Notes under the pieces: generated by a model
Seen by the model: the letters and a program-made list of their open reading frames with translations, nothing else
Database searches by the model: none
Told to the model about the DNA's origin: nothing
Translations under genes and position numbers: made by a program
Part shown: piece by piece, positions 1 to 64,000 of the stretch
Numbering within the stretch: the stretch's first letter is position 1
Layout: the number at the start of each line of letters is the position of its first letter
Assembly: GCA_947627155.1 (NCBI GenBank)
Contig: CANQUX010000002.1
Span: 1 to 64,000, forward strand
Reading direction: 5' to 3'
Length of the DNA: 64,000 nt
From: an uncultured Alphaproteobacteria bacterium
Lineage (GTDB): Bacteria > Pseudomonadota > Alphaproteobacteria > CAAHEQ01 > UBA3637

Positions 1-149
1 AATGTCGGCTCCATATCGCTCATGAGATCCGCTTCCATTGGCAATGTAACCGCTTGATAAAGGATATTTTCTTCCATATACTCTTTTTCAAGCAAAAGAG
101 TTATATCAAGGTATTTTTGTACGGCTGCTTTTAATTCTCTGATGTTCAT
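1..149 (-). CDS. 5' part of a hypothetical protein running off the window start (MNIRELKAAVQKYLDITLLLEKEYMEEN...)
   Basis: Open reading frame from ATG at 149 to the window edge; hand translation. Confidence 0.45.
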   Translation of the reverse strand, partial: MNIRELKAAVQKYLDITLLLEKEYMEENILYQAVTLPMEADLMSDMEPT

Positions 150-290
150 TTTATTCTCTCGGTTCAAATATACCTTTGAACGCAATAAAATGCAATTAAA
201 AAATATAATGCCATTTTTTGACGTGAATTTGATTGACATCTGAAACGAATCAAGGTAATGTATCAACTATCGTAGGAATGGAGCCGAAAA

Positions 291-1238
291 ATGTATAAAA
301 AAACACAAACGCTCACTGACTTGATTCTGTGGATGCAGGATAGCGCTGACGGTGTGTCAATTAAAGACATTATGGGGAAATTTAATGTTTCGCAGCGAAC
401 AGCTGTCAGAATGAAAGATGCTATTGCCGAAAAATATCCGCAAATTCAAGAAATAAGCGGTCGCTATAATACCAAGCGTTGGAGGCTTCCCCAAGGAACC
501 GGTAAGGAAATAATTACATTTTCAACGGAAGAAATCCATGCACTTCAAAATGCTTCCAAGCTTTTAGCAACAAAAAATATGATAGATTCCCGCTATATTG
601 ATACGGTTTTACATAAAATTAAGGCCATAATCGGTAATGATGCGGTGAACCGAATTGAACCGGATGCCGAAGCTCTGTTGGAAGCTGAGGGTTATGCCTT
701 CAGGCCCGGACCGAAAATTATCATAAATATAGAACATTTAAAGCGACTCCGTTATGCAATTATTGCCTGCAATCGCATTAAAATAAAATACGATTCCGAG
801 CACAATAAAGATTGGCGGGAGCTATTCCCTTATGGCTTTTTGTATGGAAACAAGCATTATTTAATCGCTTGGGATCCGGCAAAGCGCAAAATGTGCCATT
901 TTAACCTGAATAAAATAAAGGAAATTGAGGTTTTAAACACCTATTTTAAGCGCGATCCTCATTTCTCGCTTAAAGAATTTAGTGAACAAGCTTTTGGCGT
1001 ATATCAGGAGGAGCCCTTTGATGTAGAGTGGTTATTTGATGCTGAAGTTGCCGATTCGGCGCAGCAATACACTTTCCATCCGAAGCAAGAAACAATTCGT
1101 AATTCGGACGGCACATTGACAGTAAAGTTTAGAGCCGGCGGTGCACGCGAGATGGACTGGCATCTTTATACCTGGGGTGGTCATGTTAAAGTGATGAAAC
1201 CGGTGGATTTTGAAGAACTTCGTAAACGGAGAAATTAA
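291..1238 (+). CDS. WYL-domain transcriptional regulator with N-terminal HTH
   Basis: N-terminal HTH-like segment; C-terminal WYL-like region (YDSEHNKDWRELFPYGFLYGNKHYLIAWDPAKRKMCHFNLNKI). Confidence 0.8.
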   Translation: MYKKTQTLTDLILWMQDSADGVSIKDIMGKFNVSQRTAVRMKDAIAEKYPQIQEISGRYNTKRWRLPQGTGKEIITFSTEEIHALQNASKLLATKNMIDSRYIDTVLHKIKAIIGNDAVNRIEPDAEALLEAEGYAFRPGPKIIINIEHLKRLRYAIIACNRIKIKYDSEHNKDWRELFPYGFLYGNKHYLIAWDPAKRKMCHFNLNKIKEIEVLNTYFKRDPHFSLKEFSEQAFGVYQEEPFDVEWLFDAEVADSAQQYTFHPKQETIRNSDGTLTVKFRAGGAREMDWHLYTWGGHVKVMKPVDFEELRKRRN

Positions 1239-1416
1239 AGGTAGGAAAAATAAATTTATAATTTTATTGAGGATTAATAAAGTGGTTAGGTTTTATATGT
1301 TAATGTCAAAATGTGGCAGCAAAATTTGGAATAGACTTGCTTTTTTGAATAATATTGTATAAAATTACCAAAGGAGTATATGATTTATGTAAAAGTAAAG
1401 GAAAAAGGAAAAGTAA

Positions 1417-4400
1417 ATGGCCGGAAAATTAATAACTAATCAAGAAACAACATTGTCTGATTTATTTCAAAACATATTGCCTCGCAGTAAAGAAATATGT
1501 TTTTTAGTCGGGTATTTTTATTTTTCTGGTTTCCCGGAATTTTATAAAAACATAGAAAAGAATAAATTGCGCATACTAATCGGATTAGATATTGAAGTGA
1601 CTCCTCTAAACAAGGTAAGAGAATATGAACAATTTGAACGAAAACGTATGTCGAAATGTAAAGATCAACAAGACTTCTATAAGCAATTTGTTGAGTTATA
1701 CAATAGAACAAATTTTTTTGATACGCAAGAGAAACAAGAGGCATTTAAGGTTTTCTACGATAAAATAAAAGATGGCTCTTTGGAAATTAGAAAAACAGCT
1801 GAGCCTAATCATGCCAAAATGTATTTATTTGAAGAAGAGGGAAATGATCCCACTTTGCCGGGGCATATGATTGTAGGTTCTAGCAATTTATCTATACAAG
1901 GCTTAAAAAATAGGAATGAAATTAATGTTGTTTTTCATGATGTGGACTACAATGAAGGTAAAAAATTATTTGAAAAATTATGGGAAAACGCCACACCGAT
2001 TGCAGATAAAGATACCCTTGATCTTTTTGAGAAAAACGTGATGCAAAATATTTGGTTCGAAAAGATTCCATCGCCTTATATCGTTTATCTAAGGATTCTG
2101 AAAGAGTATTTTGAAATCAAATGTAAAGATGCAAATTTTAAAACTCCTCATATGATTAATAACAATTATATGGATTTTGAATATCAAACTGATGCTATTA
2201 AAAGTGGATTAGATAAAATTGATCGCCACAATGGTGTCATCATTGCTGATGTTGTTGGTTTAGGAAAAAGTATTATTGCAGCTTCAATTGCCGCAAATTT
2301 AAATTTACATGTAATTATTATTACTCCTCCTCATTTAAAATCTCAATGGGAAGATTATTGCCAAGATTTTGGAATATTTTACCGAACACACATATATACG
2401 AATGGGAAAATAGAAGATGCACTTAAAGATTTCGGTAAAGGTTCAAATCAGCAACATTTAGTCATTATTGATGAAGCACATAAGTACAGAAATCAAAAAA
2501 ATACGGATTATTTAAGATTACACCAACTATGCCAAGGAAATAAAGTTGTATTATTAACGGCTACACCTTATAACAATAGACCGCAGGATATATATGCTTT
2601 ATTGAAATTATTTCAAATTCCTGGGAAATCAACACTTAAAAATATTGATAACTTAGGAGCTCACTTTGAAGCGTTGATTGCTGAATATAATAAAGTAGAA
2701 CTGGAAGCTAAGAAAAATGATACTAAATTAGATGCTTTTAATTCAAAAGCTAAAGACATAGCTGATAAAATTCTCAACATAATATCTCCAGTTGTCATTA
2801 GAAGATCAAGAAAAGACTTGGAAATTATATCAAGATACAAAAAAGATTTAGAAAAACAGGAGATTTCATTCCCAAAGGTCAGCGATCCTGTGGTAAAAGA
2901 ATATGATTTAGGAAAAGTAGAAAATTTATATATAGAAACATTGGATGCTATTTACGAAAAAGGTAGTGATGATTTGGATATTATATCTTCCTCCAGTTAC
3001 AGAGCTGCTCGATATCAACCTTTGCAATATATAAAAGATGAAGCTCTTGAACAGATACGTAAGAAAATTGAAAAAGAAGGTATGGAATTTAATTTTTTCC
3101 AACGTTCACAGAAAAATTTGGCCAATTTCATGCGTAGATTGCTGGTACACCGTTTTGAAAGTTCTATTAGTGCATTCAAGATATCTTTAGAAAATATGAT
3201 TTCTACATCTGAAAATATTTTAAATTGGATTAGAGAAAGAAATACTATTCCAGTATATAAGCGAGGCAATCTACCAGATATTGAGGAAATGATATATACA
3301 TCTAATGATGATGCTCCAGATATGTTTGGGAAATTTGAATTAGACTATCAAATTGAAAAACTTAACGGTAAAGGACTATTTGAGATTAGTATCGATGATA
3401 TACGTCCAGAGTTTGTTGATTATATTAAAAACGACTTAAATATTTTGAATAAAATAAAAAAATCTTGGTTCGGAAAAAACAATAAAATCATAGCAGATCC
3501 TAAATTAGATAACTTTTCCGGCGAGGTTGAAAGAATGCTAACTTCAGATCCAAATAGAAAAATAGTTGTTTTTACCGAATTTGCCGATACAGCTGAATAT
3601 TTACATAAATCACTTTTAGAAAAAGGAATGCCTGTATTCCTCTATTCATCAAGAATAGCCTCAGAAAAAAACAAAAAAATAATTCGTGAAAATTTTGATG
3701 CTGGTGTTCCAAAGGCAGAACAAAAAAATGATTTTTCTATTTTAATCGCTACAGATGCAATTTCTGAAGGTTATAATTTACATCGAGCAGGAACTATCTT
3801 TAACTACGATATTCCATATAATCCAACACGTGTGATTCAACGTATTGGTCGTATAAACCGAATTAATAAAAAAGTGTTTGATGAATTATACATCTATAAC
3901 TATTTCCCATCTGTTATTGGAGAGCGGGATGTTAGAGTTAAACGTATTTCAACCATTAAAATGCGTATGATTCACGCAATTATGGGCGGTGATATGAAAA
4001 TATTAACTAAAGATGAGCAACTATTTTTCTCTGAATTTAATAAAAAAATTAGAGAATTAGAAAATGCTACAGAACAAAAATCATGGGATACAGAATATCG
4101 TGAAGAATGGGAACAAGCAAAAAACAGTTCTTATTACGAGGAGGCAATAAAAATATGTCAACGTACAAAAATTGCAAGGATTTCAACCGACAGAATGGGA
4201 GTTATTATTTTTGGAAAACGTGGTAATGAATGTATATTTAGATATTCTGATATTAATGGCAAACCACAATCTTTGCTTCCTGAAATGGCTTTGCCGATAT
4301 TTAAGGCTTTTAAAGATGAAAAAGCAGATAAAGTATCCTCAAATTTTTATAAAGTATACGATAATTTGGAAAAAAATCTTTTCAAATCGGCAGAAGTCCC

Positions 4401-4665
4401 TTTATCCAATATACGAGGAAAGGCTTTAGCACGAGTAAAGTTATGGCTTAATGAAAATACTTGTAATAATGAAGATTACTTAAATATACTGCAACAAGTA
4501 ATAGAGCTAGATGGATTACCTGATTATTCTAAAATATGTAGTGCAAAAAAATATGAAGATGTACAAAAAATTATATCAATACATTATTTGGAAAAAATTA
4601 TAGATGCTTCTAATAAAATTGATGAAGAACCTGAAAATGTTATCCTAGCGGAGGAATTTAAATGA
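1417..4665 (+). CDS. PLD-like nuclease domain fused to SNF2/DEAH superfamily 2 helicase
   Basis: HAKMYLF...GSSNLS PLD-type motif; Walker A-like VVGLGKS; DEAH box (VIIDEAHKYRN); helicase C motif (ATDAISEGYNLHRA...RVIQRIGRINRI). Confidence 0.88.
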   Translation: MAGKLITNQETTLSDLFQNILPRSKEICFLVGYFYFSGFPEFYKNIEKNKLRILIGLDIEVTPLNKVREYEQFERKRMSKCKDQQDFYKQFVELYNRTNFFDTQEKQEAFKVFYDKIKDGSLEIRKTAEPNHAKMYLFEEEGNDPTLPGHMIVGSSNLSIQGLKNRNEINVVFHDVDYNEGKKLFEKLWENATPIADKDTLDLFEKNVMQNIWFEKIPSPYIVYLRILKEYFEIKCKDANFKTPHMINNNYMDFEYQTDAIKSGLDKIDRHNGVIIADVVGLGKSIIAASIAANLNLHVIIITPPHLKSQWEDYCQDFGIFYRTHIYTNGKIEDALKDFGKGSNQQHLVIIDEAHKYRNQKNTDYLRLHQLCQGNKVVLLTATPYNNRPQDIYALLKLFQIPGKSTLKNIDNLGAHFEALIAEYNKVELEAKKNDTKLDAFNSKAKDIADKILNIISPVVIRRSRKDLEIISRYKKDLEKQEISFPKVSDPVVKEYDLGKVENLYIETLDAIYEKGSDDLDIISSSSYRAARYQPLQYIKDEALEQIRKKIEKEGMEFNFFQRSQKNLANFMRRLLVHRFESSISAFKISLENMISTSENILNWIRERNTIPVYKRGNLPDIEEMIYTSNDDAPDMFGKFELDYQIEKLNGKGLFEISIDDIRPEFVDYIKNDLNILNKIKKSWFGKNNKIIADPKLDNFSGEVERMLTSDPNRKIVVFTEFADTAEYLHKSLLEKGMPVFLYSSRIASEKNKKIIRENFDAGVPKAEQKNDFSILIATDAISEGYNLHRAGTIFNYDIPYNPTRVIQRIGRINRINKKVFDELYIYNYFPSVIGERDVRVKRISTIKMRMIHAIMGGDMKILTKDEQLFFSEFNKKIRELENATEQKSWDTEYREEWEQAKNSSYYEEAIKICQRTKIARISTDRMGVIIFGKRGNECIFRYSDINGKPQSLLPEMALPIFKAFKDEKADKVSSNFYKVYDNLEKNLFKSAEVPLSNIRGKALARVKLWLNENTCNNEDYLNILQQVIELDGLPDYSKICSAKKYEDVQKIISIHYLEKIIDASNKIDEEPENVILAEEFK

Positions 4666-7600
4666 GATTAGATCAAGCATATGATAGAAATGAATTTGTA
4701 AATTTTATTGTTGATTTTCTTCCAGATGATTTTGAAATTAACGAAACAAGTATTTCCTATTCTCATGGAATTATTAAAAGCATTGTAAGATTAGGAAAGT
4801 GCACTAATAGCTTAAAAAAAATAGAAGTTTTTGAAGTGACACACTCCTCAATTTCTGATGCTAGAATCACATTATCACGAGAAATATTCAAATACATGCG
4901 TCAAAATGCAATAGAATATGCGTTAGTGGCTTTTATTTCTGAAAATTCAAAATCTGTCTATAGATTATCCTTTATTACAATGGCTCCAAAAGATAATAAT
5001 GGAAAGTTAGAATTTGAACATTCCAATCCAAAGCGTTTTTCCTTTTTACTTGGCGAAAATCAACATACTAGAACCCCTCAAAATTATCTGATAGATAGAG
5101 GTAAGATTCAAAGTCTTGATGATCTCAAAAATAGATTTTCAATTGAGGTACTCACTAAGGATTTCTACGATGAATTATTCAAGTGGTATGAAAATGCGAT
5201 AAACGTTTTTGTACCGTATCCCCCAACTGATACAAAAAAAGAAGAACATATTATTCGACTTATAACCCGTTTAATGTTTGTTTGGTTTATAAAACAGAAA
5301 AATTTGGTTCCGGAAAGCCTTTTTGATGAAAATGAACTTACAAGTATATTAAAAAATTTCAATCCAAATGATACTACAAGTAGCACATATTACAATGCAA
5401 TTTTACAAAACTTATTTTTTGCTACATTAAACTGTGAGATAGAGGATCGTCAGTTTTCATCTGATAGTACTGAATCTTTTAGAGGATATGATAATGATTA
5501 TAGAATTAAAACAAAATATCGGGACAACAATAGGCAATCATATTTTATTAAGTCTCACGAAGAAATAATCAAATTATTTGAAAGCGTACCTTTCCTGAAT
5601 GGTGGTTTATTTGAATGTCTTACCCGTGAGGAAGACGATTCTATACCGGATGATGGTTTTAGTCGTGATAAAAATAAACGAGCATTCGTGCCTAATAATA
5701 TCTTCTTTGATAAGAATACTGGCATTATATCTATTTTTAAAAAGTATAATTGGACAATCGAAGAAAACTCACCGGCTGATATCGAAGTTGCATTAGATCC
5801 TGAACTGCTTGGCAAGGTCTTTGAAAACCTATTGGGTACCTATAATCCAGAAACAAGAGAAACCGCAAGAAAAGATTCCGGATCATTTTATACTCCACGC
5901 CAAATTGTTCAATATATGACAGATGAAAGCCTTACCGCCTGTTTAGCAAAAAACATAGACGGGAATAATAACAAAGCATACCGTTTAATATCATCTCTTG
6001 ATTTACCTGATGATATTAAGAACGATACAGAATACTGCGAAAAAGTGGTTGATGTTTTACAAAATATTAAAGTTTTGGATCCGGCATGTGGCTCTGGAGC
6101 ATTCCCAATGGGATTATTAAATCGCATTGTTGAAATTGTGTGTAAAATAAAACCAGACATTAATAAATATAATTTAAAGCTAAATCTAATTGAAAATTGT
6201 ATTTATGGCGTTGATATTCAAACAATCGCTATTCAAATTTCAAAATTACGGTGCTTTATCTCGCTTATTTGTGAACAAGACCGCAATAATGATAAAGCGG
6301 ATAATTATGGCATCCATCCACTACCAAACTTAGAAACAAAATTTGTGGCAGCAAATACTTTAGTATCACTTAATAAAAGTGTATCGGATGAAATGAAATT
6401 CCCGGATGAGACACTTGATAAATTAAAGAAAGATTTATATGAAATACGTGTTCATCAAATGATTAAGGTTCCGTCCTATAAAAAGAAGAAAGATCTTCGC
6501 AAAAAGGACAAAGAATTATGTAAACAACTGACCTTATTTGTATTTAACAGATTAGCTACTCCTAATCAAGAGCGTATAAATATGTGCCAAAAAGAAATAG
6601 AAGCAAAAGAAAAAGAAAAAAAGAACTATATAGGAAGTAAATATGAAACAATAACTGAAAAACGGTTTTTGTTTGATGCTCTTGAACCACAACAAACCTT
6701 TACAATTGATGTCAACAAGCAAAAACGTGATAAACTTGATAGTGATATCAAAAGACTTTACGAAACTATTAAGAAAGAGAAAAATAAAGCTTCATCATCT
6801 CAAACAGAACAGGAAATTAGACGACTCATAGAGTGGGATCCTTATAAACCAACCGTATCTTCTGACTTTTTTGATGCTCATTGGATGTTTAATATCCAAG
6901 ATGGATTTGATATTGTTATCGGCAATCCTCCGTATGTTCAACTTCAAAAATTACCAGAGCCGATAAAAACTGTTTATAAAAATCAACAGTATATGTCTTT
7001 TAATTCAATGGGAGATTTATACTGTTTATTCTACGAAAGAGGTATTCAACTACTCAAAGAAAAGGGGATTTTATGTTATATTACCTCAAATAAGTGGATG
7101 AGAGCTGGATATGGGGAAGCTTTGCGTTCATTTTTTTTAAAGTGCAATCCGACCCTTTTAATTGATTTAGGTGCTAATGTTTTTTCAAGTGCAACTGTTG
7201 ACACCAATATATTACTTGTCGAGAAAAAAGGGTATGATAAAAAAACGCTTTCATGTACTCTATTAGACCGTCAACAAGAAATGAGCGTTTTTGTTCGACA
7301 GAATGCCATAGAGATGGAATACACAAAAGATGCCTGGGCAATCCTTAACCCAATTGAACAGTCAATTAAAGCTAAAATTGAGAAATATGGTACTCCACTC
7401 AAGAAGTGGGATATCTCAATTAATTATGGTATCAAAACTGGTTGTAACGAAGCTTTTATAATCACAGGGGAGAAGCGAAAAGAGTTAGTAGCAGAGGATC
7501 CAAAATCTGACGAGATTATACGACCGATTTTACGCGGCAGGGATATTAAACGATATGGATACGAATTCGCTGATTTGTGGTTAATTGCGACTTTCCCGAG

Positions 7601-8159
7601 CAAACATTACAATATAGATGATTATCCGGCTGTAAAAAAATGGCTTCAATCTTTCGGAAAAAAGTTAGAACAAACCGGAGAAGAATATATTGATGAGTAT
7701 GGAAAGAAGCAAAAATGTCGAAAAAAAACGAATAACAAATGGTTTGAAACACAAGATAGTATAGCTTATTGGAACGATTTTTCTAGACAGAAAATAATGT
7801 ATAGTGAAATTGTTTATGCACCTCAATTTTTTCTCGATAAGGATGGCATGTTTTATCCAGAAGCAACAAGTTTTATTATGACAGGAGATAAACTGGAATA
7901 CTTATTAATAGCCTTACATTCAAAACTGCTAGTATACGCATTTAAAACTTTTTATGCAGGAGGTGGATTAGGAGAAACGGGTTATCGATATAAGAAAGCA
8001 TTTTTAGAAAAATTACCAGTATATCATGTATCTGATAAAGAGTTTGAGACCTGTAAAAACATGCTAAACAAAAAGAATTTTAGCGAATTTGAAAAATTTT
8101 TATCATCTGTTTACAAATTATCAGAAGAAGAAATTACTTTTGTTGAGAAGTTGTCTTAA
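4662..8159 (+). CDS. Eco57I-class N6-adenine DNA methyltransferase with C-terminal target-recognition region
   Basis: Motif I VLDPACGSGAF, motif IV VIGNPPYVQL; 4-bp ATGA overlap with the helicase gene. Confidence 0.9.
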   Translation: MRLDQAYDRNEFVNFIVDFLPDDFEINETSISYSHGIIKSIVRLGKCTNSLKKIEVFEVTHSSISDARITLSREIFKYMRQNAIEYALVAFISENSKSVYRLSFITMAPKDNNGKLEFEHSNPKRFSFLLGENQHTRTPQNYLIDRGKIQSLDDLKNRFSIEVLTKDFYDELFKWYENAINVFVPYPPTDTKKEEHIIRLITRLMFVWFIKQKNLVPESLFDENELTSILKNFNPNDTTSSTYYNAILQNLFFATLNCEIEDRQFSSDSTESFRGYDNDYRIKTKYRDNNRQSYFIKSHEEIIKLFESVPFLNGGLFECLTREEDDSIPDDGFSRDKNKRAFVPNNIFFDKNTGIISIFKKYNWTIEENSPADIEVALDPELLGKVFENLLGTYNPETRETARKDSGSFYTPRQIVQYMTDESLTACLAKNIDGNNNKAYRLISSLDLPDDIKNDTEYCEKVVDVLQNIKVLDPACGSGAFPMGLLNRIVEIVCKIKPDINKYNLKLNLIENCIYGVDIQTIAIQISKLRCFISLICEQDRNNDKADNYGIHPLPNLETKFVAANTLVSLNKSVSDEMKFPDETLDKLKKDLYEIRVHQMIKVPSYKKKKDLRKKDKELCKQLTLFVFNRLATPNQERINMCQKEIEAKEKEKKNYIGSKYETITEKRFLFDALEPQQTFTIDVNKQKRDKLDSDIKRLYETIKKEKNKASSSQTEQEIRRLIEWDPYKPTVSSDFFDAHWMFNIQDGFDIVIGNPPYVQLQKLPEPIKTVYKNQQYMSFNSMGDLYCLFYERGIQLLKEKGILCYITSNKWMRAGYGEALRSFFLKCNPTLLIDLGANVFSSATVDTNILLVEKKGYDKKTLSCTLLDRQQEMSVFVRQNAIEMEYTKDAWAILNPIEQSIKAKIEKYGTPLKKWDISINYGIKTGCNEAFIITGEKRKELVAEDPKSDEIIRPILRGRDIKRYGYEFADLWLIATFPSKHYNIDDYPAVKKWLQSFGKKLEQTGEEYIDEYGKKQKCRKKTNNKWFETQDSIAYWNDFSRQKIMYSEIVYAPQFFLDKDGMFYPEATSFIMTGDKLEYLLIALHSKLLVYAFKTFYAGGGLGETGYRYKKAFLEKLPVYHVSDKEFETCKNMLNKKNFSEFEKFLSSVYKLSEEEITFVEKLS
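7279..7403 (+). repeat. Left arm of 125-bp perfect inverted repeat inside the methyltransferase gene
   Basis: Base-by-base identity with the reverse complement of 8941-9065. Confidence 0.95.
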
Positions 8160-9063
8160 CAATAAGTTGTATTTCCTCTTTGCTAAGCTTGTAAATTGTA
8201 TATAAATATTGATCTATTTGATTTTCTAAATCTTTTGTATCAGCTGAACAATTGTTAGTTTTTAACTGATTTATTTGCTCTACAAGATGAATAATTTTTG
8301 ATTGTATATCTGATGAAGTATTTAAGATTGGAAACTTTATAAAAATGTCTTTTTGAGCAATTGTTGTAGCTCCTCCTAAAGAATTCATTGATATACAACC
8401 AAAATAATAACATATCTTTGAATTTAATAAACCTAACAAAAATTTTAAATCAAGTTTATCAGTCCATATAAAATATTCATTGCTACTTAAAAAACATCCA
8501 TTATTATCAAAAGCAAATGATCCTTTTCGAAATTGACCATAAACAATTTTCTGTCTAGAAAAATCGTTCGTATAAGCACAACTACGTAATTCCCACCAAT
8601 AATCACCTTTATCATCCCTATTTATAAGACCTTTACCTTTTGTTTTAGCATTTGAGACTTGCATGAAATGCTTATATATTGCAGGATATTTTGATTTAAT
8701 AAATTCCTCCGGGGGTGTTTTTCCGCGGTGTTTATTGGTAAAACCGCATTCTATATTTATTAACCACAAATCAGCAAATTCATAACCATATCGTTTAATA
8801 TCCCTGCCGCGTAAAATCGGTCGTATAATCTCGTCAGATTTTGGATCCTCTGCTATTAACTCTTTTCGTTTTTCTCCGGATATGATAAATGCTTCATTAC
8901 AACCTGTCAAAATACCTCTATATATACTAATATCCCAGTCCTTGAGTGGAGTACCATATTTCTCAATTTTAGCTTTAATTGACTGTTCAATTGGGTTAAG
9001 GATTGCCCAGGCATCTTTTGTGTATTCCATCTCTATGGCATTCTGTCGAACAAAAACGCTCAT
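8134..9063 (-). CDS. Silent alternative C-terminal/specificity cassette of the adjacent methyltransferase
   Basis: 309-aa ORF homologous to methyltransferase residues 874 onward; two in-frame stops (TAA TAA) directly precede its ATG; converges with and overlaps the end of the active gene. Confidence 0.9.
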   Translation of the reverse strand: MSVFVRQNAIEMEYTKDAWAILNPIEQSIKAKIEKYGTPLKDWDISIYRGILTGCNEAFIISGEKRKELIAEDPKSDEIIRPILRGRDIKRYGYEFADLWLINIECGFTNKHRGKTPPEEFIKSKYPAIYKHFMQVSNAKTKGKGLINRDDKGDYWWELRSCAYTNDFSRQKIVYGQFRKGSFAFDNNGCFLSSNEYFIWTDKLDLKFLLGLLNSKICYYFGCISMNSLGGATTIAQKDIFIKFPILNTSSDIQSKIIHLVEQINQLKTNNCSADTKDLENQIDQYLYTIYKLSKEEIQLIVKTTSQQK

Positions 9064-9065
9064 TT
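8941..9065 (-). repeat. Right arm of 125-bp perfect inverted repeat
   Basis: Reverse complement identical to 7279-7403. Confidence 0.95.
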
Positions 9066-9153
9066 ATTATAGCCTATATTTGTCTAGAAAAATTTATCAG
9101 TTTCCAGATATAAAATATATGTATTTTTAATTTATTTTTAGAAAGGATAAAAT

Positions 9154-9786
9154 ATGATTTATGCATATATTAGGGTCTCTACTGACAAGCAAACGACAGA
9201 AAACCAAAGATTTGAAATTCAAAAATTCTGTCAAAGAGAAAATCTTCAAGTAGATGTTTGGGTAATGGAGACAATTAGTTCTACCCAAGATTTAAAAAAA
9301 CGAAAATTAGGAAGACTACTTCATAAACTAAAATCCGGAGATATTCTGATTGCATCTGAATTGTCTAGACTTGGCCGAAATTTATTGCAGGTTATGAGTA
9401 TTTTGCATTTGTGTATGAATAAAAATGTTCAAGTATGGACGATAAAAGATAATTATCGACTTGGAGCAGATATTCAAAGCAAAGTCTTAGCGTTCGCTTT
9501 TGGTATATCAGCAGAAATTGAAAGAGATCTTATTTCTCAACGTACCAAAGAGGCTCTGATGCGTGTTCGTGCTGCTGGCAAAGTTCTTGGCAGACCGCTT
9601 GGACGTCAAAGCACTTTTGTTAAGCTTAGTGGTAAAGAAAATAAAGTAAAAGAGCTTTTAGATCAAAAAATTTCTAAAAGTGGTATAGCTAGAATATTAG
9701 GAGTACATAGAATTACTGTCGCTAAATTTATTAGGGAAAGAGTACAACAAAATGCTCCCGCAGGAGTTATTCCTGCAGGAACTTGA
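9154..9786 (+). CDS. Serine recombinase (resolvase/DNA invertase family)
   Basis: YIRVSTDKQTTENQ catalytic-Ser region, SELSRLGRNLLQ, IERDLISQRTKEAL, C-terminal HTH (SGIARILGVHRITVAKFI). Confidence 0.92.
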   Translation: MIYAYIRVSTDKQTTENQRFEIQKFCQRENLQVDVWVMETISSTQDLKKRKLGRLLHKLKSGDILIASELSRLGRNLLQVMSILHLCMNKNVQVWTIKDNYRLGADIQSKVLAFAFGISAEIERDLISQRTKEALMRVRAAGKVLGRPLGRQSTFVKLSGKENKVKELLDQKISKSGIARILGVHRITVAKFIRERVQQNAPAGVIPAGT

Positions 9787-9799
9787 GAAACTGCATCAA

Positions 9800-10060
9800 T
9801 TACTTTACGACTTTCTTCAAAACTGTATCGGCTTTGAGCTTAGGAGCTTTTGATGCCGGGATTTTGATTTCTTTACCGGTAGCAGGATTGCGGCCTTTAT
9901 GAGCGGCGCGTTTTGCTACTTCAAATGTACCGAAACCGGTAATTTGAATTGATTCACCTTTTTTCAAGGCTTTTGTAACAACTGTGACAACCGCATTGAC
10001 CAATTCATTTGCGGCGGCTTTGGTGGCGTTAGCTTCTTTAATATCTGGTTTTTCGTCAAT
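9800..10060 (-). pseudogene. HU-family DNA-binding protein, 5'-truncated
   Basis: ITGFGTFEVAKRAAHKGRNPATGKEIKIPASKAPKLKADTVLKK is HU; HU-like frame extends to about 10060 (DIKEANATKAAANELVNAVV) but meets a stop without a normal start. Confidence 0.75.
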
Positions 10061-10064
10061 TAAT

Positions 10065-10568
10065 CCAAATCAATTAAAATATAATGTTGCTCTTATTTTT
10101 ACGGATGATGAAGAACAAGAATTAAAATCGATCGAGCGGGTTTTAAATGCGATATATCCCAAAATAGAAGGAAAAGGAATCTTTGGTTGTTTTGTGTGTG
10201 AACCGACTGAAATGAAACCTCTCGTGGGACAGCGTGATATAGTTATCGGGGATGACAAACATTTTATTCCTCCTGGAATTTATTGTCGTATACAAGATAT
10301 TCAACCTAATTCAGAGTTTAAATACTGTATTGGTGGAATAAAGCTAAATTTTATGATTTCACATCTGCCCCAGTATAATGTGAAAAAAATTTTAAAGAGT
10401 ATGTGCTCTTATGTTCGTATTTTAAATGAATATATAGCAAAGACACAATTAGAACAAGCAAAAGACTTCTTCGTCAACTATCTTATCTGCAATGTTGTAA
10501 GCGGACATAACCACAATTTATCGCATCTGAATCAAATTAAAAATGAGCGTAATAATCGATCACGATAG
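10065..10568 (+). CDS. Hypothetical protein, probably a fragment; the listed ORF start (9984) lies antisense to HU
   Basis: Protein-like from NPNQLKYNVALIFTDDEEQE onward. Confidence 0.4.
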   Translation, partial: PNQLKYNVALIFTDDEEQELKSIERVLNAIYPKIEGKGIFGCFVCEPTEMKPLVGQRDIVIGDDKHFIPPGIYCRIQDIQPNSEFKYCIGGIKLNFMISHLPQYNVKKILKSMCSYVRILNEYIAKTQLEQAKDFFVNYLICNVVSGHNHNLSHLNQIKNERNNRSR

Positions 10569-11063
10569 CGTTATCCAATAAAAGCGTTCATTATTTTCTG
10601 TTTTTTCCAAAATACCACCGTTTTTTTCAATGGTTTTGTAACTCCCGATATTATCAAGATTGCAGGTTAACAATACTTTATTTATGGACTTCTGTCTTGC
10701 TTCCTCTAAAACCTCTTTTAACAATATATTGGCGAAACCACGACCTCTGAATTTTGGCACTATAGCGAAGGCTAAATGTCCTGCATGTTTGAGTAAATCC
10801 TCTGTTAAATAATGTCTTAATCTGGCTAATCCTACGGGGAGGCCATCTACATAAAATATATATTCTGTTGATGGGACCCTGCCGGGTTTTAAATTTTTTC
10901 CATTTGCAGAATCTATTCTTTTTTGCAGATATCCTTCAAAATCGGAGATCGAAAGTCCAAAAGCCGGATTCTCAAAACCACATTCCGAAGCGGGTATCTG
11001 TTGATAAAAAGAATAGAGTTGGATCATTTTTTCTAAAGTAACTTTTTCTAATTGATATTGCAT
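10560..11063 (-). CDS. GNAT-family N-acetyltransferase
   Basis: GHLAFAIVPKFRGRGFANILLKEVLEEA acetyl-CoA binding motif. Confidence 0.85.
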   Translation of the reverse strand: MQYQLEKVTLEKMIQLYSFYQQIPASECGFENPAFGLSISDFEGYLQKRIDSANGKNLKPGRVPSTEYIFYVDGLPVGLARLRHYLTEDLLKHAGHLAFAIVPKFRGRGFANILLKEVLEEARQKSINKVLLTCNLDNIGSYKTIEKNGGILEKTENNERFYWITLS

Positions 11064-11253
11064 TTAATTTTCCCCCTTTATAAAAAGTGTTTTTATTATG
11101 ATATCCTCCGGTACTCGTAAATCTAATATTTTTCGATGAGAAGGAATGCAATAAATTCTATCATACATGATAAACAACTCCTGACAAGCTTTGATTATAC
11201 AATGACCGGCTTGTTTTGTCGATCAAAAATTATCTTGATAACGAAAGATAATT

Positions 11254-11890
11254 ATGGTATTGTTTAATACAAGTTTAATGAAAGGAAGAAAAATGAGCTT
11301 ACTTTCTGTTGAAAATGCTGCCATTTCCGGTCATAACGGAATGTTGTTTGAAGATTTATCTTTTTCTATCAATGAGGGGGGCAAACTTGGATTAGGTGGA
11401 AATAACGGATGCGGGAAATCCACTCTTTTGAATGCTATTGCCGGCGAAACAGAATTATCAAAAGGATCGATAAGAAAGAAGAAAGGGTTGAAAATTGGAT
11501 ATATTGCTCAATCAGTTCCGGTTCACTTCGAAAATATGACGCTTCGACAGGTATTAGAAGATGCTGTTCCTCCACAAGGATTAGATTATTCTCAATATAA
11601 AGTCGATATGGCATTGGAAGCGCGAGGGGCTCCTTCAAATATCTGTAATCGTAAAATGAAATTATTAAGTGGTGGTCGGGTATGTAGATCAAGAACTCTC
11701 AATGTTGCCTCCGGAAAAGAATTTACATGATTTTATTCAAGAGCATTTCTCTTTGGATAAAACAAAGACAATCAGAGAATTGGTTAATGCCGGTTTTTCA
11801 ATAAATGAACAAAATGCAAAAATCGGAACATTGAGTTATGGCCAAAAAGCAAGAATGGCTTTTTTGATTTTAAAGAACGATTTATCTTGA
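11254..11890 (+). pseudogene. ABC-F type ATP-binding protein, internally deleted and frameshifted
   Basis: Walker A GGNNGCGKST and LSGG in the first ORF; GYVDQELSMLPPEKNL...TLSYGQKARMAFLILKNDLS in another frame. Confidence 0.8.
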
Positions 11891-11944
11891 AAAAAATCAG
11901 TATAATGGTAGATTGTCTTTATGTTCATAAAAAAGGAGTGAGGA

Positions 11945-12595
11945 ATGGAACAAATTGATATTTTCGATGAAGAATTTAGACCAATTGAACCAAATAGCAC
12001 GACAATAGATATTGTGCATCAAAAAGGCTTATGGCATCAAACTTTCGCGTGTTGGTTGGTTAATCCGAAAGAAAATATTTTATTTTTACAATTATGGGGA
12101 AAGAAAAATCGAATTGGTCCAAATACTTTTGATGCCTCGGCAAGTGGTCATTTGTCGGCAGGGGAAAAACCAATAAATGGATTTCGGGAAGCAGAAGAGG
12201 AATTGGGGAAAAATCTTAATTTATATGATATTGTTTCTTTGGGAATTAACAGGAATGTGATTATTCAGGGAACATATATCAACAGGGAATTTTGTCATAT
12301 TTATATGGCAAAAACGGAAAATGATTTGAAAGATTTTCAACCGGAAGATGGGGAAGTCGCCGGATTGTTTAAATTAGATATCAATCAAGGCATTAAATTG
12401 TTTTCGAATGAAATATCGTCCGTTAAAATAACGGGAATTGTATGGGATAAACAATCCTATAAAATACAAACTCGAGAAATAACCCAACAAGATTTTTGTT
12501 CATATCATGATCGTGTTAATATATCCGGTTATTACTTGAAAGTTATGATGATGGCTGAACGATATGTTAGCAATACACCGCCATATAGAATTTAA
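11945..12595 (+). CDS. NUDIX hydrolase
   Basis: GHLSAGEKPINGFREAEEELG Nudix-box-like. Confidence 0.85.
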   Translation: MEQIDIFDEEFRPIEPNSTTIDIVHQKGLWHQTFACWLVNPKENILFLQLWGKKNRIGPNTFDASASGHLSAGEKPINGFREAEEELGKNLNLYDIVSLGINRNVIIQGTYINREFCHIYMAKTENDLKDFQPEDGEVAGLFKLDINQGIKLFSNEISSVKITGIVWDKQSYKIQTREITQQDFCSYHDRVNISGYYLKVMMMAERYVSNTPPYRI

Positions 12596-12644
12596 ACATA
12601 TAAAGAATACCCCCTTACTGTTTAACACTAAGGGGCTTTCATTA

Positions 12645-12990
12645 ATTCACGCATAAATCATCATAAACAAGGTTATTTCGGTCAATTTGACGGATAGCTT
12701 CTGTGGTGTCATGCTCATAATCGGCGTAAATCGGCTCGTAAATTAAGCAAAAATGACTGTTTCAAACTCGCGTGATTTTTTTTAATCCAATAATTTTTCA
12801 TTCAATCGTTTTTGGCGTTCTACCCAACCATCTTGCATAGAAAGCCCAAGTTTTGTCTCTTCTTTATTACTCATCAACTCATCCACTTCAATAAAGGTAG
12901 CATCCAGCAACAAATTCATCAAAATCTTGGAAACTGTTGTCTTTCCGGAATTCATCGGTCCGTTAATGTTCAGTATCAGCATTAAAACTC
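12645..12990 (-). pseudogene. Chimeric remnant: N-terminus of the P-loop kinase fused to the Rz1-like lipoprotein C-terminus
   Basis: MLILNINGPMNSGKTTVSKILMNLL... matches 13835-14797; LIYEPIYADYEHDTTEAIRQIDRNNLVYDDLC matches 14785-14979. Confidence 0.8.
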
Positions 12991-13548
12991 TTATTTTATA
13001 ATATCTGTATTTAGCCAATAGCGAAGCATTTTAACACCTTTTCGTTCTTGTGGAGTGTCTATTCTACCTCCGAATTTATTCATTGCTTTTTCTATCATAT
13101 GCTTGGATATTTCGTTATCCTCTTCACAAATCAAAAGTACTTCTTTAATATTTTTTTTATCTGCTTCGATTAACATCAAGCGAAGAGCTTCTGTTGCAAT
13201 TCCTTGTTTGCGATACGCAGGAATAATCATATATCCAATATGTCCAACATATTTTTCCAGAAAATCTGTCAATTCATGACGCAAACCGATACGACCAACA
13301 AAAACATCATCTTTCATAATCCATAAATCTGTAGAAGGAACAAAACCTTCCGGAAGATTGATGCCATTCATTGTGTCAATTAAAGGTTTGACAATATAAT
13401 TTTCAAAATTTGTTTCCAATTCATGTAAATCATAATCAGCAAATTGTCGTACGGACGGAGATACAAAACCTTCCATTTTTTTGACATCTTTTACTGCATT
13501 AATAAATGTTTCTTTATATTCGACAGATGGTATTACTAATTTTATCAT
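12991..13548 (-). CDS. GNAT-family N-acetyltransferase
   Basis: HIGYMIIPAYRKQGIATEALRLMLIEA motif. Confidence 0.85.
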   Translation of the reverse strand: MIKLVIPSVEYKETFINAVKDVKKMEGFVSPSVRQFADYDLHELETNFENYIVKPLIDTMNGINLPEGFVPSTDLWIMKDDVFVGRIGLRHELTDFLEKYVGHIGYMIIPAYRKQGIATEALRLMLIEADKKNIKEVLLICEEDNEISKHMIEKAMNKFGGRIDTPQERKGVKMLRYWLNTDIIK

Positions 13549-13555
13549 TTTAATA

Positions 13556-13800
13556 TTCCTTTTCTTTTTGTTGATTGAACCTTTTCATATTTATAAAAAA
13601 GTTTTCGAATTTTGTCAAATCATGAATTGTAACATATTCATTTGCCTTATGAGCGGTTAAAATATCACCAGGTCCACAAATTACAGTATCAATTCCCATT
13701 TTTTGGAAATAGCCAGCTTCACTTCCATATGTAACGGTCTCGGTTTGTTCTTCGTTAGATACGAACCATCCGGTTTTGTACGCTTCATCAATAGCAGTTT
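13556..13800 (-). pseudogene. C-terminal fragment of an M20/ArgE-like peptidase
   Basis: Hand translation YGSEAGYFQKMGIDTVICGPGDILTAHKANEYVTIHDLTKFENFF; no complete ORF. Confidence 0.6.
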
Positions 13801-13834
13801 ATTATCTTTTGTAATTATAATCGCTCTGACAGAT

Positions 13835-14797
13835 TTACGCATTGTTCGAAATTTCCTTTACTTCTTCCGAGTATTTTTGCTTTGTTTCAGGAACACTTAA
13901 ATGTCGAGCAAGCAAGATAGGCGTATCCAAAGTAATATCCGGATAATGAATCCGCATTTGTTTAAGACCTGTTTCTACATCCGGCGTGTGCGCATCAAAA
14001 CCATCTGTTTCTAAAGCCTGTTTTAAGGGCAGATAATAGACCTGAGTCACATAAACGACCTCTGTCCATTGTTCTTTTGGGTAATCTTTGTAAACCAAAA
14101 ATCCTTTATGAATAAATCCCTCATTCAAACGAAATGTAGAAATTTTTTCTCCGTTCAGCAAAGCAGGCCAACGCCTTTCGACCAAATGCAACCATTGTTG
14201 TTTCGGGGATATAGCATATTCAATAAATCCTTTAATAATCTCGGCAGTTTCTTGGGGTGTTTGATGGTCGTTGTTGACAATAAAATCAGAATACGGACGA
14301 TTTTGATATCCTTCTTCATACATCTCACGAATGCGATTTTTCTCCCAATCGGTAAGTTTCCGTGTGCCACGATTTCGTAAACATTCTTCCAAACTTGGCG
14401 CAAGAGTTATATTCATAAAACATGTTTCTTCATCTTCAAGAGCCTTCCAATCTTGATAGGTATTATCAGCAATCGGATAAGCAAAAATGACTGTTTCAAA
14501 TTCACGCGATTTTTTCAATGCCTGTAATTTGGCATTTAAACGTTTATGACGTTCACGCCATCCTTGTTGTAAGGTTAGTCCCAGTCTTTCCTGTTCTTCA
14601 TCACTCATCAATTCATCCACTTCAATAAAAGTGGCGTTGGGGAACATATTCACCAAAATTTTAGAAACGGTTGATTTACCAGAATTTATTGGCCCATTGA
14701 TATTCAGTATTAACATAACACCTCTTTCAATTTTGCTAATTAGACATACTATCAAATTATATCTGAGAATACAAACAAAATCTTTTAATTTGTACAT
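13835..14797 (-). CDS. P-loop kinase-like protein with C-terminal ASCH-like domain; start probably the internal MLILNINGP
   Basis: NINGPINSGKSTVSKIL Walker A; C-terminal ERRWPALLNGEKISTFRLNEG. Confidence 0.65.
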   Translation of the reverse strand: MYKLKDFVCILRYNLIVCLISKIERGVMLILNINGPINSGKSTVSKILVNMFPNATFIEVDELMSDEEQERLGLTLQQGWRERHKRLNAKLQALKKSREFETVIFAYPIADNTYQDWKALEDEETCFMNITLAPSLEECLRNRGTRKLTDWEKNRIREMYEEGYQNRPYSDFIVNNDHQTPQETAEIIKGFIEYAISPKQQWLHLVERRWPALLNGEKISTFRLNEGFIHKGFLVYKDYPKEQWTEVVYVTQVYYLPLKQALETDGFDAHTPDVETGLKQMRIHYPDITLDTPILLARHLSVPETKQKYSEEVKEISNNA

Positions 14798-14979
14798 AAA
14801 TTATCGTAAACCACATTGTTTCTATCAATTTGACGTATCGTTTCGGGTGTATCATGCTCATAATCGGCGTAAATCGGCTCATATATCAGGCAAAAATCAC
14901 CGTTTATACTTGTTGTGCAACCGCTTAACGCGATCAGGATCAGCCAGGCTATCCCGACTTCTTTTAGCTGTTTTAACAT
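14785..14979 (-). CDS. Rz1-like outer-membrane spanin lipoprotein
   Basis: Signal sequence with lipobox LIALSGC; overlaps the Rz-like gene in another frame. Confidence 0.6.
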   Translation of the reverse strand: MLKQLKEVGIAWLILIALSGCTTSINGDFCLIYEPIYADYEHDTPETIRQIDRNNVVYDNLCTN

Positions 14980-15118
14980 TCTCCACCGCTCCTTTCATAA
15001 CTTTGATTTGTTCTTTTTCCTTGCCGCGCCGATAGCCGAGCATGTATAAAACGGCCACCGCTCCGGCGATTATCCAGTATTTACCTTTATTCCAAAGGTT
15101 TGTTATTCTGTTCAACAT
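14897..15118 (-). CDS. Rz-like inner-membrane spanin
   Basis: Single TM segment (WIIAGAVAVLYMLGY) then charged helix; overlaps Rz1-like ORF. Confidence 0.55.
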   Translation of the reverse strand: MLNRITNLWNKGKYWIIAGAVAVLYMLGYRRGKEKEQIKVMKGAVENVKTAKRSRDSLADPDRVKRLHNKYKR

Positions 15119-15236
15119 CTTGTTGTTTCCCTCCTATTAGGTTTGTGTTTGAAATTTGTACCGTAAAGTCGGGTAAATAAACGGGTATTGCTAAATTTTT
15201 TCGCTAACAACGCTCAAAAATAAGCAATTACCTAGT

Positions 15237-15422
15237 TTATTTTCCTTTCTTCTTTAACCCAATATCTCGTACGCCACTGACACCGAGTAAAATGCCCATG
15301 GCCGTTAATAAATACTCCCAGTCCACTACCGGAAGACCCGTTACCGGTGCAATCAAGCAGTTATGGAGGAACCCGTAACACAGAATCCACCCGAGGGCCG
15401 GGATCCAAAGCCTCTTTTTCAT
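15237..15422 (-). CDS. Putative holin (small hydrophobic protein)
   Basis: 61 aa with hydrophobic stretches, adjacent to endolysin. Confidence 0.6.
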   Translation of the reverse strand: MKKRLWIPALGWILCYGFLHNCLIAPVTGLPVVDWEYLLTAMGILLGVSGVRDIGLKKKGK

Positions 15423-15862
15423 GACATTCGTATTCCTTTCAAGAGAGTTTCATTAGAGTATGGCTGTACGCCGTTTTCATGTCTGATGACTGCCTTAATA
15501 AAGACCATCAAAATACCATCTTCCGAAAGATCTACCGGTGTGTCCGGCGTGATGTTTAGTTGCCATGATACGCTGTCAATATATGAAACTGTTTCGTTTT
15601 CGGTTGGCGGCGCATAGCGGCTGATAATTTTACGAGGCGTATTCAGGCCATAGAGCCTCTGATAATTTCGGAGCAGTTTAGCCAACGCCCGGATACCATA
15701 TTCCGGTGTTTCAAACACACAAAAGGACGGATCTTGCTGTTTTCCGTCCTTTTTTAAGCCTTTCCAGTCTGAACCCCAACGAATGTTGCCGGGGTTGTTA
15801 TTTCTTATGCCGCGTGGTGTGCTCATTGTGCATCTCCCATAAAAGCTGATGTAATTCATCAA
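15419..15862 (-). CDS. Phage endolysin / P5-like muralytic protein (start near MSTPRGIRNNNPGNIRWG)
   Basis: RGIRNNNPGNIRW motif typical of P5-like lysis proteins. Confidence 0.75.
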   Translation of the reverse strand: MMNYISFYGRCTMSTPRGIRNNNPGNIRWGSDWKGLKKDGKQQDPSFCVFETPEYGIRALAKLLRNYQRLYGLNTPRKIISRYAPPTENETVSYIDSVSWQLNITPDTPVDLSEDGILMVFIKAVIRHENGVQPYSNETLLKGIRMS

Positions 15863-16040
15863 TCTTCAACTCCAGGCGATTGATGTTAACCTGAGTGGCA
15901 TATTCCTTAGCCACCGCAACCTTAAATTCATTGAGGTCACGCTCAAGAAGCTTTATTTCCTTACGTTGCTCTCCAAGTTTATAAAAAAACCACCCAAAGG
16001 CCGGTACGCAGATGATCTGTAAAAATTGAATCCAATCCAT
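15798..16040 (-). CDS. Small phage membrane/coiled-coil protein (MDWIQFLQIICVPAFGWFFYKLGEQRKEIK...)
   Basis: 3' part of the 15798-16241 ORF; upstream part overlaps the J-like gene. Confidence 0.5.
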   Translation of the reverse strand: MDWIQFLQIICVPAFGWFFYKLGEQRKEIKLLERDLNEFKVAVAKEYATQVNINRLELKIDELHQLLWEMHNEHTTRHKK

Positions 16041-16053
16041 TGTTTGTCCTTTC

Positions 16054-18285
16054 TTAGTTGGTGTGAACTCTTGAGTCCTCAATTGCCGCTGTGATTTCAA
16101 CCTTGCCGGAACGCGGTTTAATCCCGGTAACGCGTGCCAAAGTTCCCCATTTATCTTGAGTTCCAAAGGCAAAATGTGTTCGTTCTGAGTTCGTACCTGT
16201 CTCAATTTCAATGTCCGGCGTTTCTTGCAAGATAACCTCATTTGGCAGTGATCCGGCTATTACCCGGTATGGTCCGGACAGGCTCCCTGTGCGAGTTCTT
16301 AAAGCCAAGTAGTGATTTTGGCCCTTGGTAAACTCAACAGGTTCGGATAGCGTTAAAGTCATGTCATTTTTTGACAGTATTTCACCGCCTGAACCCCAAT
16401 GCGGCATATCGTGCGTGATGGAAATCAAATCCCCATAGCTTGGGATCAGACCTTCCAGTTCGGTTGAAAATGTGACAATACGCCGGCGGTATCGGTTAGC
16501 CAATGCCATATAGATGGCCTCCCGGAGAGCTTGGTTTTTATCGGTACATCCGAAAAGCTCAACAGTTGCCGTCTTATCTGAGGTAGAGCCTTCAAAACTG
16601 CCGGTTACTTCCGAGTTTTTCCACGTTCGATCCGAAAAATACTGAACACAAACGCTGTCTGCTGTATCTTCAGACGGCATAATATATTGAATTGACAAGC
16701 TGTTTTTAACGATGTTTCTCGGCCCGAACAATGCAACCGGTATTGATTTAGGCTCGTCCCGAACAAAACGAACAATACCGCCTTGAATATAGGGAACAGA
16801 ACGTCCGACTTTGCAGGTTCGGGAAAGAGCGTCATAAACCGTCAATTTTGAATCAAAAACGGCATTAAACGTATCGCCTCGCGCACTCCAAATCTGATCC
16901 AGCCGGTACAAACCGTCAAGATCGATGGATTTATCAGTCAGTCTTGCACCATAGTTGGCCTTTAAGATGTCGGCTATTGCCCATGCGATAGAACGTGTGG
17001 CCACATTATTGGTCCAACCACCGGAAGGCGACCAAATCGGCAATTTCCTTGTGACAATGCAGTTAACCATTCGGCTTGAACGTTGCGACAGGTTGTTTGT
17101 AGCTTTCATCTTAATGGCGAGTAAGGTTACATCTCCATAACTCGGATTGGAAACAATAAAGCCCTTGGCTGAAACCCACCGAAGTTCATGTCCGGCACGA
17201 GAAGATGTATCTTTATCATCTAAACGCAAAGCCCGAACTTCATATCGCCCTTGCGCCACTGAATAAGTATACGTCCGGTAAATGCCGTTGATTGTATTTG
17301 CAGAAATTGTTTCAGTTCCAAGCGTAAACCAGTCTCCCAAAGAATTATCTTCATCATCAATCTTCCGAGCATCAATACGCCATTGAACCGATTTTGTGTT
17401 AAGGCCACCACTATCGTTTGCATAATAAAGCCCACGCTGACAGGCAACATCAATTTCCACCTTATCAATAACGCTTTCGGTCGGATTTAAGACAAAAGGT
17501 CCGCATACCTCATCTTTTAGCAGTTCTTGCCCGGCAACTTCAGGCGAAGTCACAACATCATCACGAAAGAGCGTGTTTTGCTCGCCCGGATTGATTATTT
17601 GGTATGTAATCTCTTCAAATGAGTCAATCGGCGTATCTTCAATACGTATTTGTTCAATGTTGTATTCACCTTGTCCGATACAATGGAGTTGATAAACATA
17701 CTGCTCATCATTAGCATATGCATAGTAGGGCTGACTGGCAAAATCCGGATAAATCAAGTGGCGCCCGTAAATAACCGGTATCGGACTGCCAAGTCGGGCC
17801 TGATTACCTTGTGCCTGCAAGGAATAAGTCGGACTTTGCGCAGCAATAGAGCTTGAAGATCCTGAACCGTTAAGTGAAGCCCTTGGTGTGGGAACAAATG
17901 TATTAACCAAAAAGCTCCCGGCCATAGAGACACCGGCCGCCGCAACGCCACCCCAGACAGCACCATAAGCCGCTCCAACAGCACCACCCGTATAAACGGA
18001 AGCAATAATAACGGCGACCGTTAAAACGGCTTGCAACGGATTTGATCCGCCGCCACCGCCACCTTGCGGCAAAGTAATAAGGCAAACCAAAGACTTTGGT
18101 TGAACGGTATCGTTCCAAAACTTCCTGAGGACTGCGGCACCGTCTATCATACATATTGTCGGGCGCGAAAGGTCCACTTTCTGTTCCAGGACCATGTCCC
18201 AAACGGTTTTACCGTCATCAAGGACATTGTTTATCCGTCCCTTATTCGGCTGAAAAGGGTTTGTAATATGTGTAAAGTAAATCAT
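16054..18285 (-). CDS. Phage tail tip / host-specificity protein (lambda J-like)
   Basis: Long tail protein, Gly-rich hydrophobic N-terminal segment, position next to NlpC/P60 protein. Confidence 0.8.
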   Translation of the reverse strand: MIYFTHITNPFQPNKGRINNVLDDGKTVWDMVLEQKVDLSRPTICMIDGAAVLRKFWNDTVQPKSLVCLITLPQGGGGGGSNPLQAVLTVAVIIASVYTGGAVGAAYGAVWGGVAAAGVSMAGSFLVNTFVPTPRASLNGSGSSSSIAAQSPTYSLQAQGNQARLGSPIPVIYGRHLIYPDFASQPYYAYANDEQYVYQLHCIGQGEYNIEQIRIEDTPIDSFEEITYQIINPGEQNTLFRDDVVTSPEVAGQELLKDEVCGPFVLNPTESVIDKVEIDVACQRGLYYANDSGGLNTKSVQWRIDARKIDDEDNSLGDWFTLGTETISANTINGIYRTYTYSVAQGRYEVRALRLDDKDTSSRAGHELRWVSAKGFIVSNPSYGDVTLLAIKMKATNNLSQRSSRMVNCIVTRKLPIWSPSGGWTNNVATRSIAWAIADILKANYGARLTDKSIDLDGLYRLDQIWSARGDTFNAVFDSKLTVYDALSRTCKVGRSVPYIQGGIVRFVRDEPKSIPVALFGPRNIVKNSLSIQYIMPSEDTADSVCVQYFSDRTWKNSEVTGSFEGSTSDKTATVELFGCTDKNQALREAIYMALANRYRRRIVTFSTELEGLIPSYGDLISITHDMPHWGSGGEILSKNDMTLTLSEPVEFTKGQNHYLALRTRTGSLSGPYRVIAGSLPNEVILQETPDIEIETGTNSERTHFAFGTQDKWGTLARVTGIKPRSGKVEITAAIEDSRVHTN

Positions 18286-18690
18286 TTATTTTCCTTTTAC
18301 TCGATAATAGCTGTCTATTTGCCATCCACATAGGCGTAAAGAAGGCAAATCTTGAAAAACAATTCCGGCATCACGGCAGCAATGTAAAACGCCACCGCCA
18401 TCAGCATCTAACCATAAGCCGGCATGAACAGGATGTTTTGACTGGCGAAGCAGAACAACATCGCCGTCTTGCGGCTTTTCAACCTCATTAAATGCCCGGA
18501 ACGCAGGATCCTTTTTGAATGCGATTAAAACACTTCTAAGATTATCCGGATTAACGTTTACCGCCGGCACATCTATACCATATTCATCCTTCAAAATCCA
18601 ACGCACCATACCCCAACAGTCAAAAGCATCAGGACCTTGCGCACCGGCAACCCATGGCAAGCCGATATATTTACAAGCAAAATGTGTCAT
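18286..18690 (-). CDS. NlpC/P60-family phage tail assembly peptidase
   Basis: AFDCWGMVRWIL catalytic Cys region, VHAGLWLDADGGGVLHC. Confidence 0.8.
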   Translation of the reverse strand: MTHFACKYIGLPWVAGAQGPDAFDCWGMVRWILKDEYGIDVPAVNVNPDNLRSVLIAFKKDPAFRAFNEVEKPQDGDVVLLRQSKHPVHAGLWLDADGGGVLHCCRDAGIVFQDLPSLRLCGWQIDSYYRVKGK

Positions 18691-19229
18691 CTTGTTAATC
18701 CCGGATATTTTTTAACGGTATAGTTTTCAGACGGAAAGGACTTGTTCCCAATGTCCATCATACGGGCCGTAGCCGTAATTTTATAACAGTCCACATGAAT
18801 ATCAGTAATAACCAAGGTTATGGGCGGATCCATCTGGGGCGTTGTCAGATCATTAGACAGGTACGGCCGATATGTCAGCTCAATCATATCTTGTGTTTCT
18901 ACAGCCCGATCAAGATAGGCAATCATTTCAGTTGAAACGTTATCAATTGTAACTGAAATCTCAGGTGTCGGCGTATTATTGACTGGTGGTAATTCTAAAT
19001 CAAAGGCCATAGCAACAAACTCTACAGCTTCACCGGGATTAAGCGGAGCCGAGTTTTCAAGTGTGCAAATGTGGCTGATATGGTCCCGAACGACACGAAT
19101 GGCACTTGGTTTTCCTTGCTCATCAACAAATGCCGGGTGTCGAAGTTCTAAGGTGTGCAGTAAAATCACATCACTCGGAGCCGAAGCATAGGCTTCCTTT
19201 AGTGCTTCCGAAAGCGTTGTATCGGTCAT
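18687..19229 (-). CDS. Phage minor tail protein (DUF1833-like)
   Basis: Position and LELRHPAFVDEQGKPSAIRVVRD pattern. Confidence 0.65.
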   Translation of the reverse strand: MTDTTLSEALKEAYASAPSDVILLHTLELRHPAFVDEQGKPSAIRVVRDHISHICTLENSAPLNPGEAVEFVAMAFDLELPPVNNTPTPEISVTIDNVSTEMIAYLDRAVETQDMIELTYRPYLSNDLTTPQMDPPITLVITDIHVDCYKITATARMMDIGNKSFPSENYTVKKYPGLTR

Positions 19230-19239
19230 TTTGAATATC

Positions 19240-20280
19240 CTATATGTAAAATAATTTTAATATTTGCTCGGTGCTTTCTTTGAAATAATAGCTTCCGGTC
19301 GGTCCGTTCAAAACAAATTCATATGTGGTAAAATCTTTTGTTTTATAAAGTTTTGAAGTTTCTAATAAGGCTGATTCACTGGATAAAACCAAAAAATCAT
19401 CACCATAGCGAATACAACCATAAACCACACCGGCATCAGGCTTATTTTGTTTAACAAAATTTCCACCGGGTGTTAAACACACATAAAAGTCACCTGCAGA
19501 GAGAGCGGCAAAATCTTCTCCGCGCGACACAAAAGATATCTTTTTATTTATACTGAAAACATCTTCCCATGCATTGTTTTTAAAACGAAATAAATGTTCT
19601 GAAGTATTGCCTCCCTGACCTACGGTAGTAACATACAATTCATTTTGAGTTTCCACCACGCGCGGAGCATAAGAAGCAACTATGACGCCGCCCGGTAAAG
19701 AAATATTTTGCCAGGCATCAACAGCGGGTGTGGAAGTGCATTTTTTCCCTGTGCAAGCAATACCTGAAATCCAAAACGTTCCATTAACATAGCAAAATTC
19801 AGTAATGGGATATTTTTCACAGAGTAAATCACTCCATGAATTTGTTTCAAGGGTATATTTTCTTATTGAGGCATCATCGGCAGACATTGCAGCGCCAGTA
19901 GCACGGGATGCAAAAAATAATTCATCATGAGCGACAATAAAATTGGCAAAAGAGGTTACTAATCCGCCCATATTCTCTCCACTGAACAGATTTGTTCTGT
20001 TGAGTACCTTTGTTTGAATTTTATTGTTTGAAACGACGTATTCACTTAATTGTAATACATTGGTATCACTTGTGTCAAAACAAGCACCGATGATTTTATT
20101 TTTGTAAAAAGTATTAGCAACCGGAATTCTATCACCCTCAATTTTTGTTTTCTTGTCCAAATCATAAAGAGAACCAAACATATATAAATAGGCTTTTCCC
20201 TTGCTTTTTTCAGGCGTACCAAACGGTTGAAAAGGTGTTCTGAGTGTCATGCAAAAACTCCTTGTAAGTTTCCGAGCCAT
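19240..20280 (-). CDS. Hypothetical tail-associated protein, possibly a fibre tip
   Basis: 346 aa beta-rich repeats, adjacent to tail-fibre genes. Confidence 0.45.
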   Translation of the reverse strand: MARKLTRSFCMTLRTPFQPFGTPEKSKGKAYLYMFGSLYDLDKKTKIEGDRIPVANTFYKNKIIGACFDTSDTNVLQLSEYVVSNNKIQTKVLNRTNLFSGENMGGLVTSFANFIVAHDELFFASRATGAAMSADDASIRKYTLETNSWSDLLCEKYPITEFCYVNGTFWISGIACTGKKCTSTPAVDAWQNISLPGGVIVASYAPRVVETQNELYVTTVGQGGNTSEHLFRFKNNAWEDVFSINKKISFVSRGEDFAALSAGDFYVCLTPGGNFVKQNKPDAGVVYGCIRYGDDFLVLSSESALLETSKLYKTKDFTTYEFVLNGPTGSYYFKESTEQILKLFYI

Positions 20281-20849
20281 GTTTGACCGGCATTAAAACT
20301 TCTAAATGCAAATAAATATTTTTGAGCCGTAGTCGTTGAGGGAACCGTTGATCCTAACCACGATACTGTTGAGGGAAATTTTAAAGTTAAATTAGCGGCA
20401 GATAATGATAAGAATAATTCAAAAGTAATCACTTGATTCTTTTTGCTTAAGCTGTTCAGATTAAAAGTAAAAGTTGTATTTTGCGAGACGGTTTTTTGAT
20501 AAATGGTTGTTTCGTCTTTTAAAATAACATCCGTTCCGGATATATCGGCTTTTGCTTGATATATTGAATAAACTTGTGTTTGTAATTCAGTTTTTGTTGC
20601 ATACGTTGAAGCAATATTATTACCGTTTGCGTCTGCTGTTGCTTTAGCCGCTGTTCCGGTCTTATCCAACTTGTTATTAAGGGCGGTATAAACCGCCCCT
20701 GATGTAATTGCATTGTTTGATCCGGCAATTGGACTTGAATCCAATTTTACCTTTCCGGCTGTTGAGGTGGAAGCAGTCGGAATATTATCGGTATAAGGAT
20801 ACAAATAATCGCCGCTTTTATTTTTGAGTTTTACTTTTCTGGTTGCCAT
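20247..20849 (-). CDS. Tail-fibre-like protein
   Basis: N-terminus MATRKVKLKNKSGDYLYPYTDNIPTASTSTAG; KATADANGNNIASTYATKTEL module. Confidence 0.65.
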   Translation of the reverse strand: MATRKVKLKNKSGDYLYPYTDNIPTASTSTAGKVKLDSSPIAGSNNAITSGAVYTALNNKLDKTGTAAKATADANGNNIASTYATKTELQTQVYSIYQAKADISGTDVILKDETTIYQKTVSQNTTFTFNLNSLSKKNQVITFELFLSLSAANLTLKFPSTVSWLGSTVPSTTTAQKYLFAFRSFNAGQTWLGNLQGVFA

Positions 20850-20860
20850 GGTTTTCTCCT

Positions 20861-21691
20861 TTAAGCCATTTCTTCATAGGAAATAATATCTGCCAATTTG
20901 GCATACGTTGAAGCAATATTATTGCCGTTTGCATCGGCCGTCGCTTTGGCCGCCGTAGCGGCTTTATCTAACTTGTTTGCCAATTCTGTTTTTGTGGCAT
21001 AGGTTGAACTTGCAGTCTCTTCCGTTAAAGCTCCGACATCCGCAGCCGTTAAGGTAATATCTCCGGAAAGAGCTTTGCCGTTTACTTTTCGCGTTGTCGG
21101 GACATAGTCGTTTAAATCAACTTTTTGTGTTTCCAAAGCCGCTACTTTATAATAGCCGACTTGAATTGTTCCCGTACCGCTTAATGCCGATACAATGGCT
21201 TCGTCCGTTGAATATTCATAAGAATTTGATGTTTCTTCAACCGAGTAAATCCATAAATCCGGAACACCTAAAACAGTAATATAAATATTATCGCCAATTT
21301 TAAAATCGCTGTTGTTCGCTCCATTCACAGCCGTTATCATTGCTTCATAAGAGGCATAACTTACTGCCCGAGATTTACCATCGGCAATGCTTTTAGCAGT
21401 ATTGGCTGTAGTTTCCACTGCAGACAATTCTGTTTTGGTGGCATAAGTGGTTGTAATTGTGTTGCCACTTGCGTCAGCCGTTGCTTTTGCTGCCGTTCCG
21501 GTCTTATCCAGTTTATTGTCCAATGCCGCTTTAACCGTTCCCGATGTTAATACTTTATTCGATTCAGCGGTCGGTGTTTCTTCCAGCTGCACCAAGCCTT
21601 TGGATGAGGTTGAGGCGTCAGGCACGTTAGTGGTGTAAGGCTCCAAATAATCTCCGGTCGCATTTTTGAGTTTAATTCTTTTATTTGCCAT
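20861..21691 (-). CDS. Tail-fibre-like protein, paralogue
   Basis: Same N-terminal module and repeated KATADA(N/S)GN modules. Confidence 0.65.
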   Translation of the reverse strand: MANKRIKLKNATGDYLEPYTTNVPDASTSSKGLVQLEETPTAESNKVLTSGTVKAALDNKLDKTGTAAKATADASGNTITTTYATKTELSAVETTANTAKSIADGKSRAVSYASYEAMITAVNGANNSDFKIGDNIYITVLGVPDLWIYSVEETSNSYEYSTDEAIVSALSGTGTIQVGYYKVAALETQKVDLNDYVPTTRKVNGKALSGDITLTAADVGALTEETASSTYATKTELANKLDKAATAAKATADANGNNIASTYAKLADIISYEEMA

Positions 21692-21712
21692 GTTTAATTT
21701 CCTTTCTTAATG

Positions 21713-21946
21713 TTAATCTTCGTATTCAAATGTGAGAATATCACTTAATTTTGCATACGTTTGGTTGATAATATTGCCTTCAGCATCAGCAGTTGCCTTG
21801 GCAGCGGTATCAGTCTTTCCCAATTTATCTTTCAGTGCATTAAAGACGGCTTCGGAAGAGATAACATTGGAACTGCCTGATTTCGGTATGGAATCAAAAC
21901 TTTCATTTGAAAATCTTGATGCCGGAATTTTACTGGTATCGGTCAT
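21713..21946 (-). CDS. Short tail-fibre-like protein, paralogue
   Basis: KLGKTDTAAKATADAEGNIINQTYAKLSDI module. Confidence 0.55.
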   Translation of the reverse strand: MTDTSKIPASRFSNESFDSIPKSGSSNVISSEAVFNALKDKLGKTDTAAKATADAEGNIINQTYAKLSDILTFEYED

Positions 21947-21957
21947 ATGGCATCTCC

Positions 21958-22800
21958 TTACATTTCTTCATAAACAACGCAATCAATCATGCCGGTCATA
22001 GATTGCAGGGCAAAAAGGCACTTAACACTCCATCGCTCACCGCTTGCCAAAGGATTTGCCAAAACAACAGATTGTCCGTTACTTGATATTCCGTAAGTTT
22101 CCGGAAGTAATGCTGTGTTTTCTATAATAACAGTCAGAATTTGGTCTGTATTTGTAATTGCTTCTGCAAGGTTTAATGGAAGAACTGTCTGATTGGCGGT
22201 AGCAATGCCGGTAACCGTTATTGGAAAACTTCCGATCGTTGCCTGTTGGGCCATTTCAACCCAAGTCTGACAGGAATGTATTCCGCCTTGAGTTTGAACT
22301 TCTGTATCACTTCCTTCCGCCCAAATTTTGGCTTTATCAACTTCAGCCTTAGCATTTTGAACTTCTGCCTGTGCATGAACGACTTCCGCATGAGCGTTCT
22401 GAGCCGCTTGTTTGGCATTTTCAACTTCTGTTTGAGCCTTGGTAACCTCAGCTTTTGCCTTACTGACCTCATTTTTTGCATTTTGAACCTCGGTTTTTGC
22501 ATTCTGAACTTCCGTTTTGGCATTCTGTACTTCGTCTTTGGCGTTTTGAACCTCTGCTTGCGCTTGTGTCAGTGAATTAGCAGCCTCATTTGCCGCCGCT
22601 TGTGCCATATTGACAAGACTTGATGCTTGTCCGTAAAGCTCATTGCGTATATCTTTTAGTGCCTTAGCGACTGTCGGAACATTTCCATTTTCAGTTATAA
22701 CTGTTGCACTGTCAGGGCCATGCACCATATCGTGAAATAATGAGGAATCGGTTTCTGTCCTTTCAATTGCTGTTTCCAGCCTTTCTTGCATATTTGGCAT
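21958..22800 (-). CDS. Coiled-coil phage tail fibre protein
   Basis: Heptads (AEVQNAK)n in the centre of the protein. Confidence 0.7.
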   Translation of the reverse strand: MPNMQERLETAIERTETDSSLFHDMVHGPDSATVITENGNVPTVAKALKDIRNELYGQASSLVNMAQAAANEAANSLTQAQAEVQNAKDEVQNAKTEVQNAKTEVQNAKNEVSKAKAEVTKAQTEVENAKQAAQNAHAEVVHAQAEVQNAKAEVDKAKIWAEGSDTEVQTQGGIHSCQTWVEMAQQATIGSFPITVTGIATANQTVLPLNLAEAITNTDQILTVIIENTALLPETYGISSNGQSVVLANPLASGERWSVKCLFALQSMTGMIDCVVYEEM

Positions 22801-22813
22801 TTTGTGTCCTTTC

Positions 22814-23290
22814 TTAATTTAAGTTGATTGGAAGCATTCGATGAACCAAAATGTGAAGCCGGTCACACGTTTTCATCAGTTTGTTGTAGTCCGAATCCAT
22901 AACGATTGCCATGGCATCTTCGGTTAATGTCGGTCTGTCACGAATTTCAAGTTCTGAGGTAATTTCCCAAAGATAACCATTCAGAAGTTTTGCCTCAAAT
23001 TGTTGTGTGAACCGAGCTTCCTGACTACTCAGTCCCATGCCTCCGAGAAGTGTGATAAAGAACCATTCGCCACCTTCTTTTGCATGGTATTTATACCATG
23101 CTTCAAATATGCAAAATTGGTCCGGATTCATCAGCCAGCGCACAGAAATCCTAGACGGTGTCTGCGTATATCGCCGTCTTTGACGTGCCGGACCGGCTTC
23201 CATATCTGTCCGAATAATGGCTTCACCCGGTTTGATAGAGTAATTGTCAACGGTCGGATAGGGCAAATGTTGTGGAAAATAAACGCTCAT
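22814..23290 (-). CDS. Phage minor tail protein
   Basis: Position between tape measure and fibre genes. Confidence 0.55.
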   Translation of the reverse strand: MSVYFPQHLPYPTVDNYSIKPGEAIIRTDMEAGPARQRRRYTQTPSRISVRWLMNPDQFCIFEAWYKYHAKEGGEWFFITLLGGMGLSSQEARFTQQFEAKLLNGYLWEITSELEIRDRPTLTEDAMAIVMDSDYNKLMKTCDRLHILVHRMLPINLN

Positions 23291-25932
23291 CTGTAACTCC
23301 CATAAGCCGGATTTAACGCATACCTTTGTTCCAAAATCGGCGATAAACCCTCACCTTTACTGATGTTTTTACCGATTACACCTTCAATCTGCTCAACAAT
23401 GATATCCAGATTAATATTGCCGTTCATGTCGCGTGTCGGGTTTGCCGTTGTCCTTGTGCCTGAGGCCTTATTGACCACATTCACATTGACGTAAACCGGC
23501 GGTTTTGAATTGAGTTCTGCGCCCAGTGCTTTCATTTGTCCCGGCGTGAATACCGTTTCGCCTTTTTTCGCGATAATCGGAATCTCGCCGCCGACCAAAC
23601 CTCCGGTATGAAAACGGGGAGCATTTTCAAAAACACTTGGACTAACAGCCTTAACTGATAAAGAATCCGTACCAATAACACCTCCTGTATGCGCTGTCGG
23701 AATGCCGAAGTAGCCCATAATACCGCCCATAAGCGGTTGTATCACGGCATATTGCATAGCCATTCGGACCATTCCCTCGACAACTGAGTTAACAAAATCT
23801 CCAAAGTTCGCTTTACCGGTCATGACAAAGTTTGTCAGCGTATCTTCCATTGATTTGAAAGAATTCTTAATCAAACTTTCGGTCATGGAAGCCATGTCCG
23901 AAGCATCGTTATAAACGCTTTTCATTCCTCGGGTTAAACCGTCTTTCCAATCTGTTGAACTTTGAAGAGCGGCTTCGCCTGCTTTTTTAACCATATCGTC
24001 ATAAACCCGGTTTACATCATTTTTAAAATCCTCATAGCCGGCTTTGGTTTTATCCAGGTTTTGAAGGGCATCATCACGCCATTTGGCCGCTTTTTGCATG
24101 GCCTGATCATAAGGATCCTGCAATTCAAAAACCTTTTGTTTGATGTCCTCAATAGTCTTTTCATAAGCTGATGTGTCAGTTTTTGGCACGACAGGCAGTT
24201 TCGGAACTGCCGGCTTTTCTTCTTTCGGCCTGAGTTCCGGGTTTTGAATGTATTTCAACTCATCACGCGCCTTTTGTGCATCTATCTCAGCTGCTTTCAA
24301 AAGCAAAAGTTTTTCTTGTATTTTATCAGCTTGTGGTTTGAAATCCGGATATTCTGATGCCAAGTTCCAAATCTCGCGCTCATATTCCTCCAAGTTGTAT
24401 TTTGACTGCGAAAGAATATCGGCCAGATCATTTGCAAAAATCTCGTATTCTTTCAAAAACATATTTGGCATATGGCGTTGAAAGAACGAAATTCCCCCGG
24501 TATCTTTTAATTCTTCCTTCAGGTCCTTAATGTTCTTTTCTGCCACCTTTAATTTATACGACCATTCGGCAACAGCTTGATTCTTGCTTTGAGCGGTAAC
24601 GAGGTTATTTGTTTCTTTGACTGTTTCGGCCATTTGTTCCTTCAGTTTTGCTAAGGTTTCCGAGTGATCATTTGCCGCCCGTTTTGCCACATTATGACTA
24701 TCTATCAATTTATAAAGGCCATAGACAACCAACATAACAAGCCCGGCCGGGCCACCAAGCAGAGCCATAATACCTTTCAAAAGTCCGACCGCACCGGCAA
24801 GAACCTTTGCCGCTACCGCGGTTGCGTACATCTGCACAGCGGCCACCTTGGAAACTTGCCACATCATTTTAAGGCCGAGTGTAGCAGAGGCTCCGGCTGT
24901 TCCAGTTCCCATAAGAGCGACATTCAGCGCATAAACGCTTGCTTTTAAGAGGTCAATTCCTTTTGTAATCAGGCTTGCACCCAAACGGACAGTTAAGAGC
25001 GTGATGATCGGCTCAATGTATTGGGCTAATGTAAAGAACGCTTTACTTGCCACGTTGACAGCAACTGCCAAGGTTTGGCCGATGGCTTTTGCCGCTTCAC
25101 CTGATCCGTCCAGCAATTCATTGAACTGCAAAAATGCCTCTTTCAGAGCTTTGTTCAGACCGTTTTCACCAACTGATCGGACTAATTTACTGATAGCATC
25201 TTCAATGTTGGACATGGCACCGCCCATGGTGTCCATTTGTTCCCTCATCGCGCCGCCAAAGTTCACAAGTCCGATAGATTTTAAGTAGGCTTCAATTTCT
25301 TGCGCACTTTTACCAACACTTGTTGTAATACCTTGGAAAGTGAACAGGACTTTGTCACCCTCGACCTGCGTTTGAATACCAAAGGTCCGGAGCGACTTAA
25401 AATTCAGCATCACCGCTGAAGAAACGGCATTTGTAAAATCCATGATATTCTTAGAAAAGGCAGAAGCGGTATTTCCGTATGAGGTTAAGGCCTCAGATGT
25501 GGCATCAAGGCCCAACGCCTTTAACCGAATAAAGGCCTCAATAATCTCTTCCAACTGATATGGCGTATCCAACGCAAACTGTTCAATCATAGAAAAAGCC
25601 TCTTGTGCGCCCTTGGCCGAACCGGTCACCGTTTTTAAGGATCCGATTAAGCTTTCAAACTCTTTGTTTGTCTGCACAATACCCTTAAATACCGAAGTCA
25701 GACTGCGTAATCCAAGGTATGCTCCGACCAATGATGCCGCCTGTTTCAGGGTATTATTAAAGGCCTTGGCTGTATTATCCAAGACTTTTAAGTTATCATT
25801 TGCAGGTGTGATGACATGAGTTATCCGCTGAAAGGCCTTCTGTCCGTCTGAGCCGATATTCTTGAACTCTTGTCGGACCTTATCGCCCCCCACCGCTTCA
25901 AGCCTGATTGAAAGTTTCTTTGCCGTATTCAT
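23287..25932 (-). CDS. Phage tail tape measure protein
   Basis: 881 aa, N-terminal tape-measure region, hydrophobic core, late-operon position. Confidence 0.88.
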   Translation of the reverse strand: MNTAKKLSIRLEAVGGDKVRQEFKNIGSDGQKAFQRITHVITPANDNLKVLDNTAKAFNNTLKQAASLVGAYLGLRSLTSVFKGIVQTNKEFESLIGSLKTVTGSAKGAQEAFSMIEQFALDTPYQLEEIIEAFIRLKALGLDATSEALTSYGNTASAFSKNIMDFTNAVSSAVMLNFKSLRTFGIQTQVEGDKVLFTFQGITTSVGKSAQEIEAYLKSIGLVNFGGAMREQMDTMGGAMSNIEDAISKLVRSVGENGLNKALKEAFLQFNELLDGSGEAAKAIGQTLAVAVNVASKAFFTLAQYIEPIITLLTVRLGASLITKGIDLLKASVYALNVALMGTGTAGASATLGLKMMWQVSKVAAVQMYATAVAAKVLAGAVGLLKGIMALLGGPAGLVMLVVYGLYKLIDSHNVAKRAANDHSETLAKLKEQMAETVKETNNLVTAQSKNQAVAEWSYKLKVAEKNIKDLKEELKDTGGISFFQRHMPNMFLKEYEIFANDLADILSQSKYNLEEYEREIWNLASEYPDFKPQADKIQEKLLLLKAAEIDAQKARDELKYIQNPELRPKEEKPAVPKLPVVPKTDTSAYEKTIEDIKQKVFELQDPYDQAMQKAAKWRDDALQNLDKTKAGYEDFKNDVNRVYDDMVKKAGEAALQSSTDWKDGLTRGMKSVYNDASDMASMTESLIKNSFKSMEDTLTNFVMTGKANFGDFVNSVVEGMVRMAMQYAVIQPLMGGIMGYFGIPTAHTGGVIGTDSLSVKAVSPSVFENAPRFHTGGLVGGEIPIIAKKGETVFTPGQMKALGAELNSKPPVYVNVNVVNKASGTRTTANPTRDMNGNINLDIIVEQIEGVIGKNISKGEGLSPILEQRYALNPAYGSYR

Positions 25933-25944
25933 TCTTTATTCCAT

Positions 25945-25977
25945 AAAAAAACACCCCAAGGTCTAAACCTTGAGGTG
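25945..25977 (-). terminator. Rho-independent terminator after the DUF4143 ATPase
   Basis: Minus strand CACCTCAAGGTTTAGACCTTGGGGTG followed by TTTTTTT. Confidence 0.8.
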
Positions 25978-26009
25978 CTGTAAAATTTAAACAAATTAAA
26001 TCATTTTTG

Positions 26010-27275
26010 TTAAAGCTCAAGACTATTTGGATTTAACAAAAAGTCCTTTAACCCTATTATCGTAATTCCTTTTTCATCGTGTTTGGGAATAATATCCCCA
26101 CCAACAATGATGATTTTTTTGAAAGAATCCGGAATATTTATTAAAGATTTTTCTTCTTGTTCTCTTTTCTCTATATTTGACATTTCATATGCTGATTGAA
26201 TGTAATAACGTTTGCTCCCTTGGTTAACAACAAAATCAATTTCCGCTTGTTTTTTGGTATATTGATTATCTTTTTCTCTTTCTTTTAATTCTATATTTCC
26301 GACATCTACTTGGTATCCTCTAATTATCAGTTCGTTATAAATAATGTTTTCCATCAAATGAGTAGGTTCAATCTGCCTAAAATTTAACCGAGAATTACGT
26401 AATCCGGCATCAATAAAGTAGTATTTAAAAGGCGTGTTGAGATATTTTTTACCCTTTATATCATATCGCAAAACCTTATTTACCAAAAAAGCTTCCGAAA
26501 GATACAATAAATATTGTTTTATCGTTGGTTCCGAAATAGAACTTTTTTGCACACTTTTAAAAGTATCAGACAGTTTTTTAGTATTAGTTAAACATCCGAT
26601 ATTAGAGGCAACAACATCTAGTAATTCTTCAAACTCTGTTTCATTTTGAATTTTATTGCGATCAATAACATCTCGAATGTATGTTTCCTTAAATAATCTT
26701 TTCAAATAATCTTTTTTATCAGCATCTTCCTCAAATTTAAATAACGCAGGCATTCCTCCATATGTACAATATGCATCCCAAGCTTTGTTCCAATCACCTC
26801 CTGTGACCTCATAATATTCCGCAAAGCTGAGCGGATATATGCGAATTTCATCACCACGTCCGCGAAACTCTGTTACAACATCAGTGGAAAGAAATTTTGA
26901 ATTACTTCCGGTCACATAAGTATCAAGGTTTTTGATGTGTAAAAATCCATTTAAAACACTTTCAAAATCCTCCATCATTTGGACTTCATCAAGAAGTAAA
27001 TAATACATATCATTGTCTTTAATGGCAGAAGTAACATAATTATAGCATTTATCTGGATTACGATATTCTCGGTACTTTCTATCATCCAAGGCAATTGTAA
27101 GTATGTGATCATCTGCTATTCCGGCATCCAACAAATGCTGTTTGAAAAGTTCAAACAATAAATATGATTTACCACATCTTCTAACACCACTGACAATTTT
27201 AATAAATCCGTTATGTTTGTGCTTAATTAATTTGTTTAAGTAGTAATCTCTTTTAATTTCCATCTTGCACTCCAT
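26010..27275 (-). CDS. AAA ATPase with DUF4143-type C-terminus
   Basis: GVRRCGKSYLLFELF Walker A, YYLLLDEVQMMEDFE Walker B, TGSNSKFLS; C-terminal nuclease-like EIDFVVNQGSKRYYIQSAYE. Confidence 0.88.
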   Translation of the reverse strand: MECKMEIKRDYYLNKLIKHKHNGFIKIVSGVRRCGKSYLLFELFKQHLLDAGIADDHILTIALDDRKYREYRNPDKCYNYVTSAIKDNDMYYLLLDEVQMMEDFESVLNGFLHIKNLDTYVTGSNSKFLSTDVVTEFRGRGDEIRIYPLSFAEYYEVTGGDWNKAWDAYCTYGGMPALFKFEEDADKKDYLKRLFKETYIRDVIDRNKIQNETEFEELLDVVASNIGCLTNTKKLSDTFKSVQKSSISEPTIKQYLLYLSEAFLVNKVLRYDIKGKKYLNTPFKYYFIDAGLRNSRLNFRQIEPTHLMENIIYNELIIRGYQVDVGNIELKEREKDNQYTKKQAEIDFVVNQGSKRYYIQSAYEMSNIEKREQEEKSLINIPDSFKKIIIVGGDIIPKHDEKGITIIGLKDFLLNPNSLEL

Positions 27276-27350
27276 TTTATATCTCCGCCCATTTGGGCGG
27301 TTTTATAAAATGATACTAATTAATAAAAACACAAAAGTCAAGTCTTCATT

Positions 27351-27728
27351 TTATATTTTCGGAAAATCATCTTTTGTCATATCGCTCAATCCTGCTTTTA
27401 GGCCTTGGATACCAGAAGATAAAAGCTCCGTCATTAATTCCATGTCAAAATTTAAATGTTTCGCTATTTCTAACGCTTCGCTGAGATTTGGCTCGGAAAG
27501 TTTTAATAAAACCTCCCAAGCCTGATGTCCTTCTGTGGTTTTTAAGGTTGTTTCGATGTATCGGCATCTGTAGATAGGACAGTTGATTCCTTGTTCTCCG
27601 CATCCTTGGCAGTAGTTTCGCCCGGAGCCGAAGTGCCATCTTGCTCGGGCGTATATGCGTTTTTTTCGGCCTCGAGTATTTCTTGAATGCCGCAATACTG
27701 TTGCCTGAATATTTCGGCGATACTCCAA
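27351..27728 (-). CDS. Tail assembly chaperone, frameshift extension (T-like)
   Basis: Open in the -1 frame after an A AAA AAC heptamer in the upstream gene. Confidence 0.6.
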   Translation of the reverse strand: MEYRRNIQATVLRHSRNTRGRKKRIYARARWHFGSGRNYCQGCGEQGINCPIYRCRYIETTLKTTEGHQAWEVLLKLSEPNLSEALEIAKHLNFDMELMTELLSSGIQGLKAGLSDMTKDDFPKI

Positions 27729-28078
27729 AAGTTCGTGAAGAGCTCCTCAATTTTGACCGGTGTCAGCGGTGCTTTTTCGTCTGTGTCGGCTTCTAAAATG
27801 CCGTCCCATTCAATAATACCCGCCAGCGCAAGACCCAAAATTAACTGCTGATCGGCAAAGGCTTCACGCTTTGTGATATCCTCTAAATCCGGCAAGTTTT
27901 CATCTTTTGCACCGTTTTCGCGAACATCTTTAATGCGCTTGGCCATATCGGCCACCTTAGAATTCATATAGGCTTTTGCTTCATAAAACACAGAAGAGGT
28001 GCAGGGTTTAACTTTAACCCGGACACCCATTCCCAAATCAAGCCAATAAGGCTCATTCTTAAATTTTAACTTTAACAT
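27542..28078 (-). CDS. Tail assembly chaperone (G-like)
   Basis: Position between tail tube and tape measure; overlapping out-of-frame extension. Confidence 0.65.
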   Translation of the reverse strand: MLKLKFKNEPYWLDLGMGVRVKVKPCTSSVFYEAKAYMNSKVADMAKRIKDVRENGAKDENLPDLEDITKREAFADQQLILGLALAGIIEWDGILEADTDEKAPLTPVKIEELFTNFWSIAEIFRQQYCGIQEILEAEKNAYTPEQDGTSAPGETTAKDAENKESTVLSTDADTSKQP

Positions 28079-28158
28079 TAATTGAATCTCCTTTGAAATA
28101 TGTAAATAAAGAAATTGAAAAAGATAAAAATTAATTGTTTAGATATTTGAGAGGGGAT

Positions 28159-29112
28159 TCAATACCCCTCCACATCATTAATCAATTGAACGGTTACCAT
28201 TTTGCCGAGTTCGGCATTCTTAGCCCCTTGAAAATCGTAAGAGCACTCAATGCCGCCCGGGCCTGAAATGGAACGTTTCGGTTTTGGCAGATAGACTTCA
28301 TGGCAGGTAATAACCAATTTTTGTGTTTCGGAGAGCTGATAACCAAGCTCCATGTCCACTGGCACACCGGTTCTTGCCTTGTCCATTAAAGAGTTATCGC
28401 CATAACGAACTGCAATCGAACCGGATAAAGAGGCCACTCCCAAATCAATAGCTTCAACCTTACCATCGCTCCGAATTGTCTCAATTTTTTCAAGGTTATT
28501 TGAATAGGTAACCGAGGCACCGGTTACATTGGCCAATGTTTCGCCACCGGATTTGATAAAACCTTGAAATTGTGAAAAGCGCGTATAATTTTTGATTTCA
28601 GGTATTTCGGAAACAGATGTTTCAAAGGCTGTTTCGCTTTGTGCCATTAAAGAAACTGTAGCTTGCGCTTCACCGGACCTGGCAAAGTTAAAGGCGATAG
28701 AATTCGCCCGTGCGCCAAGGAATCTGATATATTCAGGCACTTCGGCTAATCCTAATTCAAGTGAATAGCTCGGAAGCGAGGTTTTACCGCTGTCAAATGT
28801 ATGCGTATAAACACCATCCTCGTTGGTCGTTTCCGGAGCTCCGAAAACAGCTTTCAGCCAAATTCCGATGTTTCTGAGATCAACCGGTACTGACAAATCG
28901 CCTTCCACATTGATAACGTCTTGAAAAGGCGTGGTCGGATCGCGTCCGAGCCCCAAAACATTTGAAGAAATAAGACCTTGTTCGCTATCAATAGCGCTTG
29001 AGGCAAACGGTACTTGGGTATAAGTTCCCGAAGAAAGAGTACCGTAAGTGCTTTCTTCAGCGATTAATAGTTTGGCATTCCAGCCATATGCTCGTGACAT
29101 TTTAGCCTCCAT
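28159..29112 (-). CDS. Major tail tube protein (likely start at internal MSRAYG)
   Basis: Tail-tube-like sequence and position; SD GGAGG upstream of MSRAYG. Confidence 0.75.
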   Translation of the reverse strand: MEAKMSRAYGWNAKLLIAEESTYGTLSSGTYTQVPFASSAIDSEQGLISSNVLGLGRDPTTPFQDVINVEGDLSVPVDLRNIGIWLKAVFGAPETTNEDGVYTHTFDSGKTSLPSYSLELGLAEVPEYIRFLGARANSIAFNFARSGEAQATVSLMAQSETAFETSVSEIPEIKNYTRFSQFQGFIKSGGETLANVTGASVTYSNNLEKIETIRSDGKVEAIDLGVASLSGSIAVRYGDNSLMDKARTGVPVDMELGYQLSETQKLVITCHEVYLPKPKRSISGPGGIECSYDFQGAKNAELGKMVTVQLINDVEGY

Positions 29113-29371
29113 TTCAAGGGGGATTCACAGCCCCCAACAAGTTAATAAAATTTGATTTGCGCCGTCAGATTTTTGCAGGTGTAGCAATCTACATCAATAA
29201 AATCTGACAAGCAGGGCGGATTTTAAGACTTGCCCTACGGGTCTGTTTGCGGTTATCATCTAATTTGTCGCAAGCCTTGCAAATAGTGACGCTATTGGCT
29301 GCGCCTTGCTCCTTTTATCTGATTAACCGCAAATCAGATTGGGAGCCGCGAAGCCCCCTTAAAATGGAGGC
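29105..29371. repeat. 267-bp fold-back spacer with 18-bp terminal inverted repeat (17/18)
   Basis: GCCTCCATTTCAAGGGGG (29105-29122) versus reverse complement of 29354-29371; internal perfect stems 29164-29173/29199-29208 and 29246-29255/29324-29333. Confidence 0.75.
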
Positions 29372-29382
29372 TTTTCCCTTTG

Positions 29383-29808
29383 TTAAATTAAGTTAGAATT
29401 TGAGGTGTATTCAAGGACAATGGGAACGATCGCACCTTTTATGGGGATACCGCCTTCGACCGGTTCTTCCACAAATTCAGGTGGTCCTGCATACATATAA
29501 TCAACTTTACCACCAAGGCTCGGATTCTCTTGTAAAAGTTCGCCAATCTGGACTAAAATCTTATCAAGAGTATGATCGCGCTCAGCCGGTGTTTCCTTTT
29601 GAACGATGACCTCCAGTTCGGCCCGATGTGTGAAAATGTAGCAAGGCGGCGATAATAAAATCTCCGGCTCGCCGACATTACCATCGAGCAGAATAACCAA
29701 ACCGCTGTCAGGGATTTTTTGCGGCAGAGGATCATTGCGCTTAACGGACACATCAAGCGTTGAAAGCCTTTCAAATAAAGCGTTTAATACGATTTCTCTT
29801 TTACTCAT
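29383..29808 (-). CDS. Phage minor tail protein (tail terminator-like)
   Basis: Size and position in the late operon. Confidence 0.55.
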   Translation of the reverse strand: MSKREIVLNALFERLSTLDVSVKRNDPLPQKIPDSGLVILLDGNVGEPEILLSPPCYIFTHRAELEVIVQKETPAERDHTLDKILVQIGELLQENPSLGGKVDYMYAGPPEFVEEPVEGGIPIKGAIVPIVLEYTSNSNLI

Positions 29809-29809
29809 C

Positions 29810-29971
29810 AGTCCTCCTTAAAGGTTATTGAAGTTTTAGAATTTGATATTTTTTAATTTTTAGATTTGGATTTTTGGCGAAGATGTATGAGATATACTTC
29901 AAGACAAAAATTCAAAAAATAAAGGTTAAAAAATGCTAATTATGAAATTATGATAACTTTTAAGGAGGACT
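29810..29971. repeat. 162-bp fold-back spacer with 19-bp terminal inverted repeat (18/19)
   Basis: AGTCCTCCTTAAAGGTTAT (29810-29828) versus reverse complement of 29953-29971; inner complementary AT-rich tracts. Confidence 0.75.
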
Positions 29972-30556
29972 ATCTCTCCAATTTTGTAAAATCAAGCTCG
30001 GCACTTTGTTTTGCCAACGCTCGCTTTCACTTTCAAAGTTAATTAATTTCGGCATTTTGACCTGAGGCACCAAGATAAAGGCGATGACCGTCTTTTTCTT
30101 TTGGATATGGACAAGTAATGAACAGGTATTGCGGCGATACACAAACTGTAGCCGCACGCCTTTCATCTGTTCATAAAGTGCCGGTGTCATACGTTTACCG
30201 CGTGCTTTTTTCGGGATTGCATCGGTCGGAATGGCAAGCCATAAACCGTTTTTGCCTCTGATAATGCTTGCGTATTCAAAGCCCTGCATAATCTTTTCGG
30301 CATTAGAATAGACCTGACCGGCCGCGCTGATACTCGGCTTTCCTTTCGGATAGACGACACCGCGCCAAGTGTTGGCCATACGAGAACTCATACCAGCCGA
30401 GCGGACCTGTTCACGCAAAGACGTTTTAAGTCCATTTGTTGCCGCCGATATTCCTAACGTCACAGCCTTGGCACCTTCTGAATAGTGCTTTTCCATGACA
30501 TCAGACAGTTTTCCTTGTAGTGCAAGTTTTAATTGCATAGCACATCGACACTCCAT
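29960..30556 (-). CDS. Phage minor structural protein (DUF6441/HK97-gp10-like)
   Basis: Size, position and composition. Confidence 0.5.
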   Translation of the reverse strand: MECRCAMQLKLALQGKLSDVMEKHYSEGAKAVTLGISAATNGLKTSLREQVRSAGMSSRMANTWRGVVYPKGKPSISAAGQVYSNAEKIMQGFEYASIIRGKNGLWLAIPTDAIPKKARGKRMTPALYEQMKGVRLQFVYRRNTCSLLVHIQKKKTVIAFILVPQVKMPKLINFESESERWQNKVPSLILQNWRDSPP

Positions 30557-30903
30557 ATCAGATTATGAATATCTTTGACCGGTTCCGTATGTACCCGATA
30601 AGTGACCGCATCTGTTTCTATCGTATCCCCGACAGCTAAATCAGGCGCATCAGAAATCCGAATCTTCATAAAATGCGTGTTGGTGTGAGCATTAACAAAA
30701 CCCACACCAACAATTTCATCCGGTTCGGTCAATAAAAAAAGGACTTCACGTCCTTGATAATTCCCGATCGTTCCGCACCGACTAAACAGGCTGTCCACCG
30801 CCTTTTTGAGAGGAAGGGTCATCTTTACCTCCTGTTTCATCAGGTTTCTGTGGTTGCTGTGGCTGTGTTGCCGGCTTTTGACCACCTTTAACAGGCACTG
30901 CAA
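30529..30903 (-). CDS. Phage head-tail joining protein; likely start MTLPLKK
   Basis: Position after capsid; KAVDSLFSRCGTIGNYQG. Confidence 0.5.
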   Translation of the reverse strand: MQCLLKVVKSRQHSHSNHRNLMKQEVKMTLPLKKAVDSLFSRCGTIGNYQGREVLFLLTEPDEIVGVGFVNAHTNTHFMKIRISDAPDLAVGDTIETDAVTYRVHTEPVKDIHNLIWSVDVLCN

Positions 30904-31015
30904 AACCGCGTTCTATCAGACTTTTTGCATCTGCTTCGTTCAGGTCATACTCCTTACCGGGAGCAATTTCTCTGCCGGCAGATACAACTAATGTAATCAA
31001 GGCCTTAATACGCAT
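30782..31015 (-). CDS. Small head completion-like protein
   Basis: Position directly after the major capsid gene. Confidence 0.4.
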   Translation of the reverse strand: MRIKALITLVVSAGREIAPGKEYDLNEADAKSLIERGFAVPVKGGQKPATQPQQPQKPDETGGKDDPSSQKGGGQPV

Positions 31016-31024
31016 TTATACCTC

Positions 31025-32053
31025 CTAACCAATGGTTGCACACAATGTTGCATTCGGACGATAAGGAACGATCAAAGGCGCAGACTGCAATAACAGCCAA
31101 CGAACCGATGGATCTTCTTCAACCCACGACTTCGTAAAGTAGCGATGAGCGGTCCAGTTTGCTTTTTCATCATGAATGGCTCCATAGCAACGGGTACCTT
31201 CAAGTCCGTCTTTGGCGCCCAAAATAACTGTCTTTGACGGCAAAAGTTTTGTTTCAACGCCGGTATCATTGATATAAAGATCATTATAAACATAAATATC
31301 AAAGTCACCGATAGAACCGACAAAGCGCGCTTTTGAGTTTTCACCGCGTATAAACGGATCCACATTCAAAGTGTTGTTTGTGCCTCTGCGGTAGTCCAAG
31401 AACTTTTTGACATCATCTTTTGAACGAAAGATTTTCCAAGCATCCGGATCCATAATGACAGTTTTTGCCACAACCCCGGATTTGCTTTGAATCAAATCTG
31501 CCCAATCTTCAAGGTCGCTTATCGGATTAACTGCCGCAGTTTCCCATGTAGCAGAGCCGATCAGAGCTTTTGTCAAGGCCTCATCTCGCCCGAAATTAAC
31601 TGTTGTTGACGGATAACCATCGCCGGAAACAACAACTTGTCCGGTTCTTAAGATTTCAGCCGCCATAACTTCTTCACGACGTGTCAAGTTTTCCAACTGG
31701 TCGGTCAAAGTTGTAGCCAAGGCGCGTTCATAACGTTGAGCCGGAGATAATGCGCCGCCTATTGTTTCACCGGCAATGCGTTTATACGGAATATTCGCAT
31801 CAAAGCGACGTTTGTCTTTCACATAAGCCGGCTTGAATGATTTGGTCTGATAACCACCGCTATCAACGACTTTTCCGGGAAGCAAAGGTGAAACAAACGG
31901 AGAAATGCGCGGTTTACTGTCCGTCACATCAAAGAAAATTTCTTCTTTATCCGAAGTTTGCACATTCGGGAAGAAGGTGTCGAGCAAAAAAGATGAAGGC
32001 GTATGTAAACGCTCAACGACTTTTGCGAGCACGTTAGTAGAGAAAATATCCAT
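31025..32053 (-). CDS. Major capsid protein (lambda gpE family)
   Basis: gpE-like N-terminus (LHTPSSFLLDTFFPNVQTSDKEEIFFDV); follows decoration protein. Confidence 0.88.
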   Translation of the reverse strand: MDIFSTNVLAKVVERLHTPSSFLLDTFFPNVQTSDKEEIFFDVTDSKPRISPFVSPLLPGKVVDSGGYQTKSFKPAYVKDKRRFDANIPYKRIAGETIGGALSPAQRYERALATTLTDQLENLTRREEVMAAEILRTGQVVVSGDGYPSTTVNFGRDEALTKALIGSATWETAAVNPISDLEDWADLIQSKSGVVAKTVIMDPDAWKIFRSKDDVKKFLDYRRGTNNTLNVDPFIRGENSKARFVGSIGDFDIYVYNDLYINDTGVETKLLPSKTVILGAKDGLEGTRCYGAIHDEKANWTAHRYFTKSWVEEDPSVRWLLLQSAPLIVPYRPNATLCATIG

Positions 32054-32057
32054 ATAT

Positions 32058-32325
32058 AGCTCCTTAAATTATAATATTATTACATTTGTGCAAGAAGAAA
32101 AAATGATGTAATGAGAAGCAAATTTTTTGCAGAAATACTTATTGATATTTCAAAGAAAATTTGCAAACAGAACACATTTTTTATCTTGCCTTCGGTTTAG
32201 TTTTTATGGGTGCTCCCTTTGTCATAATATTTGCCAATATGCTCAATATTGTCTGCATATTATTCCTTGTGTTCACCTCATAAAAACGTGAACACAAATA
32301 TGATAATATTACGATTTAAGGAGCT
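32058..32325. repeat. 268-bp fold-back spacer with 33-bp terminal inverted repeat (29/33)
   Basis: 32058-32090 versus reverse complement of 32293-32325; internal perfect stem TTGTGTTCAC/GTGAACACAA (32267-32276/32288-32297). Confidence 0.8.
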
Positions 32326-32333
32326 TATTCCTT

Positions 32334-32672
32334 TCAATATGCTTGATTTGTTTTAATAAAGATGCTTTTGGCCCTAAGCTTATCAATCAGGGTTGAGACA
32401 TCAACACCGGCATTCAAAGCCGCCAAATTAAATTCGCCGGTTAAATAAATAACGGCTTGTTTATCTTTTGAAGAAGCATCAACGGTTTCGGCTAAAATTG
32501 CCTCAGGCTCATCAGAGCAAATCGTATATTTATCGTCAGATTTACTCAATACTGTTCCTTTTTCATAAGAACCACCTGTAATTGTGGCCACAATGCTAAC
32601 TCTTGGAAATTCGCCCGCCAATAAATTATCGGCAATTGTGAACCCTTGGTCCGTAAATCCTTGTACTGTCAT
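32334..32672 (-). CDS. Head decoration protein (gpD-like)
   Basis: Size and position between protease and capsid. Confidence 0.75.
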   Translation of the reverse strand: MTVQGFTDQGFTIADNLLAGEFPRVSIVATITGGSYEKGTVLSKSDDKYTICSDEPEAILAETVDASSKDKQAVIYLTGEFNLAALNAGVDVSTLIDKLRAKSIFIKTNQAY

Positions 32673-32675
32673 ATT

Positions 32676-33782
32676 TTAACCTCCAATTGTGTAAGAAGCG
32701 ATGCGATTTGCAACGACTTCAGGTGTTTCTTCCGTTTCCTCGGCAGATGGTGTAATCGCCGGATTTTTAATTTGTGCCATAGCCTGCTCAAATATATTGC
32801 TTTGTTTGGCTGTCGGTACTGTCTCTAAAATTTCTAAAATATCAGTAGCTGCTAAATCTGTTTTTGACAGCAATAATTCTGCTGTTTGTTCTTTACCTCT
32901 TGTCACACCGGCACTAAAAACTTGGCTCATGCGCTCACGCTCTTGTGCTTTAATTTCAGAAGCGTTGATTTTTTGTTCTTCCATTATATTCTCCATAGGT
33001 TGATTGTTAAGGTCTGACACCAATTCCTCAAATGAGGACAAGCCGTCCGCCAGACCGATACTGACGGCTTTTTGCCCAACAAAAACATCTCCGCCACCGA
33101 AGTTTTCGATAACTTCCTTCGGGGAGATATCCCTGTTAAGCGCAACTTTATGAATAAAAATCTCTGCCAACGCATCAATATGAGCCTGGATTTTGGCTTT
33201 CCCTTCTTCTGTTTCCGGGTTCGGCCGCTTGTTCGGGCTTTGCGAAGAAACAATCTCTATGGTTTGCTTCTCGTCCTCCTTTTCAAAGATGGACACAACT
33301 CCAATGGAACCGACAATCGCAGTATCCCCCACCATAATCTTGTCGCAGGCCGAGGCAATCCAATAGGCTCCCGAGCAACAAGAGCCTGATGCATAAGCGA
33401 TAATTCGCTTTTTACCGCGAGCGTTGTAGATCATATCGGCCAGCTCGGAGCAACCGTTAACTTCGCCACCCGGACTGTCCACATCAAACAAAATGGCTGA
33501 TATGTTCGGGTCGTTCAGGGCTTTGTTAAAGTCTTGTGCCAAGAGTTCATAAGATGTTGCACCACAGACTGCCGTCAGAAGATTAGCGTGTCTGAATAGC
33601 GGACCTGTTATCGGTATAACAGCAACGCCGCCTCGGGTGGAGACGGCGTAGGTGTTTTTCATGTCGCGGCCCATTTCTTTAGCTATGGCCTCAGGACTCT
33701 TGTTCGTTTGGTGCGCTATTGCTATCATTGATGAAAGCATCGCGGGCGTTATTGCCCATACTGTCTTGTTTAATAGTTTCAT
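32676..33782 (-). CDS. S49-family peptidase, phage head maturation protease
   Basis: ILFDVDSPGGEVNGC, YASGSCCSGAYWIASACDKI. Confidence 0.9.
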   Translation of the reverse strand: MKLLNKTVWAITPAMLSSMIAIAHQTNKSPEAIAKEMGRDMKNTYAVSTRGGVAVIPITGPLFRHANLLTAVCGATSYELLAQDFNKALNDPNISAILFDVDSPGGEVNGCSELADMIYNARGKKRIIAYASGSCCSGAYWIASACDKIMVGDTAIVGSIGVVSIFEKEDEKQTIEIVSSQSPNKRPNPETEEGKAKIQAHIDALAEIFIHKVALNRDISPKEVIENFGGGDVFVGQKAVSIGLADGLSSFEELVSDLNNQPMENIMEEQKINASEIKAQERERMSQVFSAGVTRGKEQTAELLLSKTDLAATDILEILETVPTAKQSNIFEQAMAQIKNPAITPSAEETEETPEVVANRIASYTIGG

Positions 33783-33904
33783 TATTTTCTCCTGTTGTTA
33801 AACCTAATTCGGCGAGTTTGGCAGTTTGCCTATCATACGTTTTGTTATCTGCATATTACCGGTAATCCGGCGAAAGGAACCAGAAAAACTAATTTTCCTC
33901 GCTA

Positions 33905-35347
33905 TCAACGCTCGTCAAAAAGTTTTTTCATACGTTCCTTTTCCCTTGCTCGTTGTTCCAAGACTTCCTCCCAGTCCAAGCCTTGACTTGCACATTCGGC
34001 CTCTAATGTCGAAAGCCCGATATCCATGCGGATTTGGCAGGCCTGAGCTTCCTTGACCGGATCAACCCAGCCGCGTCCCGGGCCGATCCACTTGCATCGG
34101 GTGTAAGCATAGCGATTTTCGTAAAAGTCAGGCGCATCAACCAAGCCTTTATTGACGGCTTCTTCCAACCAAAGCTCATAAACCGGCGTGGCCCAATAAG
34201 TTGATAGCCATTGTCGGCGACCGTTAAAGTATCGCCAAGCCTCGAGCAATGCCGACCGGGCTGACGAATAATTGGTCTTTGAAAAGTCTTTCAAGAGCAA
34301 TTCATAAGGAATGTTAAGGCCGGTTCCGATATGGCGGAGCAAGTTTTCAACGAAAGTTCCATAAGCCGAGTTCGGTCGTGATGGTGTGAATGGCGCGACT
34401 TTATCACCAGGAAAAACAGGGATGATAGAGCCACCTTCAAGTTTAACCTGCCAATCCTTTTTCGCAGACAGGTAATCATCACTTGAGCCGCCGAACAGTT
34501 CGTTCAGGCTTTCGCCATCCATCGGAGTTTCAATAAATGCAGCTATCATTGCGTTGACGATCGCGGCCTGAAGCTCGGATCGCTCGTAATGGTCCAACAT
34601 TTTGAACATCGGCATTATGGAACTGAGGACAGGCTTTCCACGAGATTGGCCGATACGACTGATATCGTGAACGTGTAGAACTCGTCTCCGGCCAAATGAA
34701 GTAAATGCCGGAATACGCTCCCAAGACGCAGTTCCTGTCCAAAAGTCGCCCGGGTGGTCTTTTTGAATATAGTAGGCTATCGGTGCACCATATTTATCTA
34801 TTTCAATACCACCGCGGAGGGTTTTGCTATCGGCTTTCCCGTTTGGATTAGAGAGCCGGTCCGGTTCTACCAACTGAATTGCAGTAGAAAACTTCCGGTC
34901 TTTCAGCCATAGCGGAATAGCCAAAGCCTCGCCGTTGATCAGGCAAGACTTGAAAACTTGTGTCGTCAGGCCATGGAAAGTTAAGGATTTGGCCGCATCA
35001 CATTCAAAAGTTTCGGACCAGGATCGCCATAAACTTTCAACATGTGCCTGCCATTCTTCTTCCCATTCCTTGGTTTTGCCGAGTGCCTTATAGTCCGGTT
35101 TAGCCGATAAACGAAACCCGGTGCCGACTATGTTATCGGACAAGGTCTGCATTGCACCGGCGGCAATTCCATGATTTCGCGTTAAGTCACGCGACCGGGC
35201 AACAATGGTGTCCAATTCCGGCAACAAATCGCTGTCGGCAGAACCGCGACCCGGAAGCCACGAGGCAATTTCTCGCAAAGTTTGCGAAGCTGCTTTGTGT
35301 GATGTGTCTGTCATTAAAAACTCACTTTCATAATCCGGCGGCGGCAT
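33905..35347 (-). CDS. Phage portal protein (lambda family)
   Basis: NIPYELLLKDFSKTNYSSARSALLEAWR portal motif. Confidence 0.9.
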   Translation of the reverse strand: MPPPDYESEFLMTDTSHKAASQTLREIASWLPGRGSADSDLLPELDTIVARSRDLTRNHGIAAGAMQTLSDNIVGTGFRLSAKPDYKALGKTKEWEEEWQAHVESLWRSWSETFECDAAKSLTFHGLTTQVFKSCLINGEALAIPLWLKDRKFSTAIQLVEPDRLSNPNGKADSKTLRGGIEIDKYGAPIAYYIQKDHPGDFWTGTASWERIPAFTSFGRRRVLHVHDISRIGQSRGKPVLSSIMPMFKMLDHYERSELQAAIVNAMIAAFIETPMDGESLNELFGGSSDDYLSAKKDWQVKLEGGSIIPVFPGDKVAPFTPSRPNSAYGTFVENLLRHIGTGLNIPYELLLKDFSKTNYSSARSALLEAWRYFNGRRQWLSTYWATPVYELWLEEAVNKGLVDAPDFYENRYAYTRCKWIGPGRGWVDPVKEAQACQIRMDIGLSTLEAECASQGLDWEEVLEQRAREKERMKKLFDER

Positions 35348-35550
35348 GTTGGTGTGCCTTCGGCCGCGGCAATTTGCGATTTAAGAGAGCTGATGTAGCT
35401 TTCAAGGGCTGTCCGGCTCGCTTGGTTATAGGTTGTTGAGCCAAAGTTGCCAACGCTGACCGAAACCTCCTTTTCGCCGATCATCAGTTTGTGATAGGCT
35501 TCTTCGGCTTCTGTCAGGCGGGTTTTAAGAATTTCTATGTTTATAGCCAT
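35314..35550 (-). CDS. gpW-like head-tail joining protein
   Basis: 78 aa; position between terminase and portal. Confidence 0.65.
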   Translation of the reverse strand: MAINIEILKTRLTEAEEAYHKLMIGEKEVSVSVGNFGSTTYNQASRTALESYISSLKSQIAAAEGTPTCRRRIMKVSF

Positions 35551-37481
35551 GGATCATTTACCTTTGTGGGTTGGATTTGAATAAATTTCGGTTGTTTTTT
35601 AACTTTTACTTTTTGGTTCGGTTCCTTTGGAATAGCCGCTTCCAGTTCTTGCCACGCCTTTTCACTTAATCGGTCAAGGCCATAAATTGCCGCACCGGCA
35701 CGCGCATAAACGCGGCAGTCTAAAGCTTCGTTTCGTCGAGTCGGGTCTTTTTCCCAGACGGATTTCGGATAACCGTTGCTTATCTTGACGATTTGGCGTT
35801 CAGCGGTCAGCTGTTTAAAATACTCCTCCGCATACTGAGGAAAATGACAACGACCGAAATCAGTTGCATTTTCGCCGATTCGTTCCATTTTTAACCATCG
35901 GTAAAGCTCAGTTTTGATAACCGGACCGGATACATTCCATACTTTCAGACCTTTCTTTTTCGTATCGGCCTTTGAAGTGGATAGGATCATCGCGGTATCG
36001 CGACTTTGCCCTTTAATGGCAACAACGGTTCTGGGCGCATTGGCTCTGGCGCCGTTACCACCCCAAACGGCTTGGTTAAATTGCCGAACAAAATTGTAAA
36101 CGTCCTGCGTGGCATAACCGGAGTCAACACACATCACTCGGATCGGCATACTAATTCCGCTTTCGTGCGGATAGTCTTTATGAACGACATCTGCCAATTT
36201 AGTCCAAACTTCCGGCTTAGCGGTATCTCCGTCCAAAACGTAATAGTCAACGGACCAACTTTGTTTTTGCCTGCCCCAAGCAACCACTTCGCATTCAATA
36301 CGATTCTTTTGGATATCCACGCCGGCGGTCAGGAACAAACCATCACGCGGTACAACGCCCATCGGGTAATTTTCTCGAGTTTCATAGAGCCGTTGCCATT
36401 CCGGAGCCTCGCTTTCTTGTTCATAAGTTTCACCGAGAATAGTATTCCGGAAACCTTGCATCAGCGTGGCATCTTTCTTGGCTTTTTCGTAAATTTGCAC
36501 GCATTCAGCCCATGATAGCCACCCGACCGGAGAGTAAAGCGAGGACAGATGAAAACCGGCCGTCAGTCCGTCAATAGATTCTGCAGTCGCTTCCCAATGA
36601 CCGGCTTCCAACATCTGCGTTTTATAATGTTCCGCAATCAGCTTATGGCAATGTTCACATTCATAAAAGACAACGCCGTTTTCCTGCGGATGGATTTGTT
36701 CCCATTTAAGGGCCTGAAAACCGCCACAGAACGGACAAGGCAACTTATAATACCGTTGATCCGAGTGCGAAAACTCACGCTCAATGGCCGAAACTCCTTT
36801 TATTGTCGGTGTTGAAACCAAAAATATCTTTTTCTTGGTGTTAAATGTTGCTGTTCTCCGCTCTGCCAATAGGATCGGATCGCCTTCGCCCTCAATATCG
36901 GCCGGATAACCGTCAATCTCATCCATAAACAGGTATCGAGCCGGCATGGAACGAAGCCCGACAGCAGAATTCGCACCGGTCATTACGAGCACGCCACCTT
37001 GGAAGTCCTTTGACAACATCGTATTGCCTTTATCGCGTGAGCGGGCGGAACTGACCAGATTTTTTAGTGTCGGGCAATCCTCAATCAGCGGATCGATACG
37101 CTGGCGCGAGTTACGCTTGGCCATTTCCACTGTCGGCGAGATAGCCATAATCGGACCGGGAGCCTTGTGAATGATGTAGCCGATCCAATTATTACCACAC
37201 TCGGTGCCACCGATTTGTGCCCCTTTCATAAAAACAACCTTTTGGATTGGAGAACGGGGCGAAAGGCAGTCCATAATCTCTTTTAAGTAAGGCGTACGTT
37301 TGGTCCGCCACCGTCCGGGTTCCGCCGCTGACTTTGATGATAAAGTTCGGTAGGCATCTGCCCAATCTGATACCGACATGTAGCTGTCCGGTTCCAACCC
37401 TTTGAAAAATTCGCAGGCAATAAAACCTTCCAAATCAAAGTTTTCGGTCGAGAAGTTCTTCACTGTTTGAGAGGAGCTCAC
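35541..37481 (-). CDS. Terminase large subunit (GpA family)
   Basis: KVVFMKGAQIGGTECGNNWIGY, YLFMDEIDGYP. Confidence 0.92.
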   Translation of the reverse strand: MSSSQTVKNFSTENFDLEGFIACEFFKGLEPDSYMSVSDWADAYRTLSSKSAAEPGRWRTKRTPYLKEIMDCLSPRSPIQKVVFMKGAQIGGTECGNNWIGYIIHKAPGPIMAISPTVEMAKRNSRQRIDPLIEDCPTLKNLVSSARSRDKGNTMLSKDFQGGVLVMTGANSAVGLRSMPARYLFMDEIDGYPADIEGEGDPILLAERRTATFNTKKKIFLVSTPTIKGVSAIEREFSHSDQRYYKLPCPFCGGFQALKWEQIHPQENGVVFYECEHCHKLIAEHYKTQMLEAGHWEATAESIDGLTAGFHLSSLYSPVGWLSWAECVQIYEKAKKDATLMQGFRNTILGETYEQESEAPEWQRLYETRENYPMGVVPRDGLFLTAGVDIQKNRIECEVVAWGRQKQSWSVDYYVLDGDTAKPEVWTKLADVVHKDYPHESGISMPIRVMCVDSGYATQDVYNFVRQFNQAVWGGNGARANAPRTVVAIKGQSRDTAMILSTSKADTKKKGLKVWNVSGPVIKTELYRWLKMERIGENATDFGRCHFPQYAEEYFKQLTAERQIVKISNGYPKSVWEKDPTRRNEALDCRVYARAGAAIYGLDRLSEKAWQELEAAIPKEPNQKVKVKKQPKFIQIQPTKVNDPWL

Positions 37482-37944
37482 TGATATATTTCTCCAAAAT
37501 TAACGTTGTTGTATGTTCATCCGCACCTAATTCCGAGGCAATTACCGCACCATAGCGCACAGGAAAGCTTAACATTAAATCTCTGATGGATCGGCCGAGC
37601 GTGTATGCATAGTTTGCGGCTTTTTTCTTATCAACGACTTCACCATTTAAAACTCTCAATTTGGCCTTAGCAATCATGGCCCGGTAATAAACATCGGCTG
37701 TTTTGGCCTGTTGAAACGTTCCCATATTATTGGGACGGCTCCCTATCTGTGATTCGAAAATCGGATCCGGTTTGCGTTGTTTTGATTGGTCCGTATTGAT
37801 AAACCAGTCGCGATTAGCTTCTTCTACATCTATTTTACCGTCAGGTTCTGTATGAATACGTCCGGATTTAATTGCGTTCTGAACAGCACTTAAATTAACG
37901 CCTCGAAGTCGGGCATATTCCCGAAGTGAAACCTTTTGTCCCAT
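37435..37944 (-). CDS. Terminase small subunit-like, HTH-containing
   Basis: REYARLRGVNLSAVQNAIKSGRI and position. Confidence 0.65.
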   Translation of the reverse strand: MGQKVSLREYARLRGVNLSAVQNAIKSGRIHTEPDGKIDVEEANRDWFINTDQSKQRKPDPIFESQIGSRPNNMGTFQQAKTADVYYRAMIAKAKLRVLNGEVVDKKKAANYAYTLGRSIRDLMLSFPVRYGAVIASELGADEHTTTLILEKYISELLSNSEELLDRKL

Positions 37945-38034
37945 TTATTTTCCTTTTGCGCAACAATTAACTTGATATAATTTTATTTCCAAGCATTCAT
38001 TCAAGTGTGTTAACCAGATAGAAAGGATCAAAAA

Positions 38035-38400
38035 ATGACAACACAAAAGACAAAAACAGGAACTAAGGCTACAACTAAAAAATCCACCTCCCATATCACA
38101 GTTAAGGAGTTAAAAACCTTAAACAAGGTTGCGGTTGAGACCGAGACAAAGGCCGATCCGGTGCCAACAGTCACAAAGCTGCAACCGGTCGAGATAGACA
38201 AGCACGATAAAATAGCCTTTATGATTGTTATGCTCGGCCGCCCGGAAGGAGCCACCTTAAAAGAGATGGCTGAGGCCCTCGGGTGGAAAGAAAACTCGAT
38301 CCGCGGCGCGATGTCGCTTTACGCTAAAAAGACTAAAGCAACCATCGCCTCCGAAAAGAATGACGGCGTACGGACGTATTACCTAAAGACCAACGCCTAA
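38035..38400 (+). CDS. DUF3489-like HTH protein; only plausible plus-strand gene inside the prophage
   Basis: DKIAFMIVMLGRPEGATLKEMAEALGWKENSIRGAMS. Confidence 0.75.
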   Translation: MTTQKTKTGTKATTKKSTSHITVKELKTLNKVAVETETKADPVPTVTKLQPVEIDKHDKIAFMIVMLGRPEGATLKEMAEALGWKENSIRGAMSLYAKKTKATIASEKNDGVRTYYLKTNA

Positions 38401-38457
38401 ATTATTATCCGACAAAAAGGGATCGGTTTTAATCCGATCCCTTAATTTGCTTATTTA

Positions 38458-38655
38458 TCACTCAATGTTAAACCATTCCATGCAAGTATTTAAAAGGTGT
38501 TGATAGTCACCGGACGTAGCTTCCTCTTGAAATTTATCGCGTTCTTCTTGACTCAGACCGGCCCGGCGCATGGCTCTCAAACATATACTTAATATATTAA
38601 AAGCATTGCTATTTTCACCAATCAGTTTAACCGTTATTTCAGGATATTTTGGCAT
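38458..38655 (-). CDS. Small hypothetical phage protein (MPKYPEITVKLIGENSNAFNIL...)
   Basis: Coding-like; start moved to internal Met to avoid overlap. Confidence 0.5.
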   Translation of the reverse strand: MPKYPEITVKLIGENSNAFNILSICLRAMRRAGLSQEERDKFQEEATSGDYQHLLNTCMEWFNIE

Positions 38656-39025
38656 GGTATTCCTCCATTTTTTTGAGTTCGTTAAATACGTCAAGGCGGC
38701 GGTTAACAGCTTCTTGAGATACGAAAACCGTTGCACCGCCTTCTTTAAGAGCCACAAAGCAAACCAAGAGGTCGATGTTTTCTTTTGCCAATGCATCATG
38801 TACCTCGTTAAACGTGTGGCTTATTTCCTCAAGCCGTTGACCTGCTACTTGACAGTATTTCTTTTTCTTCGGCTGAGGGTATGGTTGGTACCCATAGAAA
38901 TTATTTCCGACAGAGATAAGCATGGTATCAACCGCGCAGTTGTGTTTGTTAATGGTTCCTGCGGCCTCTTTAATCTTGACCATCAAATCTTCAGGTACTT
39001 CTTTATACATATTTAATCCCTCCAA
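38639..39025 (-). CDS. Hypothetical phage protein
   Basis: ORF in operon. Confidence 0.5.
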   Translation of the reverse strand: MEGLNMYKEVPEDLMVKIKEAAGTINKHNCAVDTMLISVGNNFYGYQPYPQPKKKKYCQVAGQRLEEISHTFNEVHDALAKENIDLLVCFVALKEGGATVFVSQEAVNRRLDVFNELKKMEEYHAKIS

Positions 39026-39315
39026 ATGGGTAAAATGTCGCCACTATCCAGATCCGAGCTGTAACCATGGAGTTTTTTCATGTCGTCTTGTGAGTGGAGG
39101 CTTACCCCGCCGATGCACTTTATCGTTACGCCGTAGGTCTTACAGAGTTTTGTTAAATCTTTTGCAAAATTTTCATAAGTGCGAGATTCAACCTCCGAGA
39201 ATGCTTTGGCTTTTGTCATGCTTTTGACCTCATCGATATCTGAAGGCTTTCTGACCATGTAAGTTTTAACTGTTTTCATTTTAATTTCCTTTCGCTGTTG
39301 TATCTTACAAGTCAA
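39013..39315 (-). CDS. Hypothetical phage protein
   Basis: ORF in operon. Confidence 0.45.
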   Translation of the reverse strand: MTCKIQQRKEIKMKTVKTYMVRKPSDIDEVKSMTKAKAFSEVESRTYENFAKDLTKLCKTYGVTIKCIGGVSLHSQDDMKKLHGYSSDLDSGDILPIWRD

Positions 39316-39348
39316 TGAACGCTCTTTTTCGAAGAATTATCCAGTTAA

Positions 39349-40656
39349 TTATGCATTATAAGTGCTTGTTTCTGCATTATTTTTTGATATTTCGCCACTT
39401 TCTAACAGAACAGCCTTTTTACCGGTCCAATCTTCCCATCTTTTCACGATGACATCGCAGTATTTCGGGTCCAATTCCATCAATCTTGCGACTCGACCGG
39501 TCTTCTCACAGGCGATTAAAGTCGTTCCGGAACCACCAAATCCGTCCAATACAATATCACCAATCTTGGAACTGTTGTTAATTGCACGCTCCACTAACTC
39601 CACCGGTTTCATGGTCGGATGAAGATCATTGTGCTGAGGTTTATTATATTCCCATACATCTGCCTGATTTCGGTCACCACACCAATAATGAGGCTTATCG
39701 TTCACCCAACCGTAAAGAATTGGTTCATATTGCCGTTGATAGTCAGCTCGCCCCAATGTAAAGGTATTTTTAGCCCAAATGATAAAAGTGGACCATTTGC
39801 CGCCGGCTTTCACAAATGCCGAGTAAAGGGTATGAAGCTCGGAAGAACTCATGCAAACATAGGCAGCACCTTGGCAATACATCAACATATTGGTGCAGGC
39901 ATCGTAAAGGAACTGTTCGAAATCTTCGCCCAGATTATCATTCATAATGGTGCGCCCATGGTTCGGACTGGTATGATACCGGAGTTTGTCTTTCATCGTT
40001 GCACCATAGTTCACGTTATAAGGAGGATCGGTAAAAATCATGTCGGCCACGTCGTTCTGCATTAACTTTTTGAAATCATCTATCATGGTTGTGTCACCAC
40101 ACATCAAACGATGATTACCTAGCTGCCAAACGTCGCCACGTTTTGAAGTTGCGTCAACCGGTTCTTCAGGAATAATATCATCTTCAGCATTCTCTGTTTC
40201 TTGAATATCACCGAAGTTTTCAAGTGCTTTCAGTTCATCATTAGTAAAGCCGAGGTTAGCGAGGTCAAAGTCTTCGTCCTTCAGCTCGCCAATCTCCAAC
40301 GCTAACATCTTTTCATCCCAACCGGCGTTGAGGGCGATCCGGTTATCGGCAATGACCAAGGCTCGGCGTTGCGTTTCGGTCAAGTGAGGTAAACGTATAA
40401 CCGGCACTTCAGTCATGCCAAGGCGTTGTGCCGCCAAAAGTCTGCCATGTCCGGCAATAATGACATTGTCCGAACCGATAAGAATTGGGTTTGTAAAACC
40501 AAACTCCTTGATACTGGCCATAATTTGGGCAATTTGTTCGTCATTATGTGTCCGTGAGTTGCGAGCATAAGGGATAAGTTTATCCACCGGAAAGTTTTGT
40601 TGAAAATCCATTTTACACCTTGAATTTATGCCATAAAACAAAGGGTGACCACCCAA
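39349..40656 (-). CDS. ParB-like N-terminal domain fused to N4/N6-type DNA methyltransferase; likely start MDFQQNF near 40611
   Basis: IIAGHGRLLAAQRLG ParB-like; FTDPPYNVNYG and VLDGFGGSGTTLIACEKTGR. Confidence 0.9.
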   Translation of the reverse strand: MGGHPLFYGINSRCKMDFQQNFPVDKLIPYARNSRTHNDEQIAQIMASIKEFGFTNPILIGSDNVIIAGHGRLLAAQRLGMTEVPVIRLPHLTETQRRALVIADNRIALNAGWDEKMLALEIGELKDEDFDLANLGFTNDELKALENFGDIQETENAEDDIIPEEPVDATSKRGDVWQLGNHRLMCGDTTMIDDFKKLMQNDVADMIFTDPPYNVNYGATMKDKLRYHTSPNHGRTIMNDNLGEDFEQFLYDACTNMLMYCQGAAYVCMSSSELHTLYSAFVKAGGKWSTFIIWAKNTFTLGRADYQRQYEPILYGWVNDKPHYWCGDRNQADVWEYNKPQHNDLHPTMKPVELVERAINNSSKIGDIVLDGFGGSGTTLIACEKTGRVARLMELDPKYCDVIVKRWEDWTGKKAVLLESGEISKNNAETSTYNA

Positions 40657-40708
40657 AATTTAAAAGTGACCACCCAAGACTTTAATTTGTTTTTATAACT
40701 ATTTGATA

Positions 40709-40891
40709 TTAATGTATTTTTAAGTGACCATTGACCACCCAAAATTTTTGTGTTTTGCTAAAAAAATGCCGCGGCTTGCGTCCCCGCATACGATCCGAAG
40801 CGAGGAAGGACCCGCCGGCCTCGACCAATCGAAGTTGAGCGACCAACTGGCGGAACTTCTCGGGAACTGCGGGGTTAAGCAACAAATCCAT
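40709..40891 (-). CDS. Small ORF overlapping the metK stop; unknown
   Basis: 60 aa, ATG overlaps metK end by 17 bp, unusually GC-rich patch. Confidence 0.3.
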   Translation of the reverse strand: MDLLLNPAVPEKFRQLVAQLRLVEAGGSFLASDRMRGRKPRHFFSKTQKFWVVNGHLKIH

Positions 40892-41918
40892 CCCCCTGAA
40901 TCGGAACGATTGTCAACACTTGTAAAGTCTTGCGACATAATTTGGTGTAGATCGGTCGATCCAAGCCGAAGAACTTGACTAAAGTGTTCGGTTTTTGGTT
41001 GCAAACAAGCGGACTGTTCGTAACAACACCGTTCTTTACGGTCCGGATCAAGCCGCTAGGCAATTCAGACTTACCAATGCAAGATGAAAGGTAGACGAAG
41101 CACTCATCATTGTCGCCGAGGTGTTCAGTTGCAAGGTAGCGCGCATAAATATTTAAGGTTACATCGGCTTTGCTGGCATCCTTAGTCCAAGGACTACCTC
41201 CGCCAATCGGGCAAGCGGTAGAGTAGAAGTCACAGGCCAATTTCCGACCGGTAACACCGCAATCTGCTATAGATGAGTGATATTGATACGTTCCTGTGCC
41301 ATTTACAATGATGCGTTTCGGCTCTTCTCCCAGAGTTTCAATGATAAACTTTGTTAAGTCTTCATCTATCAACATTGGAATGGCGACAATAGACGTTTCA
41401 ATACCGTTTAAATCGTTCAATGTAATCTGCGTTTTGATGTCTAATCCAAGATTATCAGACGTAATAGCCTTTTCATACAATGCAGCATTAAGCTTGCGAG
41501 CTAAAAATAACTCACGATTGATATGACCTTCGCCTTGACACGCATACCCCACAAACACGCCTTGATCACCCCAACCATCAGCTTCGATACCTTTATTGAT
41601 GTCTGCAGACTGCTGACCAATCATGTTGATAACTTTGATTTTGTTAATATTAATAGCATAATTTCCCCAGATTTCAGCATAATGTTCATCATAGCCTATT
41701 TCTCGGAGAGCTTCTTTGACATAATCTTCAACTTTGCTTAGTGAAACATTGCCTTTAATTTCACCTCCAAGAACAACATTGTTATCTTTGATCATGACTT
41801 CCACTGCATAATGAACGTGAGGATCCTGCTCAATAAGCCTATCTAAAATGTAACTTGAAATGTAATCGGCTGTTTTATCCGGGTGGCCGATTGAAACCGC
41901 TTCAGCTGTTCGTTTCAT
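40875..41918 (-). CDS. metK: S-adenosylmethionine synthetase, prophage-borne
   Basis: SIGHPDKTADYISSYILD, GDQGVFVGYAC, CGVTGRKLACDFYSTACPIGGGSPWTKDASKAD. Confidence 0.9.
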   Translation of the reverse strand: MKRTAEAVSIGHPDKTADYISSYILDRLIEQDPHVHYAVEVMIKDNNVVLGGEIKGNVSLSKVEDYVKEALREIGYDEHYAEIWGNYAININKIKVINMIGQQSADINKGIEADGWGDQGVFVGYACQGEGHINRELFLARKLNAALYEKAITSDNLGLDIKTQITLNDLNGIETSIVAIPMLIDEDLTKFIIETLGEEPKRIIVNGTGTYQYHSSIADCGVTGRKLACDFYSTACPIGGGSPWTKDASKADVTLNIYARYLATEHLGDNDECFVYLSSCIGKSELPSGLIRTVKNGVVTNSPLVCNQKPNTLVKFFGLDRPIYTKLCRKTLQVLTIVPIQGDGFVA

Positions 41919-41929
41919 CTTCGCTCCTT

Positions 41930-41963
41930 AAAAAAAAGCTCGCCGCAATAATGCTGACGAGCT
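41930..41963 (-). terminator. Terminator-like hairpin in the leader of prophage metK
   Basis: Minus strand AGCTCGTCAGCATTATTGCGGCGAGCTTTTTTTT just before AAGGAG and ATG. Confidence 0.7.
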
Positions 41964-42025
41964 GTAAGGCTGATTATCAAAATATATAATCGGAACGATT
42001 TTATAAGACTATACCGATTATACCT

Positions 42026-42457
42026 TTACTTTACGGTTTTTTTAAAAAAATGTCCACTTATTTTTTGTACTCTGCATTTTTCCTTTCCTTTTAAATAAAA
42101 TTCAATTTTTACAATGGCTTTATCATATTTGATAACAAGTCTCGATCGGCAAAGTCCAAATTCTCGGCATAAAATTTTCCACGGGATTCGGTGTGCTCGT
42201 TTCCAGACAAGTTTCCGTTCCTCAACTTCTAACAACGGTATCCATTCCAGAAGCACCGCTTCCCAGATACTTATTTGCATGTGAGTAGGTCGCGGACGAA
42301 TCGGACGGCGATCCATGAAGGCAATTTCTTGTGGTGTATAAATAATCTCCGGCATAGAACAACGATATTTCGGAGGACGTACCGGCGGCATTAACCGATC
42401 CACATAGGCTGCGGTTTCCAAATCATTTTTAATTTTTTCGACTGTTATGCTATTCAT
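42026..42457 (-). CDS. DUF6362-like phage protein (start MNSITVEK)
   Basis: ORF 42026-42583 with start trimmed to internal Met. Confidence 0.5.
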   Translation of the reverse strand: MNSITVEKIKNDLETAAYVDRLMPPVRPPKYRCSMPEIIYTPQEIAFMDRRPIRPRPTHMQISIWEAVLLEWIPLLEVEERKLVWKRAHRIPWKILCREFGLCRSRLVIKYDKAIVKIEFYLKGKEKCRVQKISGHFFKKTVK

Positions 42458-43133
42458 GTTGTTTCTCCTTTGATTTGCCGAGCAGATCATTGCAAATTTC
42501 TGCCATGCTCTCCATTTCGGAGTAAGACAAACCGTTTTCTTTGCAAAACCATTTTCTGACAGCCTTCCGCCAATCAAGTGCAATATATTTTTTGCCGTTC
42601 ATCCAACCGCGTTCGGAATTCCACTTCACAAACGCAACCGGATCAATCGTATATCCGCTTTCTTTGCAATAAATCGCCACTTCTTCAACACTCGGAGCAC
42701 CGACATATCGTGACTTATCTACAAAATTCGCCTCTTTATTTTTATCTTTTTTATTTTTCAAATCACTGTCGGACTCTATATCTTTATCTTTCTCACTATC
42801 ATTCTCTTTATCTTCCGTGCAGGCGGTTTGCGCCGGGGTACGAGGTTCGCTTAAATTTCGCTCAGCGGTCGCTTTGCGATTACTCGTTCGCTTTTTTGCA
42901 TTTTGTGCGTTAATTTCACAGGTTTTAAGCCAACGCGAATTGCGTAAATCAATAATTTCTTGAATCGCATCAAAGTGAATTTTTTTCATATCCGTTAATT
43001 TTACCGATGTGCATCCGTATAAATTGAATTCACACAGTGCGACAATTAAATCCGCAATCTCACTTTTCTTATAATTATGCACAGCCGCAAGAAAGCCAGC
43101 CGTGTCTAACAGAATAGTTGTCTTTTTATCCAT
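42450..43133 (-). CDS. Phage replication/DUF6291-like protein
   Basis: N-terminal LDTAGFLAAVHNYKKSEIADLIVALCEFNLYG; charged linker; C-terminal WNSERGWMNGKKYIALDWRKAVRKWF. Confidence 0.6.
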   Translation of the reverse strand: MDKKTTILLDTAGFLAAVHNYKKSEIADLIVALCEFNLYGCTSVKLTDMKKIHFDAIQEIIDLRNSRWLKTCEINAQNAKKRTSNRKATAERNLSEPRTPAQTACTEDKENDSEKDKDIESDSDLKNKKDKNKEANFVDKSRYVGAPSVEEVAIYCKESGYTIDPVAFVKWNSERGWMNGKKYIALDWRKAVRKWFCKENGLSYSEMESMAEICNDLLGKSKEKQHE

Positions 43134-43371
43134 GTCGCACTCCCGGGTATTTATCCATTTTTTTGATTCGAATAATACCTTGTACCCAACGCAAAGCTAA
43201 AACTGCCCGGTGATATTCCTTCGTCTTTTGCCTGCGCTTCAGAGTATGAGCAATAACTTCCTCTTTTAGCCGTTTTTCAAAATCACGCAATTGAGGAAAT
43301 GAAAGAGAAATCATGCTGTCTACCGGGATTGTGTGAATTATTTCATATACGCTTTTTGTATGCTTAACCAT
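43126..43371 (-). CDS. Small hypothetical phage protein
   Basis: ORF coupled to downstream gene. Confidence 0.5.
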   Translation of the reverse strand: MVKHTKSVYEIIHTIPVDSMISLSFPQLRDFEKRLKEEVIAHTLKRRQKTKEYHRAVLALRWVQGIIRIKKMDKYPGVRHG

Positions 43372-43404
43372 TTTTCCTCCTTTTTGACTGGTTGATACAA
43401 AAGG

Positions 43405-43433
43405 TAAATTCCCGGTAATCAGAAAATCCGCCG
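43405..43433 (-). promoter_or_regulatory. Bipartite motif copy 1: CGGCGGATTTT-N9-GGGAATTTA
   Basis: Same two blocks and same 9-bp spacing as 46370-46398. Confidence 0.5.
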
Positions 43434-43441
43434 AAAAAATT

Positions 43442-43900
43442 TTATTTTTTTATATTCTTTTTTCTTCCTCTTAAAATCCGCTCATGAATATCATGAAATA
43501 CCGTATGTGAAATATGCAATTCTGCACGAGCCTCTTCTGCCGTTCTGCCCTCGCAAATCAAATCTAAAAATTTGTTTTGCTTGTCAGATAATAGATTTCT
43601 GACTTCTTTTATGGCAATGGTGTTTTCAAGGTCTTGAAGAGAAAAACACGACACAGGTTCAAATCCGATACTTTCTGATAAATCATCTAACGATTTTTTG
43701 TCAAAAAGACCCGATTGCCTTTCTCGCAATCGGGTTCGTTCTATGTGCATTGCTTTTGACTTAAATGCCATAAACAATATATTATCTGATATTTTCCCTC
43801 TTCGCTTTTTTAAAAATTCTAAATAAAAGAGAACTAATTCTTGAATTAAGTCCTCTTGTTCCTGTTTTTCAAAAAGTCCTGTCAAATATAATGATCGCAA
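43442..43900 (-). CDS. Sigma-70-like/HTH phage regulator; coding similarity probably extends upstream to about 43969
   Basis: Region-2-like N-terminus and region-4-like LSDKQNKFLDLICEGRTAEEARAELHISHTVFHDIHERIL; open upstream frame NFFHGLPPKVVTYIKIQLRSLYLTGLFEKQ. Confidence 0.65.
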   Translation of the reverse strand: MRSLYLTGLFEKQEQEDLIQELVLFYLEFLKKRRGKISDNILFMAFKSKAMHIERTRLRERQSGLFDKKSLDDLSESIGFEPVSCFSLQDLENTIAIKEVRNLLSDKQNKFLDLICEGRTAEEARAELHISHTVFHDIHERILRGRKKNIKK

Positions 43901-44070
43901 CTGGATTTTTATATATGTAACTACCTTTGGGGGTAGTCCATGAAAGAAATTTGGTCTTATATTTTAACCTTTTGTTAATAAATTATACAAAAGGCTATAT
44001 ATTTATAAGTTTTATTTCTTTCAATACAGGAGTATGTATTCCTTAAAGTATGTTGCTATGGTCTTGTTTT

Positions 44071-45777
44071 TTATATGAAACCGAGTTCTCGTCTTTGTTC
44101 TTCCCATGAATAAGGAAAACGTTCTCTTAATAACCGCCTTAGAGTAAGAAGTTTTGGCTGACGTCCTTCAAGTATTGCCATAATAATATCTGGAGCAAGT
44201 GTGGTAAGTCTTACGATTTGTCCAAGATAAGTATGGTCACAATGTTCGTGACGTGATAGTTCGGTTAATGACCATTTTTTTGTTTCCATGATGTCTTTCA
44301 AGTAAAATGCCTGTGCGATCGCATTAAAGAGTTTTTCATCTCGAACAGGAGTATTTTTGTTCGGTGGTGTTGGCTCGACTATTTTAATGCTTCCTCGTTT
44401 GCGACCGAAGTTTACCGGATATTTAAGAACTAATTTTTCTTTACAGTAGCATTCGTCTTTAACAACCATTTGATTTTCATATATATTTGCTCCATAAGGA
44501 TTAAGCTTTATTTCAATGTAATTTTGATGTAAAACAACCTTATCAACAATTTCGCCTATAAAATCATGAACAGTTGCCGGTTCAAAATATTGAAATGCCT
44601 CACCAATATTATCTACAAGCTTATAGGCCTCAGTAGCCGTATATTTTGGATTTATCTGACTTAATTGCTTTGCTATCTCCCGCATAATTTCCGGTGATTT
44701 AAATATTTGTTGTATTTTATCTAAAACAAAAGTGTTAAGCTCACCGGCGGGTACACTTCCCAGTTTACAGGCACACCTTTGCACTCCTTCTTTTATCGAT
44801 TTTAATGAACTATAATACTCATAATATTTGTTATCATTTTTACAGCGTGTAGGAATCATTGTTCCACAGCATTCGCATTCTAAAAGTCCTTTTAGCAAGC
44901 TATTTCTAATAACTCTCGATGGACGGAATGCGTTTCCTAAATTTTCGGTTTTAAAACTTTTTATACGATCCCATATTTCCTGATCAATAATTGCCTCATG
45001 TTGTCCCTCATATAATTCACCCTTATAAGGCATTTTCCCAAGATATATCGGATTATTCAAAATATTATTTACCATTGCATGATTAAACACTTCTTTGTTT
45101 TTTAAAGTTCCATCTTTGTTTTTACGTTCTTTTGGTTTATATCCTCGGTCAATGACATGTTGTGTCGTATGAACTTCGGATCGGGTCCTGATATAATCTT
45201 CAAATATAAACCGAACAATTTCAGCTTCGGCAGGCTCTATAATCAGCTTTTTATCTTTTAGCGTATAACCGAGAGGGACAGATCCACCGGTCCACATTCC
45301 TTTTTTACGACTGGCTGCAATTTTATCCCGAACTCGCTCTGCCCCAAGTTCACGTTCAAATTGTGCAAACGAAAGCAGTATATTCAATGTTAACTTTCCC
45401 ATGGAGTCACAGGTATTAAAATGCTGTGTAACGGATACAAAAGAGCAATTGTGTTGTTCCAGTATTTTCACAAGTTGTGCAAAATCAAGTAAAGAACGTG
45501 TTAAACGATCTATTTTATAAACGACAATCATATCAACTTTACCTTGTTCAACATCTTTAAGGAGTTGTTGCAGAGCCGGTCTTTTTAGATTGCCGCCGCT
45601 GAAACCTCCATCATCATAATGTTCAGGTAATGCCTCCCAACCTTGATGTTTGAAACTCTTAATATAGTTTTCCCCGGCTTCCCGTTGGGCCTCCAAGGTG
45701 TTAAATTCCTTTTCAAGACCTTCATCTGTTGATTTTCGTGTATAAATTGCACATCTTATTATCTTTTGTTGTTCCAT
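44071..45777 (-). CDS. Large serine recombinase, probable prophage integrase
   Basis: AIYTRKSTDEG, VYKIDRLTRSLLDFAQL, recombinase domain and zinc ribbon (CECCGTMIPTRCKN...CAC). Confidence 0.92.
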   Translation of the reverse strand: MEQQKIIRCAIYTRKSTDEGLEKEFNTLEAQREAGENYIKSFKHQGWEALPEHYDDGGFSGGNLKRPALQQLLKDVEQGKVDMIVVYKIDRLTRSLLDFAQLVKILEQHNCSFVSVTQHFNTCDSMGKLTLNILLSFAQFERELGAERVRDKIAASRKKGMWTGGSVPLGYTLKDKKLIIEPAEAEIVRFIFEDYIRTRSEVHTTQHVIDRGYKPKERKNKDGTLKNKEVFNHAMVNNILNNPIYLGKMPYKGELYEGQHEAIIDQEIWDRIKSFKTENLGNAFRPSRVIRNSLLKGLLECECCGTMIPTRCKNDNKYYEYYSSLKSIKEGVQRCACKLGSVPAGELNTFVLDKIQQIFKSPEIMREIAKQLSQINPKYTATEAYKLVDNIGEAFQYFEPATVHDFIGEIVDKVVLHQNYIEIKLNPYGANIYENQMVVKDECYCKEKLVLKYPVNFGRKRGSIKIVEPTPPNKNTPVRDEKLFNAIAQAFYLKDIMETKKWSLTELSRHEHCDHTYLGQIVRLTTLAPDIIMAILEGRQPKLLTLRRLLRERFPYSWEEQRRELGFI

Positions 45778-45788
45778 GGTTTCTCCTT

Positions 45789-46190
45789 TTATTTATCTAT
45801 ACCAAAAAAATGTCTTCCGGATATTTTCTTACCGGTAATTCTTTTTGCAATAGCTGATAATGTAGGAAACTTCATTCCTTTATATTCAAAACCATCACTT
45901 AGGATTACAACGGAATGCTCAACCTGATGGTATTCACGAATAATTCTTGTTCCAACAGGTGGAAGATTCCGTCTCATTTCAGGCGGGATATACATTTGGG
46001 CAATTAATTTTTGTTGCTCACGGGGTAGTCCTCCGTAAGCTAATTCCTAGATTCGATAGGCAATTCTTGACACGAAGAACTCCTTATTTTGTGAAATGGT
46101 TGGTTCGGAAAAATACTCACCCCACATTTTTTGTAATTCTGGTAACGTCCGTTGTTTCAGTAATGCTATTTGTATTGCTATTTGTTGCAT
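45789..46190 (-). pseudogene. DUF2924-like protein with in-frame TAG at 46047-46049
   Basis: Hand translation MQQIAIQIALLKQRTLPELQKMWGEYFSEPTISQNKEFFVSRIAYRI*ELAYGGLPREQQKLIAQMYIPPEMRRNLPPVGTRIIREYHQ... Confidence 0.7.
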
Positions 46191-46348
46191 TTTTGACCTC
46201 CTTTATATTCTTGTTCATCGTCACCATAAATGCTTGGATTTTTTTGTTTATCAAGTCTTTTCTGTATAATTTCACCACTTTCTACCATTTCCAGGTACCT
46301 AAGCAGATCCGGCATGATTATTTTAATTAATTTCTCTACTCGGGTCAT
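46178..46348 (-). CDS. Small 56-aa ORF upstream of DUF2924 (MTRVEKLIKIIMPDLLRYLEMVESGEIIQKRL...)
   Basis: Hand translation; SD AAAGGAGG. Confidence 0.5.
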   Translation of the reverse strand: MTRVEKLIKIIMPDLLRYLEMVESGEIIQKRLDKQKNPSIYGDDEQEYKGGQKCNK

Positions 46349-46369
46349 TTTGACCTCCTTTCAAAAAGA

Positions 46370-46398
46370 TAAATTCCCAAAAGATGAAAAATCCGCCG
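46370..46398 (-). promoter_or_regulatory. Bipartite motif copy 2: CGGCGGATTTT-N9-GGGAATTTA
   Basis: See copy 1. Confidence 0.5.
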
Positions 46399-46838
46399 AA
46401 AAAAAATAAAAAAATTTTATTCCATTGCTATCTGTCGGTATATTTAATTGTTTTTAAAAGAAAAATATTCTTTATCCCAAGAGAGAGATATCAAAAAGTC
46501 AACCCTGCCTGTCCCGTTTGAAAGGTTTGTCCGCTTGCCATACTTTTTATAAAAAAAATTAAGAAATAAGCTTGTAATTTTAGAGATAATCCGCGAAACT
46601 TTTATCCGGTTAATCAATGGGGACATAATATTCCGGTTTAATACTCCTCACCCCGACCAAATAGAAAAAATAAAACCGGATACTGAAAAGTGTCCGCTTT
46701 TTTTATATCCTTTTGTCGCCCGAGAACAGCCCCTATTCTGCCCTGTCAAATTTTACATGTTGTTTGAATAACCACAAAAAATGTGTTGCCTTTTTTATTT
46801 TTTAGGGATAAACTTTTATCCGTAATGAGGAGCATACC

Positions 46839-47495
46839 ATGAAAAAAGGTCTTGTATATATACTTACGAACCCTTCAATGCCTGATTGGGTTAAAATCGG
46901 TTTTACCGATAATGAGGATATTCATCAGCGATTAAAAGAATTGAACAGCTCAACGGCCGTTCCGTTAAGTTTTCGTGTATATGCAACTTTGGCTGTTGAA
47001 AATCCGAGAGAAATTGAACAACATATACATGCACTGTTTGATTTAATTGATGATTCTCTTCATTCCATTGAAGAAACGGAACATGGTAAAAAAAGAGTTC
47101 GTGAATTTTTTCAAATATCGCCCTCCAAGGCCTATTCGGTTTTGGAGCGTGTTGCCCGTTTGAATAATAATTCGGAAAATCTGAAACGCATTGTACCTTC
47201 TGAAAAAGAACAAAAAGAAGATGATATTGCGCAAACTTCACGCCGAACAAAAATGACTTTTAAAAATCTTAAAATTCCTGTCGGAGCAGAATTGACATAT
47301 ATTTATGACAAAACAAAAAAATGCCTCGTCAAAGATGATAAAAGAACAGTTGAATACGAGGGCAAAGGAACATCCTTATCGGCATTAGCACAAAAGCTCA
47401 GTAATTCCAAATATAAGCCGCAAGGAACATCTTACTGGGAATATGAAGGAGAAACATTGCTTGAACGAAGATTAAGAATGGAAAAAGAGGGATAA
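46839..47495 (+). CDS. T5orf172/GIY-YIG-like nuclease domain protein
   Basis: GLVYILTNPSMPDWVKIGFTDN...RLKELNSSTAVPLSFRVYATL. Confidence 0.8.
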   Translation: MKKGLVYILTNPSMPDWVKIGFTDNEDIHQRLKELNSSTAVPLSFRVYATLAVENPREIEQHIHALFDLIDDSLHSIEETEHGKKRVREFFQISPSKAYSVLERVARLNNNSENLKRIVPSEKEQKEDDIAQTSRRTKMTFKNLKIPVGAELTYIYDKTKKCLVKDDKRTVEYEGKGTSLSALAQKLSNSKYKPQGTSYWEYEGETLLERRLRMEKEG

Positions 47496-47732
47496 ATTAA
47501 AGGGGTGCCCTGTTCCGGAATTTAATATCCCTTATCCTGCTTTTAAAGCCCCAAAGCATTCATACACCTTCAACTTTGCTTTTTAAAGTCAAAACTTGCC
47601 GGTGTATTTCACTTGCAAATGGAACGCAAATTCGTGAAAATAATAAACAAACACAGCCGAAAAGCAACGCTTGTTAAGCTGAAAGAAACCACTTAAAACA
47701 GAAGAAAAATATCTCTTAAATTCCTGTTTTTT

Positions 47733-48500
47733 TTAATTGAATTGCAATATTTCATTATCTGCCGGCACAAGAACGTTATTTAATCCCAGATTTTTAATAT
47801 CCGCTCTTGTCGTTGTTAAATGACTGACGGTATCCATATGACTGGCAATAACGGTTGCTGACGGTGCATAAGTTGCAAGGGCTTGAACATCTTTATCATC
47901 CATAATAATTTTTTCACCGTTCAACAATGTTGCTCCGCAGGCATTTACAACAATAACCGCCGGTTGAAAGGTATCAATTGCCTGCCGAACTTCTGCGCAC
48001 CAAATCGTATCACCTGCAATATATAAAGTTTTTTCATCTGCCGCTTGAAAAACAATACCCATCGCATCATAAGGCATATTAATTTGATTGCAAAGCGGCT
48101 CTATAATTTCGCGTTTACCGTGTTGTCCGCCTGTTTTATAAAGATGAACACCTTGAAATACGGTATTTTCTTCTATAACTTTCACTTTTTGAAAACCCGC
48201 TTTTTTAACAACGGCGGCATCTTGTTCCGATTGCACAAAAAAAGGAATAGTTTTATTTAAAGCCTTTACAGCAAACTCATCCCAATGATCGGGGTGAAAA
48301 TGCGTTAAAATAACAGCATCAACATCAACAATTTTTTCAATATCAATCGGCAAATCAACACGCGGTTGACGTATATTTGAATGAACGGCCGATTCAAAAC
48401 CCGGCATATAATCTTTTGGCATAAGCCACGGATCAATTAAAAATTTTTGCTGATGATAAGTTACAATCAATGTTGCATTTCTGATTTGATGTATTTTCAT
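47733..48500 (-). CDS. MBL-fold metallohydrolase (UlaG-like)
   Basis: LTHFHPDHWDEF; LYIAGDTIWCAEV. Confidence 0.88.
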   Translation of the reverse strand: MKIHQIRNATLIVTYHQQKFLIDPWLMPKDYMPGFESAVHSNIRQPRVDLPIDIEKIVDVDAVILTHFHPDHWDEFAVKALNKTIPFFVQSEQDAAVVKKAGFQKVKVIEENTVFQGVHLYKTGGQHGKREIIEPLCNQINMPYDAMGIVFQAADEKTLYIAGDTIWCAEVRQAIDTFQPAVIVVNACGATLLNGEKIIMDDKDVQALATYAPSATVIASHMDTVSHLTTTRADIKNLGLNNVLVPADNEILQFN

Positions 48501-48761
48501 TTTATCTCCTTATAAGCTATATCACTCTTATTTATAGATAGAAACTTCTTATTTTTTTATCAAGCAAAAATAAATTCTCTCTATTATTTTCAGTTCTGTT
48601 TTTTCGATCAATTCGTTTAATTATATACAAAAATAATCGCCTCTGTCAAATCGTTTTGAACAGACTTGGGAAACTTAAACCACAAAACAGGCAGTTTGCC
48701 AAAATCTAAAAAAGCGGATTTAACAATTTGATCTTCTTCAAAAGCAGTTTTTAAATAAATT

Positions 48762-49832
48762 TTAAACATGATTAACGCTCCGAACCAGTTGATAGAAATT
48801 ATCGGTTTTATTATTAGCGGAATTGACCTTTAAGGGAAATTTATCACATAAATGAATATTGCCGTATTGACTTAATGAGCGGGCATAAACACCGGAAACT
48901 TTTTTATAAGAATTATCCAATAAATAAACTTCCTTTCCCATCAACGCCGCTGCAATGCCCACATGAAGTCTGTCGGTAATAACGGTATTAAACAAATCAA
49001 CAGCCGCTAACATTAATGTGGTTGCAAAACAAACATCCTGATAAGGCATTTTGCGCGAGCCGAAGGCGGACGATAAATCGTAATGCGATTCATAAGAATT
49101 TGACTTTTCAAGATCTTGTCTTAAAAATTGCACCGTTGAATCTATTCTTTTCAAAACAGGATACATTTTCGTCAGCAATAATTTTTGTTCCGGCGTAACG
49201 GTAAGCGGTGTTTGAAAAGTTCGATCCGTCATTCTGAAAGCCATATCATGATCCAAAATAATTTTGGCTTTTGTTTTTTGAGCCGTTAAATAATCAAATG
49301 TTTGTTTTTCCCGACAAAACACAACGAATCGTTGATCCAACATATTCACCAAAAGGGGACAGTCATAGACGGAACTGGGTAAAATCACAATTTTTTGTGC
49401 TTTCTGCATTAACTTGAAAATTTTTGAAAAATGTTTTAAATAATAATCCTTAAACCAAATACCGCCACCCCCATATACAATGGTTTCAGGCTGTCCGCCT
49501 TTATATAATTGATAAGAAATATTATTTTGGGCAAAAAAATCATACGTTGCTTTTGCAATTAAGCAATCACCCAAATTACCGGGATTAGGAATATAAGTGA
49601 TATTTTTCAATTTCTTTAATTCTTCTAATAAAACCCTGTTATCCGTTTGAAACGGCATAAAATTTTTTGAATTAAATGTAAATTTAACTTTTCTGCGCAA
49701 TAAATTATTTATAAAATTCTGTTTTAATCTTTTTTTAATCGGCAAAAAAAATAAACTTTTTTGACACAAACGATAATAAAAATCTTGTTTATTATTAAAA
49801 ATTTTATCGGGGAAAAAACCAAGTATTTCCAT
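48762..49832 (-). CDS. Polysaccharide pyruvyl transferase family protein
   Basis: NPGNLGDCLIAKATYDF; TDRLHVGIAAALMGKEVYLLDNSYKKVSGVY. Confidence 0.82.
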   Translation of the reverse strand: MEILGFFPDKIFNNKQDFYYRLCQKSLFFLPIKKRLKQNFINNLLRRKVKFTFNSKNFMPFQTDNRVLLEELKKLKNITYIPNPGNLGDCLIAKATYDFFAQNNISYQLYKGGQPETIVYGGGGIWFKDYYLKHFSKIFKLMQKAQKIVILPSSVYDCPLLVNMLDQRFVVFCREKQTFDYLTAQKTKAKIILDHDMAFRMTDRTFQTPLTVTPEQKLLLTKMYPVLKRIDSTVQFLRQDLEKSNSYESHYDLSSAFGSRKMPYQDVCFATTLMLAAVDLFNTVITDRLHVGIAAALMGKEVYLLDNSYKKVSGVYARSLSQYGNIHLCDKFPLKVNSANNKTDNFYQLVRSVNHV

Positions 49833-50177
49833 TTAAAATAAATCTCCTTTTACCACTGATAAATAAAAGTTTTTTTCTGTTTCGACACGAATACAATTCT
49901 TTCATTTTTTTATGATAAATTTCTGTTTCTTTTTTATCTGTCTTTGTTTGCATTAAACGATCGTTTTTTTGGTGTACTGTTTTTACAGTATATAAAGCTC
50001 AAAAAAATATGTCAATATGTTTTTATAGATTTAAATTTCAAAATTAAAATAATATATTATAAAAAATTTAAAAATTTGTCATTACGTAAAAAATTTTTGA
50101 AATAATTGCACCAAAAAAAGGATCGTTTTTTTGGTGCAATTTTTTAAGACTCTGTTTGTATTTTATAAGACTGTTTT

Positions 50178-51422
50178 TTATAATAATGCCAATAAAATAC
50201 CGGCGGCAACGGCCGATCCGATGGCACCCGATACATTCGCACCCATGGCATGCATAATCAGATGATTGTTCGGATTGGCTTCAACGCCCAATTTTTCACT
50301 GACACGCGCAGCCATCGGTATGGCGGAAACACCGGCCGACCCGATCAGCGGATTGATTTTCTGCTTTAAAAACAAATTCATGCCTTTTGCCATAACAACA
50401 CCGGCACCCGTTCCCAAACAAAAGGCAATGACACCCAGCAACAAAACCACCAACGTTTGTGGCACCAAAAACAATTCGGCCGCCATTTTGGAACCGACGG
50501 ACAAGCCCAGCATAATCACAACGGCATTCATTAAATCATTGGCTGCCGTTTTGGAAAGACGTTCGGTCACGTCGCATTCTTTCAGCAAATTACCCAACAT
50601 TAACATACCGATTAACGGCAAGGCCATGGGAATAAAAAATCCGGTTAACAGAAGGGTCATTATCGGAAAAATAATTTTTTCCCGCTTGGAAACCGTACGC
50701 AACTGTTTCATTTCAATTTTGCGCTCGCTTGCACTTGTTAATGCCCGCATTACCGGCGGTTGAATCACCGGCACCAACGCCATATAGGAATAGGCGGCGA
50801 CGGCAACGGCACCCAACATTTCCGGCGCCAACTTTCCGGCAAGATAAATTGATGTCGGCCCGTCTGCCCCGCCGATAATGGCAATGGAAGCGGCTTGTTT
50901 TAACGTGATATTAAAAAACGGCACATATTTTCCCAACACAATGGCACCCAAAAACGTGCCGAATATGGCAAACTGCGCCGCACCGCCCAAAAGCGCCGTT
51001 TTCGGATTGGCAATTAAGGGGCCGAAATCCGTCATGGCGCCGACTCCTAAAAAAATCAGCAACGGAAACAGCCCGTTTGCAATGCCCAAGTGATATAAAA
51101 TATATAATAATCCGCCCTCTTGCGTTAAGCCCGCTGCCGGCATATTCGCCAACAATCCGCCAACGGCAATCGGAATCAGCAACAGCGGTTCAAACTTGCG
51201 CGCAATGCCCAAATAAAGCAAAAACAGACAAATGATAATCATCGTGATCTGCCCTGCTCCCAACGGCAATGCCATATTAACGGGTGTTGATTGCGCATAA
51301 AGAGCATATAGCCCCGTTTGATGCCATACCGCGGCAATACTTTGACTGAAACAAGCGCCGATCAGAAACAAAACCATACCTGCCATAGCGGCAGCAATCC
51401 ACAAAAGCATATTTTTTTTCAT
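50178..51422 (-). CDS. oadB: Oxaloacetate decarboxylase / Na+-translocating decarboxylase beta subunit
   Basis: Multi-[41 protein letters not shown]. Confidence 0.9.
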
Positions 51423-53242
51423 GCGCTCACCTTCATTAAGAGTTGTCCGGCCGATACATTGGCTCCGCTTTGAACCGTTATTTCCGTGACTTTGCCGCTC
51501 ACACCGGCTTTAACGCGCGTTTCCATTTTCATCACCTCCACAACACAAACATCCGTATTCGCTTCAACCGTTTGTCCGGCCGATACCAAAATTTTGGTTA
51601 TAACGCCGGGTGTGGGCGCTTTAATTTCATGCGCCGAACCACCGCCGGACGCAGGCACGGAACCGGATGCGGGCGTTTGAGCGGCGCCTGTGTCGGTTAA
51701 CAGCTCAATCGGATAATCAACGCCGTTCACAATGGCTTTATCTTTTTGAATTTCAACATGATACGCTTCACCCGCAACAGAAATGTCATATACGCCGTTT
51801 GACGACACGGCAGGCTTCGGTTTTTCTTTATATCGCACTTTAACCGACCCTTTTCCCTCTAAAAAGGCAATTCCCTTATCTCCGCAAGACGCGGCAATAA
51901 ACACGTTTTCATCGGTTATGGGTAAATGCGCCTCTTCAAGCATTTTTTCATAATGGCGACGCGATTTCTTTTCGTTTCTGTCGTTAATGGACAAAACCGA
52001 TTCGGTTGTCGGCTCTAAATGCAACTGCTCGGCGGCAATTTTCACCACCTCTGCATCGGGTTTGACAGGTGTTTGTCCGAAATAACCCAAAACCATTTTA
52101 CCGTACCCTTCGGCAATTTTTTGCCACGGTCCGATCATCACATTATTAAATGCCTGTTGAAAATAAAATTGAGAAACGGGCGTTACCGAGGTACCGAATC
52201 CGCCTTTCCGCACCACTTCCTCCATAGCGGTAATAATTTCGGCATATTTATCCATCAAATTATTATCACGCAACATTTGCGTATTGGCCGTTAACGCGCC
52301 GCCGGGCATGGGTGACCAGGGAATACGCGGATCGGCATGCAAGGCTTCCGGCGGAATAAAATAATCACTTAACGCGTCTTTTAACTGTTCTTCAACTTTC
52401 ATAACGGCATCGATATTGCAATCAAGCTCATAATCCGTTCCGCGCAGGGCATGCCAAAACGTGGCAATATCCGGCTGACACGTTCCCCCCGACACGGGCG
52501 CCATCGATAAATCAACAATATCAGCCCCGCCTTCAACGGCTGCCAAATAGCAGGTTAAGCCCGTTCCCGCCGTTTCATGCGAATGAAACTCAATCGGCAC
52601 TTTTTTCCCGAGCAATTTGCGCGCCCGTGCAATGGTTTCCCGCACAACCGACGGTACTGCCGTTCCCGAGGCATCTTTAAAACAAATCGAATCAAAAGGA
52701 ATATCGGCTTTTAAAAACTTTTTCAATCTTTCTTCGTAAAAATCAGGCGTATGCGCTCCCGTGCAGGACGGCGGCAATGACATCATGGCCACGCAAAGCT
52801 GATGCTTCAAGCCGGCATTTACAATACATTGTCCGCTGTAAATTAAGTTTTGCGGATCATTTAACGCATCAAAGTTACGAATGGTTGTCATCCCGTGTTT
52901 TTTAAATAAATCGGCATGCAGTTTAATCATTTCCGAACTTTGCGAATCGAGCGCCACCACATTCACGCCGCGCGCCAACGTTTGTAAATTAACATCGTTG
53001 CCGCAAATCGCACGAAACGAATCCATCACGTCAAAAGCGTTTTCGTTATTATAGAAAAATGCCGCCTGAAACGAGGCGCCGCCACCCGCTTCAATATAGC
53101 GAATACCGGCATTAACCGCCTCTTTCACGACGGGCAAATAATCTTTGGATAAAACCCTGGCACCGAAAACGGATTGAAAGCCGTCTCGAAACGCCGTACA
53201 CATCAATGAAATTTTTTTCTTTGTCATTTGAATTCCTTTCAT
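51419..53242 (-). CDS. oadA: Oxaloacetate decarboxylase alpha subunit with biotinyl domain
   Basis: [27 protein letters not shown]-terminal EVMKMET. Confidence 0.92.
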
Positions 53243-53412
53243 TTTTTATGATTGTTATGCAGAGCAAAAGCTATTGCTGCGGCGATTTTATTCCGATTCG
53301 TTTCCGAACCTTGCAACGATTGCAACAAGTTCATAAAACAAACAAGCAAAAACAAAAAGAAAAAAACACCGCCCATACCTAATCCGGCAATAATTAATCC
53401 TTGAAGAAACAT
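53239..53412 (-). CDS. oadG: Small membrane protein, oxaloacetate decarboxylase gamma-like, 57 aa (absent from ORF track)
   Basis: [57 protein letters not shown] directly upstream of oadA. Confidence 0.75.
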   Translation of the reverse strand: MFLQGLIIAGLGMGGVFFFLFLLVCFMNLLQSLQGSETNRNKIAAAIAFALHNNHKK

Positions 53413-53779
53413 TTTTAAACCTCCCTCTATGGTTCTTTTAAAATCATATAAATTATTTTTACGAATTGCAAGTTTTTTTAGAAAAAATAAAAATCATTAT
53501 AAATCAATCAATTAAAAGATAATTGTATTTTTTTATAAAAAAACAGTTGAAAAACAAAAAAAAATGATGTAACATATTTCTTGAAATCAAAAAAGCATGA
53601 AAATGTTTTATTTGATGTCGGTAGCGGTCAACAAGTTGACGATGAGTTTACATCAAACACTAGCATTCTCTTCTTTCTAACTCGTGCGACCGCTACTTTT
53701 ATATTTAAGGTCGTTTTTGTTTTGAACAAAATTAAAAGAAATTGAATTCTTTATTTATTTTGAGGACAGATACTCATCC

Positions 53780-55129
53780 ATGTCAAATGAAAATGTACAA
53801 AATTCTCCTGATGAAACACCCGATCAATCGGAAAAAAACGATGTTTTTTTTGCACCGTTAGAAGAAAAACCGGAAAAAGAATCGCCGGAAACGGAAACAA
53901 CGGAAAATCAAGCGGAAGAAAATAAAAAAGATGAAAAAGCTCTTCTTTCTTGCTTATTTGCCCCCACTTATTTAATGGAAAGCACGTTAACCTCTCAAAA
54001 TGAAGAAGGCATTATTCAAAGTGAGCCGATTAACCATTTTTATTTTTGTTCGGCTAACAAGTTAACCATCGGATACGGCACTAAAATCGAATGCAATGCC
54101 AACGGAAAATTAGCCAAAGAAGGCATACAGGCTCTGCAACAATTAAAAATTTACAAAGGCAACAAGGAATTAACCGAAACCGAAAAGCAACAATTGGTTC
54201 GGGATTGTTGTGCCGCACGCAATCGGTATGATCGTATTCACGGGAAGAACAAATTTTGTAAATTGGGCATTCACAGTCAATCAAGAGAGTTATTCGGCAG
54301 CAAGCCCCCTCTGGTTAGCAAAGAAAGCGCCTGGGATACGGCTTTAACGGAATATAAAAATAAGCAACAAAAATTGTTGGCGAAGAATGCAAATTTCAAA
54401 AAGAATTTAATTTTATTGGCGCTCGGAACGGATATGGCTTATCAATACGGCGATAGCGGCGTTACAAAAACAAATATTTATCATACCGTTAAAAAGGGAA
54501 ATATTCCGGCAACGACCACATTCGGCAAATACGGTGATCGAACACTTCTGCGCAAATGGATGCTGGAAACATCGCATTTGTTTAAAAAAGATCAAGAGAA
54601 TCGCCAAAATGAAACAGCAACGCCCGAATCGCAAAGTAAAATTTTTATAACGGCCTTAAAATCATTTGAAAAAACGTTTCATCAGCACATTATGGATCGG
54701 CAAAAGCATGTTAAAATTTTAATGGATCAATGTATGGCTTTGGTTATGACGCAAAATTTTCAAAACATTTACGGACGCTATCCGCAACCGGAAGAAATTA
54801 AAAACATTCGTAAAACCTCGCAAAACTTTATTTATAATGAATTATACAATTCAATCGAAATCGAGCGCGTGGGAGAACGCTATCGCGAAAACGCCATCGC
54901 CAACACCATAAAAGAGGCAGACCCCAATGCTCCCAATCCGATTGTTTCCATTCGAACGTCAGCCAAAAAAGTGGCAGACAGAAGCGCTACCGAAAGTGAA
55001 GAAAAAGCAAAAAAAACAAATCAAAAGCCGAAATTGACCGCTTTTTTGAAATCTGCCGAAGAAAAAACGGAAGAAATCAATTCAAATTTGTTGATCAATC
55101 AAGGAAATAACACACAAGGACGGGCATAA
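53780..55129 (+). CDS. Hypothetical protein with possible lysozyme-like segment (NKLTIGYGTKIE)
   Basis: ORF with SD-like GAGGA; composition. Confidence 0.5.
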   Translation: MSNENVQNSPDETPDQSEKNDVFFAPLEEKPEKESPETETTENQAEENKKDEKALLSCLFAPTYLMESTLTSQNEEGIIQSEPINHFYFCSANKLTIGYGTKIECNANGKLAKEGIQALQQLKIYKGNKELTETEKQQLVRDCCAARNRYDRIHGKNKFCKLGIHSQSRELFGSKPPLVSKESAWDTALTEYKNKQQKLLAKNANFKKNLILLALGTDMAYQYGDSGVTKTNIYHTVKKGNIPATTTFGKYGDRTLLRKWMLETSHLFKKDQENRQNETATPESQSKIFITALKSFEKTFHQHIMDRQKHVKILMDQCMALVMTQNFQNIYGRYPQPEEIKNIRKTSQNFIYNELYNSIEIERVGERYRENAIANTIKEADPNAPNPIVSIRTSAKKVADRSATESEEKAKKTNQKPKLTAFLKSAEEKTEEINSNLLINQGNNTQGRA

Positions 55130-55131
55130 AA

Positions 55132-56148
55132 ATGAATTATGATAACAAAGTGATTTTAACGGGTGTGAAACCGACGGGAACCATTCATATCGGCAATTAC
55201 GTCGGCGCCATTAAACCGGCTATCGAGCTGGGACATCAAATTAACAAAACGGGGCGACATATTATGTTCGTTGCCGATTATCACGCCATTAACGCCATTA
55301 AAGATGCCCCCCTGTTAAGGCAGTTAACGCGCGAAATTGCCTGCACTTATTTGGCGTGCGGATTAAATCCCGAGCAATCGTTTTTTTATCGGCAATCCGA
55401 TGTGCCGGAACTTTTTGAAATGACCACCATTTTAATGGCCTACACGCCCAAAGGCTTTATGAACAAGGCGCATGCCTATAAAGCGGCGGTTGATAAAAAC
55501 ACGGCGAAAGGCGAACCGCAAGATGCCGGCATTAACATGGGGCTATACACTTATCCCGTTTTAATGGCTGCCGATATTTTATCGTATGATACCGATATGG
55601 TGCCTGTCGGTAAAGACCAGGTACAACATGTTGAAATTGCTGCCGATATTGCCGGTGCCATAAACGCGCTTTACGGCAATGTGCTTAAAATTCCGACGCC
55701 TGTTTTAACCGAAAGCGCTGCCGTTCTGCCCGGTACGGACGGTCGCAAAATGAGTAAAAGCTATCACAATGTTATTCCTTTGTTCGGAACGGATGCGGAA
55801 ATAAAAAAAGCCGTTATGGGCATTCAAACGGATTGTCGGGATATTAACGAGCCGAAAAACCCCGATGAAATTTTGTTATATCAAATATCCAAAGGCATTG
55901 TGCCCGAAGCAACGGCGGCAGAAATTAAAGAAGGCTTGGAAAAAGGGGGTATGGGTTACGGCACCATAAAAAAAATGTTATTGGCTGCCGTTTTGGAAGA
56001 AATCGGCGACAAGCGGGAAAAATATAATTACTATTTGTCGCATTTTGATGAAGTGGAAGATATGTTGCATGCCGGCGCTCAAAAAGCGCGAGCGGTAGCT
56101 AACCCCGTGTTGCAGCGGGTGAAAGATGCTGTTTTTCATCGGGTGTAA
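55132..56148 (+). CDS. trpS: Tryptophanyl-tRNA synthetase
   Basis: GVKPTGTIHIGNYVGAI, GTDGRKMSKS. Confidence 0.95.
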   Translation: MNYDNKVILTGVKPTGTIHIGNYVGAIKPAIELGHQINKTGRHIMFVADYHAINAIKDAPLLRQLTREIACTYLACGLNPEQSFFYRQSDVPELFEMTTILMAYTPKGFMNKAHAYKAAVDKNTAKGEPQDAGINMGLYTYPVLMAADILSYDTDMVPVGKDQVQHVEIAADIAGAINALYGNVLKIPTPVLTESAAVLPGTDGRKMSKSYHNVIPLFGTDAEIKKAVMGIQTDCRDINEPKNPDEILLYQISKGIVPEATAAEIKEGLEKGGMGYGTIKKMLLAAVLEEIGDKREKYNYYLSHFDEVEDMLHAGAQKARAVANPVLQRVKDAVFHRV

Positions 56149-56157
56149 GGAGAAAAA

Positions 56158-56886
56158 ATGAAAAAATTACGGTTTTTCTTATCTGTTTTATTTCTGTCAA
56201 GTGCTCTTTTACCGTTATCGGTATCAGCCAACACGCTTGAAACAATCAGCATTTTCGGTGATACCACAAACGGGAAAATGAGCAAAAACGACAAAATGGC
56301 CTATCAATTGGGAAAAATGCTTGCCGATAACAAAAAAAAGCTTGTGACGGGCGGCGAAACATCGGGCATTACGGGCGCCTTGTTAAAGGGCGCTTACGAG
56401 GCGGGGGCCGACATAACACCGGTTGCCGTTTCCGAATCGTTTGATGCTTATTGTCCCGAAACGCATTTTTGCCGAAAAATTCCTTATACATTTGTTGATT
56501 CGGAAGAAGAACGGCAAATGACGCGAGCCGATTTAGGCGATGCCATTGTTATTTTGCCGGGCGGCTGGGAACCGCTGGCAGTTTTTGCGCAGTTGGCAAA
56601 CATGCAAGCACAAAATCTCACCTATGTCAATGAAGATAAGGAAAATTTAAAAAGAGAAACGGCCTCGGGCAAAAAGCCGATAACGGCGCTTTCGGCCGCT
56701 GATTTGGCAACACCCGTCAAAAAGCCGATTATTTTCTTAAATATCAATCATTATTGGGATCATCTCAGATATTTCATTGATGAAATGCGGCGGCAAAAAA
56801 TTTTATCGGAGGAAGAAACCTCTTTTATCGGATTTGCCGAAAAGCCCAAAGATGTGTTACCGCTGGCGCAAAAGCTGGCAAAATAA
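56158..56886 (+). CDS. LOG/SLOG-fold family protein with N-terminal signal peptide
   Basis: ISIFGDTT..., VTGGETSGITGALLKGAYEAGAD, VILPGGWEPLAVF; signal-like N-terminus ending SVSANT. Confidence 0.75.
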   Translation: MKKLRFFLSVLFLSSALLPLSVSANTLETISIFGDTTNGKMSKNDKMAYQLGKMLADNKKKLVTGGETSGITGALLKGAYEAGADITPVAVSESFDAYCPETHFCRKIPYTFVDSEEERQMTRADLGDAIVILPGGWEPLAVFAQLANMQAQNLTYVNEDKENLKRETASGKKPITALSAADLATPVKKPIIFLNINHYWDHLRYFIDEMRRQKILSEEETSFIGFAEKPKDVLPLAQKLAK

Positions 56887-56969
56887 AACAATCATTTGTT
56901 CAACAAAAAACGCTCCCTAAATTGAGAGCGTTTTATTTATATTTAAAAATTTATGCTATAATTAAAAAT

Positions 56970-57329
56970 TTATGCGTAAGCCATATCGTTATTATCACGC
57001 AAAGCCGGATTCACATTTCCCCGAGCTGCATCGCGCGCTTGATACGGATTATTCTCATTTGTAATTCTTTCGGAACATGAAGCTAATCGGGCATCTAAAC
57101 CCATACTCGCTTGATTTTCATCTTTCGCTTCTTTGGATTCTTCTTCAACCGTTAAGGCATTTCGCCCGCCGAGAACTTTTCCGATATCAGCAAGTGTTTG
57201 TTTGTTAATATTAACAGCTTCTCCAATTGTCGCTAATGCACCTTTTTCTTGTGGCGTTTCTTCTTTTTTTTCGTTTTCTTGTGTATTTGGGGCTATCAAC
57301 GAAGAGAGAATATCTAACCATCCAGCCAT
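56970..57329 (-). CDS. Hypothetical protein
   Basis: ORF with SD-like AGGAGG. Confidence 0.5.
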   Translation of the reverse strand: MAGWLDILSSLIAPNTQENEKKEETPQEKGALATIGEAVNINKQTLADIGKVLGGRNALTVEEESKEAKDENQASMGLDARLASCSERITNENNPYQARDAARGNVNPALRDNNDMAYA

Positions 57330-57510
57330 AACGACCTCCTAAAATTGTTTACGATAAGAGTATTATACCCTATTTTTCAGTAAAAGACAAGCACTTTTTT
57401 TCAAAAATTATTGTCTTGTCGATTTTTTTCTTTTTTTATGAAAAATAATTGATTTGTTTCTTAAAATACGCTATATTTGACTTGTAACCTCTTAATGAAA
57501 GGAGTCTTTT

Positions 57511-58176
57511 ATGGCAGAAGAAGGTCAATTTACATACAGCGTTCCCGAATATTTGGAAAAATCGCGTTTCCCGATTTTAAGTCGCTATCGGGATTTAATG
57601 GCATTCGTGAAAGGCGCCTTTTCAGACGGATATATTTCCGATTTGGAATTGCATCAAATCGAACGCGCCGAATCGGATATTCTGCTGGAATATCAAGTGG
57701 CCGCCGATGTGTTCTTTAAAATGAATCCGGGCTCCAAAGGATATGCCGCCGCCGAGCGCTTGCTTTACCATTTACATCGCTGCAACGTGTTTATGCGCTT
57801 TGCCCGCGATCAGGCACGATTAAAACATGCACGCGAAAAAATGGGTCCCGATCACCCTACACGCGATCGGCGAAAAGAAGATTTGGCCGTGAAAGAAGAG
57901 AAAGTTATTCTCATTGAATCGGCCGCCGCCGGATTCGGGTTGATGAAAAGTCTTGAAACGCCTTATGAACGCATTCAGGCGGAATTACCGACCATTCGGC
58001 GCAATTTGGCCAAATTAAGCCCCGAAGAACGTATTGAGTTGGAAGCCAAAATCAATGCCATGCTTGATCAGCTGCGCGACAGACAATTAGAGCATTTGTC
58101 GATTGAAGAACTCAATCGCATTATCGGGCTTGAAAAATATTTAATGGGCGAACGCGAACACGTGCGGGAATCATAA
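57511..58176 (+). CDS. Hypothetical conserved-looking protein
   Basis: Coding composition, SD GAAAGGAG. Confidence 0.6.
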   Translation: MAEEGQFTYSVPEYLEKSRFPILSRYRDLMAFVKGAFSDGYISDLELHQIERAESDILLEYQVAADVFFKMNPGSKGYAAAERLLYHLHRCNVFMRFARDQARLKHAREKMGPDHPTRDRRKEDLAVKEEKVILIESAAAGFGLMKSLETPYERIQAELPTIRRNLAKLSPEERIELEAKINAMLDQLRDRQLEHLSIEELNRIIGLEKYLMGEREHVRES

Positions 58177-58307
58177 TAAACCCGTTTCAAGCAAAAAACC
58201 TTAAATTTCTCTTGAAAAAAAAGAAAAACGGATATATAATTGCTTTTACTTTTTTCGATAATCAAGCAATTATCAAAGTAACGTTATAATAAGAAAGGAT
58301 TTTATTT

Positions 58308-60020
58308 ATGCGATCAAGTCGTCTCGTTTCTCGCAAGCACAAAGAAAAACCGGCGGAAGCCCAACTCATCAGTCACATTTATTTATTACGGGGCGGATAT
58401 ATTCGTCCGCTTGCCAACGGTATTTATTCGTTGCTGACGCCGGCAAAACGGATTCAAACCAAAATTATTTCCATCATTCGGGAAGAAATGGAAAAAATTG
58501 ACGGGCAGGAAATTCAAATGCCGGTTGTGTTACCGCGTGAATTATGGGACGAATCGGGGCGTTGGAACAGTGTGCAAGCCGAATTGTTACGCGTTCGCGA
58601 TCGCTCCAATCACGATTTATTGCTGGCTATGACGCACGAAGAAGCCGTTGTTGCTTTGGCTCGAACGGAAGCCATGAGTTATAAAGATTATCCGTTTATG
58701 CTTTATCAGTTTCAAACAAAGTTTCGGGATGAAGCCCGTTCGCGCGGCGGATTGGTGCGGGTGCGCGAGTTTGTGATGAAAGATGCCTATTCTTTTCATA
58801 CGACCCAGGCCGATTTGGATAATTACTATGAACGTTTTGCCAAAGCTTATCACACCATTTTTCGCCGGTGCGGTATTCCCGAAGTGGTTTCCATTCAATC
58901 CGATAACGGTATGATGGGCGGAAAAGTGGCACACGAATATCAATTACTGGTCGATTCGGGCGAAGACAAAGTGGTTATTTGCGAAAAGTGTCATTCCTAT
59001 GCCAACAATGAAGTGGCAACCTGTGTGTTTCAAGCACAACCCGAAGAATTATTGCCGCTGGAAAAAATTGAAACGCCGAATGTGAAAACCATTGACGATT
59101 TATCCCGTTTTACGGGACTTCCTGCCGAAAAAATGGCAAAAATGGTGTTTTACACCACCACGAACGGTGAAACAATTGCCGTTGTGGTCAGGGGTGATGT
59201 AGAAGTTAATGAATGTAAGCTGCAAAAGGTATTACAATCCGAATTTACTTTTGCAACCGATGAGGCTGTTGAAAAAACGGGTGCCGTGCCGGGATTTGCC
59301 TGTCCGATTAACTTAAAGTGTCGGGTGTTTACCGATTATTCTGTTGCGAACGGCTATAATTTGCTGTGCGGGGCCAATCAGGCCGATTATCATATGAAAA
59401 ACTTTAATGTTTCTCGTGATTTACCCCATGCAACCGTTGTGGATATCGCCGCCGTTAAAGATGGTGACACTTGCCCCAAATGCGGCGCTCCGTTGACCAT
59501 TAAACGCGGTATTGAAGTCGGACAAATCTTCAAACTCGGCACACGTTATACACAGGCAATGAATATGACTTTTACCGATGAAAAAGGAAATGATGTCACG
59601 CCCATTATGGGGTGTTACGGCATTGGTATCGGGCGGTTGCTGGCCTCCATTTGCGAAGCGAAACACGATGAATTCGGCCCTGTTTGGCCGCTTTCCGTTG
59701 CGCCGTGGCAAGTGCAAATTTGCGCCATGAAGCTGGACAGAAAAGAAATTTTCGAAACGGCGGAGCAGTTATATAAAGACTTGAAAGAACAAGGCATTGA
59801 AGTTTTATACGATGACAGAAATTTAGCGGCGGGCGTGCAGTTTGCCGAGGCCGATTTAACGGGTATTCCCATTCGGCTGATTGTGGCGCCGCGCGCGTTG
59901 GAACAAGGTATGATTGAATATAAAATGCGGGGTACGGATGAAAGCGGCCTTATTCCCGTCAATGAAATTATATCCTTTGTTCGGGAAAAAATTAAAACGG
60001 AAATGGAAAAATATCAATAA
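58308..60020 (+). CDS. proS: Prolyl-tRNA synthetase
   Basis: class II aaRS motifs; TKFRDEARSRGGLVRVREFVMKDAYSFH; GCYGIGIGRLLAS. Confidence 0.96.
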   Translation: MRSSRLVSRKHKEKPAEAQLISHIYLLRGGYIRPLANGIYSLLTPAKRIQTKIISIIREEMEKIDGQEIQMPVVLPRELWDESGRWNSVQAELLRVRDRSNHDLLLAMTHEEAVVALARTEAMSYKDYPFMLYQFQTKFRDEARSRGGLVRVREFVMKDAYSFHTTQADLDNYYERFAKAYHTIFRRCGIPEVVSIQSDNGMMGGKVAHEYQLLVDSGEDKVVICEKCHSYANNEVATCVFQAQPEELLPLEKIETPNVKTIDDLSRFTGLPAEKMAKMVFYTTTNGETIAVVVRGDVEVNECKLQKVLQSEFTFATDEAVEKTGAVPGFACPINLKCRVFTDYSVANGYNLLCGANQADYHMKNFNVSRDLPHATVVDIAAVKDGDTCPKCGAPLTIKRGIEVGQIFKLGTRYTQAMNMTFTDEKGNDVTPIMGCYGIGIGRLLASICEAKHDEFGPVWPLSVAPWQVQICAMKLDRKEIFETAEQLYKDLKEQGIEVLYDDRNLAAGVQFAEADLTGIPIRLIVAPRALEQGMIEYKMRGTDESGLIPVNEIISFVREKIKTEMEKYQ

Positions 60021-60032
60021 AGGTCGACGCCC

Positions 60033-60722
60033 ATGTGGTTTTCCCGAAAAGATGAAATTTTCACCGAAGAAAGAATGATTAACGCCGTTGAATATAATGA
60101 CATTTCTTTTATGAAAGATTATATTAAAAACGGCTATGATGTTACCTTTGAAACTTTTGATGAATGTTATCCGAATCTTTTGTTTTATGCCCGTTCCGCC
60201 GAAGCCGTCAAGTTGTTGGTTCAAGCCGGCATTGACATCAATTCAAAATCGAGGTATGAAAAAAACGAAAATACGCCGTTGCATTACGCCGTTTTGAGAA
60301 ATAATCAGGAAATTATTGCAGCGCTTGTGCAACAGGGCGCCGATGTAAATGCGTTTAATGCCAAAAAGAAAACACCGTTTTTTCTGGCGCTTCAAAAGCA
60401 TCAATTAAACACCGTTCAAATGATGTTATCGGGAAAGCCCGATTTTCATCTTGTTGATTCCGATAAAAACACGGCACTGCATTATTTATCGGCTTGGCAA
60501 AACGAAACGGATACAAAAGAATTACTTGATTTACGCCTGGCTTTTATTCAGGCGGGCGCCGACACGAATGCGCAAAATGCGGCCGGCAAAACCCCTGCGC
60601 AACTCATTCGGCATCAAGAAGAAAATCACGTTGTTTTTCCCTTCAACAAAAGAGATAAAATTGTTATTTTAACGCCCAGGCCTCTGTTAAAAAAAATCAG
60701 GGAAAATCAACATACGCACTAA
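60033..60722 (+). CDS. Ankyrin-repeat protein
   Basis: NTPLHYAVLRNNQEIIAALVQQGADVNAFN repeats. Confidence 0.85.
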   Translation: MWFSRKDEIFTEERMINAVEYNDISFMKDYIKNGYDVTFETFDECYPNLLFYARSAEAVKLLVQAGIDINSKSRYEKNENTPLHYAVLRNNQEIIAALVQQGADVNAFNAKKKTPFFLALQKHQLNTVQMMLSGKPDFHLVDSDKNTALHYLSAWQNETDTKELLDLRLAFIQAGADTNAQNAAGKTPAQLIRHQEENHVVFPFNKRDKIVILTPRPLLKKIRENQHTH

Positions 60723-60729
60723 AATCGGC

Positions 60730-62580
60730 TTATTTTTTTAAGTAAGCAATCACGGCGGTCACGGCTGCCGGCGTTATGCCTCTCAATCGCATCATGGCAC
60801 CGATTGTTTCGGGACGCGCCGCATTTAAGCGCATAACAATTTCGTTGGATAAGCCGCCGATTTGCGTATAATCCGTTTCAATCGGAATGGCAAGCCCCTC
60901 CTCTTTGCGAAACGAATCGATATCCGTTTGCTGCCGGCTTAAATACCCGTGATATCGTCCTTCAATTTCCAGCTGCTTGGCCGTTTCTTCGGAAAAACGC
61001 CCTAAACTCGGCCACGCACGCACCAAATCATTCCACGAAACATTCGAATAGGAAAGCAAATCATAAGGCGTACGCTTTTGTCCGTCGGCATTAACGGAAA
61101 ACCCGAGTGCATTTAACTGCTTGGCACCGAGCGCCAACGATTCGATGTGCTTTTTGGCCTGTTCCAATTCCTGCCGTTTTAAGCGAAACGCCGTAGCGCG
61201 CGCCCCCGTTACACAACCGACATCGATTCCTTTTCCCGTTAACCGTAAATCGGCATTATCCGCCCGAATGCTCAACCGATATTCCGCACGCGACGTAAAT
61301 AATCGATACGGCTCATCAATGCCGGTTGAGGTAATATCATCAATCATCACGCCCAAATAACTGTCGGCTCTGTCAAACACAAGCGTTTTTCCCGTTTCCG
61401 TTGCTTTTAATCCCGCATTGATACCGGCCACCAGCCCCTGCCCCGCCGCTTCTTCATAACCGGTTGTGCCGTTAATTTGTCCGGCAAAATATAAGCCGTC
61501 AACGGTTTTGGTTTCAAGCGTTCGCTTTAACACGCGCGGATCAACAAAATCATATTCAATGGCATAGGCATACCGCAATATTTCAACCTTTTCCAACCCG
61601 GGAATGGTGCGCAAAAACGCCTCTTGCACATCTTTGGGAAGCGAGGTTGATATGCCGTTCGGATAAACAGAGGAGCCGTCTCTTGTTTCGGGCTCTAAAA
61701 AAATATGATGCGAATCGCGCCCCGCAAAGCGCACCAGTTTATCTTCAATGCTGGGACAATATCGCGGGCCGACGGAATGAATTTGTCCGCTGTAAAGCGG
61801 CGCACGCGACAAATTATCTAAAATAATTTTATGCGTTTCGGGCGTGGTATGCGTGATAAAACAAGAAACCTGCCTTGGTGCAAAATTTTTTGTCATAAAT
61901 GAAAAAGGCTGCGGCATTTCATCACCTTTTTGTTCCGTGCAGGAGGCCCAGTCAATGCTTTCTTTTTTCAGCCGCGCGGGCGTGCCCGTTTTTAAGCGCC
62001 CGATCGGGAAACCCATGCGTTTTAAAGCCGGCGTAATACCGGTTGAAGCCGGTTCACCATAGCGCCCGCCGGCCGTTTTTTCCAAACCGATATGCATTAA
62101 CCCGTTCAAAAACGTGCCGGTTGTCACAATCACACAGCGCGCCAAAATTGTTTTTCCGTTGGCCACAACCCCTGTAACGCGCTTGCCTTCCCGTAAAATA
62201 TCATCAACCGAGGCTTCCATCAGCGTTAAGTTCGGATAGTGTTTTAATTTTTCCTGCATCAGTGCCCGATAAGCCGCTTTATCCGCCTGCGCGCGCGGAC
62301 CTTGCACGGCCGGACCTTTCGATTGATTCAACATGCGAAACTGAATGCCCGTTTCATCAATCACTTCCCCCATCAGCCCGCCCAACGCATCAATTTCGCG
62401 CACCACCGTTCCCTTGCCCAATCCGCCGATGGCAGGATTACAAGACATATCGGCAATGGTATGAATATGATGCGTGATTAAAAGCGTTTGCGCCCCCAAT
62501 CGCGCCGCCGCGGCACACGCTTCACATCCGGCATGGCCGCCGCCGATAACAATCACGTCATAAGAAGACAACAATTCCAT
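60730..62580 (-). CDS. mnmG: tRNA uridine-5-carboxymethylaminomethyl modification enzyme
   Basis: [49 protein letters not shown]. Confidence 0.96.
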
Positions 62581-62688
62581 ATTTTTATCCTTTTTTTATA
62601 TGCAAATTGTATGACAAACCCGCCTAAAAAGCAAGCCTTTTTTAATGCTTTTTTTTGAAGAAAGAAGAGAAAAAAAGTTTTCGGCGAT

Positions 62689-63669
62689 TTATCGTTTCTT
62701 TTTGCTGATTGCACGCCAATTTTTCACATTTTTTTGATGTTCCTGATAAGTTTGCGCAAAGGAATGACCGCCGGTGCCGTTGGCAACAAAATATAAATTA
62801 TCGGACTGCGCGGGATTCAGCACCGCTTCAATTGATTTGCGCCCCGGATTGGATATGGCGCCGCGCGGCAAGCCGGATATATAATAGGTATTATACGGAT
62901 TCGGCATTTTTAAATCATCATACGTCAGTGCTCGTTTTAAATCGTATTTTCCGTCCGTTAAGCCATATAAAACCGTCGGATCCGATTGCAGTTTCATGCC
63001 TTTTTTCAAGCGATTGACAAACACGGCCGCCACTTCCAAACGCTCCGTATCAAGCCCCGTTTCTTTTTCCACGATTGAAGCCAAAATAACAGCTTCTTTG
63101 GGAGTTTTCAAAGGCAAATCGGCTTGTCGTTTTTCCCAAAGCTCCTCTGACAGACGTGTCATGGCATTTTGCATCCGCAGAATCATTCCTTGCTTGGTAT
63201 CACCGTAACTGTAATGATAAGTATCGGGCAACAGGGTACCATCTTTCGGCAATTCATCAACATTTCCGATTAACCCTTTGGCATTATTCATCAACTGCAC
63301 AATTTGATAACTGCTTAACCCCTCCGGCACGTTAAACCGCCGAATATATGTTTGTCCGCTGGCTAAAATCAGCATCACCATTTTGGCACTTGCCCCTTTC
63401 GGAAAAGCATATTCCCCCGCTTTAATGTTCTTGGTATTTCCCGATGCGCGAACACCCAACATAAAAACGGAAGCACTGTTAATCACGCCTTCCCGTTTTA
63501 ACAAATAAGCCACTTGCTTTAAGCCTTTTCCTTTGGGAATGTAAACTTCTTTTTGAGCCGATAACGGCCCTTCCGCCACAAACTGCGAATAAGTGGTAAA
63601 CACACTGCCGCCGATAACGGAAGCAATCAATAAAACAATAACGAAATAAACCGGAATGAAACGGCGCAT
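62689..63669 (-). CDS. mltG: Endolytic murein transglycosylase
   Basis: ASIVEKETG, LQSDPTVLYG, YNTYYISGLPRGAISNPG. Confidence 0.94.
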   Translation of the reverse strand: MRRFIPVYFVIVLLIASVIGGSVFTTYSQFVAEGPLSAQKEVYIPKGKGLKQVAYLLKREGVINSASVFMLGVRASGNTKNIKAGEYAFPKGASAKMVMLILASGQTYIRRFNVPEGLSSYQIVQLMNNAKGLIGNVDELPKDGTLLPDTYHYSYGDTKQGMILRMQNAMTRLSEELWEKRQADLPLKTPKEAVILASIVEKETGLDTERLEVAAVFVNRLKKGMKLQSDPTVLYGLTDGKYDLKRALTYDDLKMPNPYNTYYISGLPRGAISNPGRKSIEAVLNPAQSDNLYFVANGTGGHSFAQTYQEHQKNVKNWRAISKKKR

Positions 63670-63672
63670 TCG

Positions 63673-64000
63673 TTAAATCTTTTTGAAAATTAAAGAACCG
63701 TTCGTACCACCGAATCCGAATGAATTGGATAAAACCGCTTTCACCTGTTTTTCTTTGGCAACATTCGGCACCAAATCAAACCCTTTTGTTTCTTCTTCCG
63801 GCTCTTCCAAATTGATGGTCGGCGGTAAAATGCCCGTTTGAAGAGCCATTATGGAATAAATGGATTCAACGGCACCGGCAGCACCCAACAAATGCCCGAT
63901 ACACGATTTTGTTGATGACATGGAAACTTTTGATCCCATGCCGAACACCTCCCGAACGGCATTAAATTCAACCATATCACCAAGCGGTGTTGAGGTTCCG
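63673..64000 (-). CDS. fabF: Beta-ketoacyl-ACP synthase II, C-terminal part, continues beyond window
   Basis: GTSTPLGD...[31 protein letters not shown]...[14 protein letters not shown]. Confidence 0.92.

What the first reader, a model, noticed from the sequence alone, without database searches (positions are those of the whole stretch)
7279..9065. Invertible specificity switch in a helicase-associated adenine methyltransferase
Seen: the 3' third of the methyltransferase gene is followed, in opposite orientation, by a homologous 309-aa ORF. Both begin with the same 125 bp (7279-7403 versus reverse complement of 8941-9065, no mismatch found), then diverge, and their 3' ends overlap at 8134-8159. 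The silent copy is preceded by TAA TAA and has no visible SD. ATG 7281 is in frame with the gene (codon 874), so inversion across the arms would replace the last 292 residues with 309 and give a 1182-aa protein instead of 1165. Established: invertible specificity segments are known for hsdS of Type I R-M and pglX of BREX. Inference: this is the same logic on a PLD-helicase/Eco57I-class methylase pair.
Basis: partly seen in the sequence, partly recalled or inferred. Interest (0 to 1): 0.92.

Follow-up and report, generated by a model that had tools for sequence, protein, structure and literature searches.

The report
Shuffling specificity switch in DNA methylase
A bacterial DNA-modifying defence enzyme carries a spare, backward-facing copy of the part that chooses which DNA sequence to mark, with its own DNA-flipping enzyme next door, so the cell can probably swap recognition parts, and relatives caught in opposite arrangements show that such swaps do happen.

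Summary
The 3' third of an Eco57I/TaqI_C-class adenine methyltransferase (4662-8159) is mirrored by a silent inverted cassette (8134-9063), with an exact 125-bp repeat at 7279-7403/8941-9065.

(1) A Mpi-family serine invertase lies 90 bp beyond the cassette (9154-9786; NCBIfam PRK13413, E 1e-94). (2) There are three matched sites, not one: S1, S2 and S3 share GANCGWTTTTNNNNGRCAG, and all eight module combinations stay in frame. (3) The layout recurs: PLD-SNF2 helicase + methyltransferase + inverted cassette + Mpi occurs in Bacteroidales, gut Alphaproteobacteria and Lactococcus plasmids.

Inverted alleles exist in nature. Lactococcus plasmids pUCCL629A and pJM1F carry the same modules in opposite positions. 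MAG loci L021/L023 have swapped only the S1-S2 module. Silent and expressed modules diverge under strong purifying selection, and expressed states are 10:9 across 19 loci.

S1 is strongly supported as a crossover site, S2 well, S3 weakly. To my recollection Type II programmed inversions were already reported (Milman 2023, not readable here), so this is a new variant of a known kind.

The parts
1417..4665 (+). PLD (HKD) nuclease - SNF2 helicase, 1082 aa, predicted restriction arm
   Evidence: Pfam PLDc_2, SNF2-rel_dom, Helicase_C; PADLOC HKD+Snf2 7e-34; HAK.Y...GSSNls motif conserved in relatives
4662..8159 (+). Eco57I-class N6-adenine methyltransferase with C-terminal TaqI-like specificity domain, 1165 aa; 4662-7280 is the constant part (873 codons)
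   Evidence: Pfam Eco57I 2.6e-36, TaqI_C 7e-6; PADLOC REase_MTase_IIG 6e-153; NPPY and DPACGSG motifs invariant
7281..8159 (+). Expressed specificity cassette (292 codons)
   Evidence: Homologous to the silent cassette, 52% aa identity
8134..9063 (-). Silent specificity cassette (309 aa), no ribosome-binding site
   Evidence: Pfam TaqI_C 7e-10
9154..9786 (+). Mpi-family serine DNA invertase, 210 aa
   Evidence: NCBIfam NF009949/PRK13413 315.7 bits, cut-off 272; Pfam Resolvase 2e-32; PDB best hits DNA invertases 4m6f, 3uj3
7283..7301 (+). S1, expressed side (inside the exact block 7279-7403)
9043..9061 (-). S1, silent side (inside the exact block 8941-9065)
7522..7540 (+). S2, expressed side (inside the exact block 7489-7558)
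8804..8822 (-). S2, silent side (inside the exact block 8786-8855)
7772..7790 (+). S3, expressed side (exact block 7772-7795); use as a crossover site uncertain
8551..8569 (-). S3, silent side (exact block 8546-8569); use as a crossover site uncertain
291..1238 (+). WYL-domain regulator; possible regulator of the system, but not found beside the relatives
   Evidence: Pfam WYL 1.4e-9, WCX 1e-6; no WYL hit in the 80 related loci

Best explanation
This is a site-specific specificity shuffler built into a two-gene, restriction-modification-like defence system. The PLD-SNF2 helicase is the predicted attack arm and the Eco57I-class methyltransferase marks self DNA. The adjacent Mpi-family serine invertase recombines short sites that lie in frame inside the methyltransferase's specificity domain and in the opposed silent cassette. 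Recombination at S1 exchanges the whole 292/309-residue specificity region; recombination at S2, and possibly S3, exchanges only the modules beyond it. Repeated events would give up to eight in-frame enzymes from two cassettes, each expected to methylate its own motif, so a clonal population becomes epigenetically mixed and its self/non-self code changes. Shown directly: the anatomy, the invertase family, the matched sites, frame preservation, and inverted or module-swapped alleles in relatives. Inferred: catalysis by this Mpi, flipping in this genome, a changed methylation motif, and the restriction role of the helicase.
For: Exact in-frame inverted blocks and all eight combinations open. Mpi-family invertase 90 bp from the silent cassette; among 36 relatives with enough sequence 16 have both inverted cassette and Mpi, and plasmids without a silent cassette also lack Mpi. 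Inverted alleles: pUCCL629A silent = pJM1F expressed at 98.8/100%, the reverse pair 85.5/84.1%, same position only 71/45%; L021/L023 have swapped the S1-S2 module only. Identity of the two copies starts exactly at S1; S1 is homogenised within loci, 16 of 22 identical 19-mers versus 1.25 shuffled, beyond control motifs. An S1 matrix from Bacteroidales ranks S2 and S3 first and second in the window's cassettes. States 10:9; dN/dS 0.03-0.10 between silent and expressed modules; contig ends pile up within 0.5 kb after S1, 26% versus 1-2%.
Against: No reads: only one orientation of this genome is seen. Mpi catalysis is by association, and four other Mpi-type genes exist in the genome. S3 is no more homogenised than control motifs. 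The shared-site test within the window is only moderate (P 0.003 with S1 fixed to the first 28 nt, 0.045 otherwise). The sites do not match the published B. fragilis Mpi repeat.
Confidence: 0.82

Rival explanations
1. The cassettes exchange by general homologous recombination or gene conversion through the long arms, and the Mpi gene is incidental or acts elsewhere.
For: The window's arms are long (125 and 70 bp exact), enough for RecA. Spread of identity beyond the sites in some relatives (279-310 bp) looks like conversion or recent exchange.
Against: In many relatives the shared blocks are only 18-26 bp yet modules have swapped exactly there. S1 is homogenised more than equally conserved neighbouring motifs. 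Mpi and the silent cassette occur and are lost together. In five loci with another specificity-domain family a half-length inverted cassette also sits beside Mpi with its own short repeat.
Confidence: 0.12
2. The silent cassette is a dead duplication, locked in one orientation in this strain.
For: Only one orientation is seen in this assembly; the silent copy has no ribosome-binding site. Some relatives have lost cassette and Mpi and are locked.
Against: Silent ORF and invertase are intact and the 125-bp identity implies recent exchange. Silent modules of relatives evolve under strong purifying selection, states are 10:9, and inverted alleles exist.
Confidence: 0.05
3. A simple two-state switch: only S1 recombines, and S2 and S3 are merely conserved protein motifs with similar codons.
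For: S1 is by far the most homogenised site; S2 and S3 encode conserved RPILRG and DFS.PK motifs; S3 gain is no larger than controls.
Against: L021/L023 exchanged the S1-S2 module alone, with a 24-bp S2 at the junction. In L032 the silent cassette begins at S2 with no second S1, and L078 has a second cassette of that kind. Module classes occur in all combinations. S2 has the motif in a different codon phase from S1 and S3.
Confidence: 0.25

Closest known systems
Programmed inversions in Type II restriction-modification genes (Milman, Yelin and Kishony, NAR 2023, PMC9881135; citation verified, text not held, content from memory)
   Same: Inversion between an expressed Type II gene and an inverted partial copy that changes the protein; as I recall, validated with public long reads
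   Different: I could not check whether this family, its Mpi invertase or its several internal sites are described there
Type IIG system Pin17FIII of Prevotella intermedia 17 and its Rikenella microfusus homologue (PMC5608340)
   Same: Rikenella locus L060 has the same helicase, methyltransferase, inverted cassette and Mpi. Three related motifs in the native host but one in the E. coli clone, as a switch predicts
   Different: The authors did not report inversion or an invertase; the extra motifs were left unassigned
Phase-variable hsdS shufflons of Type I systems (S. pneumoniae PMC4948785; B. fragilis PMC3090145)
   Same: Inverted repeats inside specificity genes, silent copies, module shuffling, changed methylation
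   Different: Here specificity lies in the methyltransferase chain, there are no HsdR/M/S subunits, and the adjacent recombinase is a serine invertase (PsrA of S. pneumoniae is a tyrosine recombinase, PMC7096588)
BREX pglX with invertible cassettes (from memory; no held paper describing it was found)
   Same: Adenine methyltransferase of the same superfamily with a switchable C-terminal specificity part
   Different: No PglZ or BrxC beside this system; the methyltransferase scores far below the PglX cut-offs
Mpi of Bacteroides fragilis
   Same: Same recombinase family
   Different: Known targets are promoters flanked by ARACGTTCGTN (PMC8375218). Here the sites are coding and do not carry that repeat: matches are at chance level
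BREX-related Type-2 / Hma systems (PMC12839542)
   Same: HKD nuclease fused to SNF2 helicase plus an N6-methyltransferase
   Different: Those are centred on a DUF499 ATPase, with DUF3780 in Type-2; neither is found beside this pair

Membership tests
Mpi-family serine DNA invertase | Score above the curated model cut-off | tested here: met
   NF009949 315.7 bits, cut-off 272
Mpi-family serine DNA invertase | Target repeats of the B. fragilis type, ARACGTTCGTN | tested here: not met
   9 matches with up to one mismatch in 64 kb, 8.0 expected; none is a repeat pair at S1, S2 or S3
Invertible specificity gene (general kind) | Inverted partial copy with in-frame exact repeats | tested here: met
Invertible specificity gene (general kind) | Both orientations observed | tested here: inconclusive
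   Met in relatives; not observable in this single assembly
Invertible specificity gene (general kind) | Change of methylated motif on inversion | not testable with these tools
   Needs methylomes; indirect hint from the three motifs each in P. intermedia 17 and R. microfusus (PMC5608340)
Type IIG restriction-modification | Gamma-class methyltransferase and target recognition domain in one chain | tested here: met
   closest folds CamA, BrxX, BseCI, MmeI, BpuSI
Type IIG restriction-modification | Nuclease domain in the same chain | tested here: inconclusive
   N-terminal 135 residues modelled alpha-beta-beta-beta-alpha-beta, but no conserved catalytic (D/E)xK in 40 relatives; the HKD nuclease is on the helicase
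Type I restriction-modification shufflon | Separate HsdR, HsdM and HsdS subunits | tested here: not met
   No such genes between 291 and 11063
BREX | PglX above cut-off, with PglZ and BrxC | tested here: not met
   PglX models 46-86 bits, cut-offs 400-900; no PglZ or BrxC among the neighbouring genes; the contig starts 290 bp before the WYL gene
DISARM | DrmD above cut-off, with DrmA, DrmB and DrmC | tested here: not met
   DrmD 149 bits, cut-off 610; no DrmB or separate DrmC among the neighbours
Hma / BREX-related systems | DUF499 ATPase (and DUF3780 in Type-2) | tested here: not met
   No such domain among the neighbouring genes; definition from PMC12839542

The most novel reading that the evidence does not exclude
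One dedicated Mpi-type serine invertase uses three short degenerate sites, all inside coding sequence and in two codon phases, to reassort three sub-modules of a single target recognition domain. A two-gene PLD-helicase/methyltransferase defence system thereby becomes a combinatorial specificity generator (eight enzymes from two cassettes, more with imported third modules) that spreads horizontally across phyla.
Probability: 0.5. Interest if true: 0.78.

Novelty: new variant of a known kind. Interest (0 to 1): 0.62.

Why it matters
It would add a serine, Mpi-type invertase and a single-chain methyltransferase architecture to phase-variable epigenetics. It offers a concrete explanation for published unassigned multi-motif methylomes (P. 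intermedia 17, R. microfusus). Natural inverted alleles on small Lactococcus plasmids, such as the 15-kb pJM1F, let switching, motif change and phage restriction be measured in an easily handled host. The module junctions also mark sub-parts of a target recognition domain that evolution swaps freely, which bears on how such domains read DNA.

Tried and rejected
Considered and rejected: membership in Type I, BREX, DISARM and Hma systems; a dead duplication; B. fragilis-type Mpi sites.

The full-length AlphaFold model is mediocre (mean pLDDT 70, pTM 0.48) and poor around the sites, so I draw no structural conclusion about where S1-S3 lie. A model of the isolated specificity domain did not finish.

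The counts of the site pattern in window and genome are partly circular, because the pattern was read from the sites; the unconstrained triple-block test gave only P 0.045. The shared motif therefore rests mainly on the cross-family matrix scan and on the relatives.
Full report
What is there. The window starts at the first base of a contig of a 1.56-Mb draft genome. Reading rightwards: a WYL regulator (291-1238), a 1082-aa protein with an N-terminal PLD (HKD) nuclease domain fused to an SNF2 helicase (1417-4665), and, overlapping it by 4 bp, a 1165-aa Eco57I-class adenine methyltransferase with a C-terminal TaqI-like specificity domain (4662-8159). Then come a 309-aa specificity domain in opposite orientation (8134-9063) and, 90 bp further, a 210-aa serine recombinase (9154-9786). 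The system is AT-rich: 30-32% GC for helicase, methyltransferase and cassettes, against 41% for window bases 12,000-64,000. No comparable methyltransferase was found in the other genomes searched from its genus, family and class, so the system was probably acquired horizontally.

The repeats. It is the first of three main exact blocks: 125 bp at the start of the specificity domain, 70 bp over the RPILRGRDIKRYG motif, and 24 bp over the NDFSRQK motif. Each block holds one copy of GANCGWTTTTNNNNGRCAG. That pattern has exactly six matches in the 64-kb window even with one mismatch allowed (0.13 expected), and six exact matches in the genome, all at S1, S2 and S3 on both sides. The pattern was read from these sites, so those counts show uniqueness rather than independent proof. 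Independent support comes from a matrix made only from the S1 sites of relatives, nearly all Bacteroidales: its two best hits in the rest of each of the window's cassettes are S2 and S3, and S2 is the top hit in most relatives.

Relatives. A search with the constant part of the methyltransferase kept 80 loci. Of 36 with at least 3.5 kb beyond the arm, 18 have a detectable inverted specificity cassette, 22 an Mpi-family gene, 16 both and 24 at least one. The combination occurs in many Bacteroidales, in MAGs labelled Alphaproteobacteria, and on Lactococcus plasmids, where the public annotation already names the 'master DNA invertase Mpi family' gene. In nearly every locus the identity between the expressed and silent copies begins at the GAGC of S1 or one or two bases before it, and in several it covers only 18-26 bp. 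Several silent copies have no start codon there. S1 is homogenised within loci (97% identity, 16 of 22 identical 19-mers) far beyond shuffled pairings (78%, 1.25 identical) and beyond neighbouring conserved coding motifs. S2 shows a weaker effect in the same direction (10 of 21 identical versus about 1); S3 is not distinguishable from the controls.

Inverted alleles. Two comparisons show the switch in different states. First, plasmids pUCCL629A (NZ_PP589677) and pJM1F (NZ_CP016750, listed as pJM1D in PMC6458302) carry the same system at about 93% identity up to the cassette. The first modules of the silent cassette of one are those of the expressed cassette of the other (98.8% over module 1, 100% over the next 220 nt). 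The reverse pair is 85.5 and 84.1%, same-position identities are only 71 and 45%, and the sequences outside S1 stay in place. The part after S3 differs in all four cassettes. Second, L021 and L023 are 98.5% identical over 7.4 kb. Their S1-S2 modules have changed places, their S2-S3 modules have not, and everything after S3 differs in all four cassettes. Further cross-genome matches of 91-92% pair an expressed module in one genome with a silent one in another. Across 22 loci with both cassettes, 19 hold the two alternative module-1 classes (INYGIKTG, IYRGVLTG and close variants) in opposite positions, with 10 expressing one and 9 the other. Module-1 and module-2 classes occur in all combinations. 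Silent and expressed modules diverge with dN/dS of 0.03-0.10, so silent copies are exposed to selection. Contigs end within 0.5 kb after S1 in 26% of loci, against about 1-2% per 0.5 kb elsewhere, the usual sign of a repeat or mixed orientation in assembly.

Sites other than S1. In L032 the silent cassette begins at S2 and no second S1 exists, and L078 has a second cassette of that kind. Five loci with a different specificity-domain family have half-length inverted cassettes beside Mpi; four start with a shared short repeat, ACGTCC..TT.TTGAAGAC, and the fifth (L017) with a related one, reminiscent of the same motif. Lactococcus plasmids pUCCL635A and pLLUC147A and a Parabacteroides plasmid have helicase and methyltransferase with neither cassette nor Mpi: locked versions.

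Mechanism, with status. Shown: anatomy, invertase family, site layout, frame preservation, and inverted and module-swapped alleles in relatives. Inferred: that this Mpi acts on S1 and S2 (perhaps S3); that flipping occurs in this organism; that motifs change; and that the helicase restricts unmethylated DNA. A published observation fits. P. intermedia 17 carries a system whose two proteins are 62-65% identical to those of Rikenella microfusus; it shows three related motifs in the native host but only GGYGAB when cloned in E. coli, and R. microfusus shows three motifs too (PMC5608340). The R. microfusus locus here (L060) has the full inverted-cassette and Mpi layout. The authors left the extra motifs unassigned. 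I did not examine the P. intermedia 17 locus itself.

Known or new. Type I hsdS shufflons are well known. Programmed inversions in Type II systems were, to my recollection, reported by Milman et al. 2023, whose citation I could verify but whose text is not held. Against that background this is a new variant: a PLD-helicase/methyltransferase pair, an adjacent serine invertase with a site unlike that of B. fragilis Mpi, and module-wise exchange at more than one site. It is not a member of BREX, DISARM, Hma/BREX-related or Type I systems, because tested defining features fail. Whether it is strictly Type IIG is open: the N-terminal domain lacks conserved nuclease residues. A structure model of moderate quality matched gamma-class methyltransferases such as CamA, BrxX, MmeI and BpuSI.

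Noticed in passing
G000:C15:36473-36898, C20:1175-1603, C5:41666-42088, C13:27682-28107 (L117-L120): Four further Mpi-family serine recombinases in the same genome, 54-61% identical to the window's; no clear inverton around them, though two have pilin-like genes nearby and C13 has a 2050-aa ORF beside it.
   Followed up: partly
window 15400-45800: Lambda-like prophage: portal 33905-35347, terminase 35541-37481, tape measure 23287-25932, large serine integrase 44071-45777.
   Followed up: no
window 9984-10568 and 11254-11730: Apparent gene remnants next to the system: a piece of an M20 peptidase (weak Pfam match) and a short ABC-type ATPase-like ORF (by eye).
   Followed up: no
L017, L040, L045, L050, L059: A divergent specificity-domain family has half-length inverted cassettes beside Mpi, four of them starting with the short shared repeat ACGTCC..TT.TTGAAGAC, as if the same switch had been rebuilt on another scaffold.
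   Followed up: partly
L021, L023, L113, L114, L115, part of the cassette after S3: The last module differs completely between systems that are otherwise 93-99% identical, so a larger pool of third modules must exist and be imported at or near S3.
   Followed up: partly
L060 (Rikenella microfusus), L078, L089, expressed copy after S1: The expressed frame stops 77-113 codons after S1 in these assemblies: possible OFF states, sequence errors or decay.
   Followed up: no
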